Assembly (NCBI RefSeq): GCF_001644605.1
Contig: NZ_CP011388.1
Span: forward strand, 2,155,001-2,219,000
Length of the DNA: 64,000 nt
DNA from: Paenibacillus swuensis
Lineage (GTDB): Bacteria; Bacillota; Bacilli; Paenibacillales; DY6
Direction: 5' to 3'
Both the position numbers and the translations under genes were made by a program. Within the stretch, counting starts at the first letter, position 1. Every line of letters starts with the position of its first letter. Shown here piece after piece: positions 1-64,000 of this stretch. A model generated the notes under the pieces. That model ran no database searches. It was not told the DNA's origin and saw only the letters and a list, made by a program, of their open reading frames with translations.

Positions 1-1536
1 GTAGCCGTCACGACGGACCGTGATTATGAGGCCAACGAGCTAACTATTAAAGGCAAGGCTGTGTTGGCAAGAGCGGAAGCTAAAGGTTATGCAAAGCTTC
101 TTAATGAACATAAGGAAGTCTGGTTGAAGCGCTGGGAGATTGCGGACGTCGAGATTCAAGGCGATGAAGAGGCACAGCAAGGCATCCGCTTCAACCTGTT
201 CCAGCTCTTCTGCACTTATTATGGGGAAGATGCGAGGCTGAACATTGGGCCCAAAGGGTTAACAGGCGAGAAGTACGGCGGAGCTACTTATTGGGACACG
301 GAAGCGTATGCAATTCCGCTATACCTGTCTACAGCCCAGCCTGAGGTTGCCCGCAATCTTCTCATATACCGTCACGAACAGCTTGAGGGCGCGTACCACA
401 ATGCCAGTCAGCAAGGGTTGAAAGGCGCACTCTATCCGATGGTTACCTTCAACGGCGTGGAATGCCATAATGAATGGGAAATCACATTCGAAGAAATTCA
501 TCGGAACGGCGCAATTGCCTATGCAATCTATAATTACGTGAATTACACAGGAGACCAAGATTATCTCCATGAGTACGGTATCGACGTCTTGACGGGCATT
601 TCTCGTTTCTGGGCAGACCGGGTGCATTATCATGCGGGCACAAAGAAGTATATGATGCACGGCGTTACGGGCCCTAACGAATATGAGAACAACGTGAACA
701 ACAACTGGTACACCAACACGATTGCTGCCTGGACACTCAGGTATACGCTACAGGTTGTTGACCAGCTCAAGAGTCTAGGGCACGATAAACCTCTCCAGGA
801 CCTGCAAATTACGGCGGATGAAACCGCCAAGTGGCAGGATATTGTCGATAACATGTACTATCCATACAGTGAAGAGCTCCAAGTATTCGTTCAGCACGAC
901 ACGTTCCTCGACAAGGATCTTAGGACGGCTGATACGCTGGCACCGGAAGAACGTCCGCTCAATCAGAAGTGGTCTTGGGATCGTATCTTGCGCAGCTGCT
1001 TCATCAAGCAAGCGGATGTACTTCAAGGGATTTACTTCCTGAATGATGAGTATACGATGGAGGAGAAACGCCGTAATTTCGAATTCTACGAGCCCATGAC
1101 CGTTCATGAATCGTCGCTATCACCGTGCATTCACTCCATTTTGGCGTCGGAGCTCGGCATGGAAGTGAAAGCTTATGAGATGTACAACCGTACAGCGCGT
1201 CTGGACTTGGACAACTACAACAATGATACGGAAGACGGCTTGCACATTACTTCAATGACGGGATCATGGTTAGCTATCGTCCAGGGTTTTGCCGGAATGA
1301 GGACAGCGAACGAATCGCTTTCCTTCGCGCCTTTCATTCCCCAGCAATGGGAACAGTACACGTTCAAGATCGTATACCGCGGACATTATGTGAAGGTCTT
1401 GGTGGACAAGAAACAGGTCACGATATCTCAAGAAGGGCCGGAGCTGTCCATTGGCGTGTACAATACCCGGTACAGCCTTCCCCCTAACGGCGAAGTAACG
1501 GTAGAGATCAGACAGACCGAGAGGATAGCTGAATGA
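1..1536 (+). CDS. mapA: Maltose phosphorylase (GH65), C-terminal part; 5' end outside window
   Basis: The reading frame is open from base 1, so the N-terminal beta-sandwich is missing and roughly 510 residues of a usual ~750-780 remain. GH65 phosphorylases split maltose with inorganic phosphate into glucose and beta-glucose-1-phosphate in the cytoplasm. The (alpha/alpha)6 catalytic core is visible: the segment [16 protein letters not shown] carries the expected general-acid Glu, [18 protein letters not shown] is typical of maltose rather than trehalose phosphorylases, and [11 protein letters not shown] matches the phosphate-site region. The last ~60 residues form the C-terminal beta domain. 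The stop overlaps the pgmB start (ATGA), so the two are translationally coupled, and PgmB would use the beta-G1P product. Kojibiose or nigerose specificity cannot be excluded from sequence alone. Confidence 0.9.
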
Positions 1537-2207
1537 GTAAACCATTGAAAGCTTTCATATTTGACTTGGACGGCGTCATCACAGAGTCGGCGGAATATCA
1601 TTATCTAGCCTGGAAGGCGCTGGCTGAGGAACTGGACATATCCTTCACCCGAGAATTCAACGAAGAGCTGAAAGGCATCTCGAGAATGGATTCTCTGGAC
1701 AAAATACTAACGCGCGGCGGTAGAATGAACGATTTCACGCAGGAAGAGAAAGACTCGCTAGCCACCAAGAAGAATGAGCATTATCGCACATTCATTAAGA
1801 AGATCACTCCCGATGATGTGTTGCCGGGCATTGAGCCACTGCTTGCAGAGATTCGCTCGCGCGGTTTGAAGATCGGGTTGGCCTCGGTAAGCAAGAATGC
1901 TGCGGACGTTATGAATTCCCTTAGACTGACCGAGGAATTCGACGTCATCGTAGACGCAGCAACCATCAGCAAAAGCAAGCCCGATCCGGAGATCTTCCTG
2001 ACGGCGGCACGGTTGCTGAACGTTGCTCCGTCCGAATGTATCGGCGTGGAAGATGCCGCAGCAGGCGTGACTTCAATTAAGGGAGCGGGTATGTTCGCGG
2101 TCGGTGTAGGCTCGGCAGAGACGCTAGCCGAAGCGGATCTGATATACGCGAATACTTCTCTGCTCTCGTACGAAGAGATCTTAGCGGAGTTCGAGAAAAG
2201 AACATAA
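1533..2207 (+). CDS. pgmB: Beta-phosphoglucomutase (HAD superfamily)
   Basis: Converts beta-glucose-1-phosphate to glucose-6-phosphate, feeding the maltose phosphorylase product into glycolysis. The 224-residue length is normal for the family. HAD motif I is FDLDGVIT with nucleophile Asp11 and acid/base Asp13. [10 protein letters not shown] holds the His23 typical of beta-PGM. Motif II Ser118 lies in LASVSKNA, motif III Lys149 in KSKPDPEIF, and the acidic motif IV is Glu173/Asp174 in GVEDAAAG. The start ATG lies within the stop of the upstream phosphorylase gene. A terminator-like hairpin follows the stop, so the phosphorylase-pgmB pair ends the transcript. Confidence 0.95.
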
Positions 2208-2228
2208 AGATGAAGTCTATAGATAGGG

Positions 2229-2259
2229 AGGAGGACTATGTAAAAGTTCTCCTTTTTTT
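2229..2259 (+). terminator. Rho-independent terminator after pgmB
   Basis: AGGAGGAC and GTTCTCCT form an 8-bp stem with one G-U pair around a 9-nt loop, followed by a run of seven T. Confidence 0.7.
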
Positions 2260-2395
2260 GAGCCGTTCTATTCAATCTCATCCAGCACTTGTTGATACGT
2301 ACGTTGACACTCTTCATATGCAACCCAATGTGATATATTCAAACTAGGATATGTAGTTGATTTGAAGGCTTTTTTTTGGGGAGGAGTGGCGTGGT

Positions 2396-3298
2396 GTGAA
2401 GAAGCTTGTTTTTTATGTCAGTACATGGAGTATATGCTGTGCGGTTCTGCTGAGTTCATGTGCTCAAGAAACCGCACCACCCCCCACTCAACCTATAAAT
2501 CAGGCGGAGGTTGAGGTTCAACCCCAGATCGTGCAACTCAAGAATCTGAAGAACCCGCAAGGTACAACGTTGGCACAACGGTTCCACGTCCCGCAGGGAT
2601 TCCAAAGAGTGCAGACTCAAGAAGGGACGTTCCAGCATTACCTACAGCACCTCCCGCTGAAGCCGGACGGAACCAAAGTCCGTTACCACAATGGCCAGGC
2701 TAAAGACGATGCTGCGTACCATGCGGTCGTTGACTATGATTTGGGGCGAGAGAATCTCCAGCAATGTGCCGACGGCGTGATGCGTCTGCGGGCCGAATAT
2801 CTATATGCCAACGGACAAGCGGATGCGATTTCTTTTCATTTTGTCAGTGGATTTAAAGCGAATTTCAGCACTTGGAGCACAGGGAAGGGAATTAAGGTTT
2901 CCGGGAACCAGGTTTCGTGGGTGCCTAATCGCAAGAATGATGATAGTTACGCAAGCTTTCAACGGTATTTGTCCGTTGTTTATGCTTATGCCAATACGTA
3001 TTCGTTAGAAGATGAATTGACTCCGATAGACAATGCAGATATGCAGATTGGGGACGTTTTCATCCAAGGCGGCTTTCCCGGACATGCCATTATTGTTGTA
3101 GATATGGCTCACAACCCGGCAACCGGAGAGAAACTATATATGCTTGCCCAGAGTTATATGCCGGCTCAAGATATTCAGATTCTAAGAAGTCCGGGTGCGT
3201 TGGAGGGCTATAAAAACAATCCTTGGTATTCATTGAGTGATGGGGGAGTCGCTACACCGGAGTGGACGTTCCAGAGCAATGCGCTCCACACTTGGTGA
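2396..3298 (+). CDS. DUF4846 family lipoprotein
   Basis: A 300-residue exported lipoprotein. The N-terminus is a short hydrophobic signal ending in the lipobox LLSSC (Cys about residue 22), then a Pro/Gln-rich linker. The remainder matches my memory of DUF4846: RFHVPQGFQRV, HYLQHLPLKPDG, LQQCADGVMRLRAEYLY, GDVFIQGGFPGHAIIVVD and LAQSYMPAQDIQIL. The biochemical role of the family is unknown to me; the conserved Cys/His-containing motifs would allow a peptidase- or transglutaminase-like fold, which is speculation. The start is GTG, with GGGGAGGAG ahead of it. It stands alone between terminators. Confidence 0.8.
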   Translation: MKKLVFYVSTWSICCAVLLSSCAQETAPPPTQPINQAEVEVQPQIVQLKNLKNPQGTTLAQRFHVPQGFQRVQTQEGTFQHYLQHLPLKPDGTKVRYHNGQAKDDAAYHAVVDYDLGRENLQQCADGVMRLRAEYLYANGQADAISFHFVSGFKANFSTWSTGKGIKVSGNQVSWVPNRKNDDSYASFQRYLSVVYAYANTYSLEDELTPIDNADMQIGDVFIQGGFPGHAIIVVDMAHNPATGEKLYMLAQSYMPAQDIQILRSPGALEGYKNNPWYSLSDGGVATPEWTFQSNALHTW

Positions 3299-3326
3299 CT
3301 AGGTTGCTCATCGTTCCCACTCTATG

Positions 3327-3383
3327 TTGTCCGTGCCTGATTAGGACAAAGTTTGCTCGGGGTAATGATTCCTTAAAAGGAGG
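3327..3383 (+). promoter_or_regulatory. Conserved upstream block of the DUF948-like gene, copy 1
   Basis: Contains the inverted repeat TTGTCC-N11-GGACAA (3327-3349), a possible SigB-like promoter GATTAG-N15-GGGTAA (3339-3365), and the ribosome site AAAAGGAGG. The same elements with the same spacings recur before the paralogous gene at 17879. The sigma-factor assignment is weak; the conservation is direct observation. Confidence 0.5.
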
Positions 3384-3391
3384 CGTTCACC

Positions 3392-3811
3392 GTGTCACAT
3401 GAGAAAAACGTCTCATTGGTTGCCGTGTCATTCGCGGCTTTAGCTTACTATGGCATACGTATATTAAGCAAGACGATGGAGTCGTTAACGGAGACGAATC
3501 ATACCCTGGCAGAGGTTCGCAAGGATACGCGGGAGCTGTCCGAGGGAGCTAAGCGGATACTGCATACGGCGGGGGATATCTCCAACGACGTGAAGGGGAA
3601 AATCCGTAAGGTGGAGCCCATCGTGGATACCGTTCAGGATGTGGGAGAAATGTTGCATAATGTGACCTCTACAGTTAAGGAAATTGCCGCCACAGCCTTC
3701 GTCGGGATCGGCAAAGGGCAAGTTCGTTCGGGAGGAAAAGGGGTATGGCGTAAGCAGAAGGACCTGCCTCAACGGAAGCAAACCTTCATTACGATTCCCT
3801 CTTCGACGTGA
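3392..3811 (+). CDS. DUF948-like general-stress protein, copy 1
   Basis: A 139-residue protein with one N-terminal hydrophobic helix (about residues 6-23, VSLVAVSFAALAYYGIR), then a Lys/Glu/Thr-rich amphipathic region predicted to be coiled coil (about 25-105), and a basic, low-complexity tail. This plan matches the YtxG/DUF948 family of small membrane-anchored stress proteins; the molecular role is unknown. It is nearly the same as the protein encoded at 17879-18340, differing in scattered positions and the C-terminal end. The GTG start is set by AAAAGGAGG eight bases upstream. A strong terminator follows. Confidence 0.75.
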   Translation: MSHEKNVSLVAVSFAALAYYGIRILSKTMESLTETNHTLAEVRKDTRELSEGAKRILHTAGDISNDVKGKIRKVEPIVDTVQDVGEMLHNVTSTVKEIAATAFVGIGKGQVRSGGKGVWRKQKDLPQRKQTFITIPSST

Positions 3812-3820
3812 TGATTTAAG

Positions 3821-3877
3821 AAGCTCGTGATCTAGCAGCTCTTCTGAGCTAAGGATCACGAGCTTTTGTTTTTTTTA
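3821..3877 (+). terminator. Strong rho-independent terminator
   Basis: A perfect 12-bp stem (AAGCTCGTGATC / GATCACGAGCTT) followed by TTGTTTTTTT. It closes the DUF948-like gene and marks the left side of the AT-rich block. Confidence 0.85.
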
Positions 3878-3999
3878 TGTTTTGTCATTGTAGAGAGAAT
3901 AGGTTTCGGTATAGTATGATGGAAAAAGACGACAATTTAACCAGTTACGCCAGAGAAACTTAAGAACAAGTTAATTTATAGCGTGAAAGGAATGATAAT

Positions 4000-4599
4000 A
4001 TGATTCAAAATATGATAGACAAAATAGATAGCGAAATATTTGAGGATGATGTGTATTTAAGTTTAGTTAATTTTGTCGTAGTGGGTAATAGCCTAAAGCT
4101 CACCCTTGAACTTACATATCAAGAAGATGAAAATGCACTTCAAAAGTGGGAAATTCACTGTAAGGACTATGGTGAGCATAAACTCGAAATATATTACTTT
4201 TCTGATTTGAAGGTTTTAGATGAGCATGAATATTTATGGGATTACAATAAAGATTTTTATGAACTTTACTTCAATGGGTCCATAAAAGATATAAAGAAGA
4301 TGATCGGGGAACTATATGTTGCTCATAGAGTAATTACAAATAACTTAATACCTTTTGGAACTTATATCAATGGTAATATGGAACGGTTATTAGAGTTTAA
4401 TTCAGGTCTTTTTGCAAAAGCTCCGGTGAATCTAGTTAAGGAATATTTCAACGTGCTGGAGTTTAATGGTTTAAAAGGAAAGTTATTACCATCAAAAAGT
4501 GATAAGCAACGGGATGGTAAGCAAACAGAATACAAGGTCATTATATTTGGCGAGTCATATGTGGTTGCAAAAGAGTTTCGTGCAATTCAGCTTCTTTAA
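4000..4599 (+). CDS. Hypothetical protein, AT-rich accessory gene
   Basis: A 199-residue soluble, acidic protein not recognised as any family. It has no signal peptide, membrane helix or catalytic motif that I can see. The N-terminal half alternates hydrophobic and charged residues, like a beta-sheet domain (LVNFVVVGNSLKLTLEL, WEIHCKDYGEHKLEIYYF), and the C-terminal half looks mixed alpha/beta. The start ATG follows GAAAGGAATGATAAT. Base use is very AT-rich (for example 4201-4260 has 15 G+C of 60), unlike the genes on the left, so it was probably acquired together with the cluster at 5410-12245. An immunity-type protein is possible but not shown. Confidence 0.6.
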   Translation: MIQNMIDKIDSEIFEDDVYLSLVNFVVVGNSLKLTLELTYQEDENALQKWEIHCKDYGEHKLEIYYFSDLKVLDEHEYLWDYNKDFYELYFNGSIKDIKKMIGELYVAHRVITNNLIPFGTYINGNMERLLEFNSGLFAKAPVNLVKEYFNVLEFNGLKGKLLPSKSDKQRDGKQTEYKVIIFGESYVVAKEFRAIQLL

Positions 4600-4637
4600 T
4601 TACTGCCCGAAATGTAAGTACTATTTGTCTGTATTTT

Positions 4638-4922
4638 CTAAATTGTAAATCCCATTGGAAAAAAATTTATTATTTTTTTGGTAAAATAATAGTGTAAGAA
4701 TGCTTTGTGATCTTCCTGCGTCCAGTCATGATTCTCGTTAATGGTCAATAGCCGCTCTTTGGTATTCGGGATCTTACTGAGTTCCATTGTACGAATCTGC
4801 ATGCCATCCATGAACTGTTGAGGTGAAATTCCAAGGCCAATTTTATGTATTAAGTTTAATTGTGCTTCCATTTCTTCACGCATCCTTCTCATTAAAGTTG
4901 GGTTTGTGTGAGTATAAAACAA
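4638..4922 (-). pseudogene. Short open frame, possible remnant of a regulator C-terminus
   Basis: 94 codons with a TTG start that lies inside a palindrome and has no ribosome site; internal ATGs (for example LMRRMREEMEAQL) also lack one. The segment MRRMREEMEAQLNLIHKIG looks like the C-terminal helix of MerR-type regulators, followed by a short acidic region, but no DNA-binding part is present. I read it as a decayed fragment or chance frame in the AT-rich block rather than an intact gene. Confidence 0.3.
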
Positions 4923-4953
4923 AACTGACCACTGCTAAATGGTCAGTTTTGTT
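4918..4953. terminator. 14-bp palindrome with T-rich flanks, possible bidirectional terminator
   Basis: AACAAAACTGACCA (4918-4931) and TGGTCAGTTTTGTT (4940-4953) are perfect inverted copies around an 8-nt loop. T-rich sequence follows on both strands, so it could end transcription either way. A regulator-binding palindrome is the alternative. Confidence 0.5.
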
Positions 4954-5409
4954 GTTTTATGAAAGACAGGGGTAGCCTTCCCTACAAAATGCAGCAAGCA
5001 TGAAGAGCCATTGTTAGGAAATTACAATTCTTTGTCGGAGCTAAACTGAGATGATAATATTGGACTAGAGGTAATATCCAATTATAGGATGGACATTTGG
5101 ACGGGGATGAAAGTACTACTGGGACATTGCGTCTTACGGTACTTCAAGGTATGCATTGTACATAAGATATTGTTGTGAAATTTTTTAAAGTAGGATGATA
5201 AACTGGGAATGTACTTATCGTCATGTAGGATCGGTAAGACAAAACTATAAAGAAGAAATCACGTCCTTAAAAATGGAAAATAGAGTATAATTGTAATGCT
5301 AAACTAACAAACAATCCCCATTTATAGAGTTATCAGTGATTAAGATATTTATAAATTTGCTCTGTTTAGCAATCCACGACAGATCATAATTTTGGATGAG
5401 GTGACGTTT
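4954..5409. other. AT-rich intergenic leader of the TIR/RyR operon
   Basis: About 450 bases without a credible gene. A TATAAT box occurs at 5286-5291 but no good -35 lies 16-18 bases upstream. A second weak candidate is TTGTGA (5173) with GATAAA 18 bases later. The length of the leader suggests room for regulator binding, but I see no clear operator. Confidence 0.4.
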
Positions 5410-7116
5410 TTGAATTTAATAAGTGAGTTTAGATATTTAGATTTTCGGAATTATCGGCAGGTGCGTATAGCTTGGGTGATGTTTTCTATAATCTCCGCGG
5501 TAATTGCCTTGGTATCAGGGTTTTATGGCTTTCATTATGAGGCTCATTATAATTTAGCCCAATCTATCCATTCTACTCTACGGCTTTTTATTTTTGATTT
5601 TGATATGCCCTTGAATGCTGCGGCTCCCTTTATGCTTGAGTTAGCAAGATGGTCCGCTGCAACTACTGTGCTTTCTTCGCTGTTATATATTATCCTTACG
5701 AGCAGCTATCACTATCTCAGATTTTTCTTCCTACGCTACAGATATAATAGAACAGTCATCGTCGGTCTTAATAAATATTCATTAGAGCTTACGATGGAGT
5801 TATTATCAAAGCACAAGAATGTTTGTGTCATTGATTACGATGGTCACCCTTCTTATATTGCAACTGCCGTACGGCAAGGTGCAGTTGTCATCTCTGGTCA
5901 TTTGTATGATGTAAAAAATCTTCAATCGGCTTGTATTCACCGAGCAAAACACATTGTTCTGTTTAGTCTGGAGGACTCTACTAATATAGAAACGCTGCTT
6001 CAAATAACAAGTTATTTCAATAAGGTCAAGATGCCTAGGCAACCCATCAAGGTAAAGGTTCATTTAAAGCAATTTGCCTTTGATGATATGTTGGATGCCA
6101 TTCAGCGGGATAACCAAGCAACTTATGAATTACATAGCTTTAACGTTTATGAAAATGCAATTAGAGTACTATTCAATAAATATCCTTTCTATGAAAATAC
6201 AACGGTTGAGCAGGGTTCGCGCTGTCCTCATCTTCTTATTGTTGGTTTCGGGCACAGTGGAGAACATGTGTTTATACAAGCTGCGAAGCTGGCCCACTTT
6301 CCCCGTCAGGAAAAAATGAAAATTTCAATTCTGGATTGCAATTCTAATGAGTACAAGGAAGTGGCGCAACAAAAGTACGCTCAATTGCTTACGATGTTTG
6401 ATGTGAAATTTATTGAAGCGAATGCTTTGTCCTATCCATTTGAACTATTAGAACCTCCGACTTATATCGTAGTAAGCACAAACCATGACATGGATAATAT
6501 ATCAATCGCGATGCGCTTGAAAGCTACTTTTGCAGAAACCAATGTTTACACGAAAATGTCATCCGATGCGGGGCTTTCTCCATGGCTGGATGCGAATCAA
6601 AATTTGTATTCTCGATTACACACGTTTAGTTTAGGAAGGGATGTCATTTCGGAGGAAGTTATTCTGGAGGATAAGCTTGAACAATTTGGCCGGAAAATTC
6701 ATGAGTTATATTGCGATATCGCTTCTGATGCAACAAGTTGGAATCAGGAGGCGCTGTTCAGCAGAATGTCTAACATTTCGCAGGCGGATCATTATAATGT
6801 GAAGCTTCGAGCGCTAGGACTAAAATATACCACGCAAAAAGAGCATGCATTGACTAAGGATGAGGTGCTTCATCTATTTATTCAGCACAGCGAGGTGTTG
6901 GCGATAAGTGAGCACAACCGCTGGAGGGCATATCACTACCTTTATGGCTGGAAGCCTGCTGTTATGAATCAACTCAAAGATTCGAATCTAAAGCTACATC
7001 CTGCATTAGTCGAGTGGGATCAGTTATCAGAGCGATATAAGCAATACAACCGGGAATTTGTGAATAAGATGTATGAAGTAATCGAGCATGCCAAATATTT
7101 TATTGTACGAATCTAG
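5410..7116 (+). CDS. Two-TM TrkA-N protein with C-terminal RyR domain (channel-like)
   Basis: First gene of the five-gene cluster, about 568 residues. Two hydrophobic helices lie near residues 18-41 (AWVMFSIISAVIALVSGFYG) and 77-105, separated by a short loop like that of 2-TM ion channels, but without a TVGYG-type selectivity filter. Next come two Rossmann-like TrkA-N/RCK units: the first has a degenerate glycine loop (VIVGLNKYSLEL), the second an intact one (LLIVGFGHSGEHV). The C-terminal ~75 residues match the RyR domain: ISEHNRWRAYHYLYGWKP, then LHPALVEWDQLSERYKQY. Known family: NAD-binding Kef/Trk-type membrane proteins, some with RyR domains. I infer a ligand-gated membrane effector. 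Start: TTG 5410 sits behind GATGAGGTGA; TTG 5392 is an alternative. Confidence 0.75.
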   Translation: MNLISEFRYLDFRNYRQVRIAWVMFSIISAVIALVSGFYGFHYEAHYNLAQSIHSTLRLFIFDFDMPLNAAAPFMLELARWSAATTVLSSLLYIILTSSYHYLRFFFLRYRYNRTVIVGLNKYSLELTMELLSKHKNVCVIDYDGHPSYIATAVRQGAVVISGHLYDVKNLQSACIHRAKHIVLFSLEDSTNIETLLQITSYFNKVKMPRQPIKVKVHLKQFAFDDMLDAIQRDNQATYELHSFNVYENAIRVLFNKYPFYENTTVEQGSRCPHLLIVGFGHSGEHVFIQAAKLAHFPRQEKMKISILDCNSNEYKEVAQQKYAQLLTMFDVKFIEANALSYPFELLEPPTYIVVSTNHDMDNISIAMRLKATFAETNVYTKMSSDAGLSPWLDANQNLYSRLHTFSLGRDVISEEVILEDKLEQFGRKIHELYCDIASDATSWNQEALFSRMSNISQADHYNVKLRALGLKYTTQKEHALTKDEVLHLFIQHSEVLAISEHNRWRAYHYLYGWKPAVMNQLKDSNLKLHPALVEWDQLSERYKQYNREFVNKMYEVIEHAKYFIVRI

Positions 7117-7160
7117 GTTATTTCTTTTTATATGTACATACCGAACGAGGTGCATTGTGA

Positions 7161-9404
7161 ATGGATTTCTCAAAAGTAATGGATATGGGGACTGGTGTAC
7201 CCATTTTTATAAGTTACGCTTCCTTGGATGTTGATCCTGTAAAAGAATTGGTTGCAAACATAGAAGAGAGGGGCTATTCGTGTTGGTATGCCAATCGAGA
7301 TATTCGTTCTTCTGCTCAATATAATACCGTCATCAATGAACAAATAAACAATTGTGAGATTATGATTGTAATGGTCACCCCTAATGTGGAGCATTCAGAG
7401 TTTGTTCCCAAAGAAATAAGCCTTGCCTATGAAAAGAAAAACGAAAAAAAACCGACGGTATTGCCAATTCTGTGGAATGTGGATAGCTATCCTAGTAATG
7501 TATCGCTGTTTCTAACCAACAATCAGCATCTTAACCGCAAGGCGTTTGAAGATTTGAATTCCTTCTACAATGTACTGGCTGAGGATATTGAGGAGATTTA
7601 TGCGAAGCGTGAGGACAGGGTGAGTGACGAGCGTATAGATCGTAAGCCTGCACGTATAAACAATTATTTTATCAAAAATCTCAATACGATATCCACTGAC
7701 TGGTTGAACCAGCAAGCTCAAACCTTTGTTCAGCCAACTTCTTACGAATTATTGCTTAATCGGCTTCGTAATGAACATTTCATCCAACTGCATGATAAAG
7801 GTCATACCGGCAAATTTACAGCCTCTGTTATCGCATTAATGGATTTACAGGTTCAAGAAATCTATGAGTGGTCAACGGTGAACAGTTTATCCGAGGTGCT
7901 TCGTTATGATATTCCGGAGAAATCAGGTGTGGTTCTTGAAGCGGGGGCTGACCTTGCAGGGTTCGTAGGACATGTAAACGAACGTGAAATCGAGAAGTAT
8001 TGTGAGTTTCTTAAAGGCTCCCAAAGTTATTTTATTCTAATCTCAGCCACATCTCAGCCACATCGATATTTCGTTAACCAGAATATCGCATGGGAGGGTG
8101 CTTCGGATTCGTATAATCTGCTAAGTACACATATATCTGTGCAGTATGCTAATGAGGATAGACAGCGGATGCTAGCTGTATTGAATAGAAATGACCTTAT
8201 CTCTTCTGTTATTTTCCCTAGGGACTGCAAGTCTTTAATTCAGAAAATAGAGTTGTTCATCCATGGCCAGCTGGATGAAGAGTCTTTTATCGCAAGCAAT
8301 TACATTAATACGAAAAATCGTATATCGGATTGGTTTGCTGATCATTCACATTATACCGATATCGCCTTTTACATAACGCTTACTTTGTATGAAAATTATC
8401 CTTTTGCACGTGTGATGAACAGAGCTTCAATATTGGCGAATAAGCTACTTCATTATTTGCAACAGGAGCCTAAAGAGGCGTCAACATTAAACAGAGATGC
8501 CTACTTAGAGAGGTTCCACGCACATGTAATTAGGAATAAAAAAATGGGGTATGTTGGAGAGGCTGTGGAGCAGGAGGTAGTTGCTTATAAATATGTGGAT
8601 GACAAAGGAGCAATATGGGATCACCTCTGGTCCCAGTATCCACAATATCAACCTATTATTGTAGAGTGGCTGGCGTCTATACAAAGAGAAGACAAAGCTA
8701 TGCGCAAAGTTATTATTGGTATACTTGTTCAACTGATGTCAAATTATGTAGAAGATATTATTCATGTGGTCATCCTAAAATGGTTAAAATCCGATAACGC
8801 TGGAGATCGTATCTTTCTAATCAGTGTACTTAAAGAGTATGCACGAAAAGATATTGGTGCGGCTAATTTAGTCTATCAATTAATAAATAAGTGGTTAAGT
8901 CTCAAGCAATATAATATGGAATGGATATCGGCAAAACTGCTGGGTACACATATCGCAAAGGTAAATTTTGAGGAGAGCCTACTGATGCTACGAAATCTGT
9001 ATTACTCTCCGAGTCCTAATATTAGAAACAATGCAAAACGCAGCTTTAACTACATAACCAGCGTAGTAACAGTGGAGCGCCAATATGAAGAGGCATATTA
9101 TCAATTCTGGATTGAATGGATTATTCGTATGGATGTTGATGCTGCAGAAGTGATTCTAATGATGACAGAGCTTTTTGGCCAGAATCTAGCGTTATTTCTT
9201 TACGCAGACACTAAATATGATAAGAGTTTTTGGCTAAAGTACTTTCTATCCTGCCGCTTCTTTGATGGGAAGGATTTCATTAAAGTCAGGGACGCCACTC
9301 AGCAACTATCCAGTAAAATATATCAAACCAGCAAGCAATTGCCGAAAAATGAGCAAAGATGCAGAGACTTCGAGGCATTATTCTCTAAGTATAAGCAAGC
9401 ATAA
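7161..9404 (+). CDS. TIR-domain protein with degenerate P-loop and helical-repeat tail
   Basis: Second gene of the cluster, 747 residues, cytoplasmic. Residues ~13-135 are a TIR domain: PIFISYASLDVDPVKEL, CWYANRDIRSSAQY, INNCEIMIVMV and FVPKEISLAYEKK, in which Glu85 occupies the place of the catalytic Glu of NAD-cleaving TIRs. Residues ~165-400 resemble a STAND-type NTPase in layout, but the Walker A place reads LHDKGHTGKFTAS (about 210-222), lacking the first Gly of the canonical loop, and no clear Walker B Asp is seen. From ~430 on the protein is all-helical with HEAT/TPR-like periodicity, as expected of a sensor or scaffold. TIR-STAND proteins are known anti-phage sensors. The gene starts 44 bases after its neighbour and precedes the SPFH gene by 15. 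Confidence 0.8.
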   Translation: MDFSKVMDMGTGVPIFISYASLDVDPVKELVANIEERGYSCWYANRDIRSSAQYNTVINEQINNCEIMIVMVTPNVEHSEFVPKEISLAYEKKNEKKPTVLPILWNVDSYPSNVSLFLTNNQHLNRKAFEDLNSFYNVLAEDIEEIYAKREDRVSDERIDRKPARINNYFIKNLNTISTDWLNQQAQTFVQPTSYELLLNRLRNEHFIQLHDKGHTGKFTASVIALMDLQVQEIYEWSTVNSLSEVLRYDIPEKSGVVLEAGADLAGFVGHVNEREIEKYCEFLKGSQSYFILISATSQPHRYFVNQNIAWEGASDSYNLLSTHISVQYANEDRQRMLAVLNRNDLISSVIFPRDCKSLIQKIELFIHGQLDEESFIASNYINTKNRISDWFADHSHYTDIAFYITLTLYENYPFARVMNRASILANKLLHYLQQEPKEASTLNRDAYLERFHAHVIRNKKMGYVGEAVEQEVVAYKYVDDKGAIWDHLWSQYPQYQPIIVEWLASIQREDKAMRKVIIGILVQLMSNYVEDIIHVVILKWLKSDNAGDRIFLISVLKEYARKDIGAANLVYQLINKWLSLKQYNMEWISAKLLGTHIAKVNFEESLLMLRNLYYSPSPNIRNNAKRSFNYITSVVTVERQYEEAYYQFWIEWIIRMDVDAAEVILMMTELFGQNLALFLYADTKYDKSFWLKYFLSCRFFDGKDFIKVRDATQQLSSKIYQTSKQLPKNEQRCRDFEALFSKYKQA

Positions 9405-9419
9405 TAAAGGAGAGATAGA

Positions 9420-10394
9420 ATGAGTAACTTTACGTTCATTAAACAAAGTTCCAATGTAGATTCGAGCATGTTCTCGCTGGCGAATGAGCCTGTGGCCTCC
9501 GTTCATGAAAATCTTGTATACATAAATGCTAAAGGTGAATTACATGTTATTCCTAGCGGCCAGCAGCTTTCAAGAAAGGTAAAGAAAGCAAACCGCTACC
9601 ATGCAGTATACTCAGTTTCAAAGGAAGCCCATGTCTATCAGCATACTGGTGAATATGAATCCTCTGACATTGGGCAATATTTTCAAATCTCCATAACACT
9701 GAAGCTGTCGGTTGGCGACCCTATTCAATATGTAATTAGTGATGAGCACGAGGTTTATGATTTGCTGGAACCCAAATTCAGAAATGCAATGAGAAAATAC
9801 GCAAAATATTATTCAATCCTTGATCACAAGAACGCCATTGGCAGCTTTGACGAAGTAATGGAGAGAATGGGAATCGCTGAAGAGCTTGAAAATTTTGGAT
9901 TGAAGGTAAAGTTAAATGATTACACGATTGATTTAACAACCGACTCTAAGAATTATTACAATCTCATGTTTAAGATGGTTCGAGACAAAGAGATTAAGAT
10001 AAAGCAGGATCAAATAGATATTGAAACAAGACATGAGAGTGAAAGATTGCAGGCGGCTATGCAGGAATCACGAACGAAAGAAATTATAAATAATTATATT
10101 ATTAATTTGCAATCAGATGGCTATGTATTGGCCACAGCAAAGCTTCAGCAGATATCACCCGAGCTGTACAGTCTGATGTATTCGAATTGGGAGCAAGAGA
10201 AGGATGAAGTGAAGCAGCTTGTTCAAAGCGGTATAAGTGTTGAGGACGCAAAGAGTATTGTAAAGGAGAAGCAGCTGGCTCTTGGTCAAGGACAAGCAAC
10301 ACCTATAGCAGTTAATAGCGTAAGAGAAAAGCCAAAGAAGTCGTTAGGTGAATTTTTTGCGGGAAATATTGATGACATGGAGGATCAACGATGA
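9420..10394 (+). CDS. SPFH/stomatin-like protein
   Basis: Third gene, 324 residues. Residues ~60-220 have the succession of an SPFH (band 7) domain: a beta-rich part (FQISITLKLSVGDPIQYVI), LEPKFRNAMRKYAKYYSI, then FDEVMERMGIAEELENFGLK and VKLNDYTIDL, and a charged coiled-coil helix (MVRDKEIKIKQDQIDIETRH). SPFH proteins oligomerise on membranes and scaffold proteases, channels or signalling complexes. No transmembrane helix is present, so membrane contact would come from the next gene product or from the N-terminal region. The C-terminal ~90 residues are a helical, low-similarity tail. The ribosome site is AAAGGAGAG, and the stop overlaps the next start by four bases (ATGA). Assignment rests on pattern, not on a search. 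Confidence 0.65.
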   Translation: MSNFTFIKQSSNVDSSMFSLANEPVASVHENLVYINAKGELHVIPSGQQLSRKVKKANRYHAVYSVSKEAHVYQHTGEYESSDIGQYFQISITLKLSVGDPIQYVISDEHEVYDLLEPKFRNAMRKYAKYYSILDHKNAIGSFDEVMERMGIAEELENFGLKVKLNDYTIDLTTDSKNYYNLMFKMVRDKEIKIKQDQIDIETRHESERLQAAMQESRTKEIINNYIINLQSDGYVLATAKLQQISPELYSLMYSNWEQEKDEVKQLVQSGISVEDAKSIVKEKQLALGQGQATPIAVNSVREKPKKSLGEFFAGNIDDMEDQR

Positions 10395-11188
10395 TAAACA
10401 GTGGAAATTTCCTCCAGATTATACAAACCCAGAACCCGACATTGCTGGAGGCTCTACAAGAAGGCATTAAGGGGTATCTTATTATTGGTTTTATTGCCTC
10501 CATTCTTCTGGTGTACATTGTCGTCCCGATGTGCATATGGTTGCTCAGCCAGCTACGGGGAAGGCTAATAAAGGTTCTTGCTGCATTCGTTAGACTGTTA
10601 GCATACATGGTAGATTTCCTATTTATCTTTTTCATGCGAATCTTTAGAGTAAAAAAAATTCCGAATATGCTGGATTTTAACGGAGACTGGCTTTCCAATT
10701 ACGCTAATAAGCAAACAGTAAATCGGCATGCGTTTATAATGAGTTATAAGAATAAACGCAAAAAAGTAGCACTCTTAATCATAGCATTTTTTATATCCTT
10801 CTTCACCCTTTCGGATAGATATAGGTGGTATGAAAAATCAGTAGCCGTTGAAAAAATATATTTGTCCATTAATGATGTCTTTACTTATGCGGATGGGCTT
10901 AAGGAGCAATTATTAGCCGAGAACAGTATCGCTGTGGCTGTAGAAAACGTCACTATCACTTACATTAAACTCAATAAAGGTGAACCCATGGGTAATATTC
11001 GTTCTGAGGGGTCATTAAGTGCTGAACAGATCGGTGTAGCCAAAGCAGGAGAAACACTTGAATTTTTACAGGAAGAGAAGAAAGACGGGAAGCGGATTTG
11101 GTATAAAGTAAGAACAGCTAAGGGTCAAGTGGGCTGGATTTCAGGTGCCATCAGTTCTAAGGTTGAGGTTGTTCAATCTAAACCATGA
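10391..11188 (+). CDS. Membrane protein with C-terminal SH3b domain
   Basis: Fourth gene, 265 residues, translationally coupled to the SPFH gene. Hydrophobic segments lie near residues 25-50 (YLIIGFIASILLVYIVVPMC), 58-82 (VLAAFVRLLAYMVDFLFIFF) and 120-138 (VALLIIAFFISFFTLS). The last ~75 residues are an SH3b fold, recognisable from GNIRSEGSLSAEQIGVAKAG, IWYKVRTAKGQVGWIS. SH3b domains usually bind peptidoglycan or proteins outside the membrane; with three helices and a cytoplasmic N-terminus the SH3b part would be outside. The place between the SPFH and RyR/CBS genes suggests it anchors a membrane complex. Exact topology is uncertain. Confidence 0.65.
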   Translation: MINSGNFLQIIQTQNPTLLEALQEGIKGYLIIGFIASILLVYIVVPMCIWLLSQLRGRLIKVLAAFVRLLAYMVDFLFIFFMRIFRVKKIPNMLDFNGDWLSNYANKQTVNRHAFIMSYKNKRKKVALLIIAFFISFFTLSDRYRWYEKSVAVEKIYLSINDVFTYADGLKEQLLAENSIAVAVENVTITYIKLNKGEPMGNIRSEGSLSAEQIGVAKAGETLEFLQEEKKDGKRIWYKVRTAKGQVGWISGAISSKVEVVQSKP

Positions 11189-11201
11189 GAGGAATAAGAT
11201 T

Positions 11202-12245
11202 ATGGTGATTAGTACATCAAATATAGTAATTCCTGACGATATTAAAGAGCTAATAGAGCTACTTGCTGAGAACATACATGATAAATGGGGGGAACAAAGG
11301 CTTGCAGAGGGCTGGAAATATGGCCCTTTCCGAGACGACATTCTGAAGACCCATCCTGGTCTGGTGCCTTATCATGATTTGAGCGAAAGCGAGAAGGAAT
11401 ATGATCGAATTACAGCATTGGAGACCATTAAGTTAATCTTAAAGCTGGGCTTCAGTATTGAGAGATCCAGTTATAGATTGTCAATAAAAAATAAAGAGGA
11501 TCAGTCTGGCCAGTCACTGCTGATCTTAAAAGACGATCAGGATATCAATCGCGCGGAGCGGTTCGAAATTGCGTTTAATCACATTCATCTGTTATTAAAA
11601 AGCTTATTAATGGATAGGAACGATAGTGCTCCATTTGTTTCCTTGGTTCATGAATTAAGCAGAAAGCATGCATTAATTGCAAGAGAGGCTGGTAAGCTGA
11701 AGCAATATGCTAAGCTGAGAAACGCATTGGTGCATGAGTTTTTTGGCAAAGCGAATTATATTGCTGTCCCTCATGAGGATGTGGTGGTGGACATTGAGCG
11801 TATTCAGCGCCTGCTAAATGTGCCGCCCACTGCGCTTTCTATTTCCAGCAAACGAGTGTTGTATATGAAACATAATGATCAGCTGATAACTGTCATGAGG
11901 CAAATGGAGAAATTTCAATGTACAAGCGTACCCATTTATCAGCGCAAGCAATTCATTGGTTTGTTAACGGAGGATGGAATTAATCGTTGGCTAGTTAAGC
12001 GCTTCGAATCTGCTAGCACTATAGAATTTAGCGGTGTTACTGCATATGAAGTTTTAAAATATGAATTAAGAACCAACGTCATCTTTATGGCGAGGGGCAC
12101 AAATGTATACGATATCGAGGATATATTCGAGCAAAAGATGCTAGCCAAACAAAAAGTAGACGCAATTATTATTTCGGACTCTGGTAGTGATCAACAATTC
12201 CCTTTGGGAATCATTACATCATGGGATTTAATTAAAATTGATTAG
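11202..12245 (+). CDS. RyR domain - HEPN-like - CBS pair protein
   Basis: Fifth gene, 347 residues, soluble. Residues ~13-88 are a textbook RyR domain: LAENIHDKWGEQRLAEGWKY, HPGLVPYHDLSESEKEYDR, ALETIKLILKLGFSI. Residues ~115-205 are helical and contain LRNALVHEF, which fits the HEPN RNase signature R-N-x3-H (Arg173, His178). Residues ~218-347 form two CBS motifs (TVMRQMEKFQCTSVPIY then FIGLLTEDGI; AIIISDSG then PLGIITSWDL), which typically bind adenine nucleotides. A nucleotide-sensing RNase or regulator is a reasonable inference, unproven. ATG 11202 is chosen because GAGAGGAA lies just upstream; the frame also extends back into the SH3b gene without a ribosome site. Confidence 0.75.
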   Translation: MVISTSNIVIPDDIKELIELLAENIHDKWGEQRLAEGWKYGPFRDDILKTHPGLVPYHDLSESEKEYDRITALETIKLILKLGFSIERSSYRLSIKNKEDQSGQSLLILKDDQDINRAERFEIAFNHIHLLLKSLLMDRNDSAPFVSLVHELSRKHALIAREAGKLKQYAKLRNALVHEFFGKANYIAVPHEDVVVDIERIQRLLNVPPTALSISSKRVLYMKHNDQLITVMRQMEKFQCTSVPIYQRKQFIGLLTEDGINRWLVKRFESASTIEFSGVTAYEVLKYELRTNVIFMARGTNVYDIEDIFEQKMLAKQKVDAIIISDSGSDQQFPLGIITSWDLIKID

Positions 12246-12390
12246 GCTTATTCGTATTAGGAGCAGGTAAGCTGAACTACAGAATGCTTCATAGCCTACA
12301 TAGTTCACTTTGTTTAATTATGCTAAAATTAGAGCACAATGAATTGGCTCACACTCCTGAGCTTACACACAGAACAGATGGAGGTTCAAC

Positions 12391-12996
12391 ATGACAGCAT
12401 ATGAAGAGATGCATTCAGGTAATTTATATAATTGTAGCGATGAGGAATTATTGAACGTACAGAGAGAATGTCTGGAGAGACTATACGATTTTAACGCAAC
12501 ACGTCCGTCCGAGGCGGACAAGCGTAAACAGCTGATGGAGCAAATGTTTGCGGAACTAGGGGCCGACTGTTACATTGAACCGCCGTTTCATGCGAACTGG
12601 GGCGGGAAGCACGTACATTTTGGAAAAGGAATTTATGCCAACTTTAATCTGACGATGGTGGATGACACTCATATTTATGTGGGAGACCACACCATGTTTG
12701 GTCCTAATGTAACCGTAGCGACCGCGGGCCATCCCATTGTTCCCCACCTTCGCGAGAATGTGACACAATTCAATATGCCGGTACACATTGGTCGGAATGT
12801 CTGGATTGGTGCAGGCGCGATCATTCTCCCAGGCATCACCATTGGTGATAATACCGTCATTGGAGCTGGAAGTGTTGTCACGAAGGATGTACCTGCTAAT
12901 GTGATTGCTGTGGGAAATCCTTGCCGCGTGTTGAGAGAAATTAATGACCATGACAAGGAATATTACTATAAAAATAGAAGAATTGAATCTAAGTAA
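12391..12996 (+). CDS. Maltose/galactoside O-acetyltransferase (hexapeptide repeat)
   Basis: A 201-residue cytoplasmic acetyl-CoA-dependent sugar acetyltransferase of the LacA/Maa group. The helical N-terminal Mac domain covers residues ~4-60, followed by the left-handed beta-helix from ~70: VHFGKGIYANFNLTMVD, IYVGDHTMFGPNVTVATAGH (with the catalytic His of the family), VHIGRNVWIGAGAIILPG and IGDNTVIGAGSVVTKDVP. The ribosome site is ATGGAGG. Base composition returns to that of the rest of the chromosome here, marking the right end of the AT-rich block. The physiological acceptor is not known for Bacillota members. Confidence 0.88.
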   Translation: MTAYEEMHSGNLYNCSDEELLNVQRECLERLYDFNATRPSEADKRKQLMEQMFAELGADCYIEPPFHANWGGKHVHFGKGIYANFNLTMVDDTHIYVGDHTMFGPNVTVATAGHPIVPHLRENVTQFNMPVHIGRNVWIGAGAIILPGITIGDNTVIGAGSVVTKDVPANVIAVGNPCRVLREINDHDKEYYYKNRRIESK

Positions 12997-13023
12997 GAGC
13001 CGAGGCATAGGTGTGGTGATGTA

Positions 13024-13995
13024 ATGAACCAGAAACAAGAGGCCGTGGAAATGTTCGAGGAGTTACGTGCGGAACTTATCGGTTATTGTTACCGGATGAT
13101 GGGGTCTATCTTTGAAGCTGAAGATGCGGTACAGGACACGATGATTCGCGTCTGGCAGAACGGGGAACAGATTCGGCAGGACTCTTCTCGTCGAGCATGG
13201 ATCTATCGGATCGCGACCAATGTTTGTCTAGATCGGTTAAGGAGTGCAAAGCGCCGCGCTCTTCCGATGAATCTCTCAGAACCGGCAGCTACTATAACGG
13301 AGCCCAGGGATCACTTGTCTCGAACTTCTTGGATATGGCCTGCCCCAGCTGCAATGGGAGATCCGGTCAATACCGTACTTAGCAGAGAAACCATTCAATT
13401 ATCGTTTATTGCGATTCTTCAACTATTGCCGCCCCGGCAACGCGCTGCTCTGGTCCTGCTTGATGTCTTCCGATGGTCGGCCAGAGAAGCTGCGAATGCG
13501 ATGGGGATGACCGAGGCAGCTGCCAACAGCGCATTGCAACGAGCACGGGCGACAATCGCTCAATCCAATCTTCGGTCCGATGAATGGCAAGGAGAGGACG
13601 GGGAAGCGGACCCACAACTGCTTGCCCGTTATGTGGAAGCTTTTGAACAGTACGATATTGATGCGTTATTAGCGTTATTTCACGAGAACGGCAGCTTGTC
13701 CATGCCGCCGTTTACGATGTGGGTACGCGGCAACTCAAATCTGTCGTTATTCTACGACAAGACACGCAGCCATTGTTTGGGCTCCCGGTTGCTGCCCATC
13801 CGGGCTAACGGGAATGTTCCGGCCTTTGCGCAGTATGTACCTTTTGAACACAATGGGGAAATGGTCCCCTGGAGCATTCATGTCCTCGAAATAAAACAAG
13901 GGAAGATCGCTCATATCCATCATTTTATCGATACCGATTTATTTGTACGATTTGGATTGCATACGAAGTTAGACGCGGATTCGAATTTATTTTGA
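13024..13995 (+). CDS. ECF-type RNA polymerase sigma factor with SnoaL-like C-terminal domain
   Basis: 323 residues, far longer than a minimal ECF sigma. Region 2 is at ~10-75 (LIGYCYRMMGSIFEAEDAVQ, AWIYRIATNVCLDRLRS) and region 4 at ~130-185 (LQLLPPRQRAALVLLDVF, ALQRARATIAQ). From ~205 on there is a SnoaL-like alpha+beta domain (ARYVEAFEQYDIDALLALF). No anti-sigma gene is next to it, consistent with ECF groups whose fused C-terminal domain controls activity. A VOC-family gene follows 86 bases downstream on the same strand, a pairing often seen for this type. No autoregulatory promoter motif was recognised. The ribosome site is poor; ATG 13024 is chosen by domain start. Confidence 0.85.
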   Translation: MNQKQEAVEMFEELRAELIGYCYRMMGSIFEAEDAVQDTMIRVWQNGEQIRQDSSRRAWIYRIATNVCLDRLRSAKRRALPMNLSEPAATITEPRDHLSRTSWIWPAPAAMGDPVNTVLSRETIQLSFIAILQLLPPRQRAALVLLDVFRWSAREAANAMGMTEAAANSALQRARATIAQSNLRSDEWQGEDGEADPQLLARYVEAFEQYDIDALLALFHENGSLSMPPFTMWVRGNSNLSLFYDKTRSHCLGSRLLPIRANGNVPAFAQYVPFEHNGEMVPWSIHVLEIKQGKIAHIHHFIDTDLFVRFGLHTKLDADSNLF

Positions 13996-14081
13996 AGCAT
14001 ACCGATGATTTTAAGGCTTCTGGATCGTCTATGTTATGAATCCTAATTCGATTCAAACTAAACTCGAGGAGGAAGAAATCT

Positions 14082-14501
14082 ATGACCGTAAAGCTTACCC
14101 CCTATATCAATTTGGAAGGACGCGCAAAGGAAGCCATTCAGTTTTATGAACAAGCTATCGATGCAGAAGTCATCTCCCTTACTACTTACGGTGAAATGCC
14201 GGGCATGCCCAATACGTTCACGGATGATCTGAAAAGTCTTGTGGCGCACGCCAAGTTAAGAGTCGGCGAATCGGAACTCATGTTTTCCGATGCTCCCGGC
14301 GGTACAGCAATCGACACGGGAAAACGAGTAACGATATGCATTACAACAAGCGACGTAGAAAAATCAAAACGATTCTATGAAGCTTTACGGCAAGAAGGTC
14401 AAGTCAATATGCCGTTTAAAGAAGAACCCTTCAGCCCTGGTTTTGGCGATATAACGGATAAATTCGGAGTAACCTTTCAAATTTATACGGAAATTGAATG
14501 A
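14082..14501 (+). CDS. VOC-family protein, PhnB/glyoxalase-like
   Basis: 139 residues with two beta-alpha-beta-beta-beta half-modules of the vicinal oxygen chelate fold: VKLTPYINLEGRAKEAIQFY at the N-terminus and ITTSDVEKSKRFYEAL in the second half, ending GDITDKFGVTFQIYTE. This is the PhnB-like subgroup formerly annotated as 3-demethylubiquinone methyltransferase; the substrate is unknown. A strong AGGAGGAAG site precedes the ATG. It follows the SnoaL-type sigma gene and may be its target. Confidence 0.85.
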   Translation: MTVKLTPYINLEGRAKEAIQFYEQAIDAEVISLTTYGEMPGMPNTFTDDLKSLVAHAKLRVGESELMFSDAPGGTAIDTGKRVTICITTSDVEKSKRFYEALRQEGQVNMPFKEEPFSPGFGDITDKFGVTFQIYTEIE

Positions 14502-14529
14502 TAAATCTCAAAGAATATAAACAATAACA

Positions 14530-14580
14530 AAACGGTCGTCCTTCCGGAACATTTTCTCCGGGAAGGCGACCGTTTCTTTC
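14530..14580. terminator. Bidirectional terminator between convergent genes
   Basis: AAACGGTCGTCCTTCC pairs with GGAAGGCGACCGTTT with one mismatch around a short loop. T-rich sequence (TTTCTTTC) follows on the plus strand, and the A-rich 5' flank serves the minus strand. Confidence 0.75.
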
Positions 14581-14603
14581 AGAGCACGACCCTTCAACCT
14601 TGT

Positions 14604-15419
14604 TTAATCTACTGCTCGCTGATAACACCGCACGTAATCAATCGCGAACTCGCTCGGATACACAGGCTGTTCGGCCTTCCCACTCTCTGCTGCCGGGACT
14701 TCATAGATGTTAAGCATCAGTTGCATTGGATAATCGGGCGATTGTCGCGAGCGATGAACTAGTTCATTGTCGATGTAGAAGTCGACGCCTTCAGGAGTCC
14801 AATCGACCGCATACACATGGTAGAGCGTCGGGTCCATCGCAAATTCCTTCTCAAAAAACTCCTCTTCTATAGCAGGGTCGCCGAAAGCATGAATGCCAAA
14901 GCCGAGCGTACAAGACCCGTCCTTCACGTTCCACCCTTTCAACTCAAACGGGCAAATTTCCGCCGATCGTGTTGGCGCATCTTCAAACCCGATCATCCAA
15001 AACGCGCAAACGTTGTGTGGTGTGCCCAGCCCTTTGGCCCGAATCTCGAAGTAGCCGTATTGAGGGACAAACAACCGTTCCTCGGGTTGCTCTTCACGAA
15101 CAAGGCATTCACTTGAGAACCGATGCTGTCCAATCGTGCTGTCGAGCGGTCCGGCGAAGACGCCTGTTTGTAGGTTGCTCACTTTCACATCCCCATTGAA
15201 TTCAGGGCTCCACGGCATTTGTTCCTCGGTAATGCGCAATAGAAGCTGGCTTTCTTCAAACCGGTAATTCGCCGCGGAGTTCTGACGGCTGCTCCATTGT
15301 GGCAAGTAATAAGGCAGCCATTTCGTACGATCCAGCATGCTTGTCTCAAAGTCGTCTTGGAATACTAGGGTGTAACCGGGCTTTTCTAAAGGGTTCCTTG
15401 CAAAAGCTGTAGTTCGCAT
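14604..15419 (-). CDS. GH16-like glycoside hydrolase with altered catalytic motif
   Basis: 271 residues with the GH16 (laminarinase/lichenase) jelly-roll pattern: LVFQDDFETSMLDRTKW at the start, YGYFEIRAKGLG before the active site, and YHVYAVDWTPEGVDFYIDNE near the C-terminus. The catalytic E-x-D-x-x-E motif reads AEICPFELKG, so both Glu are present but the helper Asp is Cys. No signal peptide is apparent, which is unusual for an enzyme acting on external glucan. The closest reading is a divergent GH16 hydrolase or carbohydrate-binding protein. The ribosome site on the minus strand is AGAGGGAG. It is monocistronic. Confidence 0.75.
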   Translation of the reverse strand: MRTTAFARNPLEKPGYTLVFQDDFETSMLDRTKWLPYYLPQWSSRQNSAANYRFEESQLLLRITEEQMPWSPEFNGDVKVSNLQTGVFAGPLDSTIGQHRFSSECLVREEQPEERLFVPQYGYFEIRAKGLGTPHNVCAFWMIGFEDAPTRSAEICPFELKGWNVKDGSCTLGFGIHAFGDPAIEEEFFEKEFAMDPTLYHVYAVDWTPEGVDFYIDNELVHRSRQSPDYPMQLMLNIYEVPAAESGKAEQPVYPSEFAIDYVRCYQRAVD

Positions 15420-15603
15420 TGCATAACCAACTCCCTCTTTATCTAACTAACATAAATACTGGTATCAACACTCTCATATGATCCTATTATAGTCGAAATT
15501 TATAGCTTTGCTTACAGCATTTTCAAGTAGAATTGAATAGTTGTTTCCTGTAAAGTGTTCATTTGTTGTCTATTAAATTCAGTCATACGAAAGAAGGATA
15601 ACC

Positions 15604-16989
15604 ATGGGATTTATGAATGAATTTAAACGTGAAATGCGTAACGCGATTAGAGATGTAGACAAAGAAGCTAACAAAACCTGGAAAGTGGAGTTTCAAGGGC
15701 ATCTTATTGAAGTTGTGCACCAGATGAAAGAAGAACACTTAATGATTGATGGTATTGTTGTAGATAAGCATGTGCGGACATCTATACTCTCTTATCTTAC
15801 TCCTTACTCCCATTTAACAGGCACCTTGAACTTGGGAGATGGTCAAAAACATACCGTTTCCGTCAGACTGGGCGGATTTAGTCTAAAAGCTTTGAAATGC
15901 AGGGTCAAGATCAACCAAGTTACAGTGCTGGAGGATTCGAGAAAACTGGAATTTCTGCCATGGAACCACAAAGAGAAGATTCTACCCTACATACAGCATC
16001 AGATTCAAACGCACGGCAAAATCGTTGATGATAGGTTGCCGGATGACGACTATGTTTACGATGAGAACCATCCGCGTCAAGCAGCAGGCCTTTCTGATCT
16101 TATTTTAGACCATGAGCCCGTTCCGTTTCTCGCCAAGAAACTGTTGAAGTTGTTTAAGAAGCAAATCCATCATCCTTCCACAAAAACAAGGAGTGCCACT
16201 TACGAAGAAATTCTGTCCGAACACATTGTCAACTACAGGGAGGACCTCATTGAATGTTTCAAGCAGGCTCAGCTGGATGAGACTCTCGTTCAACGAGAGG
16301 CGCTCTGGCTTCTTGAACATGCCACGCACAGAGAGGTCGTAAAATTTGCCCTCACTGTACTTGGTTGCACAGATAGCCAAATTCACATGGAAATACTCTT
16401 ACAGATTGGCATGCATGAGGAATTTACAGCCTATGTAGTATTTATATTCGTAGACGAGCCCAATGCATCGAATGAATCCATCTGGGAGCTGGCACAGTCT
16501 GTCTATGGCTGGGGCAAGCTGGTAGCCGTGGAACATCTAGAAGCAACAACGCCGGAAATCAAGCAGTGGCTACTGACTAAGGGGGGCGATGGCTTATTTA
16601 TGCATAAACACTTTGTATTTGAGTGTGCGCTCAAAGGGGAGCTGGCGAGAGCCTTGTATCCGGAGCAAATTTCAAAAGAGCTTTACGATGGAGCCGGTCA
16701 TATGATCCAAGCGCTGTTGGATATGTTAGACCCAGACCCGGAAATCGAAGAGTATCTGCTTGAAGAGGCGATCCTATTCCGTTATGTAGGTCATGCTCGT
16801 TTTCACTGCCGGACGATCGAGGACTTCCACCCCCTCATGAGTATAAGTACGTTTCTAAACTCAGAAAAAGCTTGGGAAGGACGATCTGACGACCTCTGGA
16901 TGCAGCAGGAGCGCGCTTCTATCCAGCAAGAGCTTCAGGGTTTTCTGGATGACCCCAACTGTCCTGTACTTGCCATGGAGAAGGTATAG
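15604..16989 (+). CDS. Hypothetical protein with helical-repeat region
   Basis: 461 residues, cytoplasmic, not recognised. Residues ~20-110 look like a beta-rich domain (WKVEFQGHLIEVVHQMKEE, LTGTLNLGDGQKHTVSV). From ~170 the protein is helical with a HEAT-like rhythm (LVQREALWLLEHATHREVVK, FALTVLGCTDSQIHMEILLQ), ending in an acidic tail. No membrane helix or catalytic motif is seen. The start ATG follows GAAAGAAGGATAACC. A hairpin lies after the stop. It has no operon partner, so context gives no clue. Confidence 0.7.
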   Translation: MGFMNEFKREMRNAIRDVDKEANKTWKVEFQGHLIEVVHQMKEEHLMIDGIVVDKHVRTSILSYLTPYSHLTGTLNLGDGQKHTVSVRLGGFSLKALKCRVKINQVTVLEDSRKLEFLPWNHKEKILPYIQHQIQTHGKIVDDRLPDDDYVYDENHPRQAAGLSDLILDHEPVPFLAKKLLKLFKKQIHHPSTKTRSATYEEILSEHIVNYREDLIECFKQAQLDETLVQREALWLLEHATHREVVKFALTVLGCTDSQIHMEILLQIGMHEEFTAYVVFIFVDEPNASNESIWELAQSVYGWGKLVAVEHLEATTPEIKQWLLTKGGDGLFMHKHFVFECALKGELARALYPEQISKELYDGAGHMIQALLDMLDPDPEIEEYLLEEAILFRYVGHARFHCRTIEDFHPLMSISTFLNSEKAWEGRSDDLWMQQERASIQQELQGFLDDPNCPVLAMEKV

Positions 16990-17010
16990 GAAGTAGTGGA
17001 TTAATCAATT

Positions 17011-17034
17011 AGCGGCTGAATGATTTCAGCCGCT
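17011..17034. terminator. Hairpin between convergent genes
   Basis: AGCGGCTGAA (17011-17020) and TTCAGCCGCT (17025-17034) form a perfect 10-bp stem with a 4-nt loop. The T-run is short on both sides, so the terminator is plausible rather than strong. Confidence 0.6.
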
Positions 17035-17044
17035 ATTCTGAATT

Positions 17045-17740
17045 CTATGTCGGCAAACAGCTAATGAGGCAGACTGCCTGCGCACTCAAGCAAATCGGGG
17101 TGCATAGGACAGCGAAGATGCCGCATGCGGCCCGGCAAGAGTTTCCAATCTGAAAACATCTTGCTCTGCAATCAGGATCGGAGGTTGCGGTTGCGCCCTT
17201 GCGAGACCGCGGAATCAGCTTCTTTATTTCACGCTCAAGCTTAGTGAATAGTCGTTTAAGGGCAAGTTCAAGGGAATTGTCTATGCTGATCTTCAATGTG
17301 GTCCCGTCTTTGAATCTTACTTTTTTCTTACCCGTGCAAGAGCACCCCGTTTGACACCCGCAACCGAGTTTAATGGGAATGATTGATTGCTTATTTATGA
17401 ATCCTTTAGCATGGATATTGCCGTTCTTCACTTGGAGAAGGATGTTGGCGCTGGAGACGCCGTGCACTTGTTTACCGAAGGAAGCAGTGAGTCTGCTGCT
17501 TGTGCGGTTCAGAGATTGTATTTTTAATGTTGCTAGATTACAGGCGTTCTGCGTGATGTTTAGGAAGATGACGGAGACGTTTCGACTGACGTTTGTAACC
17601 AATTCGATGTTCGCGCTTAAGATGCCTTCTTGCTTGGATTTTAAACTTGCCGTTGCAAAAAGGGTGGTCGTTCCATTGACTGTACGTAATAATCCGGGCA
17701 CAGCTAACACTCCCTCTATTGATTTAGTCTCTACTTCCAC
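17045..17740 (-). CDS. Hypothetical protein with a periodic Cx3C cysteine ladder
   Basis: About 231 residues (218 if started at the GTG at 17701, which has AGAGGGAG eight bases upstream; the outer GTG has no ribosome site). The N-terminal ~125 residues look beta-rich (TTTLFATASLKSKQEGILSA). A cluster GCGCQTGCSC follows at ~125-135, then a lysine-rich helix (LKRLFTKLEREIKKLIPRSR). The final 41 residues hold eight Cys in the exact spacing C-x3-C-x6 repeated four times: CRARC, CRAAC, CTPIC, CLISC. Family not recognised. Possible roles are a disulfide-linked surface or spore-coat protein, a metal-binding protein, or a peptide-toxin precursor; nothing nearby decides between them. Confidence 0.65.
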   Translation of the reverse strand: MEVETKSIEGVLAVPGLLRTVNGTTTLFATASLKSKQEGILSANIELVTNVSRNVSVIFLNITQNACNLATLKIQSLNRTSSRLTASFGKQVHGVSSANILLQVKNGNIHAKGFINKQSIIPIKLGCGCQTGCSCTGKKKVRFKDGTTLKISIDNSLELALKRLFTKLEREIKKLIPRSRKGATATSDPDCRARCFQIGNSCRAACGIFAVLCTPICLSAQAVCLISCLPT

Positions 17741-17814
17741 AATATATGCGGAACCACTAGACTCGGTGTGTTTGAATAACTAGAGAGCACCCGTAATAAT
17801 TCTCAATGGAGAGT

Positions 17815-17876
17815 TTGTCCACTCCTGATTAGGACAAAGTTTGCTCGGGGTAATGATTTCTTAAAGGAGGCGTTCA
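17815..17876 (+). promoter_or_regulatory. Conserved upstream block of the DUF948-like gene, copy 2
   Basis: TTGTCC-N11-GGACAA (17815-17837), GATTAG-N15-GGGTAA (17827-17853) and AAAGGAGG, matching the block before copy 1 in order and spacing. This shows the promoter region was duplicated with the gene, or is under selection. Confidence 0.5.
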
Positions 17877-17878
17877 CC

Positions 17879-18340
17879 GTGTCACATGAGAAAAGCGTCG
17901 CATTGGTTGCTGTGTCATTCGCGGCTTTAGCTTACTATGGCATTCGTACATTAAACAAGACGATGGAGTCATTAACGGAGACGAATCAGACGCTGGCGGA
18001 GGTTCGCAAGGACACTCGGGAGTTGTCCGAGGAAGCTAAGCGGATACTGCATACGGCGGGGGATATTTCCCAAGATGTAAAGGGAAAGATTCGTAAGGTG
18101 GAGCCCATCGTGGATACCGTTCAGGATGTGGGAGAAATCTTGCATAATATGACCTCTACAGTTAAGGAGATTGCCGCAGCAGCCTTCCACGGAACCGGCA
18201 AGGGGCAGGCTCGTTCGGGAGGAAAAGAGGTATGGCGTAAGCATAAGGTCCTGTCTCAACCGAAGCAAACCGTCATCACGATACCCTCTTCTACGTATTC
18301 GGCTCGTACAATTGCGGATTTGAGAGTTGGTCGTCCATAG
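17879..18340 (+). CDS. DUF948-like general-stress protein, copy 2
   Basis: 153 residues. Same plan as the gene at 3392: N-terminal hydrophobic helix (VALVAVSFAALAYYGIR), a long charged coiled-coil region and a basic tail. The first ~125 residues are nearly the same as copy 1; it then carries 14 further residues where copy 1 stops. The GTG start follows AAAGGAGG. The two copies face the same way about 14.5 kb apart. Role: membrane-anchored stress protein of unknown mechanism. Confidence 0.75.
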   Translation: MSHEKSVALVAVSFAALAYYGIRTLNKTMESLTETNQTLAEVRKDTRELSEEAKRILHTAGDISQDVKGKIRKVEPIVDTVQDVGEILHNMTSTVKEIAAAAFHGTGKGQARSGGKEVWRKHKVLSQPKQTVITIPSSTYSARTIADLRVGRP

Positions 18341-18511
18341 TCGTTCAGTGCAAGCGCCGTTCCTAATAGAGCTTTGTTTGAATGAGGAACTTCATCCTTT
18401 CTATATTGAATTTTGATATCAAGTGGCTCACTACCCCACAATACAGTGCAACAGATGTCGGACATCATTCCCCAAGTTTCGTTATTCTGTACATGAAGGG
18501 AGGTTATACAC

Positions 18512-19384
18512 GTGGATTGGCTGGGTAATTTAAATCGGGCTATGGAATACATTGATGAGAATCTTACAGAAGAGTTGGAGCTGAAGGAAGCGGCGAAGCG
18601 GGCTTTGTGCTCGGAATATCACTTTTCCAGGATGTTTTCCTTTCTTGCTGGAACTACCCTGTCAGAATACATTCGCCGCAGACGACTGACGCTTGCTGCA
18701 TTCGAACTTCAGACCAACAAAGGAAGAATCATCGATGTTGCTGTGAAGTACGGGTACAGTTCCGCAGACGCATTCTCCAGAGCCTTTCAGGCGCAGCATG
18801 GGATACCGCCATCGGTGGCAAAGTCCGAAGGAGTATCCTTCAAAGCCTATCCGCGTATGACCTTCCAATTAACCGTACAGGGAGGAAACGCAATGCATTA
18901 TCGTATTGTAGAGAAAGGGCCTTTCCGGATCGTAGGTCTGATGAAAACGGTGCCCATTCAATTCGATGGAGTGAATTCGGAGATTGAGTCCATGTGGAGA
19001 AGCTTATCTCAGGAGGATATTATTCAGCTTAAAGCACTATCCGATCTGGAACCCGGGGGTCTCATTCAGGCGTCGACGAATTTTTCCGAAGATCGCATGG
19101 AAGAGAAGGGAACGCTCGACCACTACGTCGGGGTGGCTACAAGCCAGGCGTGTCCCGAGCCGTGGACGAAACTGGAGGTTGCCGATACCACCTGGGCTGT
19201 ATTCGAAGCCATCGGCCCCTTCCCGGAAACGTTGCAGAATGTGTGGGGACGCATCTATTCCGAATGGTTTCCTTCGGCTAGTTACGAGCTGGCGAGAGGC
19301 CCCGAGATCTTGTGGAACGAGAGCAAGGACATCGCATCACCCACTTTCCGAAGTGAAATCTGGATCCCTGTAGTGGCCAAATAA
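18512..19384 (+). CDS. AraC-family regulator with GyrI-like effector-binding domain
   Basis: 290 residues. The N-terminal ~100 residues are the paired HTH of AraC/XylS ([19 protein letters not shown] and [20 protein letters not shown]). Residues ~125-288 are a GyrI-like/BacR effector domain ([20 protein letters not shown] ... FRSEIWIPV), which in relatives binds small cationic or hydrophobic drugs. The order HTH first, sensor second is that of the Rob/BltR-like drug regulators. The GTG start follows GAAGGGAGG. The target is not adjacent; a terminator follows directly. Confidence 0.88.
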
Positions 19385-19397
19385 TGCTAACCTGCAG

Positions 19398-19444
19398 CAG
19401 CGACAGTCTTGACAGAATATCTGTCGAAACTGTCGCTGTTTTGT
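19398..19444. terminator. Bidirectional terminator
   Basis: CAGCGACAGT and ACTGTCGCTG form a perfect 10-bp outer stem, with inner ACAG/CTGT pairing. TTTTGTTT follows on the plus strand. It separates two convergent regulator genes. Confidence 0.8.
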
Positions 19445-19469
19445 TTGCACGTAAAGCAATCTAATCTAA

Positions 19470-21746
19470 CTACAAGCTATGATCCGGCACCTTCCTTGCA
19501 CTGGAACGGTATTCGGTAGGGGTAATTCCGTTCCACTTTTTAAAGATGGTAAAGAAATACTTGTCGTTGGCAAATCCCGAGGCCGCGACAATTTTAGATA
19601 TAGGCAAAGCGGTTTCCTTTAATAAGTCCATAGCTTTCATGAGTCTTACTTCGTTAATGGCGTCGGAAACCGATTTGGATGTGTGTTTTTTATAAATTCT
19701 TCCGAGATAGAGGGAGGACATGCCAAGTGTTTCGGCAATGCTTCCCAGACATAAGTTAACATCCTCGTGGCTATTTTGGATGAAGAGGTTGACAGTCGCG
19801 ATCAACTCATCATGTTTTCCTGATTTTTTATCAAGGGACAAGGTTTGTATTCTCGCTAACAGAAGTTCGTATTCCGAATAAACGTCCGCAACCGTCTCAG
19901 CGCTGGTGACGTGTGTGATAAAGGTAGTGAGATGCACGGAAAGGGAAATACCCGCGTTTTTATTAATTTGTTCTACGGCATCACTGATATGGATAATGAG
20001 CTTAGACAATACCGTCTGGATCGTCGACAACGAATAGCCTCTGGTAGACTCAATAATTTCTTTGAACATCAGCAGCGAGTCTTCATATCTGCCCAGCTTC
20101 AGATTGTCCACCATGATTTTGGATGTTTCTTGAGGAAACAGATAGTCCTGTGCAGATTTTAATTCTGTTTCATTGCAAAAGATGATGGAGGTCTTCCCGG
20201 AATCAAATTTGTAATAGGATCTCTCTATGGCCTGCTGATATAACTTGCCTGCTTCAAAAAATAAACTTCCGGAATTACTTACTACTGTTGTAAATGTGAT
20301 ATGCAAATAGCTCGATACCGATTCCTGTATGTTCGTAATAGCTGCCTGAAATGCCGTGGTTGAGAGGGTTTCTGTGTTATGATCCGCTTCGAGGATAAGT
20401 GCCAACTGGTCTTGCTCCAAATCCACAGGTTCGTTATGATGCAACTTGCCCATGATTTCAGACGCGATATTCAACAGTGCGTATTTCATCAGCTTGCGGT
20501 CTCCGGCGTTGTATTTATTGCAAAATTCATGAAAATGATCAATTTTAAAAAGGACTAATACAACCTCAGTCTCAATGGAAAAGGGGATGTTGAATTTGCG
20601 CAGCTGCGATTCGAGTTTCCTCTCATCCAGTTCTTCGCTAAGCAACAGTTTCCTTAAGAGAGTATGTTTGAGTTCAAAACGATCGCTCTTGCTCTGGAAC
20701 AATTGATGTTCCAATTGGGAAAGAACAGAATCCACCGGCCTATAAACCATCCGTCCAAGAAATAGCGACAACACCACTCCTGAAAGCATGATGAGCAAGG
20801 AGAAGATAACGGTCTTAACCAGCTGCTGATGTAACTGACTGGTAAATTCCTGATATTTGGTAATGCGAATAAACTTCCACTGCACATTGTCCAAAGAAAC
20901 GTAATTAAGCAAAAACTTATCTCCGCCGATCCCTGCGGTTAAATCCCCTGATGCTTCCTCGGAACTTATGATTTGCTGAATCCCCGTACTGCGCTCCACT
21001 TCTTTTACTTGACTGTAGGTCAGATTGCTGCTGATTACTTGGCCATTGTGATTGACCACTACAATTTCTCCCAGTTTCTTGGAATGGATAACCTGAATAA
21101 CGTCTCGAAGCCAACGCTCGGAAATATTGATGACAATGGCACTGTCGACCTCGCCTTTCGAGTTCTTTTCCACATAGATAAAAGTAAAGGTATCAATATA
21201 ATTTCGCTCGTCCTGCGGAACGTTAGGCAGCAGTATTTTTCTTGAAATGGGTATGGATTTTTTGATGTTATCAGGTTCCTTGAGCATCGAAACGAGTTCC
21301 GTATCAAAGAACTCTTTCTCCGGTTTGAGGGATTGAGAAGAAAGGGAGGTGTAGAACGTGCTGTTATTGTTATTAAAGACATAGATCGATTGTATATAAT
21401 CCAGACTGTTCTTAAACGTATCTAATTTATGAATCCCGGTGACGATTTCCTTCTCGTCCGGGGTTGTATCGTTAATTAGAGTAGAGACATCCGCGTCCAG
21501 AAAAAGTTGAGACAGCAAATTGCGCGCCGTATCGGTCAGAAGCTTCGCGCTGTAACTGATCTGGAGCAGGCTTTCCGTACTATACTCGTTAATTTGTTTA
21601 ATGGAGTTATCCCTGGCGTAGCTGTATTGAAGGGCAGAAACAATAAGAATCGATACACTCACAATCAGGGTGATGTACAAGAGGATTTTGTAATACAGGG
21701 TTCTTTTCTTGAACTGGATTCTTTGAAGAACTGAGAACATTGGCAA
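19470..21746 (-). CDS. Membrane-bound AraC-family regulator (Cache-like sensor, C-terminal HTH)
   Basis: 758 residues. A first membrane helix at ~17-39 (ILLYITLIVSVSILIVSALQ) and a second at ~305-330 (VIFSLLIMLSGVVLSLFLGR) enclose an extracellular sensor of ~265 residues. A cytoplasmic linker region follows, then the C-terminal AraC HTH (SIAETLGMSSLYLGRIYKKH and PISKIVAASGFANDKYFFTI) with the family ending WNGITPTEYR. This plan is typical of Paenibacillus one-component regulators that sit next to LplABC-type importers and control them. The divergent genes at 22043-25570 are therefore the likely target. The ligand is unknown. Confidence 0.88.
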   Translation of the reverse strand: MPMFSVLQRIQFKKRTLYYKILLYITLIVSVSILIVSALQYSYARDNSIKQINEYSTESLLQISYSAKLLTDTARNLLSQLFLDADVSTLINDTTPDEKEIVTGIHKLDTFKNSLDYIQSIYVFNNNNSTFYTSLSSQSLKPEKEFFDTELVSMLKEPDNIKKSIPISRKILLPNVPQDERNYIDTFTFIYVEKNSKGEVDSAIVINISERWLRDVIQVIHSKKLGEIVVVNHNGQVISSNLTYSQVKEVERSTGIQQIISSEEASGDLTAGIGGDKFLLNYVSLDNVQWKFIRITKYQEFTSQLHQQLVKTVIFSLLIMLSGVVLSLFLGRMVYRPVDSVLSQLEHQLFQSKSDRFELKHTLLRKLLLSEELDERKLESQLRKFNIPFSIETEVVLVLFKIDHFHEFCNKYNAGDRKLMKYALLNIASEIMGKLHHNEPVDLEQDQLALILEADHNTETLSTTAFQAAITNIQESVSSYLHITFTTVVSNSGSLFFEAGKLYQQAIERSYYKFDSGKTSIIFCNETELKSAQDYLFPQETSKIMVDNLKLGRYEDSLLMFKEIIESTRGYSLSTIQTVLSKLIIHISDAVEQINKNAGISLSVHLTTFITHVTSAETVADVYSEYELLLARIQTLSLDKKSGKHDELIATVNLFIQNSHEDVNLCLGSIAETLGMSSLYLGRIYKKHTSKSVSDAINEVRLMKAMDLLKETALPISKIVAASGFANDKYFFTIFKKWNGITPTEYRSSARKVPDHSL

Positions 21747-22042
21747 TCCTCCCGGCCAAGCATAAAGTCAATGATCTAGGAGACACCCGGTTATGATGTG
21801 ACATCTCATGTAGAAGTTAGTATAAAGGCAACCCTATTGTTTTACAAGACAGCAGGAACGGAAGTACTAAAATCGAAGGTTGATACAAATTTCAAACCAT
21901 GATAGGGCACGAAAATACAACCTAAGGTAAGATAGTGAAATATACATTCCCGGTAAGACGTTTTACGATAAAGACAGGATGCACGCCCTTCCGGCAGGCA
22001 CCACAAGAAATGCTCACATTCATCATTAGGGGAGGAATAAGA
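21747..22042. promoter_or_regulatory. Divergent control region between AraC regulator and ABC importer
   Basis: About 300 bases with no credible gene. TTGATA near 21880 followed at 17 bases by TAGGGC is a poor promoter, as would suit an activator-dependent start. No convincing AraC half-sites were identified by eye. AGGGGAGGAATAAGA at the right end is the ribosome site of the solute-binding protein. Confidence 0.4.
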
Positions 22043-23587
22043 TTGAAAATTAAAGCAAGCAGTATTGTAAAGTTTGTCCTGCCATGGTTGCTTATCAGCT
22101 CAATGGCCCTTGCGGGTTGCAGTAACGAGAATGGTGGAAACGCAGCAAAGGCTAACGTTACCCCGGAAGGTTCAGAAACAGCAGAACTGGCACCCATCGA
22201 ATTAGACTGGTATTATACAGGGCCGGGTCCGCAGAAAGATGTCGCACTTATTGAGAATGAGATGAATCGTTACCTGAAGGATAAAATAAACACGACCGTG
22301 AAGCTGCATGCCTTGGATTGGGGCAGCTACGATCAGAAGATATCGACCCTTCTTGCTTCCGGTGAAAAAATTGATCTGGTTGTAAGTAACAGTTGGGCAT
22401 TTCAGTACCCGAATGCGGTTGCCAAGGGATTGCTCACGGACTTAACCCCATTACTTGATAAGTATGCTCCCGAAACAAAGAAGCTTCTTAGCGAACGTAA
22501 TTGGATCGAACCTCAATCCATTAATGGAAAGGTTTACAATCTTCCAGCCATTAAAGAGATGGCTTCCCAAGCGGGTGTCATGTTTAACAAAGATATCGCT
22601 GATAAACATGGCATTGATCTAACGAAAATCAAAACCTATAAAGATCTGGAATCGGTCTTCAAAGTTATTAAGGAGAAGGATCCTACAATTACTCCATTCG
22701 TCATGACAGGCGGGTTAAATGTTTTTCATGCCGGACTGGCCTGGGACTTGACTCTGCCCAATTCCATCAGTTATGCCATTCATTTAGATTCGGCAACGGA
22801 CAAATGGACCCCTATTTTCTCAAATCCCATCTATAAAGATTATTTAATACAGACCCGAAAGTATTATACAGAAGGCTATATTAATAAAGATGCGGCTACA
22901 TTAAAAGATGTTGCTCCTCTGATTAAATCAGGAAAAGCATTCAGCTATCCGTCGCAATTGAAGCCTGGAAACGATAAAGAGGCTTCTAAATCAAACGGTG
23001 TGAATTTGTATCAAGTACCGCTGTCCAAAACCGTATCTACGCAAGCGGATCTAACGAACTCCATGATGGCTATACCTACAACTGCCAAAGATCCTGCTCG
23101 TTCTCTGATGTTCTACAACCTGATGTATACAGACCCTTATCTGATCAATCTTATGGATTATGGAATTGAAGGAACCCACTGGGTATGGTTAGACAAAGAG
23201 AAGCAGATTATTGATTTCGCTCCGGCTGCTAACGGCGGTAAAGATTCGGGTTGGAACCATGGGACAAACTGGCTTTTCGGCAATCAGCTGTTGTCTTACC
23301 TCTTCAAAGGTGAGGATCCAAATAAATGGAAGAACTTCGAGGAGTTCAACAAATCAGCGGTCAGAGGTCCTGACTTTGGATTTACATTCGATGCGGAACC
23401 CGTGAAGAGAGAAGTGGCCACACTTAAGAATGTCGATACCGAATTCAGAGATCCCATATTCTCGGGCTCGATCGATCTTGATAAGTACTTACCCGCTTAT
23501 GAGAAAAAAGCCATGGATGCCGGATTGATGAAGGTTCTCGATGAAATGAATAAACAATATGAAGCGTTTAAGGCTAAGCAGAAATAG
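22043..23587 (+). CDS. ABC transporter solute-binding lipoprotein, LplA-type
   Basis: 514 residues from the TTG that follows GGGGAGGAATAAGA; this start gives a proper signal peptide with lipobox MALAGC, while a longer frame would not. Family 1 extracellular binding protein of the carbohydrate uptake (CUT1) class, anchored on the outer face of the membrane. Features: PIELDWYYTGPGPQKDVALI at the mature start, VSNSWAFQYPNAVAKGLLTD in lobe 1, VYNLPAIKEMASQAGVMFNK at the hinge. The long C-terminal part matches the LplA/YtcQ group. It delivers a saccharide or oligosaccharide to the two permeases downstream; the substrate is unknown. No ATPase gene is present, as usual for these systems, which borrow a shared MsmX-type ATPase. 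Confidence 0.88.
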   Translation: MKIKASSIVKFVLPWLLISSMALAGCSNENGGNAAKANVTPEGSETAELAPIELDWYYTGPGPQKDVALIENEMNRYLKDKINTTVKLHALDWGSYDQKISTLLASGEKIDLVVSNSWAFQYPNAVAKGLLTDLTPLLDKYAPETKKLLSERNWIEPQSINGKVYNLPAIKEMASQAGVMFNKDIADKHGIDLTKIKTYKDLESVFKVIKEKDPTITPFVMTGGLNVFHAGLAWDLTLPNSISYAIHLDSATDKWTPIFSNPIYKDYLIQTRKYYTEGYINKDAATLKDVAPLIKSGKAFSYPSQLKPGNDKEASKSNGVNLYQVPLSKTVSTQADLTNSMMAIPTTAKDPARSLMFYNLMYTDPYLINLMDYGIEGTHWVWLDKEKQIIDFAPAANGGKDSGWNHGTNWLFGNQLLSYLFKGEDPNKWKNFEEFNKSAVRGPDFGFTFDAEPVKREVATLKNVDTEFRDPIFSGSIDLDKYLPAYEKKAMDAGLMKVLDEMNKQYEAFKAKQK

Positions 23588-23669
23588 TCAGGTACGCGTG
23601 GATAACTGCCGAGTGATCTCGGCAGTTATTTACGATGCTCATATCCACAACAAACATAGGAGGATCACT

Positions 23670-24632
23670 ATGAGTAAAGCGGGAAACCGAGTGAAATCCA
23701 GCCCGTCTTTTGTCCGTGAGTTCAATAAGAATAAATCCTTGTTTCTCATGGTCTTACCGGGAGCGTTGCTATTCTTTCTATTCAGCTATCTGCCCATGCC
23801 GGGGGTCTTGATCGCATTCAAGGATATGAAGTTTTTCTCAAGCAATCTGTTTGTGAACTTCTTCAATAGTGAATGGGTATTATTTGAGAACTTCAAGTTT
23901 TTCATTAATTCACCGGATGCCTGGATTATTACTAGAAATACCATTTCGTATAATCTCGCCTTTATCGTCCTTGGAAATATCTTCGCGGTGGCACTTGCCA
24001 TTCTTCTCGATGAGATTAAAAGTAAATATTTCGTGAAAGCTTACCAGAGCGCGCTCTTACTGCCCTATATTCTTTCCTGGATCATTCTGAGTTACATCTT
24101 ATATGCCTTCTTGAGTCCGGATCTGGGTTTCATCAATAAAAGCATTTTGGAGCCGTTGGGCCTTCCCTCTGTAATGTGGTATTCGGAAACAAAGTATTGG
24201 CCGTACATCTTGTTCTTGTTAAACACGATAAAGTACACCGGCTATAACACGATTATTTATCTTGCGGCCATCGCGGCTATCGATGAAAGCTACTATGAAG
24301 CAGCAGCCATAGACGGGGCAAACAAGCTGCAGCAAATCCGGAAAATTACCGTCCCCATGCTGTCGGGTATCGTTATTGTAATGATCCTGTTAGGGGTCGG
24401 GCGAATCTTTAATTCCGACTTTGGCCTCTTTTTCCTAACACCTATGGAGAGCGGCGCTTTGTTTAATGTTACGAATGTTATAGACACCTATGTATTTAGA
24501 GCACTGAGAGGAACGGGAGACATAGGCATGTCAGCGGCCGCGGGGTTGTATCAATCGGCTATGGGCTTTATATGCATCATTACGGTGAACTGGATTATTA
24601 AGAGATATGATCCGGAGAAGGCGATTTTTTAA
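23670..24632 (+). CDS. ABC sugar permease, LplB-type
   Basis: 320 residues from the ATG behind AGGAGGATCACT (a longer frame has no ribosome site). Six membrane helices; the first is LFLMVLPGALLFFLFSYLPM, and the next domain has the binding-protein-dependent transport signature. The EAA loop reads YYEAAAIDGANKLQQIRKIT, where the ATPase docks. LplB/UgpA-like. It forms the importer with the upstream binding protein and the next permease. Confidence 0.9.
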   Translation: MSKAGNRVKSSPSFVREFNKNKSLFLMVLPGALLFFLFSYLPMPGVLIAFKDMKFFSSNLFVNFFNSEWVLFENFKFFINSPDAWIITRNTISYNLAFIVLGNIFAVALAILLDEIKSKYFVKAYQSALLLPYILSWIILSYILYAFLSPDLGFINKSILEPLGLPSVMWYSETKYWPYILFLLNTIKYTGYNTIIYLAAIAAIDESYYEAAAIDGANKLQQIRKITVPMLSGIVIVMILLGVGRIFNSDFGLFFLTPMESGALFNVTNVIDTYVFRALRGTGDIGMSAAAGLYQSAMGFICIITVNWIIKRYDPEKAIF

Positions 24633-24664
24633 CAACCGGGGAAACCTTGGTAAGGGAGAGAATT

Positions 24665-25570
24665 ATGATGAACAAAAGCTACAAAGTCAACGAGATCAAA
24701 CCTGCTTGGAAGCTTATCATCCATGGCATCATAGCGCTTTACGCCATGCTCTGTGTGGTTCCGTTCTTTCTGGTAGTGGCGATTTCCTTTACGGATGAGA
24801 AGACACTGGGCTTGAACGGTTATTCCTTTATACCCGCAAAGCTGTCGTTCGATGCGTACAGCTATATTTTGTCAGGAAGCAGTATGGTCCTTCAAGCATA
24901 TGGAATCACCATCCTGGCCACCTTCGTCGGTACTTTTCTTGGCTTGCTGGTTACTTCTCTTTACGCCTATGCCATTTCAAGAAAAGATTTTAGGTATGGA
25001 CGGTTCTTTACCGGCTATGCGGCCGTTACTATGCTCTTTAGCGGCGGACTTGTTCCTTGGTATCTGGTATGTACCCAGCTGCTACATTTAAATGACACGT
25101 TCTACGCCTTAATTATTCCTTATTTAATCAACGCTTTTTTTGTAATCATCATGAAGACTTTTTTTCAGAGCGGCGTTCCCGATTCCATTGTCGAATCTGC
25201 CAAGCTGGACGGGGCGGGAGAATTCCGAATCTTCTTCTCGATCGTAACCCGAATCTCCCTGCCTGCCTTTGCTACCGTGGGTTTGTTTCTTGCCCTGACC
25301 TACTGGAACGATTGGTGGCTGCCTATGATGTTTATTGAAGATCAATCTTTAGTGAATCTCCAATTTCTGTTATACAGAATCCAAAACAACATGGTCTTCC
25401 TAACTTCAAGCCTTGTGTCTGCGGATGCGAGTGCCTCCGTGGCGGATATGCCCGCAGAGAGTGCGCGTATGGCCATGGCTGTCCTGGCGACAGGCCCGAT
25501 CATACTTGCTTACCCTTTTGTACAGAAATACTTTGTGAAAGGTCTTACGCTAGGTGCGGTGAAGGGTTAA
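24665..25570 (+). CDS. ABC sugar permease, LplC/YtcP-type
   Basis: 301 residues. The ATG at 24665 (or the adjacent one at 24668) lies behind AAGGGAGAG. Six membrane helices beginning IIHGIIALYAMLCVVPFFLV. The EAA motif is IVESAKLDGAGEFRIFFSIV, and the C-terminus is FVQKYFVKGLTLGAVKG, the usual ending of LplC/UgpE-type permeases. It pairs with the upstream permease. A hairpin and T-run close the operon. Confidence 0.9.
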   Translation: MMNKSYKVNEIKPAWKLIIHGIIALYAMLCVVPFFLVVAISFTDEKTLGLNGYSFIPAKLSFDAYSYILSGSSMVLQAYGITILATFVGTFLGLLVTSLYAYAISRKDFRYGRFFTGYAAVTMLFSGGLVPWYLVCTQLLHLNDTFYALIIPYLINAFFVIIMKTFFQSGVPDSIVESAKLDGAGEFRIFFSIVTRISLPAFATVGLFLALTYWNDWWLPMMFIEDQSLVNLQFLLYRIQNNMVFLTSSLVSADASASVADMPAESARMAMAVLATGPIILAYPFVQKYFVKGLTLGAVKG

Positions 25571-25602
25571 AAAATGATAATCAATAGAAGTGGTTGTTGC
25601 GG

Positions 25603-25637
25603 ACCTATCTCCTCTTTGAGGGCGATAGGTTTTTTCT
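25603..25637 (+). terminator. Terminator of the ABC importer operon
   Basis: ACCTATC/GATAGGT stem followed by TTTTTT. It is closely similar to the terminator at 27961, including the downstream CTGTTTC. Confidence 0.8.
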
Positions 25638-25741
25638 GTTTCATTGTTTCGAGACAGTAAAGAGGAGTCCTGACTGCCGCTAATCGGTTAACGTATAAGC
25701 AGTGATGAAGCGTCGAGTAGCAACATGATATAGTCGTTTGA

Positions 25742-26776
25742 CTAAGCCAGCTTTACGATCGTAATCCCCGTACCGAAATCGGCAGGATAAGCATCGGTAC
25801 CACTGTTCGTAATCGTTAGGGAAGAAGGATTGCCTGGGGGAGTGTTTACAATACCGAATCCAAAAGATTCCGAGATTTCTACGCCGTTTGAAATGCCGCT
25901 TGATATCGGAACAGGCACTCCGTCCAACTCGACCTGAAATCTCGCCAGACGTCCTGTACCATCTGAGACTTGAGGACCTGCTAAACGATACAAGATTAAA
26001 TAAGTTTGATCCGGTGCTAATGAGATGGAATCGGGTGGAACCAATTGAATGGCCGATCCGTTCAAGATATCAATCGAGTTGAATTGTACATTCGATCCCG
26101 GCTCTACGGTTTGTGCTCCATTACTAAAGCTAGCATTGTTCGCCGTGACAAGTGGGCCAGGAGGTCCTGCGGGTCCAATGGGTCCTGTAGCACCTGTAGC
26201 ACCTGTAGCACCTGATGGACCTGATGGACCTGATGGACCTGGTAGACCCATGGATCCTGCTGGACCCACTGGACCCACTGGACCCGCTGGTCCGGGTTGC
26301 CCGATCTCAAGAATGACCGTTGACAATGTTTGGTTGATAATGGATAACTGTCCGAAGAACTCCAGTCGGATTTGCGTTGTTGTCGTAACCACAGTCAATG
26401 CATCGGTTAAATCATTAACTAATACCTGGAGCTTAATTGCAGTGGCATTTGCCGATAGTTTGAATGTTCTTAACGTACTCAGGATATTGCGAATACTGCT
26501 TCGTACCGGAACGCGGACAGCAGTTGGAAGACAGGCCCGAATTATCCATCGATCTAACCCGCGGAGCACTGACTTCGTCTCAGCGATGACCGATTCACTC
26601 GGGTTCTTTAACAAGTTAGGCAATAGTTCGTTTAGTTTTTGGATGAGCTCAATGACATCAATTCGTTGTTGTAATTTTATTGGGGGACAGACTACTCTGC
26701 AGCATCTCTTTTTCCTTATGAAGACACGACTCTTGTTATTACAAGACCTTTTCTTATTTGCCAATGTGCCCGCCAA
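25742..26776 (-). CDS. Collagen-like surface/spore protein
   Basis: About 344 residues. The N-terminal ~30 residues are basic and Cys-rich ([14 protein letters not shown]). Residues ~35-158 are helical (a predicted trimerisation or attachment segment). Residues ~161-210 are uninterrupted Gly-X-Y triplets rich in Pro and Ala/Ser/Thr ([32 protein letters not shown]). The C-terminal ~130 residues are a beta-rich domain of BclA/TNF-like type. Such proteins form hair-like filaments on exosporium or cell surface. No signal peptide is seen, fitting a mother-cell product. The start is uncertain: the outermost TTG directly abuts AAAGGGG; a TTG twelve bases further in is better spaced. Confidence 0.82.
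26181..26290 (-). repeat. Short tandem repeats encoding Gly-X-Y triplets
   Basis: On the plus strand CCTGTAGCA occurs about three times and then CCTGATGGA about three times, followed by CCCACTGGA copies. These 9-bp units code for repeated triplets of the collagen domain and are expected to vary in number between strains. Confidence 0.8.
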
Positions 26777-27075
26777 CCCCTTTCGAATTAAATGTGCTTC
26801 AAATGTACTTCCTTACCCCTCAATCTATGTACGTACAAGCAAACAGGGAAACCACGTTTGCCTAAAGCTTGGTTTTATAATTTGCATTATGAGGGGGACA
26901 CCGTTGAATGAGGTTCATCTTAATGTTACACAATAAGGTTAAAATGTGGTTTGACATACAGTATCTTGAACGCGTTTGTCGATAAATTTTAAAGTAAAAA
27001 ATTAAAATATTGAAACTACACCAAGAAATTTTACGTAAACGAGTAAATAAACTGAATTTTTGGAGGGAATAGATC
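26777..27075. other. Divergent intergenic region
   Basis: About 300 bases between the collagen-like gene and the TerC gene. TTGACA at 26952 has no matching -10 at 16-18 bases. The Mn-sensing yybP-ykoY motif common before TerC-family genes was looked for and not seen. The right part (26980-27060) is strongly AT-rich. Confidence 0.4.
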
Positions 27076-27849
27076 TTGGAAGACATTTGGTTGCAGTATG
27101 CATGGACTTTATTGATTTTGATCGGATTGGAAGGTTTATTGTCAGCGGATAATGCGCTTGTTCTGGCAATCATCGCGAAGCATCTACCAGACGACCAGAA
27201 GAGAAAAGCTATTAATTATGGAATTATTATGGCCTTTGCATTCCGATTTATTGCGCTGTTCGGGATTTCATTTATCGCGACGGTTTGGCAGCTGCAAGCC
27301 ATTGGGGCGGCCTACCTGTTATATCTGGGGCTAAAGCATATTATTCAGGCCATGTTGGTTAAGAGGAAGAATGTTCCCCCCAGTGTGGAAACCGAAGACG
27401 CTTCCGGCAGCGGGTACTGGACTACAGTTGGTAAGATTGCGCTTGCTGATTTGGCATTTGCCATCGACTCGATTCTTGCCGCGGTTGCACTTGCGCTCGG
27501 ACTTCCGGATTCTCCGCTGGGTGACTTCGGGGGGATGGACGGAGGGCAATTCATTGTCGTAGTCCTTGGCGGTCTTGCCGGACTGATCTTAATTAAGTTC
27601 GCGGCGACTTGGTTCGTGAAGCTGCTTGCACAGCGACCTGCACTGGAGACGACCGCTTATGTAATTGTTGCGTGGGTAGGGGTGAAACTTGCGGTCATCA
27701 CTCTGGCACACAAGGATATCGGGGTTCTGGATTACGATTTCCCGCATAGTACGGCTTGGAAGCTGTTCTTCTATGGCGTATTGATCGCCATTGCGGTTAT
27801 TGGCTGGTTCGCCCCGGCTAACAAGAAAGCTCAAGCGGGTCAATCGTAG
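27076..27849 (+). CDS. TerC-family integral membrane protein
   Basis: 257 residues, seven to eight membrane helices. The two acidic metal-site motifs of the family are present: LEGLLSADNALVLAIIAKHL in helix 2 region and ADLAFAIDSILAAVAL in the second half. Characterised Bacillus members (YceF/YkoY) export Mn2+, often to supply metal to secreted enzymes. TTG start behind TGGAGGGAAT. Monocistronic with its own terminator. Metal specificity is inferred from the family. Confidence 0.88.
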   Translation: MEDIWLQYAWTLLILIGLEGLLSADNALVLAIIAKHLPDDQKRKAINYGIIMAFAFRFIALFGISFIATVWQLQAIGAAYLLYLGLKHIIQAMLVKRKNVPPSVETEDASGSGYWTTVGKIALADLAFAIDSILAAVALALGLPDSPLGDFGGMDGGQFIVVVLGGLAGLILIKFAATWFVKLLAQRPALETTAYVIVAWVGVKLAVITLAHKDIGVLDYDFPHSTAWKLFFYGVLIAIAVIGWFAPANKKAQAGQS

Positions 27850-27960
27850 TAGAGACTGCAATAGGTTGACAGTTAATATTTGTAAGTCATATACTGTTCC
27901 TAATAGAATAGACATTAACGCAATGACTGGGACTACTAAGGATCGACTATTGCCCGGTTC

Positions 27961-27996
27961 AACCTATCGTCTCTTTGCAGTCGATAGGTTTTTTCT
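27961..27996 (+). terminator. Terminator after the TerC gene
   Basis: AACCTATCG/CGATAGGTT perfect 9-bp stem, then TTTTCTGTTTC. Near copy of the terminator at 25603. Confidence 0.8.
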
Positions 27997-28042
27997 GTTT
28001 CTTTTTCCCGAGAAATCTGATGAAAAGGCAGGTGTTTGGTAG

Positions 28043-28852
28043 GTGGATCATGTGATTGATTACTACTCGCAATTCGATGAATGGGGAAGGTTGGATCGGG
28101 AACCGCTGGAGTTCACGATAAATCTGCACTACATAAAACAGTATTTAGCAGCATCCGGAACGATATTAGACAATGGTGCGGGACCCGGTAAATACGCAAT
28201 GGAGCTGGCGAAGCTAGGATATAACGTCACGCTGTCGGACCTGACCCCTAAGCTGGTGGATACAGCGAAACAGAAGGCGGCTGAGTTAGGATTATCAGAA
28301 CAGTTCAACGGATTTCACGTATTAAATGCAACCCATTTAGAGGGGATCGCCGACGAGATCTATGATGCTTCACTGATGCTTGGCCCGCTATACCATTTAC
28401 AAAAGGAAGAGGAACGAATATCCGCAGTCAGGGAGCTGCATCGTGTAACCAAGCGGGACGGCATCGTGTTTGTCGCTTTCCAAAGTCGGATGAAAATGAC
28501 CATTACCTCTTTACAATACCCACAATCTTGGAAACCCAACGACAACTTGGATACAATAAAAGAGTTCTACGAGACCGGGGTTTTCAACCATAACGATAAG
28601 GGTCGATTTACAGGGGCTTATTATTTTGACATCGATGAAGTAAGGCCTTTTATGGAGAAGTACGGGTTCGATACGATTGATTTAATCGGTTCCTCTAGTG
28701 TCGGAGCGATGCTTACCGATGAACAAAAGCAGTATTGGATCGAGAAGGGTGAGTATGCTAAGGTGATTGATTTTCTCATCTCGGTTGCTAAAGATCCATC
28801 TGTGCTGGGGATATCGTCTCATTTGCTGTATGTGGGGAGAAAGAGGGATTAA
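28043..28852 (+). CDS. Class I SAM-dependent methyltransferase
   Basis: 269 residues. Motif I is ILDNGAGPGKYAMELAKLG (residues ~42-60), motif post-I LSDLTPKLVDTAK, and motif II/III region YDASLMLGPLYHL. Matches small Bacillota methyltransferases of the UbiE/COQ5-like group; the acceptor molecule is unknown. GTG start; the ribosome site AAGGCAGG is rather distant. Alone between the TerC terminator and an XRE gene. Confidence 0.85.
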   Translation: MDHVIDYYSQFDEWGRLDREPLEFTINLHYIKQYLAASGTILDNGAGPGKYAMELAKLGYNVTLSDLTPKLVDTAKQKAAELGLSEQFNGFHVLNATHLEGIADEIYDASLMLGPLYHLQKEEERISAVRELHRVTKRDGIVFVAFQSRMKMTITSLQYPQSWKPNDNLDTIKEFYETGVFNHNDKGRFTGAYYFDIDEVRPFMEKYGFDTIDLIGSSSVGAMLTDEQKQYWIEKGEYAKVIDFLISVAKDPSVLGISSHLLYVGRKRD

Positions 28853-28957
28853 ATGCCAGCAACCTTGGGTTGCGAGGTAAAGTAACCAATGCGTTCTTTT
28901 CTTTTGCAGGAGATAGAACTAATATGATCTCATATAGCGAGGGAAGGCAGGGTTACG

Positions 28958-29410
28958 ATGATTTTTGGTGAGAAGTTAAAGACAGAGCGAACGAAAAAGG
29001 GTTGGACACAGGAAGAATTCGCTGAGAAGTTGTTTGTAAGCCGGCAGTCGGTTTCGAAATGGGAGAACGGTCAGAATTACCCAAGCATTGAAATGGTGAT
29101 CAAAATCAGTGATATGCTAGGCTTAACGATTGATGAGCTATTAAGAAGTGACGAAGAGTTAACCAGGCAAGTCATTAAAGAAAGCAAACAACTGGCTTAC
29201 CCCAAACTGAAATTTCTAATGGATGTCTTGTTTATAGCCGGCGTTGTCCTTCTGTTGATCAAGCTAATCGTACTCTTACTGAATAAAATTACTCCGTTGG
29301 AAGTCGCATTAGTTGGCGGGACATTTCTATGGAATTTCGGGCCGCTGATCCTGATGGTTGGTGCGGGAATCGGCTCCGGCATTCTCAAGGAAAAGTATAA
29401 GCAAGATTGA
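28958..29410 (+). CDS. XRE-type regulator with two C-terminal membrane helices
   Basis: 150 residues. HTH_3 domain at ~5-60 (WTQEEFAEKLFVSRQSVSKW, YPSIEMVIKISDMLGLTIDE). Residues ~87-108 (MDVLFIAGVVLLLIKLIVLL) and ~115-140 are membrane helices. Such HTH-membrane fusions are common and probably sense envelope or membrane signals; targets unknown. The site GGAAGGCAGGG precedes the ATG. Followed by a strong terminator. Confidence 0.85.
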   Translation: MIFGEKLKTERTKKGWTQEEFAEKLFVSRQSVSKWENGQNYPSIEMVIKISDMLGLTIDELLRSDEELTRQVIKESKQLAYPKLKFLMDVLFIAGVVLLLIKLIVLLLNKITPLEVALVGGTFLWNFGPLILMVGAGIGSGILKEKYKQD

Positions 29411-29560
29411 TGCTAGCTGCCCCGAGAAAATAAGAGTACAGGTCTAATATCGAGAAGAAGCAACAAATCAGATTGTCGATGACACAATAATCATCCATCG
29501 AATCCTGCATGGGCGTAGAGATTATCTTCGGGAGTTGTTTGGTCCTTCATTACAAATGCA

Positions 29561-29612
29561 ATAGCGGCATTCTTGGACAGGATCGTCCGAGGATGTCGCT
29601 ATTTTTTTTTTT
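29561..29612 (+). terminator. Strong rho-independent terminator
   Basis: ATAGCGGCAT/ATGTCGCTAT outer stem (one G-U) and GGAC/GTCC inner stem, followed by ten or more T. Confidence 0.8.
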
Positions 29613-29635
29613 GACAGTAATTTGAAGCTGACCTA

Positions 29636-29684
29636 TTGACATCCGACTTCACTGGTTATATAGTTAGTTACATGAGTAATTAAC
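29636..29684 (+). promoter_or_regulatory. SigA promoter and GntR-type operator of the ABC operon
   Basis: TTGACA (29636-29641), 17-bp spacer, TATAGT (29659-29664): near-consensus. Immediately after and overlapping is GTTAGTTAC-atga-GTAATTAAC (29663-29684), an inverted repeat with 8 of 9 positions paired. Its place over the transcription start fits repression by the GntR protein encoded by the first gene. Confidence 0.8.
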
Positions 29685-29702
29685 CAACGTGGTGGTGAAG
29701 AC

Positions 29703-30071
29703 ATGGGACTAAGTATGGACGACAGCCGTCCAATTTTTGTACAGATCGCAGAACGCATTGAGGATGACATCCTGGAGAACCGACTGCCCGAAGAGTCGCA
29801 GGTGCCGTCAACGAATCAGTTCGCGGCATTCTATCAGATTAATCCGGCGACAGCGGCCAAGGGTGTGAACCTGTTGGTGGATCTAGGTATTTTGTACAAA
29901 AAGAGAGGGATAGGCATGTTCGTAGCGGAGGGAGCGCGTGTGGTGCTGATGGAGAAACGCCGGGAGCAATTCTATGAGCAATATGTGGTGGCCATGGTGC
30001 ATGAAGCCAAGAAGCTGGGCATTACGACGGAGCAATTGACCATGATGATCCAGAGAGGGGAGCGGGCGTGA
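29703..30071 (+). CDS. GntR-family (YtrA-type) regulator
   Basis: 122 residues: winged HTH (IFVQIAERIEDDILENRLPE, QVPSTNQFAAFYQINPATAA) plus a short ~40-residue helical tail, the YtrA subfamily plan used to control ABC transporters in the same operon. Likely repressor binding the palindrome at 29663. The ATG follows GGTGGTGAAG. Its stop overlaps the start of the ATPase gene, so the operon is tightly coupled. Confidence 0.9.
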   Translation: MGLSMDDSRPIFVQIAERIEDDILENRLPEESQVPSTNQFAAFYQINPATAAKGVNLLVDLGILYKKRGIGMFVAEGARVVLMEKRREQFYEQYVVAMVHEAKKLGITTEQLTMMIQRGERA

Positions 30072-30973
30072 TGAGCTATGTGGTGGATGTACGCGGATTG
30101 ACCAAGGCGTATGGGGACATGAAGGCGGTAGACGGCGTTACTTTCCAAATGGAAGCGGGCAAAATATACGGTCTGCTCGGCCGCAACGGCGCCGGAAAGA
30201 CGACGATTATGCACATGCTGACGGCGCAGCTGTTCGCTACGAGCGGTGAGCTGTCAGTGTTCGGCGAGCATCCATACGAGAATTCACGCGTGCTCGAGCA
30301 GATGTGCTTTATCAAGGAGAGTCAGAAGTATCCAGACACGTTCCGTGTCATCGACGTCTTGGAAGTAAGCGCCTCCTTGTACCCGCATTGGGATCGGGAC
30401 TTCGCTCATTCCTTGGTGGAAGAATTCAACCTACCGTTAAAGCGCCGGATGAAGAAGTTGTCCCGCGGGATGCTCTCCTCCGTCGGGATCATCGTGGGGC
30501 TGGCGAGCAGGGCGCCGCTGACGATCTTCGACGAGCCGTACCTTGGGCTGGACGCCGTGGCGCGCACCCTGTTCTACGACAGGCTGCTGGAGGATTATGC
30601 GCTGCATCCGCGCACGGTCGTGCTGTCCACGCACCTGATCGATGAGGTAAGCAAGCTGCTGGAACACGTGATGCTTCTCCATCGCGGCAAGCTCCTGCTG
30701 AACGAGGATACGGAGCAGCTGCGCGGGCGGGCTTTTACAGTAGCGGGCAGCGCGGAGCAGGTCGCTATGTTCTTAGAAGGCAAGGACATTCTGCATCGGG
30801 AGACGTTAGGGGGACTTGTGACGGCTACGGTGCTCAGCCGAAACGGCGGCGAACTCGTTGACCGCAAGCACGCGCAGGCGCTCGGACTGGAGCTTGGTCC
30901 GGTGACGTTGCAGCAACTCGTCGTCAACCTGACACAGCGAGCGGATTCCAGAAAGGAGGCGATCGCCAGATGA
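30068..30973 (+). CDS. ABC transporter ATP-binding protein (YtrB-like)
   Basis: 301 residues. Walker A GLLGRNGAGKTT, degenerate signature LSRGM in place of LSGGQ, Walker B LTIFDEPYLGLD, switch His in STHLIDE. Accessory C-terminal ~90 residues. GTG 30068 and ATG 30071 are both possible starts behind GAGAGGGG. Works with the ABC-2 type permease encoded next; YtrA-linked exporters respond to cell-wall antibiotics in Bacillus, so a similar role is inferred. Local GC content is high compared with the AT-rich block. Confidence 0.9.
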   Translation: MMSYVVDVRGLTKAYGDMKAVDGVTFQMEAGKIYGLLGRNGAGKTTIMHMLTAQLFATSGELSVFGEHPYENSRVLEQMCFIKESQKYPDTFRVIDVLEVSASLYPHWDRDFAHSLVEEFNLPLKRRMKKLSRGMLSSVGIIVGLASRAPLTIFDEPYLGLDAVARTLFYDRLLEDYALHPRTVVLSTHLIDEVSKLLEHVMLLHRGKLLLNEDTEQLRGRAFTVAGSAEQVAMFLEGKDILHRETLGGLVTATVLSRNGGELVDRKHAQALGLELGPVTLQQLVVNLTQRADSRKEAIAR

Positions 30974-31659
30974 ATCGAGTAACTAAGGTGATGAGGATGT
31001 TCCTGCGTGATAAGTTCAGTTGGGTCTTGCTGCCCTGGATCATCATCCTGTCCAGCTTCGCAGTCAATCTGGTCATCGCAGCATTCATTGAAGTAGAAGG
31101 CGGACTACACACAGGCGGGGTCGCGTCGATTATTATCTATATGCTGGTTGTCGGGATAATCGTGGTGTCACAGACGTTTCCGTTCGCTCTTGGGCTTGGC
31201 GTGAGGCGGACCGATTATTTTCTGGGTTCGATGTTAACCGCGACGGTAATTAGCGTCACGTTCGCCGCGCTGCTGATCTTCCTCGGCTTCATCGAGAAGG
31301 ATGTGATCGTTGGTTGGGGCGTGAACTTGCACTTTTTTCATCTGGAGTCTGTGCACGAGGGTCCCATTCTGGAGTCACTAATCATGTATGTCATTCTTAT
31401 GTTATGGATGTTTGTCACCGGCTTCGCCATCGCCAGCCTGCAACGGCGGTTCGGCCGTACCGGCACTTTCACGTTCTTCATCGCACTGTCTTTGCTGGGT
31501 ACGATCTTCGGGTACGCGGCTACTTATAATGGGTGGTGGGCAGAGCTCGGTAACAGCTTGGGCGGGTATACGATGTTCGAGTATTCACTGTGGCTGCTGC
31601 CTGTTACGCTGGTGTGCATGCTGGCGTCGTATGGGTTGTTGCGCAGAGCGACAGTATAG
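30970..31659 (+). CDS. ABC-2 type permease
   Basis: 229 residues with six hydrophobic segments (for example WVLLPWIIILSSFAVNLVIA, IIIYMLVVGIIVVSQTFPFA, LIMYVILMLWMFVTGFAIAS). Overlaps the ATPase gene by four bases (ATGA). Membrane part of the GntR-controlled exporter; substrate unknown. A terminator follows. Confidence 0.88.
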   Translation: MNRVTKVMRMFLRDKFSWVLLPWIIILSSFAVNLVIAAFIEVEGGLHTGGVASIIIYMLVVGIIVVSQTFPFALGLGVRRTDYFLGSMLTATVISVTFAALLIFLGFIEKDVIVGWGVNLHFFHLESVHEGPILESLIMYVILMLWMFVTGFAIASLQRRFGRTGTFTFFIALSLLGTIFGYAATYNGWWAELGNSLGGYTMFEYSLWLLPVTLVCMLASYGLLRRATV

Positions 31660-31707
31660 AAAGGTACTTGCTGTCTGAGGTAGGATTGACTTAAGGGATT
31701 ATTATAT

Positions 31708-31752
31708 AGCAGCCTGACTCCTTTATTTAAAGGGGATAGGCTGTTTTTTTTG
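31708..31752 (+). terminator. Terminator of the GntR-ABC operon
   Basis: CAGCCT/AGGCTG outer and CCTTT/AAAGG inner stems, followed by eight T. Confidence 0.8.
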
Positions 31753-31843
31753 GATGAAAGTCGAAGAGGACATGGTAAGGCATTCAAATAATAACTTATA
31801 ATGGTAATACAGTGCAAACTTATTATTACTGGAGGAGAGTGTT

Positions 31844-32020
31844 GTGTTGAAGCTTTTAACTAATGGCTATTTAAATGGACTATACGTAGTATTGTTAGCT
31901 GCGGTATCTGTTTTCACGGGGGAAATTGTAACTTTTATCATGCTCGGATTCGTAATTATGGCATTATTGAATATTAACTCTACTCTGCAAAAGATACTTA
32001 ATAAAATAAAGGGAGACTAA
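31844..32020 (+). CDS. Small membrane protein, 58 residues
   Basis: GTG (or the adjacent TTG) follows a strong GGAGGAGAG site seven bases upstream. The product has a central hydrophobic stretch of ~40 residues that reads as two short membrane helices (GLYVVLLAAVSVFTG, TFIMLGFVIMALLNI) and a charged amphipathic end (LQKILNKIKGD). No family recognised. A perfect 14-bp hairpin lies just after the stop, supporting a real transcript. Confidence 0.6.
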   Translation: MLKLLTNGYLNGLYVVLLAAVSVFTGEIVTFIMLGFVIMALLNINSTLQKILNKIKGD

Positions 32021-32054
32021 TAGTTCGTATAGGGAGGACATCAATGAATAGATT

Positions 32055-32093
32055 AGAGAACCACTCCACCCGCTGGAGTGGTTCTCTATTTAC
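32055..32093 (+). terminator. Long perfect hairpin after the small gene
   Basis: AGAGAACCACTCCA and TGGAGTGGTTCTCT pair perfectly over 14 bp with a 5-nt loop; only a modest T-rich tail follows. Confidence 0.65.
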
Positions 32094-32115
32094 AATTAAT
32101 TCTCATTGAGCAAGT

Positions 32116-32144
32116 TTGCACATTGTGCACTATTCGGCTAATAT
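32116..32144 (+). promoter_or_regulatory. Promoter with overlapping TetR-type operator
   Basis: TTGCAC (32116-32121), 17-bp spacer, TAATAT (32139-32144). The palindrome TGCACATTGTGCA (32117-32129) covers the -35, a natural autorepression site for the TetR gene just downstream. Confidence 0.7.
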
Positions 32145-32207
32145 ATGGATCAGAGCGGAAATATACTTTTTTTTACACAAAGCGTTAGATCCAGAGGTGC
32201 TGCATAA

Positions 32208-32822
32208 ATGAATAAATCCAATTTACGAATGATCAAAAAAGAAGCAACGGCCAAAGCTTTAGCTACTAAAGCATTCGAGCTGGCTCTTGAGAACGGACTG
32301 GATGGCTTTGTCGTCGAAGATGTGGTTCAGGAAACCGGCTATTCCAGAAGAACGTTCGCCAATTACTTCACTTGTAAGGAGGAAGCGGTTGCGATGGGGG
32401 CCATATCGGCGGATGAAACGGAAGAAATTGAAGCTTTGGTATCCGCTCTTCCCGACCATACCTCCTTGCTTGAACTTCTTTATGAGATGACGAAGATGAA
32501 ATTGACCGCGGATTTCCTGCGAAAGATGCGAGCGCTTGTATCCCTATCTCAAAACTATCCTACACTCCAACCGTATGTGCTAAGCGTCATGCGTCGCTCA
32601 CAGACGGAGGCGCAGGGATTATTGATTGACTTGTCGGATGGGACATATGACGAACTCTATACACATCTGCTTATGGGTGCGGTGTACGGTGCGATGTTGC
32701 CGTTGCTTGACGGCAGTATTAAGGTGTTGCTGCCGGATGAGTCGCCTTCCGATGAACTTGGGCAGATTACTTTTGATCAATATTTAGAAAAAGTGTTTGT
32801 TTATTTGCGCAATGGTTTCTAG
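32208..32822 (+). CDS. TetR-family regulator of the MMPL transporter
   Basis: 204 residues. HTH at ~12-58 (ATKAFELALENGLDGFVVED, GYSRRTFANYFTCKEEAV), ligand domain after. Same strand, 46 bases before the MMPL gene, so likely one operon repressed through the palindrome at 32117. Ligand unknown; presumably a substrate of the pump. Confidence 0.88.
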   Translation: MNKSNLRMIKKEATAKALATKAFELALENGLDGFVVEDVVQETGYSRRTFANYFTCKEEAVAMGAISADETEEIEALVSALPDHTSLLELLYEMTKMKLTADFLRKMRALVSLSQNYPTLQPYVLSVMRRSQTEAQGLLIDLSDGTYDELYTHLLMGAVYGAMLPLLDGSIKVLLPDESPSDELGQITFDQYLEKVFVYLRNGF

Positions 32823-32868
32823 TTCACGGTTCATTCTAATTTGTATTAAAAGGGGAAATGGTTGAATT

Positions 32869-35169
32869 ATGTCTACATTATTGTATCGACTAGGGAAGTC
32901 AGCTTACCGAAAACCATGGCAATTCATCATTGGATGGTTGGTCGTCATCGGTATCATTGTGTCCATGATCGGTGTGAACGGCATTCACGTAAGTTCGGAG
33001 ATGAAAATTGAAGGCACGGAGTCGCAGCGAATTCTCGATCAATTAGCCAAGGAGCTTCCGGCGGCTTCCGGCGGTCAAGGCAGTGTTGTGTTCCAGGCTC
33101 CGGATCAGGAACGACTGGATATAGAGGCGCGTTTGGCTTTGATCAGCAAGGCCATCCTGGATGTTTATAAACTGGATTATGTCATTAATCCTGCAGATTA
33201 TGCGGCACAATTAAGCGAATCCGCTTCGGCCGATACTCAGGCTGCCGCTAAGGGACAGACCGCGACGGGGAGCATGCCGCCCTATGGGCCTTTAATGGTT
33301 AACGGCGCTCCTGTGCCGGGGGTCATCCTGTCTTCGGACGGTAATGTCGCGCTGTTTCAATTCCAATTCACCGTTCAACAATCGTCCATTCCGCAAGATG
33401 TTCTGGACAACGTTATTGATACGGTTAACGGTCTCGAGAAAAGTGCCGGGATCACCGTCCTGCCTAGTGAGACTCTGCAACCGACAACGGTCGGCGTAAG
33501 TTCGACCGAGATTATCGGTCTGATTGTAGCTGCGGTGGTTTTATTCATGACGCTGGGTTCCATGATTGCGGCCGGTTTGCCGTTGCTGACTGCCATTCTG
33601 GGCGTCGGCGTAGGCATTGGCGGAGCCTTCGCCGTGTCCAGCTTCGTCAATATGACCAGCGTGTCTTCCATGTTGGCTCTTATGGTTGGATTAGCCGTTG
33701 GGATCGACTATGCGTTATTCATTGTGAATCGTCAGCGTCGTCTGATTCTGGATCAAGGCTTAACGGCGCATGAGGCCGCCGGTCGAGCGGTTGGAACGGC
33801 CGGCAGCGCCGTGTTCTTCGCAGGGTTGACGGTGATTATCGCGCTGTGCGGTATGTTAGTCATCGGGATCGGGTTCTTATCGATGATGGCATTGGTAGCG
33901 GCCGCAACCGTATTCGTCAACGTCATCATTGCCTTAACACTGCTGCCGGCTTTGCTCGGACTTGTGGGTGAGCGCATCTGTTCTCGTAAAGCGCGCGAGA
34001 ATCAAGGTGAACAAGGAAAGGCAGTTCGCGGCGGTGTAGCTGACGGATGGATTAAGGGTGTAATCAAGTATCGTTGGCTTGTAATTCTTAGTACCGTCAT
34101 CGTTCTAGCCGCAGCGGCCATTCCTATTGCCAACATGGAAATGGGCATTCCGGGCGCGGCCTCGGCCAACCTGGATACGACGGCAAGACAGAGTTATAAT
34201 GCTGTATCCAAAGGCTTCGGTGAGGGGTTTAACGGGCCGCTTGTGGTGATTGCAGAGCCTAACGATCCTTCGGTCAAGGTTACACCGGAACTTATGGGCC
34301 AGATTGTCCGGGATCTTCACAGTGTAGATAATGTCGCCCTGGTAACCCCTCTAGGGGTTAATCAAACAGGTGATCTAGCCATCTTTAATCTCATTCCGAA
34401 AACCGGACCGACCGATATTGAAACGAGTGATTTGGTTCAGAGCCTGCGTGCTCCTGAAACGAACATCGCGAAGGCCTACAACGTAACACTTGGTGTTACC
34501 GGCTTCACGGCTGTAAATATTGATATGTCGGCTAAATTGTCAGATGCCTTCCCGCTGTACGTAGGAATCATTGTGATTCTATCTTTGATTATTCTACTGT
34601 TAGTGTTCCGATCCCTCATTGTTCCGATTAAAGCGACAGTGGGTTTCCTGCTCAGCATTCTTGCTACGTTCGGGATTACAACAGCGGTGTTTCAATGGGG
34701 ATGGCTTCATACCGTATTCGGATTTGACACGGCGGGTCCTTTGCTCAGCTTCATGCCGATTCTGGTTACTGGGATCCTCTACGGGCTGGCGATGGATTAT
34801 CAGGTGTTCCTAGTAAGCTCAATGCGCGAGTCCTACATCCACGGCCATCATGGCATGGATTCCATCATAGACGGCTATAAGCAGGCAAGCCGCGTCGTTG
34901 TAGCTGCCGCCGTCATCATGGTTGCTGTATTTGCAGGATTTATTTTTACCAAAGATATCATCATCAAGCAGATTGGTTTCGCCTTAACGATTGGTATATT
35001 CATTGATGCTTTCTTCATTCGCATGGGATTGGTGCCTGCCGTTATGGCTACATTCGGCGACAAGGTCTGGTGGCTGCCCCGCTGGCTGGATCGAATTGTT
35101 CCCAACCTTGATGTCGAGGGGGATAAGCTGATCGCCAAGCTGAATAACAAGGATGTCCGTGAACATTAG
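32869..35169 (+). CDS. MMPL-family RND transporter
   Basis: 766 residues with two homologous halves, each with one N-terminal helix, a large outside domain and five to six further helices. The proton-relay Asp-Tyr pairs are present: GLAVGIDYALFIVNR in the first half and GLAMDYQVFLVS in the second. MMPL proteins export lipids, siderophores or drugs with the proton gradient. AGGGGAAATGG precedes the ATG. Co-transcribed with the upstream TetR gene; a terminator follows. Confidence 0.92.
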   Translation: MSTLLYRLGKSAYRKPWQFIIGWLVVIGIIVSMIGVNGIHVSSEMKIEGTESQRILDQLAKELPAASGGQGSVVFQAPDQERLDIEARLALISKAILDVYKLDYVINPADYAAQLSESASADTQAAAKGQTATGSMPPYGPLMVNGAPVPGVILSSDGNVALFQFQFTVQQSSIPQDVLDNVIDTVNGLEKSAGITVLPSETLQPTTVGVSSTEIIGLIVAAVVLFMTLGSMIAAGLPLLTAILGVGVGIGGAFAVSSFVNMTSVSSMLALMVGLAVGIDYALFIVNRQRRLILDQGLTAHEAAGRAVGTAGSAVFFAGLTVIIALCGMLVIGIGFLSMMALVAAATVFVNVIIALTLLPALLGLVGERICSRKARENQGEQGKAVRGGVADGWIKGVIKYRWLVILSTVIVLAAAAIPIANMEMGIPGAASANLDTTARQSYNAVSKGFGEGFNGPLVVIAEPNDPSVKVTPELMGQIVRDLHSVDNVALVTPLGVNQTGDLAIFNLIPKTGPTDIETSDLVQSLRAPETNIAKAYNVTLGVTGFTAVNIDMSAKLSDAFPLYVGIIVILSLIILLLVFRSLIVPIKATVGFLLSILATFGITTAVFQWGWLHTVFGFDTAGPLLSFMPILVTGILYGLAMDYQVFLVSSMRESYIHGHHGMDSIIDGYKQASRVVVAAAVIMVAVFAGFIFTKDIIIKQIGFALTIGIFIDAFFIRMGLVPAVMATFGDKVWWLPRWLDRIVPNLDVEGDKLIAKLNNKDVREH

Positions 35170-35178
35170 ATATAGCCA

Positions 35179-35213
35179 AAAAAACCACTCCATTGTCCTA
35201 GGAGTGGTTTTTC
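35179..35213. terminator. Terminator after the MMPL gene
   Basis: AAAACCACTCC/GGAGTGGTTTT stem followed by T residues; A-rich on the other side, so it may also serve the convergent AlkD-like gene. Confidence 0.75.
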
Positions 35214-35275
35214 ATCTTTGCGCGGGTGGAGAGTAGAGAAATTTTATTGATCGCAGTTAGTAATTTTGTACATGC

Positions 35276-35983
35276 CTAACAACGTACATGCCTGCGCTTA
35301 AAGCCCAATTTTCCTCTCGCGAGAAACTTGTTGATGTTGTCGACAGCGATGAGGGATTTCGTCTTTCCCTTATCGCTCATGACCTCAACAGGACCGACGG
35401 CATTCGCGGTCGCGATCGCCTTGTCATGAAGCGGTGTGTAGGAAATAGCCACGGTGTATATAAAGCTGTTCATCGAATATTTCGTTCGTTCAGGCGCATC
35501 ATGAATCGTTTTTTCCACTTGGTCCAGCATCTCCGCAAGCTTGTTTTCCGAGAATTCTCGATCCGGACGACTGCCGAGCAGCCAGCAATAACAGCTCCAG
35601 CCCGCGGACATTCTCAAATCCTCGCCGCTCGCGATCCACCTGTCAGCCACCTCTTGCGCAATATCCGCTTCCGACAACGTGACAGCCACAACATAATCAG
35701 ACAGCATATAGAAATAAGCCGCATCCATCCAACGGTCGTAATCGGCATCCGTCATGGCGTTGGGTTCAGCAATGATTCCGGCCAAATACATGGCATCATA
35801 ATTCCCCGTAGCATACAACTGCTCCGCCAACGGTTGATCGAGCTTGGTCTTCTTGAGAATAGGCTTCATTTCACCTGTCGCCACGCCAAACAGCGGTTCC
35901 CGCGCGCCATTATTGAGGTATCTCTTTTTAATTTGTTCCTTGCCCATAGCCTCAAGTTCCTGCATAACCATATCTAAATCCAT
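35276..35983 (-). CDS. DNA alkylation repair protein, AlkD-like
   Basis: 235 residues, all-helical ALK/HEAT repeats: VMQELEAMGKEQIKKRYLNN, LYATGNYDAMYLAGIIAEP, MLSDYVVAVTLSEADIAQEV. The subgroup seen here is the Bacillota DNA alkylation repair family that includes proteins lacking proven glycosylase activity, so catalysis on N3/N7-alkyl purines is inferred only. Monocistronic. Confidence 0.8.
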   Translation of the reverse strand: MDLDMVMQELEAMGKEQIKKRYLNNGAREPLFGVATGEMKPILKKTKLDQPLAEQLYATGNYDAMYLAGIIAEPNAMTDADYDRWMDAAYFYMLSDYVVAVTLSEADIAQEVADRWIASGEDLRMSAGWSCYCWLLGSRPDREFSENKLAEMLDQVEKTIHDAPERTKYSMNSFIYTVAISYTPLHDKAIATANAVGPVEVMSDKGKTKSLIAVDNINKFLARGKLGFKRRHVRC

Positions 35984-36128
35984 CGTGATTACACTTCCTT
36001 CGATCGGAGAAATTTTGCCGATATTCCTTAAATATTATAATACCTGACTTCAATCAAGCAAACCAATTCAGATCCTCAACGTATTAGCATAAAGTAAGAC
36101 GTAATGACTATCCGAAGGAGGGATTTAT

Positions 36129-37043
36129 ATGAAAGCCATGGTCTACACCGAATACGGGTCACCCGACGTTCTTCATCTGAAAGAGGTTGAGAAGCCGACA
36201 CCAACTGCTAATGAAATCCTCGTGAGAATCCACGCGACCACGGTAACCGCTGGGGACTGGCGCATGAGAAAAGCCGACCCGTTTCTCGCAAGGCTTTACA
36301 ACGGTCTTCTGAAGCCGAAGAAAGTGAATATTCTGGGTTTCGAGTTATCCGGAGTGGTTGAGGCGATTGGCAAAGATGTATCCAAATTTCGGGTCGGCGA
36401 TGAAGTTTTTGCCTTTAACGGGATTGGCTTTGGTGCGTATGCGGAGTACAAATGTCTGCCTGAGGACGGCATCGTGGCCATGAAGCCTAGCCATGTGACC
36501 CATGAGGAGGCTGCTGCTGTTCCTGCCGGGGGAATGACCGCGTTGAATTTTTTGCAAAAAGGGAATATCGCGAGCGGCATGAAGGTTCTGATCTACGGAG
36601 CATCAGGCAGTGTGGGTACATATGCGGTGCAGCTTGCCAAATCTTATGGCGCCGATGTCACAGGGGTATGCAGTACCTCGAATCTCGAAATGGTTAAGGG
36701 GATAGGGGCCGACCGGGTGCTTGATTATACGAAACAGGATTTCAGAGCCGGCGAAGAGAAGTATGATTTAATTTTGGATTGCGTGGGGAAGAAAATCTCG
36801 AAGGTTGCCAAGTCCACATGCCAAAGCAGATTAAGTTCCAATGGAAAGTTCGTAAGTGTAGATATGTCCCAAAAGCCCCGTATTGAACATCTGATCCTCC
36901 TCCAAGAGCTCCTCGAAACCGGCAAAATTAAGCCCGTCATTGATCGACACTATCCTTTTGAACAAATTCCCGAGGCGCACCGCTATGTTGAGCAAAAGCA
37001 CAAGAAAGGCAACGTAGTCATTCATGTGAATCCGTTAATTTAA
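36129..37043 (+). CDS. NAD(P)-dependent MDR-type oxidoreductase
   Basis: 304 residues, quinone-oxidoreductase-like branch of the medium-chain dehydrogenases without the zinc lobe. GroES-like domain at ~1-115 ([20 protein letters not shown]), Rossmann domain with [20 protein letters not shown] at ~155-175, C-terminal end [10 protein letters not shown]. Start ATG behind GAAGGAGGG. Substrate unknown. Confidence 0.9.
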
Positions 37044-37096
37044 TATGTTAAACTGATCAAAACCAATAAATAAATTAAAAGTTATGGAGAGATCAC

Positions 37097-37699
37097 ATGG
37101 GAAATACAGATAAGTTTGAGATGATCGCAGATGTATATGACACGGAAGATAGAATCCACATTGCCAAGGTGTCGTCCGATGCCATTCGTGAATATATAGA
37201 TGACGCTAAGAGCAAGACGGCTATTGATTTCGGGTGCGGAACGGGTCTGGTGGGAATGAACTTGTTGAACGAACTCGGCTCGGTGTTATTCATGGATTCA
37301 TCCCAGAACATGATTAATCAAATCAAACACAAAATTTCCGAGTCTGATATACAGAACGCAGATACATTGTGCTTCGATGTGGAACAGGAAGCACCGCTGA
37401 ACGTACATGCTGATTATATCTTCATGGTACAGGTTCTGCTCCATATTCCTGATGCAGAGTTGGTGTTAGCCAAATTGTTCAATGTTCTGCGTGATGGGGG
37501 GCATTTAATGATTGTGGATTTTGATAAAAATGTAAACATAACTTCAGAGCTCGTTCATAACGGATTCGATCAAAGCGAGCTTAAGGACATGATGACGGGA
37601 TTAGGGTACAGAAACATTCAATCGAAGACGTTCTATAGCGGAAGCCAAATATTCATGGGACAGGATGCTTCGATGTTTATATTGGAAGCTCAGAAGTAA
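37097..37699 (+). CDS. Class I SAM-dependent methyltransferase
   Basis: 200 residues. Motif I TAIDFGCGTGLVGMNLLNEL, acidic end of strand 2 LFMDSSQNMI, motif II YIFMVQVLLHIPDAE. Methyltransf_11/12-like; acceptor unknown. Lies 54 bases after the oxidoreductase on the same strand and may share its transcript. Confidence 0.87.
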   Translation: MGNTDKFEMIADVYDTEDRIHIAKVSSDAIREYIDDAKSKTAIDFGCGTGLVGMNLLNELGSVLFMDSSQNMINQIKHKISESDIQNADTLCFDVEQEAPLNVHADYIFMVQVLLHIPDAELVLAKLFNVLRDGGHLMIVDFDKNVNITSELVHNGFDQSELKDMMTGLGYRNIQSKTFYSGSQIFMGQDASMFILEAQK

Positions 37700-37812
37700 C
37701 GCAAACAGGACTTAGGTCGAGGAAAGGGCTGGGCTAGGGGTGGTTTTTTCGACTCGTTCAGGGAATTATAATCAATTAGGATTGTATCCCTATTATGAAA
37801 AGAGTTGAAATT

Positions 37813-38538
37813 ATGCGTACAACATCTATGAAATTCCCGACGGTTCTGATTGTGATGTCTGTCGTGTCACTGGCGCTCTTCGCCTACGGTCTCCCAACCA
37901 TGCATCCTATATATCGTACGATCGGTCTTACGTTTACCGGGCTCCTGCTGCTTGCAGGGGTGTTGAGTTATGTGACAGGCCGTTTGCGTATGCTCAGATT
38001 GGTAAGATTAACGGGGCATTATTACTACGCTGCCATTGGGATTGTAACGGTAATCTACTACTTGACGTCGATCCTTGTCATCACGGACGCTTACGGCATG
38101 GAGGCTCTGTTCCGGGACCATCTTCCGCTCGCCAAATGGATTTATTTCCTTCTCTGTGTAGCGCAGCCGATTATTCTGCCGTTACCGGAGCTCGTGACCG
38201 TAGTAGCCGCCAGCACGGTCTTCGGGCCGCTGCCTGCCTTTATCATTGGTTTCATCGGCACTTATATTGGGATTCTTATCATGTTCACAGCGGCCAGAAT
38301 CGGCGGTTTGAAACTAATCCATAAATTAATTGAACTTAAGAAGTTAGAGAGATACCATCGGTATGTGGCGAAGAACGAGCTGCTTATCATGACGTTACTA
38401 TTTATTATCCCGGTGTTGCCCGATGAGATTATATGCGTAGGCGCAGGGGTGAGCGGGGTATCGCCCAAGCGGTTCATGGCGGTGGCGGCGGTATCGAAGC
38501 TGGTAACTTCGTTCGTACTCTCTTATATTGTGGCATAG
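37813..38538 (+). CDS. TVP38/TMEM64-like (VTT domain) membrane protein
   Basis: 241 residues with six to seven helices. The VTT/SNARE-associated core is visible: PIILPLPELVTVVAASTVFG, FIIGFIGTYIGILIMFTAAR, ending in FIIPVLPDEIICVGAGVSGV. Relatives (DedA/YtxB/TVP38) affect membrane lipid or envelope homeostasis. ATG 37813 is preferred because AAAAGAG lies eight bases upstream; ATG 37795 has no ribosome site. Confidence 0.8.
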   Translation: MRTTSMKFPTVLIVMSVVSLALFAYGLPTMHPIYRTIGLTFTGLLLLAGVLSYVTGRLRMLRLVRLTGHYYYAAIGIVTVIYYLTSILVITDAYGMEALFRDHLPLAKWIYFLLCVAQPIILPLPELVTVVAASTVFGPLPAFIIGFIGTYIGILIMFTAARIGGLKLIHKLIELKKLERYHRYVAKNELLIMTLLFIIPVLPDEIICVGAGVSGVSPKRFMAVAAVSKLVTSFVLSYIVA

Positions 38539-38570
38539 AAATAATCGCTCATAAAGAGAGGTTATAGGTA

Positions 38571-39587
38571 TTGTTAATCCGCATGATTAGACATATATTT
38601 AAGTCTGGCATGAATATTAACATACCGAAAGGGAGTCTCAGTCATACGATGAGCAAAAAAGGGATGTATTACGCAGGGCTGGTGCTCGTAGCCGTCATAT
38701 GGGGGGCTAACTTTGGCGTGTCGCGGGCGGCGATGGAGACGTTCGACCCGATCTTGTTCGCGTTCCTTCGGTTCGCGGGAGCTTTGCCCATTCTCTTCTT
38801 GCTGCTTAAGCTGAAGGAAGGGAACCTCGGCGTCTCATGGAAAGACGCAATTCAGCTGGCGGGTATCGGCTTAATCGGCATTACGGCGCTTGAAATCATG
38901 GTATTGTACTCCATTCAATATACGACACTCGCTAATGCTTCGCTGCTAAACGTGGCGCCGTGGCCGATCTTCGCGGCTTTATTCGCCCCGTTGATAACGA
39001 AGGAGAAGCTGACGAGCCGTGTAATCATCGGCGGAGCCGCCGCGATGACGGGCGTCTTCTTGATTATTCTGGGCGGAGGGGAAGGTATCGACCTGTCGTC
39101 TGGTCATCTCATCGGCAATCTGCTCGCGTTCTCGGTCAGCATCATCGGCGCGCTCAGCAATGTGTTATGCATTCCGCTGATGAAGAAGTATTCGCCGCTG
39201 CGGGTGAGCACGTGGTACATCCTGTTCGGGACCATCCTGATGTTTCCTCTGACATTGGGAGGGGCGTGGGGAGACGTGAAATGGGGACTTCTGACACCGG
39301 TCCACTACGCGGGAATCCTGTATAACGTGTTAATCTGCACGGTCGTTGCCTTCATCGTCTGGAACGGGAGTATGTTACGCGTCGGCGCTGCCCGGGCGAA
39401 TTTCTTCCGTTACGCCGTTCCGGCAGCTTCGGGCATAGCCGGCTATTTCTTCTTCGATGAAGCCATCAGCGCATGGCAAATCGGGGGGACTGTGTTCATG
39501 GCGGCCGGGTTAGTGTGGATTAGCCTGGAGAAAACGCCGGTACGGCCCTCCCATGGGGAGCCGATCGCCACGAAAGATGCGATGTGA
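38571..39587 (+). CDS. EamA/DMT-family transporter
   Basis: 338 residues, ten membrane helices in two EamA repeats (LVAVIWGANFGVSRAAMETF; LLAFSVSIIGALSNVLCIPL), basic C-terminal tail. Drug/metabolite exporter, substrate unknown. The TTG start at 38571 has AGAGAGG nine bases upstream; the first membrane helix only starts near residue 33, so internal starts (ATG 38583 or 38649) would also give a functional protein. Confidence 0.85.
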   Translation: MLIRMIRHIFKSGMNINIPKGSLSHTMSKKGMYYAGLVLVAVIWGANFGVSRAAMETFDPILFAFLRFAGALPILFLLLKLKEGNLGVSWKDAIQLAGIGLIGITALEIMVLYSIQYTTLANASLLNVAPWPIFAALFAPLITKEKLTSRVIIGGAAAMTGVFLIILGGGEGIDLSSGHLIGNLLAFSVSIIGALSNVLCIPLMKKYSPLRVSTWYILFGTILMFPLTLGGAWGDVKWGLLTPVHYAGILYNVLICTVVAFIVWNGSMLRVGAARANFFRYAVPAASGIAGYFFFDEAISAWQIGGTVFMAAGLVWISLEKTPVRPSHGEPIATKDAM

Positions 39588-39723
39588 GTGGAAATTCAAA
39601 GAAGCAAAAAAGAAGCAAAAGAAGCTTAGCAGGAATATGATAAATTGGTTGGAGATCGTAAGCCGGAATGCTGGTTATGCCGCATCTCGCTGACTTCAAT
39701 AAGTCATAGGAAAGAGGGCTAAC

Positions 39724-40293
39724 ATGTCTATAGCAGAAGTAATTCGTGAAAGAAGAAGCATAAGGGACTTTAAACCCGATTCAATCGATGAAGCGACGGT
39801 GCTTAGCTTGCTGGAAGATGCGGTGTGGGCGCCGTTTCACAGTAAGAATGAACCCTGGCGGTTTATATTCGTAAGTAAGCCCGGCAAAGAACGTTTCATT
39901 CAGATGGTTGCCGACAGTTACCTGAGAATGGATCAATACAAGAGCATGCCGCCCGAGCAGCGGTCCCAGCTCGGCGCAAAGCTTAAAGCTGCGTTTCATG
40001 CGGTACCTGCTTTCCTGCTTGTCATCATGAAAGAGAGCGAAAGCCGAAAGCGCTGGGAAGAAGATTTTGCCGCAACGAGCGCGCTTATTCAGAACTTCAT
40101 GCTGCTCGCATGGGAGCAAGGCGTCGGTACGGTCTGGAAAACCAATCCGTATATCTATGATCGACTATTCTGCGATAATATGTGCCTCCAAAGCGACGAG
40201 AAAATCGTAGGTGTCGTTCAGTTGGGGTATCCCGCCGAGCTGCCCGAAGCCCGAGAAAGAGTATCAGCAAGCCAATTGTTTACGGTGCTCTAA
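39724..40293 (+). CDS. Nitroreductase-family FMN oxidoreductase
   Basis: 189 residues. N-terminal FMN motif IAEVIRERRSIRDFKPD, central AVWAPFHSKNEPWRFIFVS, C-terminal IVGVVQLGYPAELPEARERV. Dimeric FMN enzyme using NAD(P)H to reduce nitro compounds or quinones; the real substrate is unknown. AAAGAGG site before the ATG. Monocistronic. Confidence 0.9.
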   Translation: MSIAEVIRERRSIRDFKPDSIDEATVLSLLEDAVWAPFHSKNEPWRFIFVSKPGKERFIQMVADSYLRMDQYKSMPPEQRSQLGAKLKAAFHAVPAFLLVIMKESESRKRWEEDFAATSALIQNFMLLAWEQGVGTVWKTNPYIYDRLFCDNMCLQSDEKIVGVVQLGYPAELPEARERVSASQLFTVL

Positions 40294-40434
40294 ACCAGGA
40301 GGGTTTTTACGAATACGCTACACATTGGCGTGGAATATTTATCGAACCTTTCCCGGAATTGGGCATAGGCATTATGACTACGTATTTCTCCGCTCAAATA
40401 TGCATTGCCTTCAGTATGGCTTCAGCGCGCAATT

Positions 40435-40452
40435 ATGTGAAAAATATCACAA
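40435..40452 (+). promoter_or_regulatory. Rex-like redox operator upstream of lctP-ldh
   Basis: ATGTGA-AAAATA-TCACAA matches the Rex consensus TTGTGA-N6-TCACAA at 11 of 12 fixed positions. It lies about 85 bases before the lactate permease start. In Bacillus and Staphylococcus Rex represses lactate dehydrogenase and permease genes until NADH rises, so the place and sequence agree. Confidence 0.75.
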
Positions 40453-40538
40453 AGTAAGTTAAAAAACTCGAATCATTAACCCTGTTTATGGACAATTTAC
40501 TTAGAGATACCAACCTTAACATCAACAGGGGGAACATC

Positions 40539-42113
40539 ATGTTAGCGGAAACAAATAACCCTTTTAACAATATTGCCTTATCAGCTCTAGTAGCGGCTAT
40601 TCCTATCATGTTATTTCTTCTGAGCCTGACCGTATTCAAGATGAAGGGTGTCTACGCGGCCTTATTAAATCTCGCGGTTACCTTCATCCTAGTTCTTACA
40701 ATCTTCAATCTGCCGTGGGGGCAATCGGTTGGAGCTGTGGTCCAAGGAGTAATTCAGGGGATTATGCCGATTGGATTCATCATTGTCATGGCGGTGTGGT
40801 TATACAAAATCGCGGTGGATTCCGGGAAATTTGATGTGCTGCGCGGCAGTATCGTCAACATTTCGCAAGATCAGCGTATTCAGTTTCTGTTAATCGGCTT
40901 CTGTTTTAACGCTTTCTTGGAAGGCGCGGCTGGTTTCGGCGTTCCCATTGCGATCTGTGCGGTCATGTTGGTTTCGCTGGGCTTCCAACCCCTGCAAGCG
41001 GCCATGCTCTGTCTGATCGCCAACGGCGCATCCGGGGCTTTTGGCGCAATCGGGATACCGGTGGCCATCATTGACACATTCAACCTGGAAGGCGTGACTT
41101 CCATGGAAGTGTCCCGCATGACAGCTTATACGCTGCCGATTATTAATTTCACGATCCCGTTTTTATTAATATTTCTGCTGGACGGCTTGAAAGGGGTAAA
41201 GCAGATTTTCCCCGCCATTCTGGTTACATCGGCTGCCTACACGATCATGCAGATCATCATTACTACAACCCTGGGTCCTGAACTGGCGGATATCATTCCG
41301 TCTGTACTCGCTATGGCGGCGCTGGCTCTGTTCTTAAGGACATGGCGGCCAAAGGAGAAATTTACTCTTCAAGGACATCAGCCGCCCCCGGTACAAAAAT
41401 ATTCTGGAAAAGATATTCTCAGTGCCTGGTCACCCTTCTACTTGTTATCCCTGTTTGTATTCATCTGGAGTTTACCTGCCTTCAAAAGGTTGTTTGCTGA
41501 AGGAGGCGCGTTGGCCGGTTCCGTCATCAAATTTATCGTTCCCAACTCAACGGTCCCTGTCGCTCTGAACATTCTGGGGGCGACGGGGATGGCGATTCTT
41601 CTGGCGGCCGTAACCACGGTTGCGACATCGCAAGGCATTCGGCTTGGCCATAGCCTAAATCTGCTGGGCAGAACGGTTCGGGAGTTCTGGATTCCGATTG
41701 TGATGATTTGCGCGATTCTGGGCATTGCGAAGCTGATGACATTCGGCGGCTTAACGGGAACGTTGGGTGAAGCGGTTGCGATGACAGGCGGCGTATTCCC
41801 GTTGTTATCCCCGATTCTTGGCTGGATTGGCGTATTTATGACCGGCTCGGTTGTCAATAACAATACCTTATTCGCACCGATTCAAACGACAGCCAGCAGC
41901 ATTCTGGGGACAGATCCGTCCTTGTTGGTTGCGGCCAATACGGCGGGGGGCGTGATGGGGAAACTCGTATCCCCGCAATCCATTGCGATTGCTTCAGCTG
42001 CCGTCAGACAGACGGGACAAGAATCTCTTTTGACCAGTATGACGATTAAATACAGCTTTGCTCTCCTCGCGTTTGTATGCGTATGGACCTATATATTGTC
42101 TCTGTTGTTCTAA
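40539..42113 (+). CDS. lctP: L-lactate permease
   Basis: 524 residues with twelve or more helices. Typical LctP segments: GFCFNAFLEGAAGFGVPIAI, CLIANGASGAFGAIGIPVAI, GVFMTGSVVNNNTLFAPIQT, ANTAGGVMGKLVSPQSIAIA. Symports lactate with protons. ATG 40539 is chosen since AGGGGGAACATC precedes it; an in-frame ATG 51 bases upstream has none. It lies 25 bases before ldh in one operon, the ldh-lctP pair known from Bacillus in reversed order. Confidence 0.93.
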   Translation: MLAETNNPFNNIALSALVAAIPIMLFLLSLTVFKMKGVYAALLNLAVTFILVLTIFNLPWGQSVGAVVQGVIQGIMPIGFIIVMAVWLYKIAVDSGKFDVLRGSIVNISQDQRIQFLLIGFCFNAFLEGAAGFGVPIAICAVMLVSLGFQPLQAAMLCLIANGASGAFGAIGIPVAIIDTFNLEGVTSMEVSRMTAYTLPIINFTIPFLLIFLLDGLKGVKQIFPAILVTSAAYTIMQIIITTTLGPELADIIPSVLAMAALALFLRTWRPKEKFTLQGHQPPPVQKYSGKDILSAWSPFYLLSLFVFIWSLPAFKRLFAEGGALAGSVIKFIVPNSTVPVALNILGATGMAILLAAVTTVATSQGIRLGHSLNLLGRTVREFWIPIVMICAILGIAKLMTFGGLTGTLGEAVAMTGGVFPLLSPILGWIGVFMTGSVVNNNTLFAPIQTTASSILGTDPSLLVAANTAGGVMGKLVSPQSIAIASAAVRQTGQESLLTSMTIKYSFALLAFVCVWTYILSLLF

Positions 42114-42123
42114 AAAAGATTGA

Positions 42124-43080
<957 letters not shown>

Positions 43081-43091
43081 GGATGCCTGCC

Positions 43092-44324
43092 CTAGATCGC
43101 CCAGTTACCATTCCTGAAGATCGGTTCGCGTCTGCCGTCTGCTGTTACACCGTCGATGTTCATGTCAGGCGATCCGATCATGAAATCCTCGTGAACGAGA
43201 CTTCGGTTGGCGCCATGAGCTAGAAGTTCTTCGGAATTCATGCCGGTACCGCCGCTGATGTTAACAGGATAAGCTTGACCCAGAGCCAGGTGGCAGGAGG
43301 CATTCTCATCGTACAGCGTGTTGAAGAAAATCAGATTCGAGTTGGAAATCGGCGAATCCTGCGGCACAAGAGCAATCTCGCCCAGATATCTGGCACCATC
43401 GTCGGTATTCAGCATATTGGACAAGGCCTCATAGCCTTGCTCAGCCGAGTAATCAATCACCTTACCCGCTTGGAAGGTTAAGGAGAAATGATCAATGACC
43501 TGTCCGTTATAATTCAATGGTTTCGTACTCCGAACGGTACCATTGACACCATTCCTATGAGGCATCGTGAATACTTCTTCAGTTGGCATGTTCGGATTGA
43601 ACAAGACGCCGTTTGCGTTCTCTTTGGCCCCGCCAAGCCAGATATGCCCTTCCGGCAGATCAACTGTCAAGTTTGTGCCCGGCGCTTCGTAGTGCAGCTG
43701 TCTGTAACGCTTGCCATTGAGCAGCTCAACCATTTGCAGAAGCTTCGCATTATGTTCTCGCCATGCTTGTATCGTATCTTCTAAACCGATGCGGGTAGCA
43801 TCGATAATTCGCTCCCACAGCTTGGTTACAGCTGCTTCGGAATTGACCTCAGGGAATACTTTGGCCGCCCATTCCGGAGTTGCATAGGAGATCAGGGACC
43901 ACGCATTGGTGTGATTCATTAACGAACCGCGGTAGTTGCTGAGCGCGGTGGATGCCGTCTTCGAGGCGGTCGCAATCCGAGCAGGATCTACATGATTGAG
44001 CAGATCGGGGTTCGGGGAATAGACAGTGATAAAGGCGGCCCCCTCATGGGCATAATCCTCCCAAGCCTTCGCACGCCACATTGGATATTCCGTAAAAGCC
44101 TCCTCCGGTGCTTGCTGGAACTTAATGAGGGAAAGCTCCTCGTCGTTATACTCGACATGTACGTTCTTCGCGCCGGCCGTGTAAGCACTCGAAGCGATAA
44201 GGCGAACAAGGGGGGCAGCCACTACCGGCGCCATGACCACCACCGTCTGACCTTGCTGCACATTCACGCCGACTTTGACCACCAAGTCCGCATAATTCTG
44301 CAATTGTTTTTGTGTAGGAAACAT
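43092..44324 (-). CDS. Aminopeptidase, M29 family (AmpS/PepS-like)
   Basis: 410 residues, cytoplasmic metallopeptidase removing N-terminal residues. Metal-site segments: MPTEEVFTMPHRNGVNGT, ARYLGEIALVPQDSPIS, ENASCHLALGQAYP, and HEDFMIGSPDMNIDGV, with the expected Glu, Glu, His and His-x-Asp-type ligands. N-terminal domain ADLVVKVGVNVQQGQTVVV is also typical. AGGAGGAAC site before the start. Monocistronic. Confidence 0.92.
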   Translation of the reverse strand: MFPTQKQLQNYADLVVKVGVNVQQGQTVVVMAPVVAAPLVRLIASSAYTAGAKNVHVEYNDEELSLIKFQQAPEEAFTEYPMWRAKAWEDYAHEGAAFITVYSPNPDLLNHVDPARIATASKTASTALSNYRGSLMNHTNAWSLISYATPEWAAKVFPEVNSEAAVTKLWERIIDATRIGLEDTIQAWREHNAKLLQMVELLNGKRYRQLHYEAPGTNLTVDLPEGHIWLGGAKENANGVLFNPNMPTEEVFTMPHRNGVNGTVRSTKPLNYNGQVIDHFSLTFQAGKVIDYSAEQGYEALSNMLNTDDGARYLGEIALVPQDSPISNSNLIFFNTLYDENASCHLALGQAYPVNISGGTGMNSEELLAHGANRSLVHEDFMIGSPDMNIDGVTADGRREPIFRNGNWAI

Positions 44325-44393
44325 AGGGGTTCCTCCTAGAATTTTGGCTGGCTCTTTGGTTTAATTATAAGGCTTTGGCTAGGGTTAACTCAA

Positions 44394-44858
44394 TTACCGG
44401 GTTAAAACCTTCAAAGCCGCCAGCCATCCCGCCAAGTTTAGCAGATGGCGACCGTAATTCAGCGCTTCCCACTGCGATAAGACGCGGTCAATTTCACCCT
44501 GTGACAAGCTGTTCGAATCCATCAACCCGATCATGGTCGGAATGAAATAACTAAACGTGACCGCGCGTTCAATGATGATTAGGGTAACCGCAACAATGTA
44601 CCAACGACGTCTGGGGCCTTTGGTGGTCCAAGCGGCGACGGCATTGGCGATGGTGAGCAGCGTTAGCGGAACGGTGGTTACGTACGCCCAGAACAGGATG
44701 CCGGTATTTGGCCACAGGGACGGCGAAGTTCCGCTCCACCCCGGAACGACCACTCTCCCTTCATATAAACCTGCGCCAAAGGCAATGCCCAAATTAATTA
44801 TGAACAGCCAAAGTAACGTTTCTTTTAGTACCCTTCTTGTACGAGATGTTTGTTCCAT
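44394..44858 (-). CDS. Small integral membrane protein (DUF1772-like)
   Basis: 154 residues with four helices: LLWLFIINLGIAFGAGLYEG, GILFWAYVTTVPLTLLTIAN, WYIVAVTLIIIERAVTFSYF and a C-terminal helix. The pattern fits DUF1772/anthrone-oxygenase-like membrane proteins; function unknown. AGGAGG lies ahead of the start. Confidence 0.65.
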   Translation of the reverse strand: MEQTSRTRRVLKETLLWLFIINLGIAFGAGLYEGRVVVPGWSGTSPSLWPNTGILFWAYVTTVPLTLLTIANAVAAWTTKGPRRRWYIVAVTLIIIERAVTFSYFIPTMIGLMDSNSLSQGEIDRVLSQWEALNYGRHLLNLAGWLAALKVLTR

Positions 44859-45019
44859 AGTTACAAATCCTCCTGTTTCATGTCCTCTTCGTAAATCTAT
44901 AACTGTCTCTTTCTATATCCTATCTTTGACGGCGCGCCCGGAAAACGGACCCGGGAATGGAAGTGCCTCAGCCTTAGGAACGACTTTAAACGCAAATAAC
45001 CCCCTTCTCGCAACTCTCG

Positions 45020-45084
45020 GTGACAAAAATGTCACATTGCCGCAACCTACATCGATGGATGGAAAATCCCAACCTGTCTATAGT
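45020..45084 (+). promoter_or_regulatory. BceR-type operator and promoter of the Bce-like transporter
   Basis: GTGACA-AAAA-TGTCAC (45020-45035) is a perfect inverted repeat of the kind bound by BceR-like response regulators upstream of bceAB-type genes. TATAGT at 45079-45084 with a poor -35 (TGGATG) 17 bases upstream suits an activator-dependent promoter. The transporter gene starts 26 bases later. Confidence 0.7.
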
Positions 45085-45109
45085 AAAGGTATAAAGGGAG
45101 GGAGCATTC

Positions 45110-45856
45110 ATGCAATCCATAATCCAAACGAAGAATCTATCTAAAACCTACGGCGCGACTACGGTACTCAAAAATATTGATTTAACCATCCAACCCGGGG
45201 AACTCACGGCAATCATGGGGCCGTCAGGGTCAGGCAAGTCGACGCTGATGAATGTGTTGTCCACGATTGACCGATTATCCGGAGGTGAGGTGTGGTTAGA
45301 GGGGAAAGCGCTGCTTGATATGAAGAAGAGCGCGATGAGGCGGTTCCGGCAAGAGCGACTGGGGTTTATATTCCAGGATTACAACCTGTTGGACACGCTT
45401 ACGGTGAAGGAAAATATATTGCTGCCCTTATCGTTGCGCAACGTGAAGGCGGCCGAGATGGAGAGCCGGTTGCAGCCGATTATCGGGGCGCTCAACATCG
45501 AATCTATCCTGCATAAATACCCGAACGAAATTTCCGGCGGACAGAAGCAACGGGCGGCCTCGGCCAGGGCAATCATCACGAAGCCGGCGATTGTATTCGC
45601 CGATGAGCCCACAGGGGCGCTCGATTCCAGATCCGCCACCCAATTACTGGAGCAGTTAGTCGGGCTCAACGCGGCGTTCGGCACCACGATGATGATGGTG
45701 ACACATGATATCTACGCGGCAAGCTACTGCAAACGGGTCATTTTCCTGCGCGACGGCGGGATTGTAAACGAAATTTACGCCGGCGATCAGAACCAGAAGT
45801 CGTTCTACGACCGCATCCTGGAAACGCAGAGCCTGATGGGGGGCGCGCTGCGATGA
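45110..45856 (+). CDS. Bce-type ABC transporter ATP-binding protein
   Basis: 248 residues. Walker A GPSGSGKST, signature SGGQKQRAASARAI, Walker B VFADEPTGALD, His switch in VTHDIYAAS. LolD/BceA-like ATPase that powers the FtsX-type permease encoded next. Such pairs remove peptide antibiotics from lipid II cycle targets and signal to a dedicated kinase. AGGGAGGGAGC precedes the ATG. Confidence 0.92.
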   Translation: MQSIIQTKNLSKTYGATTVLKNIDLTIQPGELTAIMGPSGSGKSTLMNVLSTIDRLSGGEVWLEGKALLDMKKSAMRRFRQERLGFIFQDYNLLDTLTVKENILLPLSLRNVKAAEMESRLQPIIGALNIESILHKYPNEISGGQKQRAASARAIITKPAIVFADEPTGALDSRSATQLLEQLVGLNAAFGTTMMMVTHDIYAASYCKRVIFLRDGGIVNEIYAGDQNQKSFYDRILETQSLMGGALR

Positions 45857-47817
45857 GCCTGCTCGATCTGACGATCCGAAACGTCAAACGTAATTTCCGA
45901 CTGTACTCCATCTATTTATTCTCCATGATCATCGGTGTCATCATCCAGTTCACATTCTCTTCCGTCCTGTTTAATGAAGACATTATGAACGCGCTGAAAA
46001 ACCGCGATAATTATGAGACGGGTGTATCCATCGCTTCGGTCGTGGTGTTCCTGTTTATCATCTTCTTCATCCTGTACGCCAACTCGTTCTTCATGCGGCA
46101 ACGCAAAAAAGAGTTCGGCATGTACCTGTTGTACGGCTTGAACGAGAGGCAGATTACCCGGATGGTGTTCTACGAAACGCTGTTCATCAGTGCGATCGCG
46201 CTGGCTTCGGGCATCCTGCTTGGCGGACTGCTGTCCAAGCTGTTCGGTATGCTGCTCATGAGCTTAATGCAGTATGATCAGGTCATCTCGCTGGCTTTTC
46301 CGATCGAGGCGATCGTATTCACGGGGTTCTTATACCTGCTGCTCACCGTCATAATCACCGTCCAAAGTTATATCATGATTAACCGGGTACAGCTAACCGA
46401 ATTGTTCCACGCGAAACAAAAGATGGAGAAGCCCGTTCGCATTTCCCCCTTCATGGCCATCTTATCTATTCTGTTACTGGGCATGGCCTTCGGCTTAATC
46501 AGCAGCAGCAAACAATCGGCCGTTTGGAATGAGTACGCGACCTCAAGTCTGATCGCGGTCACGATGGGGATCATTGCGGGCACCTTCTTGTTCTTCCGTC
46601 AGTTCGCCGGCTGGTTGTTACAGACGCTGGCGCGCCGACGTACCTATCATGAAGGGAATACAGTGCTATGGACATCCTCCTTGCGCTTTCAGGTGAGGGG
46701 CAATACGTTGAACCTGACGTTCATATCGCTGTTTAGCGCGGCGATCATCATGTTGCTTTGTTTTGTCACGATTAACTATAAAGTCCAATTCGAGGCAGTG
46801 GGGCGGAATTTACCGAATGACATCGCGTTTCAATCGCAGGATCCTGCTGCCAACAAGCAGATTGATGAGATCATTCAAAGCTCCGGGCATGCGGTTCAAT
46901 ACCATCTGAAGCCGGAGTTGCTGATTGCTGTGCCGGTAACGGACCGGGGGGTGGCCTGGGACAATCCGGAATATTATGAAGACAATGTTTTGCTGGTTTC
47001 GGAGGGGGCGTACAATGAATTAATTTCTTTAAGAGGTCATGACCGGCGCGTAGACCTGCAAGGGAATGAAGCGGCTGCCCTCTCGCAAGGTTCAGACTTC
47101 CCCAAGCCTTATGCGAAGGGCGTGGAGCCTGCCTTTACACTCAAGACGAATCAGGAAACTACGTTGAAGCTGGTAGAGAAAAAGGATTACGCGTACTTAG
47201 GATGGTCATCCAGTCCGACCGAGTCGATGGGACGCAAGCCGGCGGTGCTCGTCATTTCCGATGAGTTGTATGCAAGTTTAAAGGAGGGGGCGGCCAAGAG
47301 GGCTTACGAGATCTATGCGCTTGAGGATGCGGAAGATGCGGAGCCATTATCGAAGCAGGTTCACGCCATCGTCACGCAGAACACAGACACCTACTATTCT
47401 TCATTCGCGGACGTGTACTCCAAACAGATCGAGAGTTCCTCGTTGATGTTGTTTGCCAGCGGATTTCTGGCCCTGCTTGCCCTGTTCGCGCTCGCGAGCG
47501 TCATTTATTTCAAGCAGCTGCGCGAGGCTACGGATGAACGGATGCAATATGCGATTCTGCGCAAGCTCGGCATGGATAACGGCCAAATGAAAAGCGTTAT
47601 ACGCAAGCAGCTTCTGTTCGTCTTCTTGCCGCCGCTCGTGCTCGGTGTGTTGCATAGCTGGTTCATCATTAAGTATTACATCCTGGACTCGGTGCAAGAC
47701 TTCCCTGAGCTCCATGGCATGGTGTGGGGCATCATGGGCGTATACTTTCTGATTTACTTGCTGTTCTACGTCTCCTCTACGAATCTGTATTACAAAATCG
47801 TAAGTACGAATGCTTAA
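45853..47817 (+). CDS. Bce-type ABC permease (FtsX family)
   Basis: 654 residues, ten helices, with the large outside domain between helices 7 and 8 (about residues 310-525) that is the hallmark of BceB-type permeases. Segments: NSFFMRQRKKEFGMYLLYGL in the first cytoplasmic loop, ERMQYAILRKLGMDNGQMKS near the C-terminus. Overlaps the ATPase gene by four bases. Likely acts both as resistance pump and sensor for the RR/HK pair at 49280-50937. Confidence 0.92.
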   Translation: MSLLDLTIRNVKRNFRLYSIYLFSMIIGVIIQFTFSSVLFNEDIMNALKNRDNYETGVSIASVVVFLFIIFFILYANSFFMRQRKKEFGMYLLYGLNERQITRMVFYETLFISAIALASGILLGGLLSKLFGMLLMSLMQYDQVISLAFPIEAIVFTGFLYLLLTVIITVQSYIMINRVQLTELFHAKQKMEKPVRISPFMAILSILLLGMAFGLISSSKQSAVWNEYATSSLIAVTMGIIAGTFLFFRQFAGWLLQTLARRRTYHEGNTVLWTSSLRFQVRGNTLNLTFISLFSAAIIMLLCFVTINYKVQFEAVGRNLPNDIAFQSQDPAANKQIDEIIQSSGHAVQYHLKPELLIAVPVTDRGVAWDNPEYYEDNVLLVSEGAYNELISLRGHDRRVDLQGNEAAALSQGSDFPKPYAKGVEPAFTLKTNQETTLKLVEKKDYAYLGWSSSPTESMGRKPAVLVISDELYASLKEGAAKRAYEIYALEDAEDAEPLSKQVHAIVTQNTDTYYSSFADVYSKQIESSSLMLFASGFLALLALFALASVIYFKQLREATDERMQYAILRKLGMDNGQMKSVIRKQLLFVFLPPLVLGVLHSWFIIKYYILDSVQDFPELHGMVWGIMGVYFLIYLLFYVSSTNLYYKIVSTNA

Positions 47818-47974
47818 TTTCATACAAACACTAACAATCCAATGGCGAAAGAATGTCTAAAGGCTTATCGATTTCTATGTATAACGAATTGTATAATAAG
47901 TTGCGAGAGAGGGTTTATGCGTCCAGTCTTCGAAAAGTAGGAATTACTACAAGTAGAACGAAGCGAGGGATACC

Positions 47975-49219
47975 ATGATTCAGATTGCAACGGACCAAAG
48001 CAACAACGGTTTCACCGAAACAGGATTGCGCAGAATGCGCGACGTATTGGCACGGCATGTCGAGTCCGGGAAGATCCCTGGGCTGGTTGCCCTGGTCAGC
48101 CGCAACGGCGAGACGCATGTTGAAGCGCTCGGCACGATGCGGCATGACGGCGGAGCACCGATGCGCCGGGACACGATCTTCCGGATGGCGTCCACTTCCA
48201 AGCCGGTCGCGGTCGCGCCGGTCATGATCCTCCTCGACGAGTGCAAACTGCGGCTGGACGACCCGGTAGATCTGTGGCTGCCCGAACTCGCTGACCGCCA
48301 GGTGCTGAAGCGACCGGACGGCCCGCTGGACGAAACCGTGCCGGCGCGGCGGCCGGTCACGGTACGCGACCTGCTGACCTCCACGTTCGGGCTCGGTATT
48401 GATATATCGGCGCTGGGCGCTCCGATTATGGGCGCGATCTTCGCGAATGGACTAACGCCCGATGGGCCAACGCCGATGCCCGAACCGGATGAGTGGATGC
48501 GCCGCCTTGGATCGCTCCCGCTGATGTACCAGCCGGGAGAGCAATGGCAGTACCACATCAGCAACGATCTTCTCGGCGTACTCGTCGCCAGGGTTACGGG
48601 CCAAATGTTCGAGACGTTCCTGCGCGAACGCATCTTCGAGCCCCTGGGCATGAAGGACACCGGTTTCCATGTGCCGTCCGAGAAGATCGACAGGTTGCCG
48701 CCCCTATATGCACCTGACCCGCAGACCGGAGAGTTCCACGTATGGGATGAGGCCGAGGGGGGACGCCACAGCCAGCCTCCGGCGTTCCAGGGCGGCGGTG
48801 GCGGACTTAACTCCACGGCCGACGACTTCCACGCCTACTACCGGATGCTGCTGAATCATGGCATGCACGGGAACGAACGGATCCTGTCCCGGGCCGCCGT
48901 AGAGCTGATGACCACCAACCGCCTCAATGCCGAGCAGCAAGCCGCCCGAAACGCCTTGGCCAGCAACAATGTCCATAGGTCATTCGGCCAAGGGCAGCAC
49001 GGCGGATGGGGCTTTGGTATGGCGGTGCGCACCTACCGCGGTGATTACGCGCCCATCGGCCAGTACGGCTGGGACGGCGGAAGCGGCACCTCGACCTACG
49101 CCGACCCGGAAAACCAGCTTACCGGAATCCTGCTCACTCAGGTCGGGATGTCCACTGGGGATTCGGCGCGGGCTATACACGATTTCTGGACTACGGTCTA
49201 CCAGGCCGTTGAAGACTAA
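47975..49219 (+). CDS. Serine hydrolase, EstB/class C beta-lactamase-like
   Basis: 414 residues. SxxK motif MASTSKPV with nucleophile Ser73 and Lys76; the Tyr motif reads QYHISNDLLGVLV, aligning with the YSxxxDVLG form of EstB-type (family VIII) esterases; the third motif is near GWDGGSGTS. No signal peptide, so cytoplasmic esterase is more likely than a secreted beta-lactamase. The gene is strikingly GC-rich (48301-48360 has 46 G+C of 60), and sits between the Bce transporter and its two-component genes, suggesting transfer from a high-GC donor such as an actinobacterium. Site GCGAGGG before the ATG. Confidence 0.87.
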   Translation: MIQIATDQSNNGFTETGLRRMRDVLARHVESGKIPGLVALVSRNGETHVEALGTMRHDGGAPMRRDTIFRMASTSKPVAVAPVMILLDECKLRLDDPVDLWLPELADRQVLKRPDGPLDETVPARRPVTVRDLLTSTFGLGIDISALGAPIMGAIFANGLTPDGPTPMPEPDEWMRRLGSLPLMYQPGEQWQYHISNDLLGVLVARVTGQMFETFLRERIFEPLGMKDTGFHVPSEKIDRLPPLYAPDPQTGEFHVWDEAEGGRHSQPPAFQGGGGGLNSTADDFHAYYRMLLNHGMHGNERILSRAAVELMTTNRLNAEQQAARNALASNNVHRSFGQGQHGGWGFGMAVRTYRGDYAPIGQYGWDGGSGTSTYADPENQLTGILLTQVGMSTGDSARAIHDFWTTVYQAVED

Positions 49220-49254
49220 CAGCGAGCCAGCGGTTTGAAGATTGTTATAATAGT

Positions 49255-49291
49255 TAGCCCTCATCAATCAAGGTGAGGGCTATTTATTTTG
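49255..49291. terminator. Bidirectional terminator between hydrolase and kinase genes
   Basis: TAGCCCTCA/TGAGGGCTA perfect 9-bp stem then TTTATTTT on the plus strand. The stop codon of the minus-strand kinase lies inside the stem. Confidence 0.75.
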
Positions 49292-50269
49292 CAATATGCT
49301 CAAATAGGGGTCGTGGGTTCTGGGGAAATGGATGGTGAACTCGGTAAAGCGGCCTACAGCGGATTCACAAGTGATGTAGTGGCCCAACTTCCTCGAAAGC
49401 TCCTGGGCGAGATAAAGCCCCATGCCTGTCGATTTCACATGCGCGCGTCCATTCGTGCCCGTAAATCCCCGGTTGAACACCCGCGGCAGATCCTTGGCAT
49501 CAATGCCGATCCCGTTATCCCTAATGATCAGCAACTTTTCTTGCCGCGTAGTGCGTGTTGAGATGCGGATTTCTCCGTTGTTGTTCGTGTACTTCAAGCT
49601 GTTCGTAAGGAGTTGGTTGATGATAAAGGAAAGCCACTTCATATCGCTTTGAACGATGGTTGACTGCAGGTCCAGCTGGATTCTGATTTTATGGGAAATG
49701 AAGGTTTTGGCGTGATTTCGGACAACGGCTTTCACGAGCGGCTCCAGATCACTGTTGATGATTTCGTAATCTTCCTTGAAGCTATCCAGTTTGGCGTAGT
49801 ACAACGCCTGGTCCACGTAATGCTCAATCCGCGACACCTCTTCCTCCAAGCTTCGGGGATCGACCTCCGTTTGCTGCATCAAGCGAAGGACGGAAATCGG
49901 CGTCTTGATCTCGTGAAACCAGGAAACGATAAAATCATAGTATTCCAACTGCTTCGCTTGCAATTCGTTGAGCGCCTGGATTTGGCTGCGTTCGAGCTGT
50001 TCCAGCGCGTCGCGATAAGCTTCCGCTTCCAGGGAAAGCGGCTCGGTCTGTTCTTCCCCCAGTTGGCGGATGGCATGAACATTTGTGAAATAACGGTGAA
50101 TGAAGAAGCCCGACAGGCACAACACTACTAGCGTCAGCGCATAGAAGAACGTCGGCCAGCGGAATGAATTTTGCGGATCTGTAATGAGCACCGTCCAGGT
50201 GACAAAGAAAGTGATCGCGCACAGGATGAGGTAAGGTCTCTCATATTTCATGAATCGCCACCAGCTCAT
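49280..50269 (-). CDS. Intramembrane-sensing histidine kinase (BceS-like)
   Basis: 329 residues. Two close helices (PYLILCAITFFVTWTVLI; FFYALTLVVLCLSGFFIHRY) with almost no outside loop, the mark of Bce-type kinases that sense through the transporter. H-box FHEIKTPISVLRLM, N-box QLLTNSLKYTNN, G-boxes IRDNGIGIDAKDLP and STGMGLYLAQ. Its start overlaps the response regulator stop (ATGA). Confidence 0.92.
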   Translation of the reverse strand: MSWWRFMKYERPYLILCAITFFVTWTVLITDPQNSFRWPTFFYALTLVVLCLSGFFIHRYFTNVHAIRQLGEEQTEPLSLEAEAYRDALEQLERSQIQALNELQAKQLEYYDFIVSWFHEIKTPISVLRLMQQTEVDPRSLEEEVSRIEHYVDQALYYAKLDSFKEDYEIINSDLEPLVKAVVRNHAKTFISHKIRIQLDLQSTIVQSDMKWLSFIINQLLTNSLKYTNNNGEIRISTRTTRQEKLLIIRDNGIGIDAKDLPRVFNRGFTGTNGRAHVKSTGMGLYLAQELSRKLGHYITCESAVGRFTEFTIHFPRTHDPYLSILQNK

Positions 50270-50937
50270 TCGATGATATACCCCATTCCTTTGCGCGTCG
50301 CGATAAATTCCTCCAGCCCCAGCAAGGCAATTCGGCGCCTCAGACGATTCACGTTCACCGTCAGAGTATTGTCGTCGATAAATTGTTCGTCATTCCACAG
50401 CACCTGCATCAGATCTTCCCGGGAAACGATCCGGCCGATATGACGCATGAGGGTTTGAAGAATAATGAACTCGTTCCGCGACAATTCAGCGCTCTGCTCC
50501 CCATATTGAACCGACGAGTTGGACAAGTGAAGAACCAGCTGGCGGTGAGAGATCACAAGACTTTCATCCTGATAGGTATAGTTGCGCCGGAGCAGCGCGC
50601 TGACTTTGGCTACGAGCACCCCAAGGTCGAACGGCTTTACAACATAATCATCCGCACCCATGTTAATCGCCATAATGACATCCATGTTCTGATTCCGGGA
50701 GGACAGGAATATAATCGGCACCTTGGACACGGAACGAATCCGCTGACACCAATAAAAACCGTCATACATTGGGAGACTGACATCCATCAGCACCAAGTGG
50801 GGTTGGGCGGCGGTGAATTGTTCTGTAATATGTTCAAAAGAAGTCACTTCCAGCACCTCGTATTGCCATTTGCGCAACGAATCGGCTACGATAGTTCTGA
50901 TCTTCTCGTCATCTTCCACAATCATGATTTGAAACAT
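50266..50937 (-). CDS. Response regulator, OmpR/BceR-like
   Basis: 223 residues from the ATG behind GGAGGTATTCCT; longer frames have no ribosome site. Receiver domain with acidic pocket IVEDDEK, phospho-Asp in LVLMDVSLPMYDG, and Lys in DDYVVKPFD; C-terminal winged helix ends TRKGMGYIIE. Presumed activator of the Bce-type transporter through the GTGACA-N4-TGTCAC site at 45020. Confidence 0.92.
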   Translation of the reverse strand: MFQIMIVEDDEKIRTIVADSLRKWQYEVLEVTSFEHITEQFTAAQPHLVLMDVSLPMYDGFYWCQRIRSVSKVPIIFLSSRNQNMDVIMAINMGADDYVVKPFDLGVLVAKVSALLRRNYTYQDESLVISHRQLVLHLSNSSVQYGEQSAELSRNEFIILQTLMRHIGRIVSREDLMQVLWNDEQFIDDNTLTVNVNRLRRRIALLGLEEFIATRKGMGYIIE

Positions 50938-51048
50938 AGGAATACCTCCGACACCAAGGTAGACGTGCCCTGTCATTATATCATTGTGAAGATGGGGGAG
51001 CGAGTTAAGTGTGAAACGATGGAACCAACCTATAGGAGCGAATACGGA

Positions 51049-51744
51049 ATGAAGCGTACTACAATTTTGATAGCGGATGATGAGGTTGAGATTGCGGATC
51101 TGATTGCGCTGCATTTAGAGAAAGAGGGCTACCGGATCATCAAGGTGTCCGACGGGAGAGAAGCGGTTCAAGCGATAGAGTCGCATGCGATCGATCTGGT
51201 CATTCTGGATATTATGATGCCCAAGCTGGATGGGTATGAAGTGACAAGGATCATTCGGGAGAAGCACCATATGCCGATTATTTTCCTGAGTGCGAAGACA
51301 TCCGACCTCGATAAAATCACAGGACTGGTCATGGGGGCCGATGATTACATGACGAAACCGTTCAACCCTATGGAACTGGTAGCCCGGGTGAATGCCCAGC
51401 TGCGGCGTTTCCGGCAATTGAATCAGACGGCGGCCGGTCATAGTTCCACGCTTGAAGCGGGGGGATTGGTAATCGACCCTGATAAACGCACCGTCACGCT
51501 GTATGGCGGCAACATTGAGCTGACACCTAAAGAATTCGATATTCTTTACCTGCTCGCCAGTCACTCGAAGAACGTGTTCAGCGCGGAGCATATTTTTCAA
51601 CAGGTATGGGGAGACGCCTATTACGAAAGCGGGAATACGGTCATGGTGCATATTCGTACGCTGCGCAAAAAACTGGGCGAAGACAGAAACAAGAATAAAC
51701 TCATAAAAACGGTATGGGGGGTGGGATATACGTTCAATGGATAA
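51049..51744 (+). CDS. Response regulator, OmpR family (VanR-like)
   Basis: 231 residues; ATG behind TAGGAGCG. Receiver LIADDEVEIADLIALHLEKE, phospho-Asp in LVILDIMMPKLDGYEV, Lys in DDYMTKPFN; winged-helix DNA-binding part with IELTPKEFDILYLLASHSKN and VWGVGYTF. VanR/PhoP branch. Stop overlaps the kinase start by eight bases. Divergent from the Bce-type regulator gene, separated by 111 bases. Confidence 0.9.
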   Translation: MKRTTILIADDEVEIADLIALHLEKEGYRIIKVSDGREAVQAIESHAIDLVILDIMMPKLDGYEVTRIIREKHHMPIIFLSAKTSDLDKITGLVMGADDYMTKPFNPMELVARVNAQLRRFRQLNQTAAGHSSTLEAGGLVIDPDKRTVTLYGGNIELTPKEFDILYLLASHSKNVFSAEHIFQQVWGDAYYESGNTVMVHIRTLRKKLGEDRNKNKLIKTVWGVGYTFNG

Positions 51745-52834
51745 CATGATGCGAAGTTTTCGGTTCAAAATGATCGTGTTACTAGGTGTGAGTATGCTGC
51801 TCTCCGGCGCCATCACGTATGTGTTCTATCGGATCCTTCAGTATTATTATGAAGGGGTTCTGGCGGGAGATCCCATTGCTCAATTCCGTCAAAAGATTAG
51901 TAATTTTGGGGATTTAAACTTCTTTTTGATCTTTTTTATCCCTTTGGCCATCCTGTTTTTCTTTTTGCTTACGAAACCTTACGCCGTTTATTTTCATGAG
52001 ATTTCCAAGGGCATACATCATCTCGCGAACGGTGATTTTAAGAACAGAGTAAACATCTCATCCCATGATGAATTCGGGGATATCGGAAGGGCCATGAACC
52101 TGGCTAGCGCGAAATTGCAGGAAGCTGTGGAACGAGGGGATTTCGCCGAGAGCAGTAAAGACCAGCTGATCTTGAACCTGGCGCATGATCTGCGCACGCC
52201 GCTGACCTCTGTGCTCGGTTACCTGGACTACATTCTGCAGGACGATCAGTTGTCACCCGAACAGATCAAACATTATGCAACGATTGCTTTCACTAAATCC
52301 GAGCGTTTGGAGAAGCTGATCGATGAGCTTTTTGAAATCACAAGAATGAATTACGGCCATATCACGATCGAGAAGAAACCGATTGATTTAAGCGATTTGC
52401 TTATCCAGCTGCATGAAGAGATGTACCCTGTTTTAGAGAAAAATCAACTGACAGGCCGACTGGACATTACGCCGCATATGGTTATGAACGGGGACGGGGA
52501 AGTGTTGGTGCGCGTGTTTGAGAATCTGCTGGCGAATGCGGTTCGTTACGGCAAGGACGGTCAATATGTTGACATTCGCTGCGTACCGGATGAAGGAAAC
52601 GCGGTGGTGGTGCAGATTATCAACTACGGGGATTCCATTCCCCCGGAAGAGCTTCCCTATATCTTTAATATGTTCTATACCGGGGACCGGGCGCGTTCGC
52701 ATCAAGGGGGAAGCACGGGACTTGGACTGTACATTGCGAAGAATATCGTGGAGCAGCATCAGGGAACGATTACCGCGGAAAGCAGTGTCATCCGGACCGT
52801 TTTTGAAGTAAGATTGCCGCGTGGAACCATTTAA
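51737..52834 (+). CDS. Sensor histidine kinase (VanS-like)
   Basis: 365 residues. Two helices (MIVLLGVSMLLSGAITYVFY; NFFLIFFIPLAILFFFLL) with a ~40-residue outside loop, HAMP at ~85-135, H-box LNLAHDLRTPLTSVLGYLD, N-box FENLLANAVRYGK, G-box STGLGLYIAKNIVEQH. Overall similar to VanS-type kinases linked to D-Ala-D-Ala metabolism. Partner of the preceding response regulator. Confidence 0.9.
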   Translation: MDNMMRSFRFKMIVLLGVSMLLSGAITYVFYRILQYYYEGVLAGDPIAQFRQKISNFGDLNFFLIFFIPLAILFFFLLTKPYAVYFHEISKGIHHLANGDFKNRVNISSHDEFGDIGRAMNLASAKLQEAVERGDFAESSKDQLILNLAHDLRTPLTSVLGYLDYILQDDQLSPEQIKHYATIAFTKSERLEKLIDELFEITRMNYGHITIEKKPIDLSDLLIQLHEEMYPVLEKNQLTGRLDITPHMVMNGDGEVLVRVFENLLANAVRYGKDGQYVDIRCVPDEGNAVVVQIINYGDSIPPEELPYIFNMFYTGDRARSHQGGSTGLGLYIAKNIVEQHQGTITAESSVIRTVFEVRLPRGTI

Positions 52835-52835
52835 A

Positions 52836-52855
52836 ATTTAAGATAAATTTAAGAT
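52836..52855 (+). promoter_or_regulatory. Direct repeat, probable response-regulator site before vanY-like gene
   Basis: ATTTAAGAT occurs at 52836-52844 and again at 52847-52855, an 11-bp period, the usual arrangement for OmpR/PhoB-type dimers. It lies just after the kinase stop and 70 bases before the carboxypeptidase gene. Confidence 0.6.
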
Positions 52856-52924
52856 TTGCCCCACTTCTTTTTAAACTGTTTTCCATATCCTAAAGATCGT
52901 AAGGGATGAAGGAGGAAGCGGTTC

Positions 52925-53770
52925 ATGAAGAAGTGGTTTTTGGCGTTGATTTTGCTGTTGTCTGCGGGATATATATTGACTCAAGGGAAGTCATTTACAT
53001 TGGATGTTCCGAACGAGACAAACCCACTCCTTAAAGGGGAAAGTGTGTCGATCACATTGAACAAAAACCAGATTTTCCAAGGCGACTTGTTATTGGTCAA
53101 TAAACATTATCCTGTCCGGGAACAGGGCGTGAAGTCCGATGTGGTTACTTTGGCGCAGCATGAGGAGCTTGTTCGGGGTTATGGGTTGCTGGATCCGTCC
53201 ATACAGTCTTCCAAAAGCGTGATGGAACCTTTTCTCGCCATGATGGATGCCGCCGCGCAAGACGGGGTTAACCAATTTCTGATCAACAGCGGTTATCGGG
53301 ACGCCAAACGTCAGAATGAGCTCTATCTGGAAATGGGACAGGAGTACGCGTTGCCGGCGGGGTACAGCGAGCATAATCTGGGGTTGTCGCTGGATATCGG
53401 TTCCGCGCAAGAAGAGATGAGCCGGGCGCCGGAAGGACGATGGCTGCAGAAGCATGCGTGGTCCCACGGCTTTATATTGCGATACCCCAAGGACAAGTCA
53501 GCCGTTACGGGCATCCAGTATGAACCTTGGCATTTTCGCTATGTGGGCTTGCCGCATAGTGTGATCATGAAAGAGAAGAACCTAACTTTAGAGGAGTACC
53601 TGGAATATTTGAAGGAACATCCGACCCTTTCCGCGACCGTTGAGGGAGTGGAATATCAAATTCAATATTATCGGGTTTCGGGGAACATGACCATCCAAGT
53701 GCCTGCCCATCAACAGGTTGAGCTGTCCGGCAACAACTCGGATGGTGTGATTGTGACGGTACGTGTTTAA
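52925..53770 (+). CDS. D-Ala-D-Ala carboxypeptidase, M15 family (VanY-like)
   Basis: 281 residues. N-terminal signal anchor (WFLALILLLSAGYILTQG), so it acts outside the membrane. Zinc-site motifs SEHNLGLSLDIG (His and Asp) and EPWHFRYVG (second His), plus the family NSGYRDAKRQNELY. Removes the terminal D-Ala of peptidoglycan stems, lowering vancomycin targets. A C-terminal ~50-residue beta segment extends beyond the catalytic domain. Third gene of the VanRS-like operon or under its own promoter downstream of the direct repeat; no vanHAX-type ligase genes are in the window, so full glycopeptide resistance is not implied. Confidence 0.9.
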   Translation: MKKWFLALILLLSAGYILTQGKSFTLDVPNETNPLLKGESVSITLNKNQIFQGDLLLVNKHYPVREQGVKSDVVTLAQHEELVRGYGLLDPSIQSSKSVMEPFLAMMDAAAQDGVNQFLINSGYRDAKRQNELYLEMGQEYALPAGYSEHNLGLSLDIGSAQEEMSRAPEGRWLQKHAWSHGFILRYPKDKSAVTGIQYEPWHFRYVGLPHSVIMKEKNLTLEEYLEYLKEHPTLSATVEGVEYQIQYYRVSGNMTIQVPAHQQVELSGNNSDGVIVTVRV

Positions 53771-53775
53771 GTTTT

Positions 53776-55020
53776 CTAGATCAGTTCTTTCCTTTGTTTC
53801 AAATATCGGTACAAAATAAAGCTGCAAACCGCGCAAATCGCGGCGCATAAGCCGATGAAACCGTACCCAGCCTGAAGTCCGCGAAGCAACCCGATCTGGG
53901 TGTCGGCCCCGTACTGATTTTTCACAAGTTCAATAATACCGCCTATGAGGAAGTTGCCGACGACACTGCCTACGCCCATCAGCGTGACCGTAAAGGTGAT
54001 CGCGGTGTCGCTGCCGTTAGGATATCTTTGGGCAATGAACGCCATAACGGTGGGATAAATCATCGCAATGCCGATGCCTGCCGCGGCAAACAGAAAGGCC
54101 AGATTTTCCCCGCCGAGAATGGCGGCGAACGTGCAGACGGCCGAGAAACCCGAGAACACGATAAGCGACAGGTTGAATCCAATTCGATCCGTCAACGGCC
54201 CCAAGATGATTCGGGCAAGCGCAAAACACAAGAAAAAAGCCGAAAGCATGCCGGAAGCAGTGACGGTGTCCCAGGCGTACGCTTTTTCCAAGAAATTAAC
54301 CAGCCAACCCCCGACGGCCAACTCCGAAACCACGCCAAACGTCAGAATGAGCACCATGAACCATAAAGCCGGATCTTTCATCAGCGTTCTCAACGGAAGG
54401 CGGTCCTCTTGCGGGAGATCGTCACCCGGGAACGAACTACGCAGGGCTGACAGAATCGGAATGAGGGATAAGGAAAGCACCACCGCATACATACCGCGCC
54501 AGTCGAGCGTGTGACCGTAGACCGTTACCGACATGAGTCCTGTTGCCATCAAGGGCGCGACGGTAGAACTGAGTCCATAGAAGCCGTGGGACAAATTCAT
54601 CATCATTCCGGTATTTTTCACGAAAATGCGCGCTCCCAGAATGGCTAAGCCGATCTCAAGCATCCCGTTCCCGATATACATCAGGAAATAGGAGGAGGAA
54701 AATACGGGATAGCTGCGTGAGACGAAAATGAGGAATCCGGAAAGAATCATGATGCCAAAAGCGGATATGGTCACGAGTTTGATGCCCCACAACCGGGTGA
54801 GGAAAGCCGTAAATGAGCAGGCGATCAAATAACCGAGGGCATTGAGCGACAGCAAGGTGCCAAGCTGGGATTCGTCCAATCGATAATCGAACTGGATTCG
54901 AGGAATGGCCGGACCTTTAATATTTTCGGAAAAACCAAAGATGATGAAGCCTATAAATATGGTGGCCAACTGCATGGCGTAAATTTTGTTGAACTTAGGT
55001 TGTTTTAGTTGCTGATCCAC
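53776..55020 (-). CDS. MFS transporter, FucP/YfkF-like branch
   Basis: 414 residues, twelve helices (IYAMQLATIFIGFIIFGFSE, LGTLLSLNALGYLIACSFTA, YPTVMAFIAQRYPNGSDTAI). GTG start behind GGAGGATCACATC. The substrate is unknown; sugar or drug both fit. It lies downstream of the TetR gene on the same strand, 72 bases apart, and may share its transcript. Confidence 0.87.
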   Translation of the reverse strand: MDQQLKQPKFNKIYAMQLATIFIGFIIFGFSENIKGPAIPRIQFDYRLDESQLGTLLSLNALGYLIACSFTAFLTRLWGIKLVTISAFGIMILSGFLIFVSRSYPVFSSSYFLMYIGNGMLEIGLAILGARIFVKNTGMMMNLSHGFYGLSSTVAPLMATGLMSVTVYGHTLDWRGMYAVVLSLSLIPILSALRSSFPGDDLPQEDRLPLRTLMKDPALWFMVLILTFGVVSELAVGGWLVNFLEKAYAWDTVTASGMLSAFFLCFALARIILGPLTDRIGFNLSLIVFSGFSAVCTFAAILGGENLAFLFAAAGIGIAMIYPTVMAFIAQRYPNGSDTAITFTVTLMGVGSVVGNFLIGGIIELVKNQYGADTQIGLLRGLQAGYGFIGLCAAICAVCSFILYRYLKQRKELI

Positions 55021-55091
55021 GATGTGATCCTCCGTTCGGTGTCCATGATGAGGTGTTAAGATTTGACGCTGCCACGACGGTTTGGCCGGTT

Positions 55092-55670
55092 CTATGAACC
55101 TGGCATGTTGGAATGCAGTCGGAACAGGATGGAGAGTTGCTGAGCCAGATAGCTAGGCGTATAGGGCATATTCTCCCGTAGCCAGCAGACAATGGTTCCG
55201 ATAAAGGCGGAGGTTCCGTACCAGATGGCAATGTCGTCCGGGACTTTCTTAGCCGAGGATGAGGTTCGGTTCTTGATGACATCGCTCATCAGTTTCGTAA
55301 AGCGATCCGTAAAGACGGGAATCCGTTTGGAAGCGAGCAGCACTTTATAGAATGGGGAGTTCGCCGCAATGTGCTCAAGAATTTTAACGATGATCAGTCC
55401 ATAGGTTTCCCGCGCATCGGGTTGATGTGGAATACTCTCCATTATTTCCTGGATTTCGGTAATCATGTCATCCGCCATGCGCTCCAGTAAATCCTGAATA
55501 TCCCGATAATGCAGATAGAAGGTGACACGGTTAATCGTTGCCCGTTCCGCAATACGATGAACCGTAATTTTCTCAAGCTCAAGCTCTTGAAGCAAGCTGA
55601 TCAAGGCGTCTCGAATGAGACGGCGAGTACGCAACACCCGTGGATCCGTATGGGACGATGAATGGGACAT
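55092..55670 (-). CDS. TetR-family regulator
   Basis: 192 residues from the ATG behind AAGGAAGAATACC (longer frames lack a ribosome site). HTH LEKITVHRIAERATINRVTF at ~30-55, followed by a TetR_C-like helical domain. Divergent from the EmrB-type pump at 55893 and upstream of the MFS gene on its own strand; likely represses one or both through AACAC-N5-GTGTT at 55777. Confidence 0.87.
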   Translation of the reverse strand: MSHSSSHTDPRVLRTRRLIRDALISLLQELELEKITVHRIAERATINRVTFYLHYRDIQDLLERMADDMITEIQEIMESIPHQPDARETYGLIIVKILEHIAANSPFYKVLLASKRIPVFTDRFTKLMSDVIKNRTSSSAKKVPDDIAIWYGTSAFIGTIVCWLRENMPYTPSYLAQQLSILFRLHSNMPGS

Positions 55671-55776
55671 GGTATTCTTCCTTTCTTTATACCGATTATC
55701 AACATATGTGTGTAAAAATGTAGAGTATTCTGTATATAAACGACAGAAACCGAAGGTATGTAAACTAATATACATT

Positions 55777-55822
55777 AACACCAAATGTGTTGGTTGTGAA
55801 TTAGAACCCACCTCTATATAAT
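55777..55822 (+). promoter_or_regulatory. Promoter of the EmrB-like gene with TetR-type palindrome
   Basis: AACAC-CAAAT-GTGTT (55777-55791) is a palindrome just upstream of TTGTGA (55794-55799), 17-bp spacer, TATAAT (55817-55822). Further imperfect repeats (ACTTAACACTGAG and CTCTGTTTATTAAGT) follow to 55865, so the region probably has more than one operator. Confidence 0.65.
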
Positions 55823-55892
55823 ACTTAACACTGAGTATAATATACAACACTCTGTTTATTAAGTGCGGAGATATTTGAGGGGATTGAACAAC

Positions 55893-57380
55893 ATGAGTAC
55901 AGAAACTGCATTCGATAGCAGTTCGATAAAGAAAGGTCCATTATTATTTGTTATGATCCTGGGGGCGTTTATCGCGGTCCTCAATCAAACCATTATGAGC
56001 GTTGCCCTGCCTGAACTGATGATCGATTTCGATATCATGGCAACGACGGCTCAATGGTTAACAACCGGGTATCTGCTGGTCAACGGGGTTCTGATCCCCA
56101 TAACGGCGTACCTGATGCAACGCTTTACAACGCGCGAGCTCTTCCAGACTTCCATGGTGATTTTTCTTGCCGGCACCATCATTTCGGCGATTGCGCCCAC
56201 CTTCGACACCTTGCTTGCCGGACGACTGGTGCAGGCCGCCGGCGCCGGCATCATTATGCCCTTGCTGATGCAGGTCATTCTGACCGTATTCCCGCCTAAC
56301 AAGCGGGGAGCGGCGATGGGGATGGTCGGGTTCGCGATCATTTTCGCTCCTGCGATAGGACCTGCTCTTGCCGGTTACATCCTGGAGGAATACTCCTGGC
56401 GCACGTTGTTTTACGGTATGATTCCGATTGCCGCAATCGTAATCGGGGTCGGCTTTGTTATTCTCCGGAACGTAGCGGAACGGACTTATCCTAAAATTGA
56501 TGTTTGGAGCGTTGTGCTCTCCACGATCGGTTTCGGCGCGGTTCTATACGGTTTCAGCAGCGCGGGCAGCAAAGGGTGGTCCAGCGCGGAAGTGATTTTG
56601 ACCATTGTGGCGGGTCTCATTTCTTTAGGTTTGTTTACGTGGAGGCAATTGGCCTCTCAGAGCCCCCTGCTGGATTTGCGGGTGTTCCGCTACAATATGT
56701 TTTCACTGACGACAATCATTAATATCGCGGTGACGATGGTCATGTATGCGGATATGATGCTTCTTCCGTTGTATTTGCAAAATGCGCGGGGGTATACGGC
56801 CTTGGAATCCGGTTTGCTGATGCTTCCGGGAGCTCTGCTTATGGGGATCCTGATGCCTATAACCGGTAAACTGTTCGATCGCTATGGAGCGAAGTGGCTA
56901 TCCGTAATCGGTCTGGCGATAACGATCGTGACAACACTCGGCTTTGTCAATCTGACGGACTCAACCAGTTACACGTATCTGGTGTTGATGTCAACGGGAC
57001 GGCGGTTCGGTATGGCTATGTTCCTGATGCCGATTACAACCGCGGGTCTGAATCAACTGCCTGCCCGATTGAACGCGCACGGCACAGCGATTTCCAACAC
57101 GATTAAACAGGTGGCAGGCGCAATAGGCACCTCGTTACTGGTTACGGTAATGACAAGCCGAACGAAAACGCATATGCAGGACATGCTGGCGGGAGGGGTT
57201 TCGGAAGGGACCTCCGAAAAACAGATGATGATGGAAGCAATGATACAAGGGATCAACGATGCGTATCTGGTCATCGTAGGTATAGGTTTAATCGGCCTGG
57301 CGCTGTCGTTCTTTATCAAACGCGCGCATCAGGAAGAAGAGGAAGAACACGAACGATCCTTGGCTCCTTCCAGAGCCTAA
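55893..57380 (+). CDS. MFS drug exporter, DHA2 (EmrB/QacA) family
   Basis: 495 residues, fourteen helices. Motif D1-type start VLNQTIMSVALPELMIDF, motif A region YLMQRFTTRELFQTS, antiporter motif C in AIIFAPAIGPALAGYILEEY. Proton-driven multidrug exporter. ATG 55893 is set by GAGGGGATTGAACAAC. Controlled by the divergent TetR gene. Confidence 0.92.
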   Translation: MSTETAFDSSSIKKGPLLFVMILGAFIAVLNQTIMSVALPELMIDFDIMATTAQWLTTGYLLVNGVLIPITAYLMQRFTTRELFQTSMVIFLAGTIISAIAPTFDTLLAGRLVQAAGAGIIMPLLMQVILTVFPPNKRGAAMGMVGFAIIFAPAIGPALAGYILEEYSWRTLFYGMIPIAAIVIGVGFVILRNVAERTYPKIDVWSVVLSTIGFGAVLYGFSSAGSKGWSSAEVILTIVAGLISLGLFTWRQLASQSPLLDLRVFRYNMFSLTTIINIAVTMVMYADMMLLPLYLQNARGYTALESGLLMLPGALLMGILMPITGKLFDRYGAKWLSVIGLAITIVTTLGFVNLTDSTSYTYLVLMSTGRRFGMAMFLMPITTAGLNQLPARLNAHGTAISNTIKQVAGAIGTSLLVTVMTSRTKTHMQDMLAGGVSEGTSEKQMMMEAMIQGINDAYLVIVGIGLIGLALSFFIKRAHQEEEEEHERSLAPSRA

Positions 57381-57389
57381 CCATAAAGC

Positions 57390-57428
57390 AGGCTGTGCTG
57401 GAAGTAATTTTCCGGCACAGCCTTTTTT
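57390..57428. terminator. Terminator between EmrB-like and MarR genes
   Basis: AGGCTGTGCtGGAA pairs with TTCCgGCACAGCCT around a short loop, then TTTTTT. Confidence 0.8.
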
Positions 57429-57461
57429 CTGCATAGAATACGGGATTTCCGCTGATACGAG

Positions 57462-57887
57462 CTAACTGAACGTTCGATTAAATTTCTTCATCAATTCGCC
57501 GAAAGCTTCCAGGTCCTCCTCGGACCAGTTCTTAAGCAGCCGGGCAATGCGTTCCGTTCGGGACTGTTTCGTTTCCATCAGCTCTTTCATGCCCAATTCG
57601 GTAATACGAAGCTTGAATGAGCGGCGATCGGAGGGATCCGGAATGCGATCTACATAGCCCTTCTGTTCCAAGGCAGCGGCTTGCCGGCTTACGGTGGAGA
57701 TATCAAGCCGAAATTCCTCAGCCAGTGATTTCACGCCAGCCGCCTCATGGGAAACAATCTGTTGAAGCAGGAGGTAGGCGGAGCGGTCTAGATTCTCGAC
57801 AGGATTAGAGGATGTGATCGATGTAATACGACGGAGTAGCAGAGCTAATTCCAACTCAATCGTTTCAATGGAATGCTGTTGAGGCAT
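57462..57887 (-). CDS. MarR-family regulator
   Basis: 141 residues: winged HTH with HEAAGVKSLAEEFRLDISTV and VDRIPDPSDRRSFKLRITEL (wing), flanked by dimerisation helices. Divergent from the MFS gene at 58064; the palindromic TAGTTGTAT...ATACAACTA between them is the expected operator. Site TTGGAGGAAC before the ATG. Confidence 0.9.
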   Translation of the reverse strand: MPQQHSIETIELELALLLRRITSITSSNPVENLDRSAYLLLQQIVSHEAAGVKSLAEEFRLDISTVSRQAAALEQKGYVDRIPDPSDRRSFKLRITELGMKELMETKQSRTERIARLLKNWSEEDLEAFGELMKKFNRTFS

Positions 57888-57966
57888 AGGAAAGGTTCCT
57901 CCAACTTTTTCGGGTTCATATTAAGCGTAGCGTACCATATGTGACCGTTTAAATAAACTCCGCGGG

Positions 57967-58025
57967 TTGACATCATCCCATGTAGTTGTATAATACAAGT
58001 ATAGTTTAGTTTCATAATACAACTA
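57967..58025 (+). promoter_or_regulatory. Promoter and MarR-type operator of the MFS gene
   Basis: TTGACA (57967-57972), 16-bp spacer, TATAAT (57989-57994). TAGTTGTAT (57983-57991) overlaps the -10 and its exact inverted copy ATACAACTA lies at 58017-58025. A MarR protein bound here would block the promoter. Confidence 0.75.
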
Positions 58026-58063
58026 ACTGTGCGATAAATTCAAATATAGACAGGAGATTACTG

Positions 58064-59302
58064 ATGGCATCACAAACTATGGCAGCCGAATCGCCGAAAC
58101 TTATGAATGAGAAACAGGGAATATTCAGCCAACCGTTAGCCGTTTGGGCGGTTTTTTGCGCGTCTGTATTTACATTTATGGGAATGGGGCTTGTGAACCC
58201 GATCCTGCGGGAGCTTTCACATCAATTACATGCAACACCGAGCGAAGTCAGCTTACTGTTCACCAGCTATAACGCGGTCATGGCTGTGGCTATGTTGATT
58301 ACCGCGAGCGTTTCCTCCAGATTAGGGATCAAATTAACCCTATTAGCCGGTATGATTATTATAGCTGCAGTGTCCTTCTGCGGAGGTTTCGCGGATAATA
58401 TCTGGACGCTTGTCGGCTTACGCGCGGGATGGGGTCTCGGTAACGCTCTGTTCGTAGCGACTGCGCTTACCGCATTCGTGACTCTTTCTAACGGCGGAGC
58501 CGCGAAAGCCATCATCCTGTACGAAGCGGCGGCGGGCATCGGCATGTCTGTCGGACCCCTGCTAGGCGGAACGTTAGGCTCCATCGCCTGGCCCATTCCG
58601 TTCTTCACGGTTTCCGGCCTGATGGTCATCATCTGTATCGTACTTTCGACGACCATGCCTAAACCGGCGGTGTCCGTTGCCAAGAGGACTAAACCGAAAG
58701 CCTCCTTGCTGGACCCGTTCCGTGCGCTCAAACAACATCGGTCTCTTCTTGTTTTGGGTATAGTGGCCGCGTTATACAATATCGGTTTCTTCACGATTAT
58801 GGCTTACTCTCCCTTCGTCATGGGACTTAATCCGCAGCAAATGGGGTTTGTTTTCCTGGGTTGGGGTGTGCTGCTTGCAATCACATCTGTTTTTATGGCC
58901 CCTTTATTGCAAAAAAAATTCGGAACCATCAAAGCGATGTGCGTCATGCTGGCTCTGTTCGTTGTGGACCTTGCGGTCATGGGCGTATACGCGACAACGC
59001 CTGCGGTTGTGATCACAGCGGTTATTCTGGCAGGCGGAATATTAGGGAACATCAACACGATTATTACCACAGCGGTGATGAACGCCGCGCCGGTGGAGCG
59101 TTCCACGGCATCCGCGGCCTATAGCTTCCTGCGCTTCCTGGGCGCGGCCATCTCGCCGTATATGGCGGGAAAACTCGCGGAGCATTTCAACTCACATGTT
59201 CCTTTCTTGGTGGGTGCCGGATTCGTGCTGCTTTCGGTCCTGTTCATTTGGAGCAATTATAAGCATATCCGACATATTGATTACATCGATACGTCCCATT
59301 AA
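58064..59302 (+). CDS. MFS transporter under MarR control
   Basis: 412 residues, twelve helices (VWAVFCASVFTFMGMGLVNP, SLLFTSYNAVMAVAMLITAS, AGWGLGNALFVATALTAFVT). Drug efflux (DHA1-like) is likely from family and regulator. ATG behind AGGAGATTACTG. Confidence 0.9.
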   Translation: MASQTMAAESPKLMNEKQGIFSQPLAVWAVFCASVFTFMGMGLVNPILRELSHQLHATPSEVSLLFTSYNAVMAVAMLITASVSSRLGIKLTLLAGMIIIAAVSFCGGFADNIWTLVGLRAGWGLGNALFVATALTAFVTLSNGGAAKAIILYEAAAGIGMSVGPLLGGTLGSIAWPIPFFTVSGLMVIICIVLSTTMPKPAVSVAKRTKPKASLLDPFRALKQHRSLLVLGIVAALYNIGFFTIMAYSPFVMGLNPQQMGFVFLGWGVLLAITSVFMAPLLQKKFGTIKAMCVMLALFVVDLAVMGVYATTPAVVITAVILAGGILGNINTIITTAVMNAAPVERSTASAAYSFLRFLGAAISPYMAGKLAEHFNSHVPFLVGAGFVLLSVLFIWSNYKHIRHIDYIDTSH

Positions 59303-59432
59303 CTCGAAATCGGGATTCTCCTCACGGATAAATAAAACCGTTCACATATGTAAATTATACGATTACTATGAATATGTGTTATCCTTATGTATTGATGAAA
59401 ATCGAATATAAACGTATGAACTAGGAGATCCA

Positions 59433-60596
59433 ATGACATTTAACGACTTGAACATCGCACCCGCGATTCTGAAAGCTTTAACGAAAGAGAAATACTCCAA
59501 ACCGACACCGATTCAGGAACAATCGATTCCCGCGGTGCTTGCGGGACGGGATTTATTGGGTTGCGCGCAGACGGGCACAGGAAAGACAGCCGCATTCTCC
59601 CTGCCGATCATTCAATTGCTGACCCAGCAGGCGAATAAGCCCAATGGACCGCGCCGTGTTCGCTCGCTCATACTGACACCGACCCGGGAGTTGGCTATTC
59701 AGATTTATGATAACCTGCGGGCGTATGGTCAATTTACGGACCTGCGTTACACGGCCATCGTTGGCGGCGTGTCGCAAACGAAGCAAGAACAAGCCTTGAG
59801 ACAAGGTGTGGATATTGTGATTGCCACGCCGGGCCGACTGATTGATTTAATTAATCAGAAGCATATCGATCTGCAGCATATTCAGATTCTGGTGCTGGAT
59901 GAAGCGGACCGCATGCTGGATATGGGCTTTATCAACGATGTGAAGAAAATCATCGCCAAGATGCCTAAGAAGAGACAGACGCTGTTCTTCTCCGCCACCA
60001 TGCCGCCTGAAATCAATAAGTTGGTGAAATCGCTGCTTGTTGATCCGGTGAAAGTTCAGATCGCTCCGGTATCGTCCACGGTGGATCGGATTCAGCAATC
60101 GGTTTATATGGTGGATACCGTAAACAAGCTGAACTTGCTTCATTATTTACTGGAAGATAAGTCGATCGCATCGGCTCTGGTGTTTACGCGGACCAAGCAT
60201 GGCGCCGATCGTATTGTTCGGGCATTGAACAAGACGAAAGTAACCGCGCAGGCCATCCATGGGAACAAGTCGCAGAATGCCCGCCAGAGTGCGTTGAATT
60301 CCTTCAAGAACGGGACCACCCGCGTGTTGGTAGCTACCGATATCGCCGCCCGGGGCATTGACATTGATGAGCTGTCGCACGTAATCAACTACAACCTTCC
60401 GAACATTTCGGAAACGTATGTTCATCGCATCGGCCGTACCGGCCGCGCGGGGCATAGCGGCGTGGCGATCTCCATCTGCGAGCGGGACGAGTACCCGTTC
60501 CTGAAGGATATTGAGAAGTTGATCAAGAAGACGATTCCTGTCGTAACGGATCATCCGTATGCGGTAGGTTCCAAGACTTCAAGTTCCAAAAGGTAA
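59433..60596 (+). CDS. DEAD-box RNA helicase, RhlE-like
   Basis: 387 residues. All motifs present: Q motif YSKPTPIQEQSIP, I AQTGTGKT, Ia PTRELA, Ib TPGR, II DEAD, III SAT, IV LVFTRTK, V ATDIAARGID, VI HRIGRTGRAG. The C-terminus ends ~25 residues after motif VI region, with only a short basic tail, as in RhlE-type rather than CshA or DbpA. Unwinds RNA, often in ribosome assembly or cold growth. Weak palindrome CACATAT...ATATGTG (59343-59378) lies in its upstream region. Confidence 0.93.
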   Translation: MTFNDLNIAPAILKALTKEKYSKPTPIQEQSIPAVLAGRDLLGCAQTGTGKTAAFSLPIIQLLTQQANKPNGPRRVRSLILTPTRELAIQIYDNLRAYGQFTDLRYTAIVGGVSQTKQEQALRQGVDIVIATPGRLIDLINQKHIDLQHIQILVLDEADRMLDMGFINDVKKIIAKMPKKRQTLFFSATMPPEINKLVKSLLVDPVKVQIAPVSSTVDRIQQSVYMVDTVNKLNLLHYLLEDKSIASALVFTRTKHGADRIVRALNKTKVTAQAIHGNKSQNARQSALNSFKNGTTRVLVATDIAARGIDIDELSHVINYNLPNISETYVHRIGRTGRAGHSGVAISICERDEYPFLKDIEKLIKKTIPVVTDHPYAVGSKTSSSKR

Positions 60597-60879
60597 TATA
60601 ATCGAGAGGTTGAGCCCAAGTCATGAGGACGAAGGCGAAGCCTCTTTTTTGTGTGAGTTGTGTGAGTGCATAGCCAAACGATTAAGGGCAGCCCCTGATG
60701 AACAGGAGCGGCTCTTGATTGCGCACACATACGCTGAAATATCAACAGCCTCTTTTCAATTGTAACGAATCCCCACAACGTTATTCTGCCAAAACACGCC
60801 ACGTTTACCTCATTTCCACCCCATTAGCGTTATCACGATTCCTTAGAATTCTACCGAGCCGTATAGGGATCATTTAGTG
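60597..60879. other. Intergenic region with repeat units
   Basis: Begins with a weak terminator for the helicase gene (AGAGGTT...AAGCCTCTTTTTT, 60605-60648). The right half contains three related ~27-bp repeat units, described separately. No gene seen. Confidence 0.5.
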
Positions 60880-60900
60880 TTATGACGATTCGTTACATTG
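60757..60900. repeat. Three copies of an intergenic repeat unit
   Basis: Unit at 60824-60850 (TTAGCGTTATCACGATTC...) and unit at 60874-60900 (TTAGTGTTATGACGATTC...) are direct copies with a 50-bp period; 60757-60785 is a more diverged inverted copy (TGTAACGAATC...). The last unit runs into the end of the minus-strand gene and provides its final codons and stop. Confidence 0.65.
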
Positions 60901-61401
60901 CGCCTCCAAACCACAAAACACCCGCTGGGCGCTCTCATCAAGACTCTCCCGCTCATACTTCTCCCGATGATCCTCCTTCATACGCACATACTCCGAATCC
61001 GTCTTCGCCACCTGCCACTGAGCCTTAAAGATTGCGGCGGACTCAGCCTTCACCTTGTCGTTCTGGTATGGCAGAATGGTGCCGTCCTCGGCGTATTTGC
61101 GGCCACCCTTGTGGTTTGTGTACCGCCGCGCCCGGGTGTAGCCCATCTGCAGAAACTTGCGGGCCATGTCCATCCCGACGAAATCGCCTTTCTCCTTATA
61201 CTCCAGGAACATGCTGTAAATTTTCTCGGACGATTCGCGTGCGATTTCCGGCGTTTTGAACCGCCAATGGGGCAGAATTTCGCTCTTGTAAGGCTCCACC
61301 AGCAACACACCCTGCTCGCCGCGGCCGACCCGGTACAGCTCCGGATGCTCCCGCAAATTCAGATGGTCATAATCCAGGTCGTAATCAAAAGGTTTCAGCA
61401 T
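60880..61401 (-). CDS. DUF4385 family protein
   Basis: 173 residues, soluble. Recognised by FDYDLDYDHLNLREHPELYR, VGRGEQGVLLVEPYKSEILP, HWRFKTPEIARESSEKIYSM and KGDFVGMDMARKFLQMGYTR, a strongly conserved but uncharacterised family. The last six residues (QCNESS) are encoded by the repeat unit at 60874, so the C-terminus has probably been changed by repeat insertion. Confidence 0.85.
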   Translation of the reverse strand: MLKPFDYDLDYDHLNLREHPELYRVGRGEQGVLLVEPYKSEILPHWRFKTPEIARESSEKIYSMFLEYKEKGDFVGMDMARKFLQMGYTRARRYTNHKGGRKYAEDGTILPYQNDKVKAESAAIFKAQWQVAKTDSEYVRMKEDHREKYERESLDESAQRVFCGLEAQCNESS

Positions 61402-61609
61402 CCCGAAAAGCCTCCTAAGAGTGTATTCAATCTCTCGTGTAACGTCATATAGTAGCTATTACCCAAATGGGAGGACTAAGTCGGAGTTTGTCAAAAAGAT
61501 GTAACATAACTAGCCGTTAACGGATGGTAAATATAAACATTTAGTCATATAGTGACTGTAGTCGGATTTATGGAATAGGGTCATTTTCATTAGAAGGGTG
61601 CGATGAGGA

Positions 61610-62038
61610 ATGACAGCATTGTTTGTCATCACAGCTGCGGTGATCTTAATAGTGATCAGTTTAATCCATTTTTATTGGGCATTTGGCGGAGAATGGGGCG
61701 GACAAGCCGCAATCCCGCAGAAGGTTGAGGGCGGGGCTGTGTTCCGACCGAGAATGTGGGAAACGTTGGTGGTCGCGGTGGGCCTTATTGTCTTCGCGTT
61801 CATCCTGACGGTGCAAGGCGGGCTGTTAAATTTTATGGAAGGGAGTCCGCTGGTCCATTGGACCTGTCTAGTATGCGCCTTTATATTTTTGATCAGAGCG
61901 GTAGGGGATTTCAAATATCTCGGTTTCTTCAAAAAAGTTAAATCATCCGTTTTCGCTGGGTACGATACTTGGTTCTTCAGTCCTCTCTGTTTATACCTTG
62001 CGCTGTCTTTTCTGCTCGCGTGGAGATCTGCGGGTTAA
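61610..62038 (+). CDS. DUF3995 membrane protein
   Basis: 142 residues, four helices: ALFVITAAVILIVISLIHFY, WETLVVAVGLIVFAFILTVQ, WTCLVCAFIFLIRAVGDFKY, and a last one at the C-terminus. HFYWAFGGEWG after the first helix and RAVGDFKYLGFFKK are typical of DUF3995. Function unknown. Start ATG follows GATGAGGA. Confidence 0.82.
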   Translation: MTALFVITAAVILIVISLIHFYWAFGGEWGGQAAIPQKVEGGAVFRPRMWETLVVAVGLIVFAFILTVQGGLLNFMEGSPLVHWTCLVCAFIFLIRAVGDFKYLGFFKKVKSSVFAGYDTWFFSPLCLYLALSFLLAWRSAG

Positions 62039-62085
62039 CAAGAAAAACGCATGCCCTTAGAGGACACACGCTTCTCATAGTTAAG

Positions 62086-63150
62086 TTAAGACTCGATTCG
62101 CGCAAGTTCCTTGTGAACAATAGGCGCAACCTTTGTACCTAGAAGTTCAATAGCGCGCAACATTTCGCGATGCGGCATTGTGCCGACGTTCAAATGCAGG
62201 AAGAACCGGTTAATGCCCAAGTTTGTACGAAGCAAAATAATCTTCTCCGCCACATACTCCGGGTCCCCGACATACAGGGCGCCGCGCATGCTGCGTGCGG
62301 CATCAAAGGCGTCGCGGTCGTACGGCTGCCAGCCCCGCTCGCGTCCAAGCACATTCATCTGGGCTTGCATCGGAGGAAAGAACTGATCCACAGCCTGTTC
62401 GGTAGTGTCCCCGACGAATCCGTGCGAATGTGTCGCAATCGATAACGTATCCGGGTTGTGCCCGGCCCGCGCGGCCGCGCGCTTGTAAAGATCGAGCAGC
62501 GGCGCGAACTTCTCCGGCATGCCGCCGATAATCGCAAACGCGATCGGGAGACCGAGCATTCCCGCGCGCACCGCCGATTCCGGGCTGCCGCCGCTGGCGA
62601 TCCATACGGGGAGCGGGTTTTGGACGGAGCGAGGATAAACGCCCAGGTTATCAATAGCCGGACGATGTCCGCCGCGCCAGGTGACTTTCTCCGAGTCCCG
62701 GATGGCCAGCAGCAACTCCAGATTCTCTTCAAACAGTTCATCGTAATCGTCCAGGCTATAACCGAAGAGGGGGAAGGATTCGGTGAACGATCCCCGGCCC
62801 GCCATAATTTCGGCGCGCCCGTTCGAGAGTCCGTCCAACGTGGAGAAGGCTTGATAGACGCGAATCGGGTCGTCGGAGGACAGCACGGTTACAGCGCTTG
62901 ACAGGCGTATGCGCTTGGTTACGGAGGCCGCGGCCGCCAAGATCACAGCGGGCGCCGTCCCGGCATAGTCCGCTCTGTGGTGCTCTCCGATGCCATAGAC
63001 ATCCAAGCCCACCTGATCGGCAAGCACGATTTCTTCCACGCCGTTGCGCAGCCGCTCGGCATGACTCATAATCTTCCCGGTCACCGGGTCCGGTGTTGTC
63101 TCCAGAAATGTACTGATTCCGATTTCCAATTTGTTTATGATATCAGGCAT
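62086..63150 (-). CDS. LLM-class (luciferase-like) flavin-dependent oxidoreductase
   Basis: 354 residues, TIM-barrel of bacterial luciferase type. Segments: LADQVGLDVYGIGEHHRADY, RIRLSSAVTVLSSDDPIRVY, LDGLSNGRAEIMAGRGSF, PVWIASGGSPESAVRAGMLG, and LYVGDPEYVAEKIILLR. Uses reduced FMN and O2; the substrate is unknown. AAGGAG site upstream. Monocistronic. Confidence 0.9.
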   Translation of the reverse strand: MPDIINKLEIGISTFLETTPDPVTGKIMSHAERLRNGVEEIVLADQVGLDVYGIGEHHRADYAGTAPAVILAAAASVTKRIRLSSAVTVLSSDDPIRVYQAFSTLDGLSNGRAEIMAGRGSFTESFPLFGYSLDDYDELFEENLELLLAIRDSEKVTWRGGHRPAIDNLGVYPRSVQNPLPVWIASGGSPESAVRAGMLGLPIAFAIIGGMPEKFAPLLDLYKRAAARAGHNPDTLSIATHSHGFVGDTTEQAVDQFFPPMQAQMNVLGRERGWQPYDRDAFDAARSMRGALYVGDPEYVAEKIILLRTNLGINRFFLHLNVGTMPHREMLRAIELLGTKVAPIVHKELARIES

Positions 63151-63242
63151 GGTGTATGCTCCTTGTTATTCTGTCTTTATATGTAGTTTACTATACTTTT
63201 TAATGTTTCTCAACTAAAGTAAGTGAAATGCAGGATGAGGGT

Positions 63243-63452
63243 TTATTTCTGCTTATTATTTTTCCATTGTAGCAGGAGATTTAAAAACACCCCTAGAACA
63301 AGCAGTCCCAGAAGTATATTTGTTGTTTTTAGTGTTTGTGTAAGTACGTATATTTCATTATGAACACCGACTAATTTACTGTTTAAGCTACTCGAAATCT
63401 CACTTATACTTCTCCTAATTTCATTTAAAATTAAGTTTATGTCCTGTTCCAC
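63243..63452 (-). CDS. Small coiled-coil membrane protein, 69 residues
   Basis: GTG start with AAGGAGGTG upstream on the minus strand. Residues 1-45 are charged and heptad-like (INLILNEIRRSISEISSSLN), followed by one helix (ILLGLLVLGVFLNLLLQW) and a basic end KNNKQK. The plan recalls XhlA-type holin-associated proteins but there are no phage genes nearby; function unknown. Confidence 0.6.
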   Translation of the reverse strand: MEQDINLILNEIRRSISEISSSLNSKLVGVHNEIYVLTQTLKTTNILLGLLVLGVFLNLLLQWKNNKQK

Positions 63453-63554
63453 AGCGACTACACCTCCTTAAGTATTCAACCATTATATCAATTCCATACA
63501 ATAACTTCCAACTGTTTACTTATTTGATAGATAGATCCATCGGATGTCAAAAAA

Positions 63555-63597
63555 ATAAAAAGGGCCCCGCCATTTGATGCAGCTTTGCCCTCTTCAA
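63555..63597 (-). terminator. Terminator of the SbnB-like gene
   Basis: Read on the minus strand, GAGGGC...GGCCC with inner partial pairing is followed by TTTTTATTTTTTT, directly downstream of the stop at 63607. Confidence 0.6.
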
Positions 63598-63606
63598 CTA
63601 ACACAT

Positions 63607-64000
63607 TTATCCGTCACCATTCCCGTTCTCCAACACAACACCCTTACCCAATCGCACCGCTTCCTGCACAAAATGCCCAGCCACACCGATATCAAACACA
63701 CCGAGTCCCATCGGATTGAAAAAAACAGGCTCATTAGCGGCAACAGAACTTAATCCGCCCCGACACAGCACATCCTCAAGGGTCAGCACATCGGATTCGA
63801 GCAACCCGTGCTGGATATGCAGCTGCTCAATATCCGTGTTCTCTCGGCAAATCTCCCGCCAGTCATCGACCACGACAGCCCGCACATGCGCTACGCTCTC
63901 CGGTAGATAGTCCCTCAAAGATACGTTGAGCAACAAAGCGCCCTCGGGCGGCGGAGCATCAATATACCTCTCGGCGGAAACCGTACATGTGGCGAAAATA
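63607..64000 (-). CDS. SbnB/ornithine-cyclodeaminase-like enzyme, C-terminal part; 5' end outside window
   Basis: The frame stays open to the window edge, giving ~131 C-terminal residues of a usual ~330. Rossmann-domain end pieces are seen: LLLNVSLRDYLPESVAHVRA, VVVDDWREICRENTDIEQLH, FFNPMGLGVFDIGVAGHFVQ. These match the SbnB branch (an amino-acid dehydrogenase making a precursor of 2,3-diaminopropionate) of the mu-crystallin superfamily. In siderophore or antibiotic gene sets it pairs with SbnA, which could lie just outside the window. Confidence 0.8.
   Translation of the reverse strand, partial: IFATCTVSAERYIDAPPPEGALLLNVSLRDYLPESVAHVRAVVVDDWREICRENTDIEQLHIQHGLLESDVLTLEDVLCRGGLSSVAANEPVFFNPMGLGVFDIGVAGHFVQEAVRLGKGVVLENGNGDG

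Follow-up and report, generated by a model that had tools for sequence, protein, structure and literature searches.

A gene for a family VIII-type serine hydrolase in Paenibacillus swuensis lies between the two arms of a Bce module, a position at which no gene was recognised in most of the relatives inspected. We consider it about an even bet (probability of roughly 0.5) that a laterally spread esterase was captured here into the Bce operon, where it would be transcribed by read-through under BceR control and would detoxify an ester-containing natural product. The usual partners of the gene, the comparison with the empty slot of relatives, and the insertion on the terminator side are new here. 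Coordinates refer to the window, which is the whole stretch of 64,000 nucleotides analysed. The features concerned are as follows.

45020–45035, no strand assigned: Bce operator-like site GTGACA-N4-TGTCAC, 90 nt upstream of bceA (motif scan; predicted site)
45110–45856, + strand: BceA-like ABC ATPase (PF00005; 72–85% identity in nine relatives)
45853–47817, + strand: BceB-like permease with approximately ten TM segments and a loop of approximately 225 aa (PF02687, FtsX; hydropathy)
47818–47974, + strand: A+T-rich spacer of 157 nt with 38% GC (motif scans, genome-wide uniqueness)
47975–49219, + strand: family VIII-type serine hydrolase (PF00144) of 414 aa (Pfam 1.1e-62, motifs, fold model)
49220–49232, + strand: 3' edge common to other copies, at most about 13 nt past the stop codon (pairwise blastn ends)
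49255–49282, no strand assigned: hairpin resembling a terminator, located after the hydrolase gene where the arms converge (11-pair stem and T run)
49280–50269, − strand: BceS-like histidine kinase with two TM segments and a short linker (PF02518; hydropathy)
50266–50937, − strand: BceR-like response regulator (PF00072 and PF00486; 68–86% identity in nine relatives)

The Bce module and the slot between its arms

All four Bce genes are clustered, with bceA and bceB on the + strand and the kinase and regulator genes converging on them from the − strand. The module has the same four adjacent components, the same kinase type, and the same large-loop permease as the BceRS-BceAB modules of Firmicutes, but differs from them in its convergent arms and in the foreign gene between these. 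Kinases of such modules are described as having two TM segments with a loop no longer than 12 aa, and the permeases as having ten TM segments, with a loop exceeding 170 aa between TM7 and TM8 (PMC3023708). The hydropathy peaks of the present kinase (12–30 and 39–57) correspond to the former description. The permease gave 11 peaks, two of them overlapping, with a gap at 307–533 ahead of the last three, which by this coarse test corresponds to the latter. The best NCBIfam match of the kinase is SapS, below the cut-off. Non-Bce genes have been counted in Bce neighbourhoods, and interruption as such is already known (figure legend of PMC3023708).

The earlier note on this DNA had proposed that the gene splits a module that is normally contiguous. 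In a first search, covering 118 other genomes of the order, the BceB and kinase orthologues co-occurred in the same nine genomes. The arms of these nine modules are always convergent and 17–240 nt apart (measured between tblastn match ends), with no gene between them, and a hairpin was recognised by eye at the equivalent gap in eight of the nine. When the search was widened to a larger group, 43 of the 391 other genomes of the order gave a BceB match at E ≤ 1e-180, and 34 of the 43 were inspected. The kinase gene is convergent with bceB within 1.5 kb in 31 of these and farther away in three. In 30 of the 34, the gap between the arms measures 17–492 nt and contains no recognised gene. The proposal is thus borne out in that the module is usually uninterrupted in relatives; it is not, however, a single operon, since the arms are convergent and meet tail to tail. 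The present hydrolase occupied the slot in none of the 34 inspected relatives, and different genes were found there in four.

G279: a PF00144 protein of 506 aa, in the same slot and on the same strand as bceB
G347: a PG_binding_1 protein and an unknown protein
G297: a DoxX protein, a TIM-barrel/GMC oxidoreductase protein of 740 aa, and smaller ORFs
G309: a PIN protein and an ORF of 95 aa

The signals around the hydrolase gene bear on how it may be transcribed. The pattern RTGACR-N4-YGTCAC was found 89–151 nt upstream of bceA in all ten modules compared (the present one and the nine relatives; a stricter pattern, tried earlier, had matched three of the ten), and its single match in the window is the predicted site upstream of bceA. 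The spacer between bceB and the hydrolase gene gave no terminator-like, consensus-promoter, or operator match, the consensus promoter scan being weak. The terminator-like hairpin (fold z-score of −4.79 for 49216–49300) falls between the hydrolase and kinase genes, so that, compared with the relatives, the gene is placed between the bceB stop codon and the terminator. Since the sole operator-like site is upstream of bceA and the spacer carries none of the signals scanned for, read-through from bceAB is the simplest source of transcript, and the hydrolase gene is probably transcribed in this way. Against our reading, the 157-nt A+T-rich spacer could carry a promoter of its own.

The occupation of the slot by other genes in four of the 34 relatives also weighs against our reading, because it marks the slot as permissive, and position alone need not mean function. 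The hydrolase gene may instead be a neutral passenger in a permissive gap, expressed from its own promoter and without a functional tie to the Bce module. We regard this as quite possible, although at less than even odds. Three of the four occupied slots in relatives (G347, G297, and G309) hold genes without an obvious Bce link, and elsewhere (loci L026, L064, and L070) the hydrolase gene occurs without the regulator or partner markers tested, which are described below; both observations would suit a passenger. On the other hand, the gene is co-directional with bceAB, with no terminator found before it and the convergent hairpin behind it. Moreover, its ORF is intact (414 aa, 1245 nt, + strand), and the dN/dS values of approximately 0.12–0.28 against five relatives indicate purifying selection. 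Passive insertion is almost as likely as a functional link to the Bce module, and the link is plausible.

A stronger form of such a link would be that selection has repeatedly placed PF00144 hydrolases in the Bce slot, thereby extending the resistance range of the module. PF00144 genes fill two of the five occupied slots seen (the present one included), the other being that of G279 (L168) with the same orientation. Nevertheless, we hold this functional pairing to be unlikely: there are only two cases, and the two proteins apparently have different locations (cytosol in the present case, outside in G279) and different versions of motif III. The G279 protein is 28% identical to the hydrolase over 200 aa and shows, by eye, a signal-peptide-like N-terminus, hydrophobic C-terminal segments, and H-x-G instead of W-x-G as motif III.

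Two other stretches of the window deserve description. At 51049–53770, adjoining the Bce module, genes for VanR and VanS of the F/M type are followed by a VanY gene, all somewhat below the curated cut-offs. No vanHAX was found in the neighbouring ORFs, and Peptidase_M15 (VanX) had no match in the whole genome; judged from these matches, the stretch is an orphan van-like regulatory trio. Its VanY gene begins approximately 3.7 kb after the hydrolase gene. In three Paenibacillus genomes (L065, L066, and L098), VanY-like carboxypeptidases 43–51% identical to the window VanY are encoded approximately 2–5 kb from the hydrolase gene. The second stretch, at 4000–12250, is low in GC (0.34–0.42) and encodes the following proteins.

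5392–7116: TrkA_N-RyR protein
7161–9404: TIR-domain protein
10391–11188: SH3_3 protein
11145–12245: RyR-CBS protein

PADLOC gave weak matches to TIR effectors in this stretch, which is possibly a conflict or defence island.

The predicted enzyme

Judged by motifs and fold, the hydrolase is probably a family VIII-type esterase with the beta-lactamase fold, its activity being predicted. In an alignment of 52 proteins, S73 and K76 of the nucleophile motif S-x-x-K (S73-T-S-K76), Y193 as the catalytic Tyr of the Y-x-x motif (Y193-H-I), and W366 and G368 of the W-x-G motif (W366-D-G368), which replaces K-T-G, are invariant, and the G-G-x-G motif (GGGG, 274–277) is at least 90% conserved. These four motifs are those of subfamily VIII.1 of family VIII, and the presence of G-x-S-x-G marks subfamily VIII.2 (PMC9795927). 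A regular expression for the latter matched once, at G391-MST-G near the C-terminus; this match is probably incidental, since most of the aligned relatives read GMSTP there. Hydropathy gave no hydrophobic N-terminal segment, and the hydrolase is probably cytosolic. In the predicted reaction, Ser73 would attack an ester or similar acyl bond, aided by Lys76 and Tyr193, and water would then free the product from the acylated enzyme.

The predicted structure (pLDDT 87.5, pTM 0.90) had EstG, EH7, EstU1, and Est-Y29 as its top fold matches, and EstB matched more poorly. Calling the protein EstB-like is therefore loose, since EstB is a more distant match than EstG, EH7, and EstU1 in both sequence and fold. 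EstG of Caulobacter (PDB 7uda, 7u1b, and 7u1c) is the best PDB sequence match (E 5e-58) and also the best fold match (33–34% identity, TM 0.80–0.82 by query length); it is a serine esterase and has, like the model of the hydrolase, the beta-lactamase fold. EstG is periplasmic, whereas the present hydrolase has no signal peptide and is found in Gram-positive bacteria. EstG has a cyclic glucose hexamer as its substrate (PMC11389396). EH7 (subfamily VIII.1) and EstU1 (family VIII) share the SxxK, Yxx, WxG, and GGxG motifs and the fold with the hydrolase, but at an identity of only about 29–31%. PsEstA, a family VIII esterase from Paenibacillus sp. with the W-x-G motif and nitrocefin activity (PMC6995599), resembles the hydrolase by this description (Paenibacillus, family VIII, W-x-G).

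The fold, together with the hydrolysis of nitrocefin by EH7 (PMC9795927) and PsEstA, raises the question of whether beta-lactam hydrolysis is the cellular role of the enzyme. We consider this improbable. A class C beta-lactamase was rejected because the protein reads Y-H-I and W-D-G, not Y-A-N and K-T-G, and because the class C NCBIfam model scored 54 bits against a cut-off of 415, the other listed bla models scoring lower. The lack of a hydrophobic N-terminus also speaks against this role, as does the report that the majority of family VIII enzymes have no beta-lactam activity (PMC9795927). Two further assignments were discarded. The model of methyl acetate hydrolase AcmB (NF052559) scored 154 bits against a curated cut-off of 550. 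BahA, a bacitracin-inactivating Paenibacillus enzyme, was weighed because of the Bce neighbour; being related to PF12695 (alpha/beta-hydrolase) and having TM helices (PMC5155152), it is unrelated to the hydrolase.

Composition, spread, and usual neighbours of the gene

The total GC of the hydrolase gene is 63.1%, a value matched by just 0.12% of all 1245-nt segments of the 64 kb. The bin at 48001–49000 has the highest GC among the 64 1-kb bins, and six of the seven starts of 60-mer runs with at least 46 G/C in the window fall inside the gene; the peak pointed out earlier at 48301–48360 holds exactly 46 G/C in 60 bases. The GC3 of 0.771 ranks first among the 46 ORFs of at least 200 aa, of which the others have a mean of 0.556 (sd 0.092) and a maximum of 0.761. 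However, GC3 is also elevated in the adjacent Bce genes (BceA, 0.714; BceB, 0.688; kinase, 0.669), and part of the contrast therefore comes from codon positions 1 and 2. The claim of a GC far above the neighbours thus stands for total GC and is less true for GC3, which is 0.67–0.71 in the Bce genes.

Relatives of the hydrolase (E ≤ 1e-60) were found in nine of the 118 other genomes of the order, in 12 copies, ten of which are 75–85% and two 56% identical to it; one of the ten (L027, in G091) is seemingly frameshifted near its end, by eye. From a scan of further genomes, the best 80 of 575 confirmed loci were taken (61 Actinomycetota, 16 Bacillota), with identities of up to 84–85%. Within the stretches examined, no BceB or kinase match was found near any of the 12 copies in the nine relatives or near any of the best 80 of 575 loci. 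Vertical inheritance with position and composition unchanged, which the note had named as refuting its idea, was thus not seen. The actinobacterial affinity suggested earlier was confirmed: among these best 80 loci, identities of up to 84% to Streptomyces and 82% to Nonomuraea proteins were found, and the tree described below agrees. All 16 Bacillota copies among the best 80 have a higher GC (0.53–0.65) than their flanks (0.36–0.58), whereas the Actinomycetota copies among them are close in GC to their own flanks. The high GC common to the Bacillota copies indicates that it marks the history of the gene and not an event in this strain alone.

The synonymous divergence between phyla is low. The hydrolase shares 84% amino acid and 85.7% nucleotide identity with that of Streptomyces sp. 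378 (dS 0.38) and 86.6% nucleotide identity with that of Bacillus sp. OV166 (dS 0.34), whereas dS of bceA and bceR within the order is 1.56–2.63 in seven of 11 comparisons and not computable in the other four. The high GC3 common to the copies lowers dS, so that this evidence of transfer is strong but not clean. The low divergence and the occurrence of copies on plasmids uphold the foreign origin proposed in the earlier note.

The phylogeny that the note had called for placed the hydrolase in a 13-row Bacillota clade (99/95), which is nested in a 49-row clade (100/98) of 35 Actinomycetota and 14 Bacillota. This careful tree comprises 92 rows, with a bootstrap that is not fully settled, and excludes the row L129 with its three in-frame stops; it was used in place of a quick tree, in which the constrained tree scored 28 log units higher. 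The second Bacillota clade, also of 13 rows (99/93), is placed elsewhere in the careful tree. Two entries into Bacillota had been considered, since the trees show two or three groups, and were dropped because the AU test did not reject a single Bacillota clade (p 0.212 for the careful tree and p 0.735 for the quick tree). A single ingroup Actinomycetota clade was likewise not rejected (p 0.093). Taken together, the identities and the patchy distribution make transfer of the hydrolase gene across phyla well supported, and its direction is only favoured. Vertical inheritance within the order of an intrinsically GC-rich gene, which the GC-richness of the 16 Bacillota copies would suit, is very improbable indeed, because the gene is patchy, was not seen at the same place in the relatives and loci examined, and is closer to Streptomyces at synonymous sites than bceA and bceR are within the order.

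The edges of the shared segment suggest what was transferred. In pairwise blastn, the similarity to other copies begins in the last 10–21 nt or so before the start codon, which include the ribosome-binding region, and ends at the 3' edge listed above, suggesting that a bare gene (the ORF with its ribosome-binding region) arrived. The spacer at 47818–47974 occurs once in the genome. No direct repeat joining both flanks was found at a minimum length of 10, and a shorter target duplication is possible. Six phage records matched the hydrolase at no more than 34.6% identity.

The genome contains further pieces of the gene. A 3' part (L017; nt 312 to the end) is located at 2.14 Mb, upstream of TetR, pentapeptide-repeat, and DrrAB-like genes, and a 5' part (L018; nt 1–309) at 1.59 Mb. 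By eye, each abuts another gene that seems to be cut off there as well. The two pieces are nearly complementary in extent and had suggested a single gene cut in two. When they were placed separately, the 3' piece fell into the second Bacillota group (14 rows, 97), and the 5' piece has no firm placement; one gene cut in two is thus not claimed, as the placements do not agree or resolve. If the placement of the 3' piece is right, the lineage would have entered this genome more than once. The copy between the Bce arms is the only intact one of the close copies found in the genome; a fourth match, with 27% identity, represents a distant paralogue.

Many copies elsewhere adjoin a regulator and a partner gene. 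The pairs found are HTH_38-MarR with DUF4097 (Toastrack) or DUF1048, PadR with DUF1048, PadR with a protein carrying C-terminal pentapeptide repeats, and TetR with pentapeptide repeats. A regulator or partner marker (tblastn, at least 40% identity) was found near 39 of 81 other copies: 24 of 56 in Actinomycetota and seven of 16 in Bacillota, both from the best 80 of 575, and eight of the nine remaining copies. One of the 39 (L022) was counted by a 36-residue PadR remnant alone. The tally kept L129 and omitted the eight most distant loci, the two 56% copies, the two pieces from the present genome, and L025, a duplicate of L104. The 42 copies without any of the tested markers weigh against our main reading.

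The same partner types (DUF1048/PadR, PadR-pentapeptide, and DUF4097) characterise the HAAS-PadR dyads and Toastrack systems. HAAS-PadR has been proposed as an alternative to two-component systems, HAAS-pentapeptide proteins have been described in Firmicutes, and DUF1048 has been assigned to the HAAS superfamily (PMC11237479). The N-terminal part of the pentapeptide-repeat fusion had no Pfam match at the threshold used, and its HAAS label therefore rests on that paper. In its main text, the words esterase and lactamase do not occur, and the two mentions of hydrolase refer to other enzymes. The copy in the window is unlike these systems, as no regulator and partner gene of the HAAS-PadR/Toastrack type adjoins it there. 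We found no published account of this hydrolase in such operons in a search of mainly titles and abstracts, which largely left subscription literature uncovered.

Some neighbourhoods point to export or antibiotic resistance. In Listeria, a daunorubicin-type exporter is repressed by the PadR protein LftR, whose gene accompanies that of a DUF1048 protein (PMC4517056). In Nonomuraea sp. G32, DrrAB-like exporter genes lie approximately 1 kb upstream of the hydrolase gene on the opposite strand, and in Shimazuella such genes lie approximately 3 kb downstream of it; both are 69–73% identical to the genes of the 2.14-Mb locus of the present genome. In a plasmid collection, the hydrolase gene was found in 20 records, one of which, at 11.85 Mb, may be a chromosome. 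Plasmid p-LAD1 (L174) carries a relative (82.6%) near MFS, ArsR, virginiamycin B lyase (Vgb), and Vat genes, and in one record the hydrolase gene adjoins that of a small multidrug export protein. It follows PadR-DUF1048 on a Streptomyces plasmid and adjoins an IS3 transposase gene on a Peribacillus plasmid, with a PadR gene approximately 4 kb away. From the neighbours and the plasmid context, the enzyme may remove an ester-containing toxic compound. The hydrolysis of an antibiotic ester or lactam, which the note had proposed, would have indirect support from one plasmid resistance island and from the drug-exporter neighbours.

Two smaller observations concern these loci. A conserved palindrome with the core CATACCATCGGTTGGTATG lies upstream of the hydrolase gene, between it and the TetR gene, in L023 and L025, and in L002 a palindrome with this core lies downstream of the TetR gene; it is likely a TetR operator, as predicted from the sequence. 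A protein of about 135–150 aa without a Pfam match is encoded downstream of or near the hydrolase gene in 15 of the 56 Actinomycetota loci (L087, L084, L114, and others).

Proposed capture and its meaning

In the reading that we prefer, the hydrolase lineage would move laterally among Actinomycetota and soil Bacillota, often behind a regulator and a partner protein. A bare copy would have entered a convergent Bce module behind bceB and ahead of the terminator, reading the same way as bceAB, and would be expressed by read-through from the BceR-controlled bceA promoter. Sensing of a cell-wall-active compound by the module would then raise the level of the hydrolase, and the enzyme would detoxify an ester-containing natural product. 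We infer read-through, control by BceR, detoxification, and the direction of transfer from sequence. A broader proposal, which is tentative and on the whole doubtful, is that the hydrolase is a transferable output enzyme re-plugged between sensors (HAAS-type, HTH_38-MarR/Toastrack, TetR/pentapeptide, and, here, BceRS) and that the slot between bceB and the terminator is a capture site used at least twice by PF00144 genes.

If the gene is a passenger, it would represent ordinary lateral transfer into an intergenic gap. The lineage itself is a good candidate for a natural-product-inactivating esterase: its members are up to 84% identical across phyla, occur on plasmids, in one case close to Vgb and Vat genes, and repeatedly follow PadR-type regulators. 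If the capture-site proposal is true, the slot would add enzymatic detoxification to a sensing pump, both in this genome and in G279. If read-through and induction are true, an enzyme would have been moved between classes of stress sensors by insertion ahead of a terminator, which may be one route for antibiotic-sensing pumps to gain functions.
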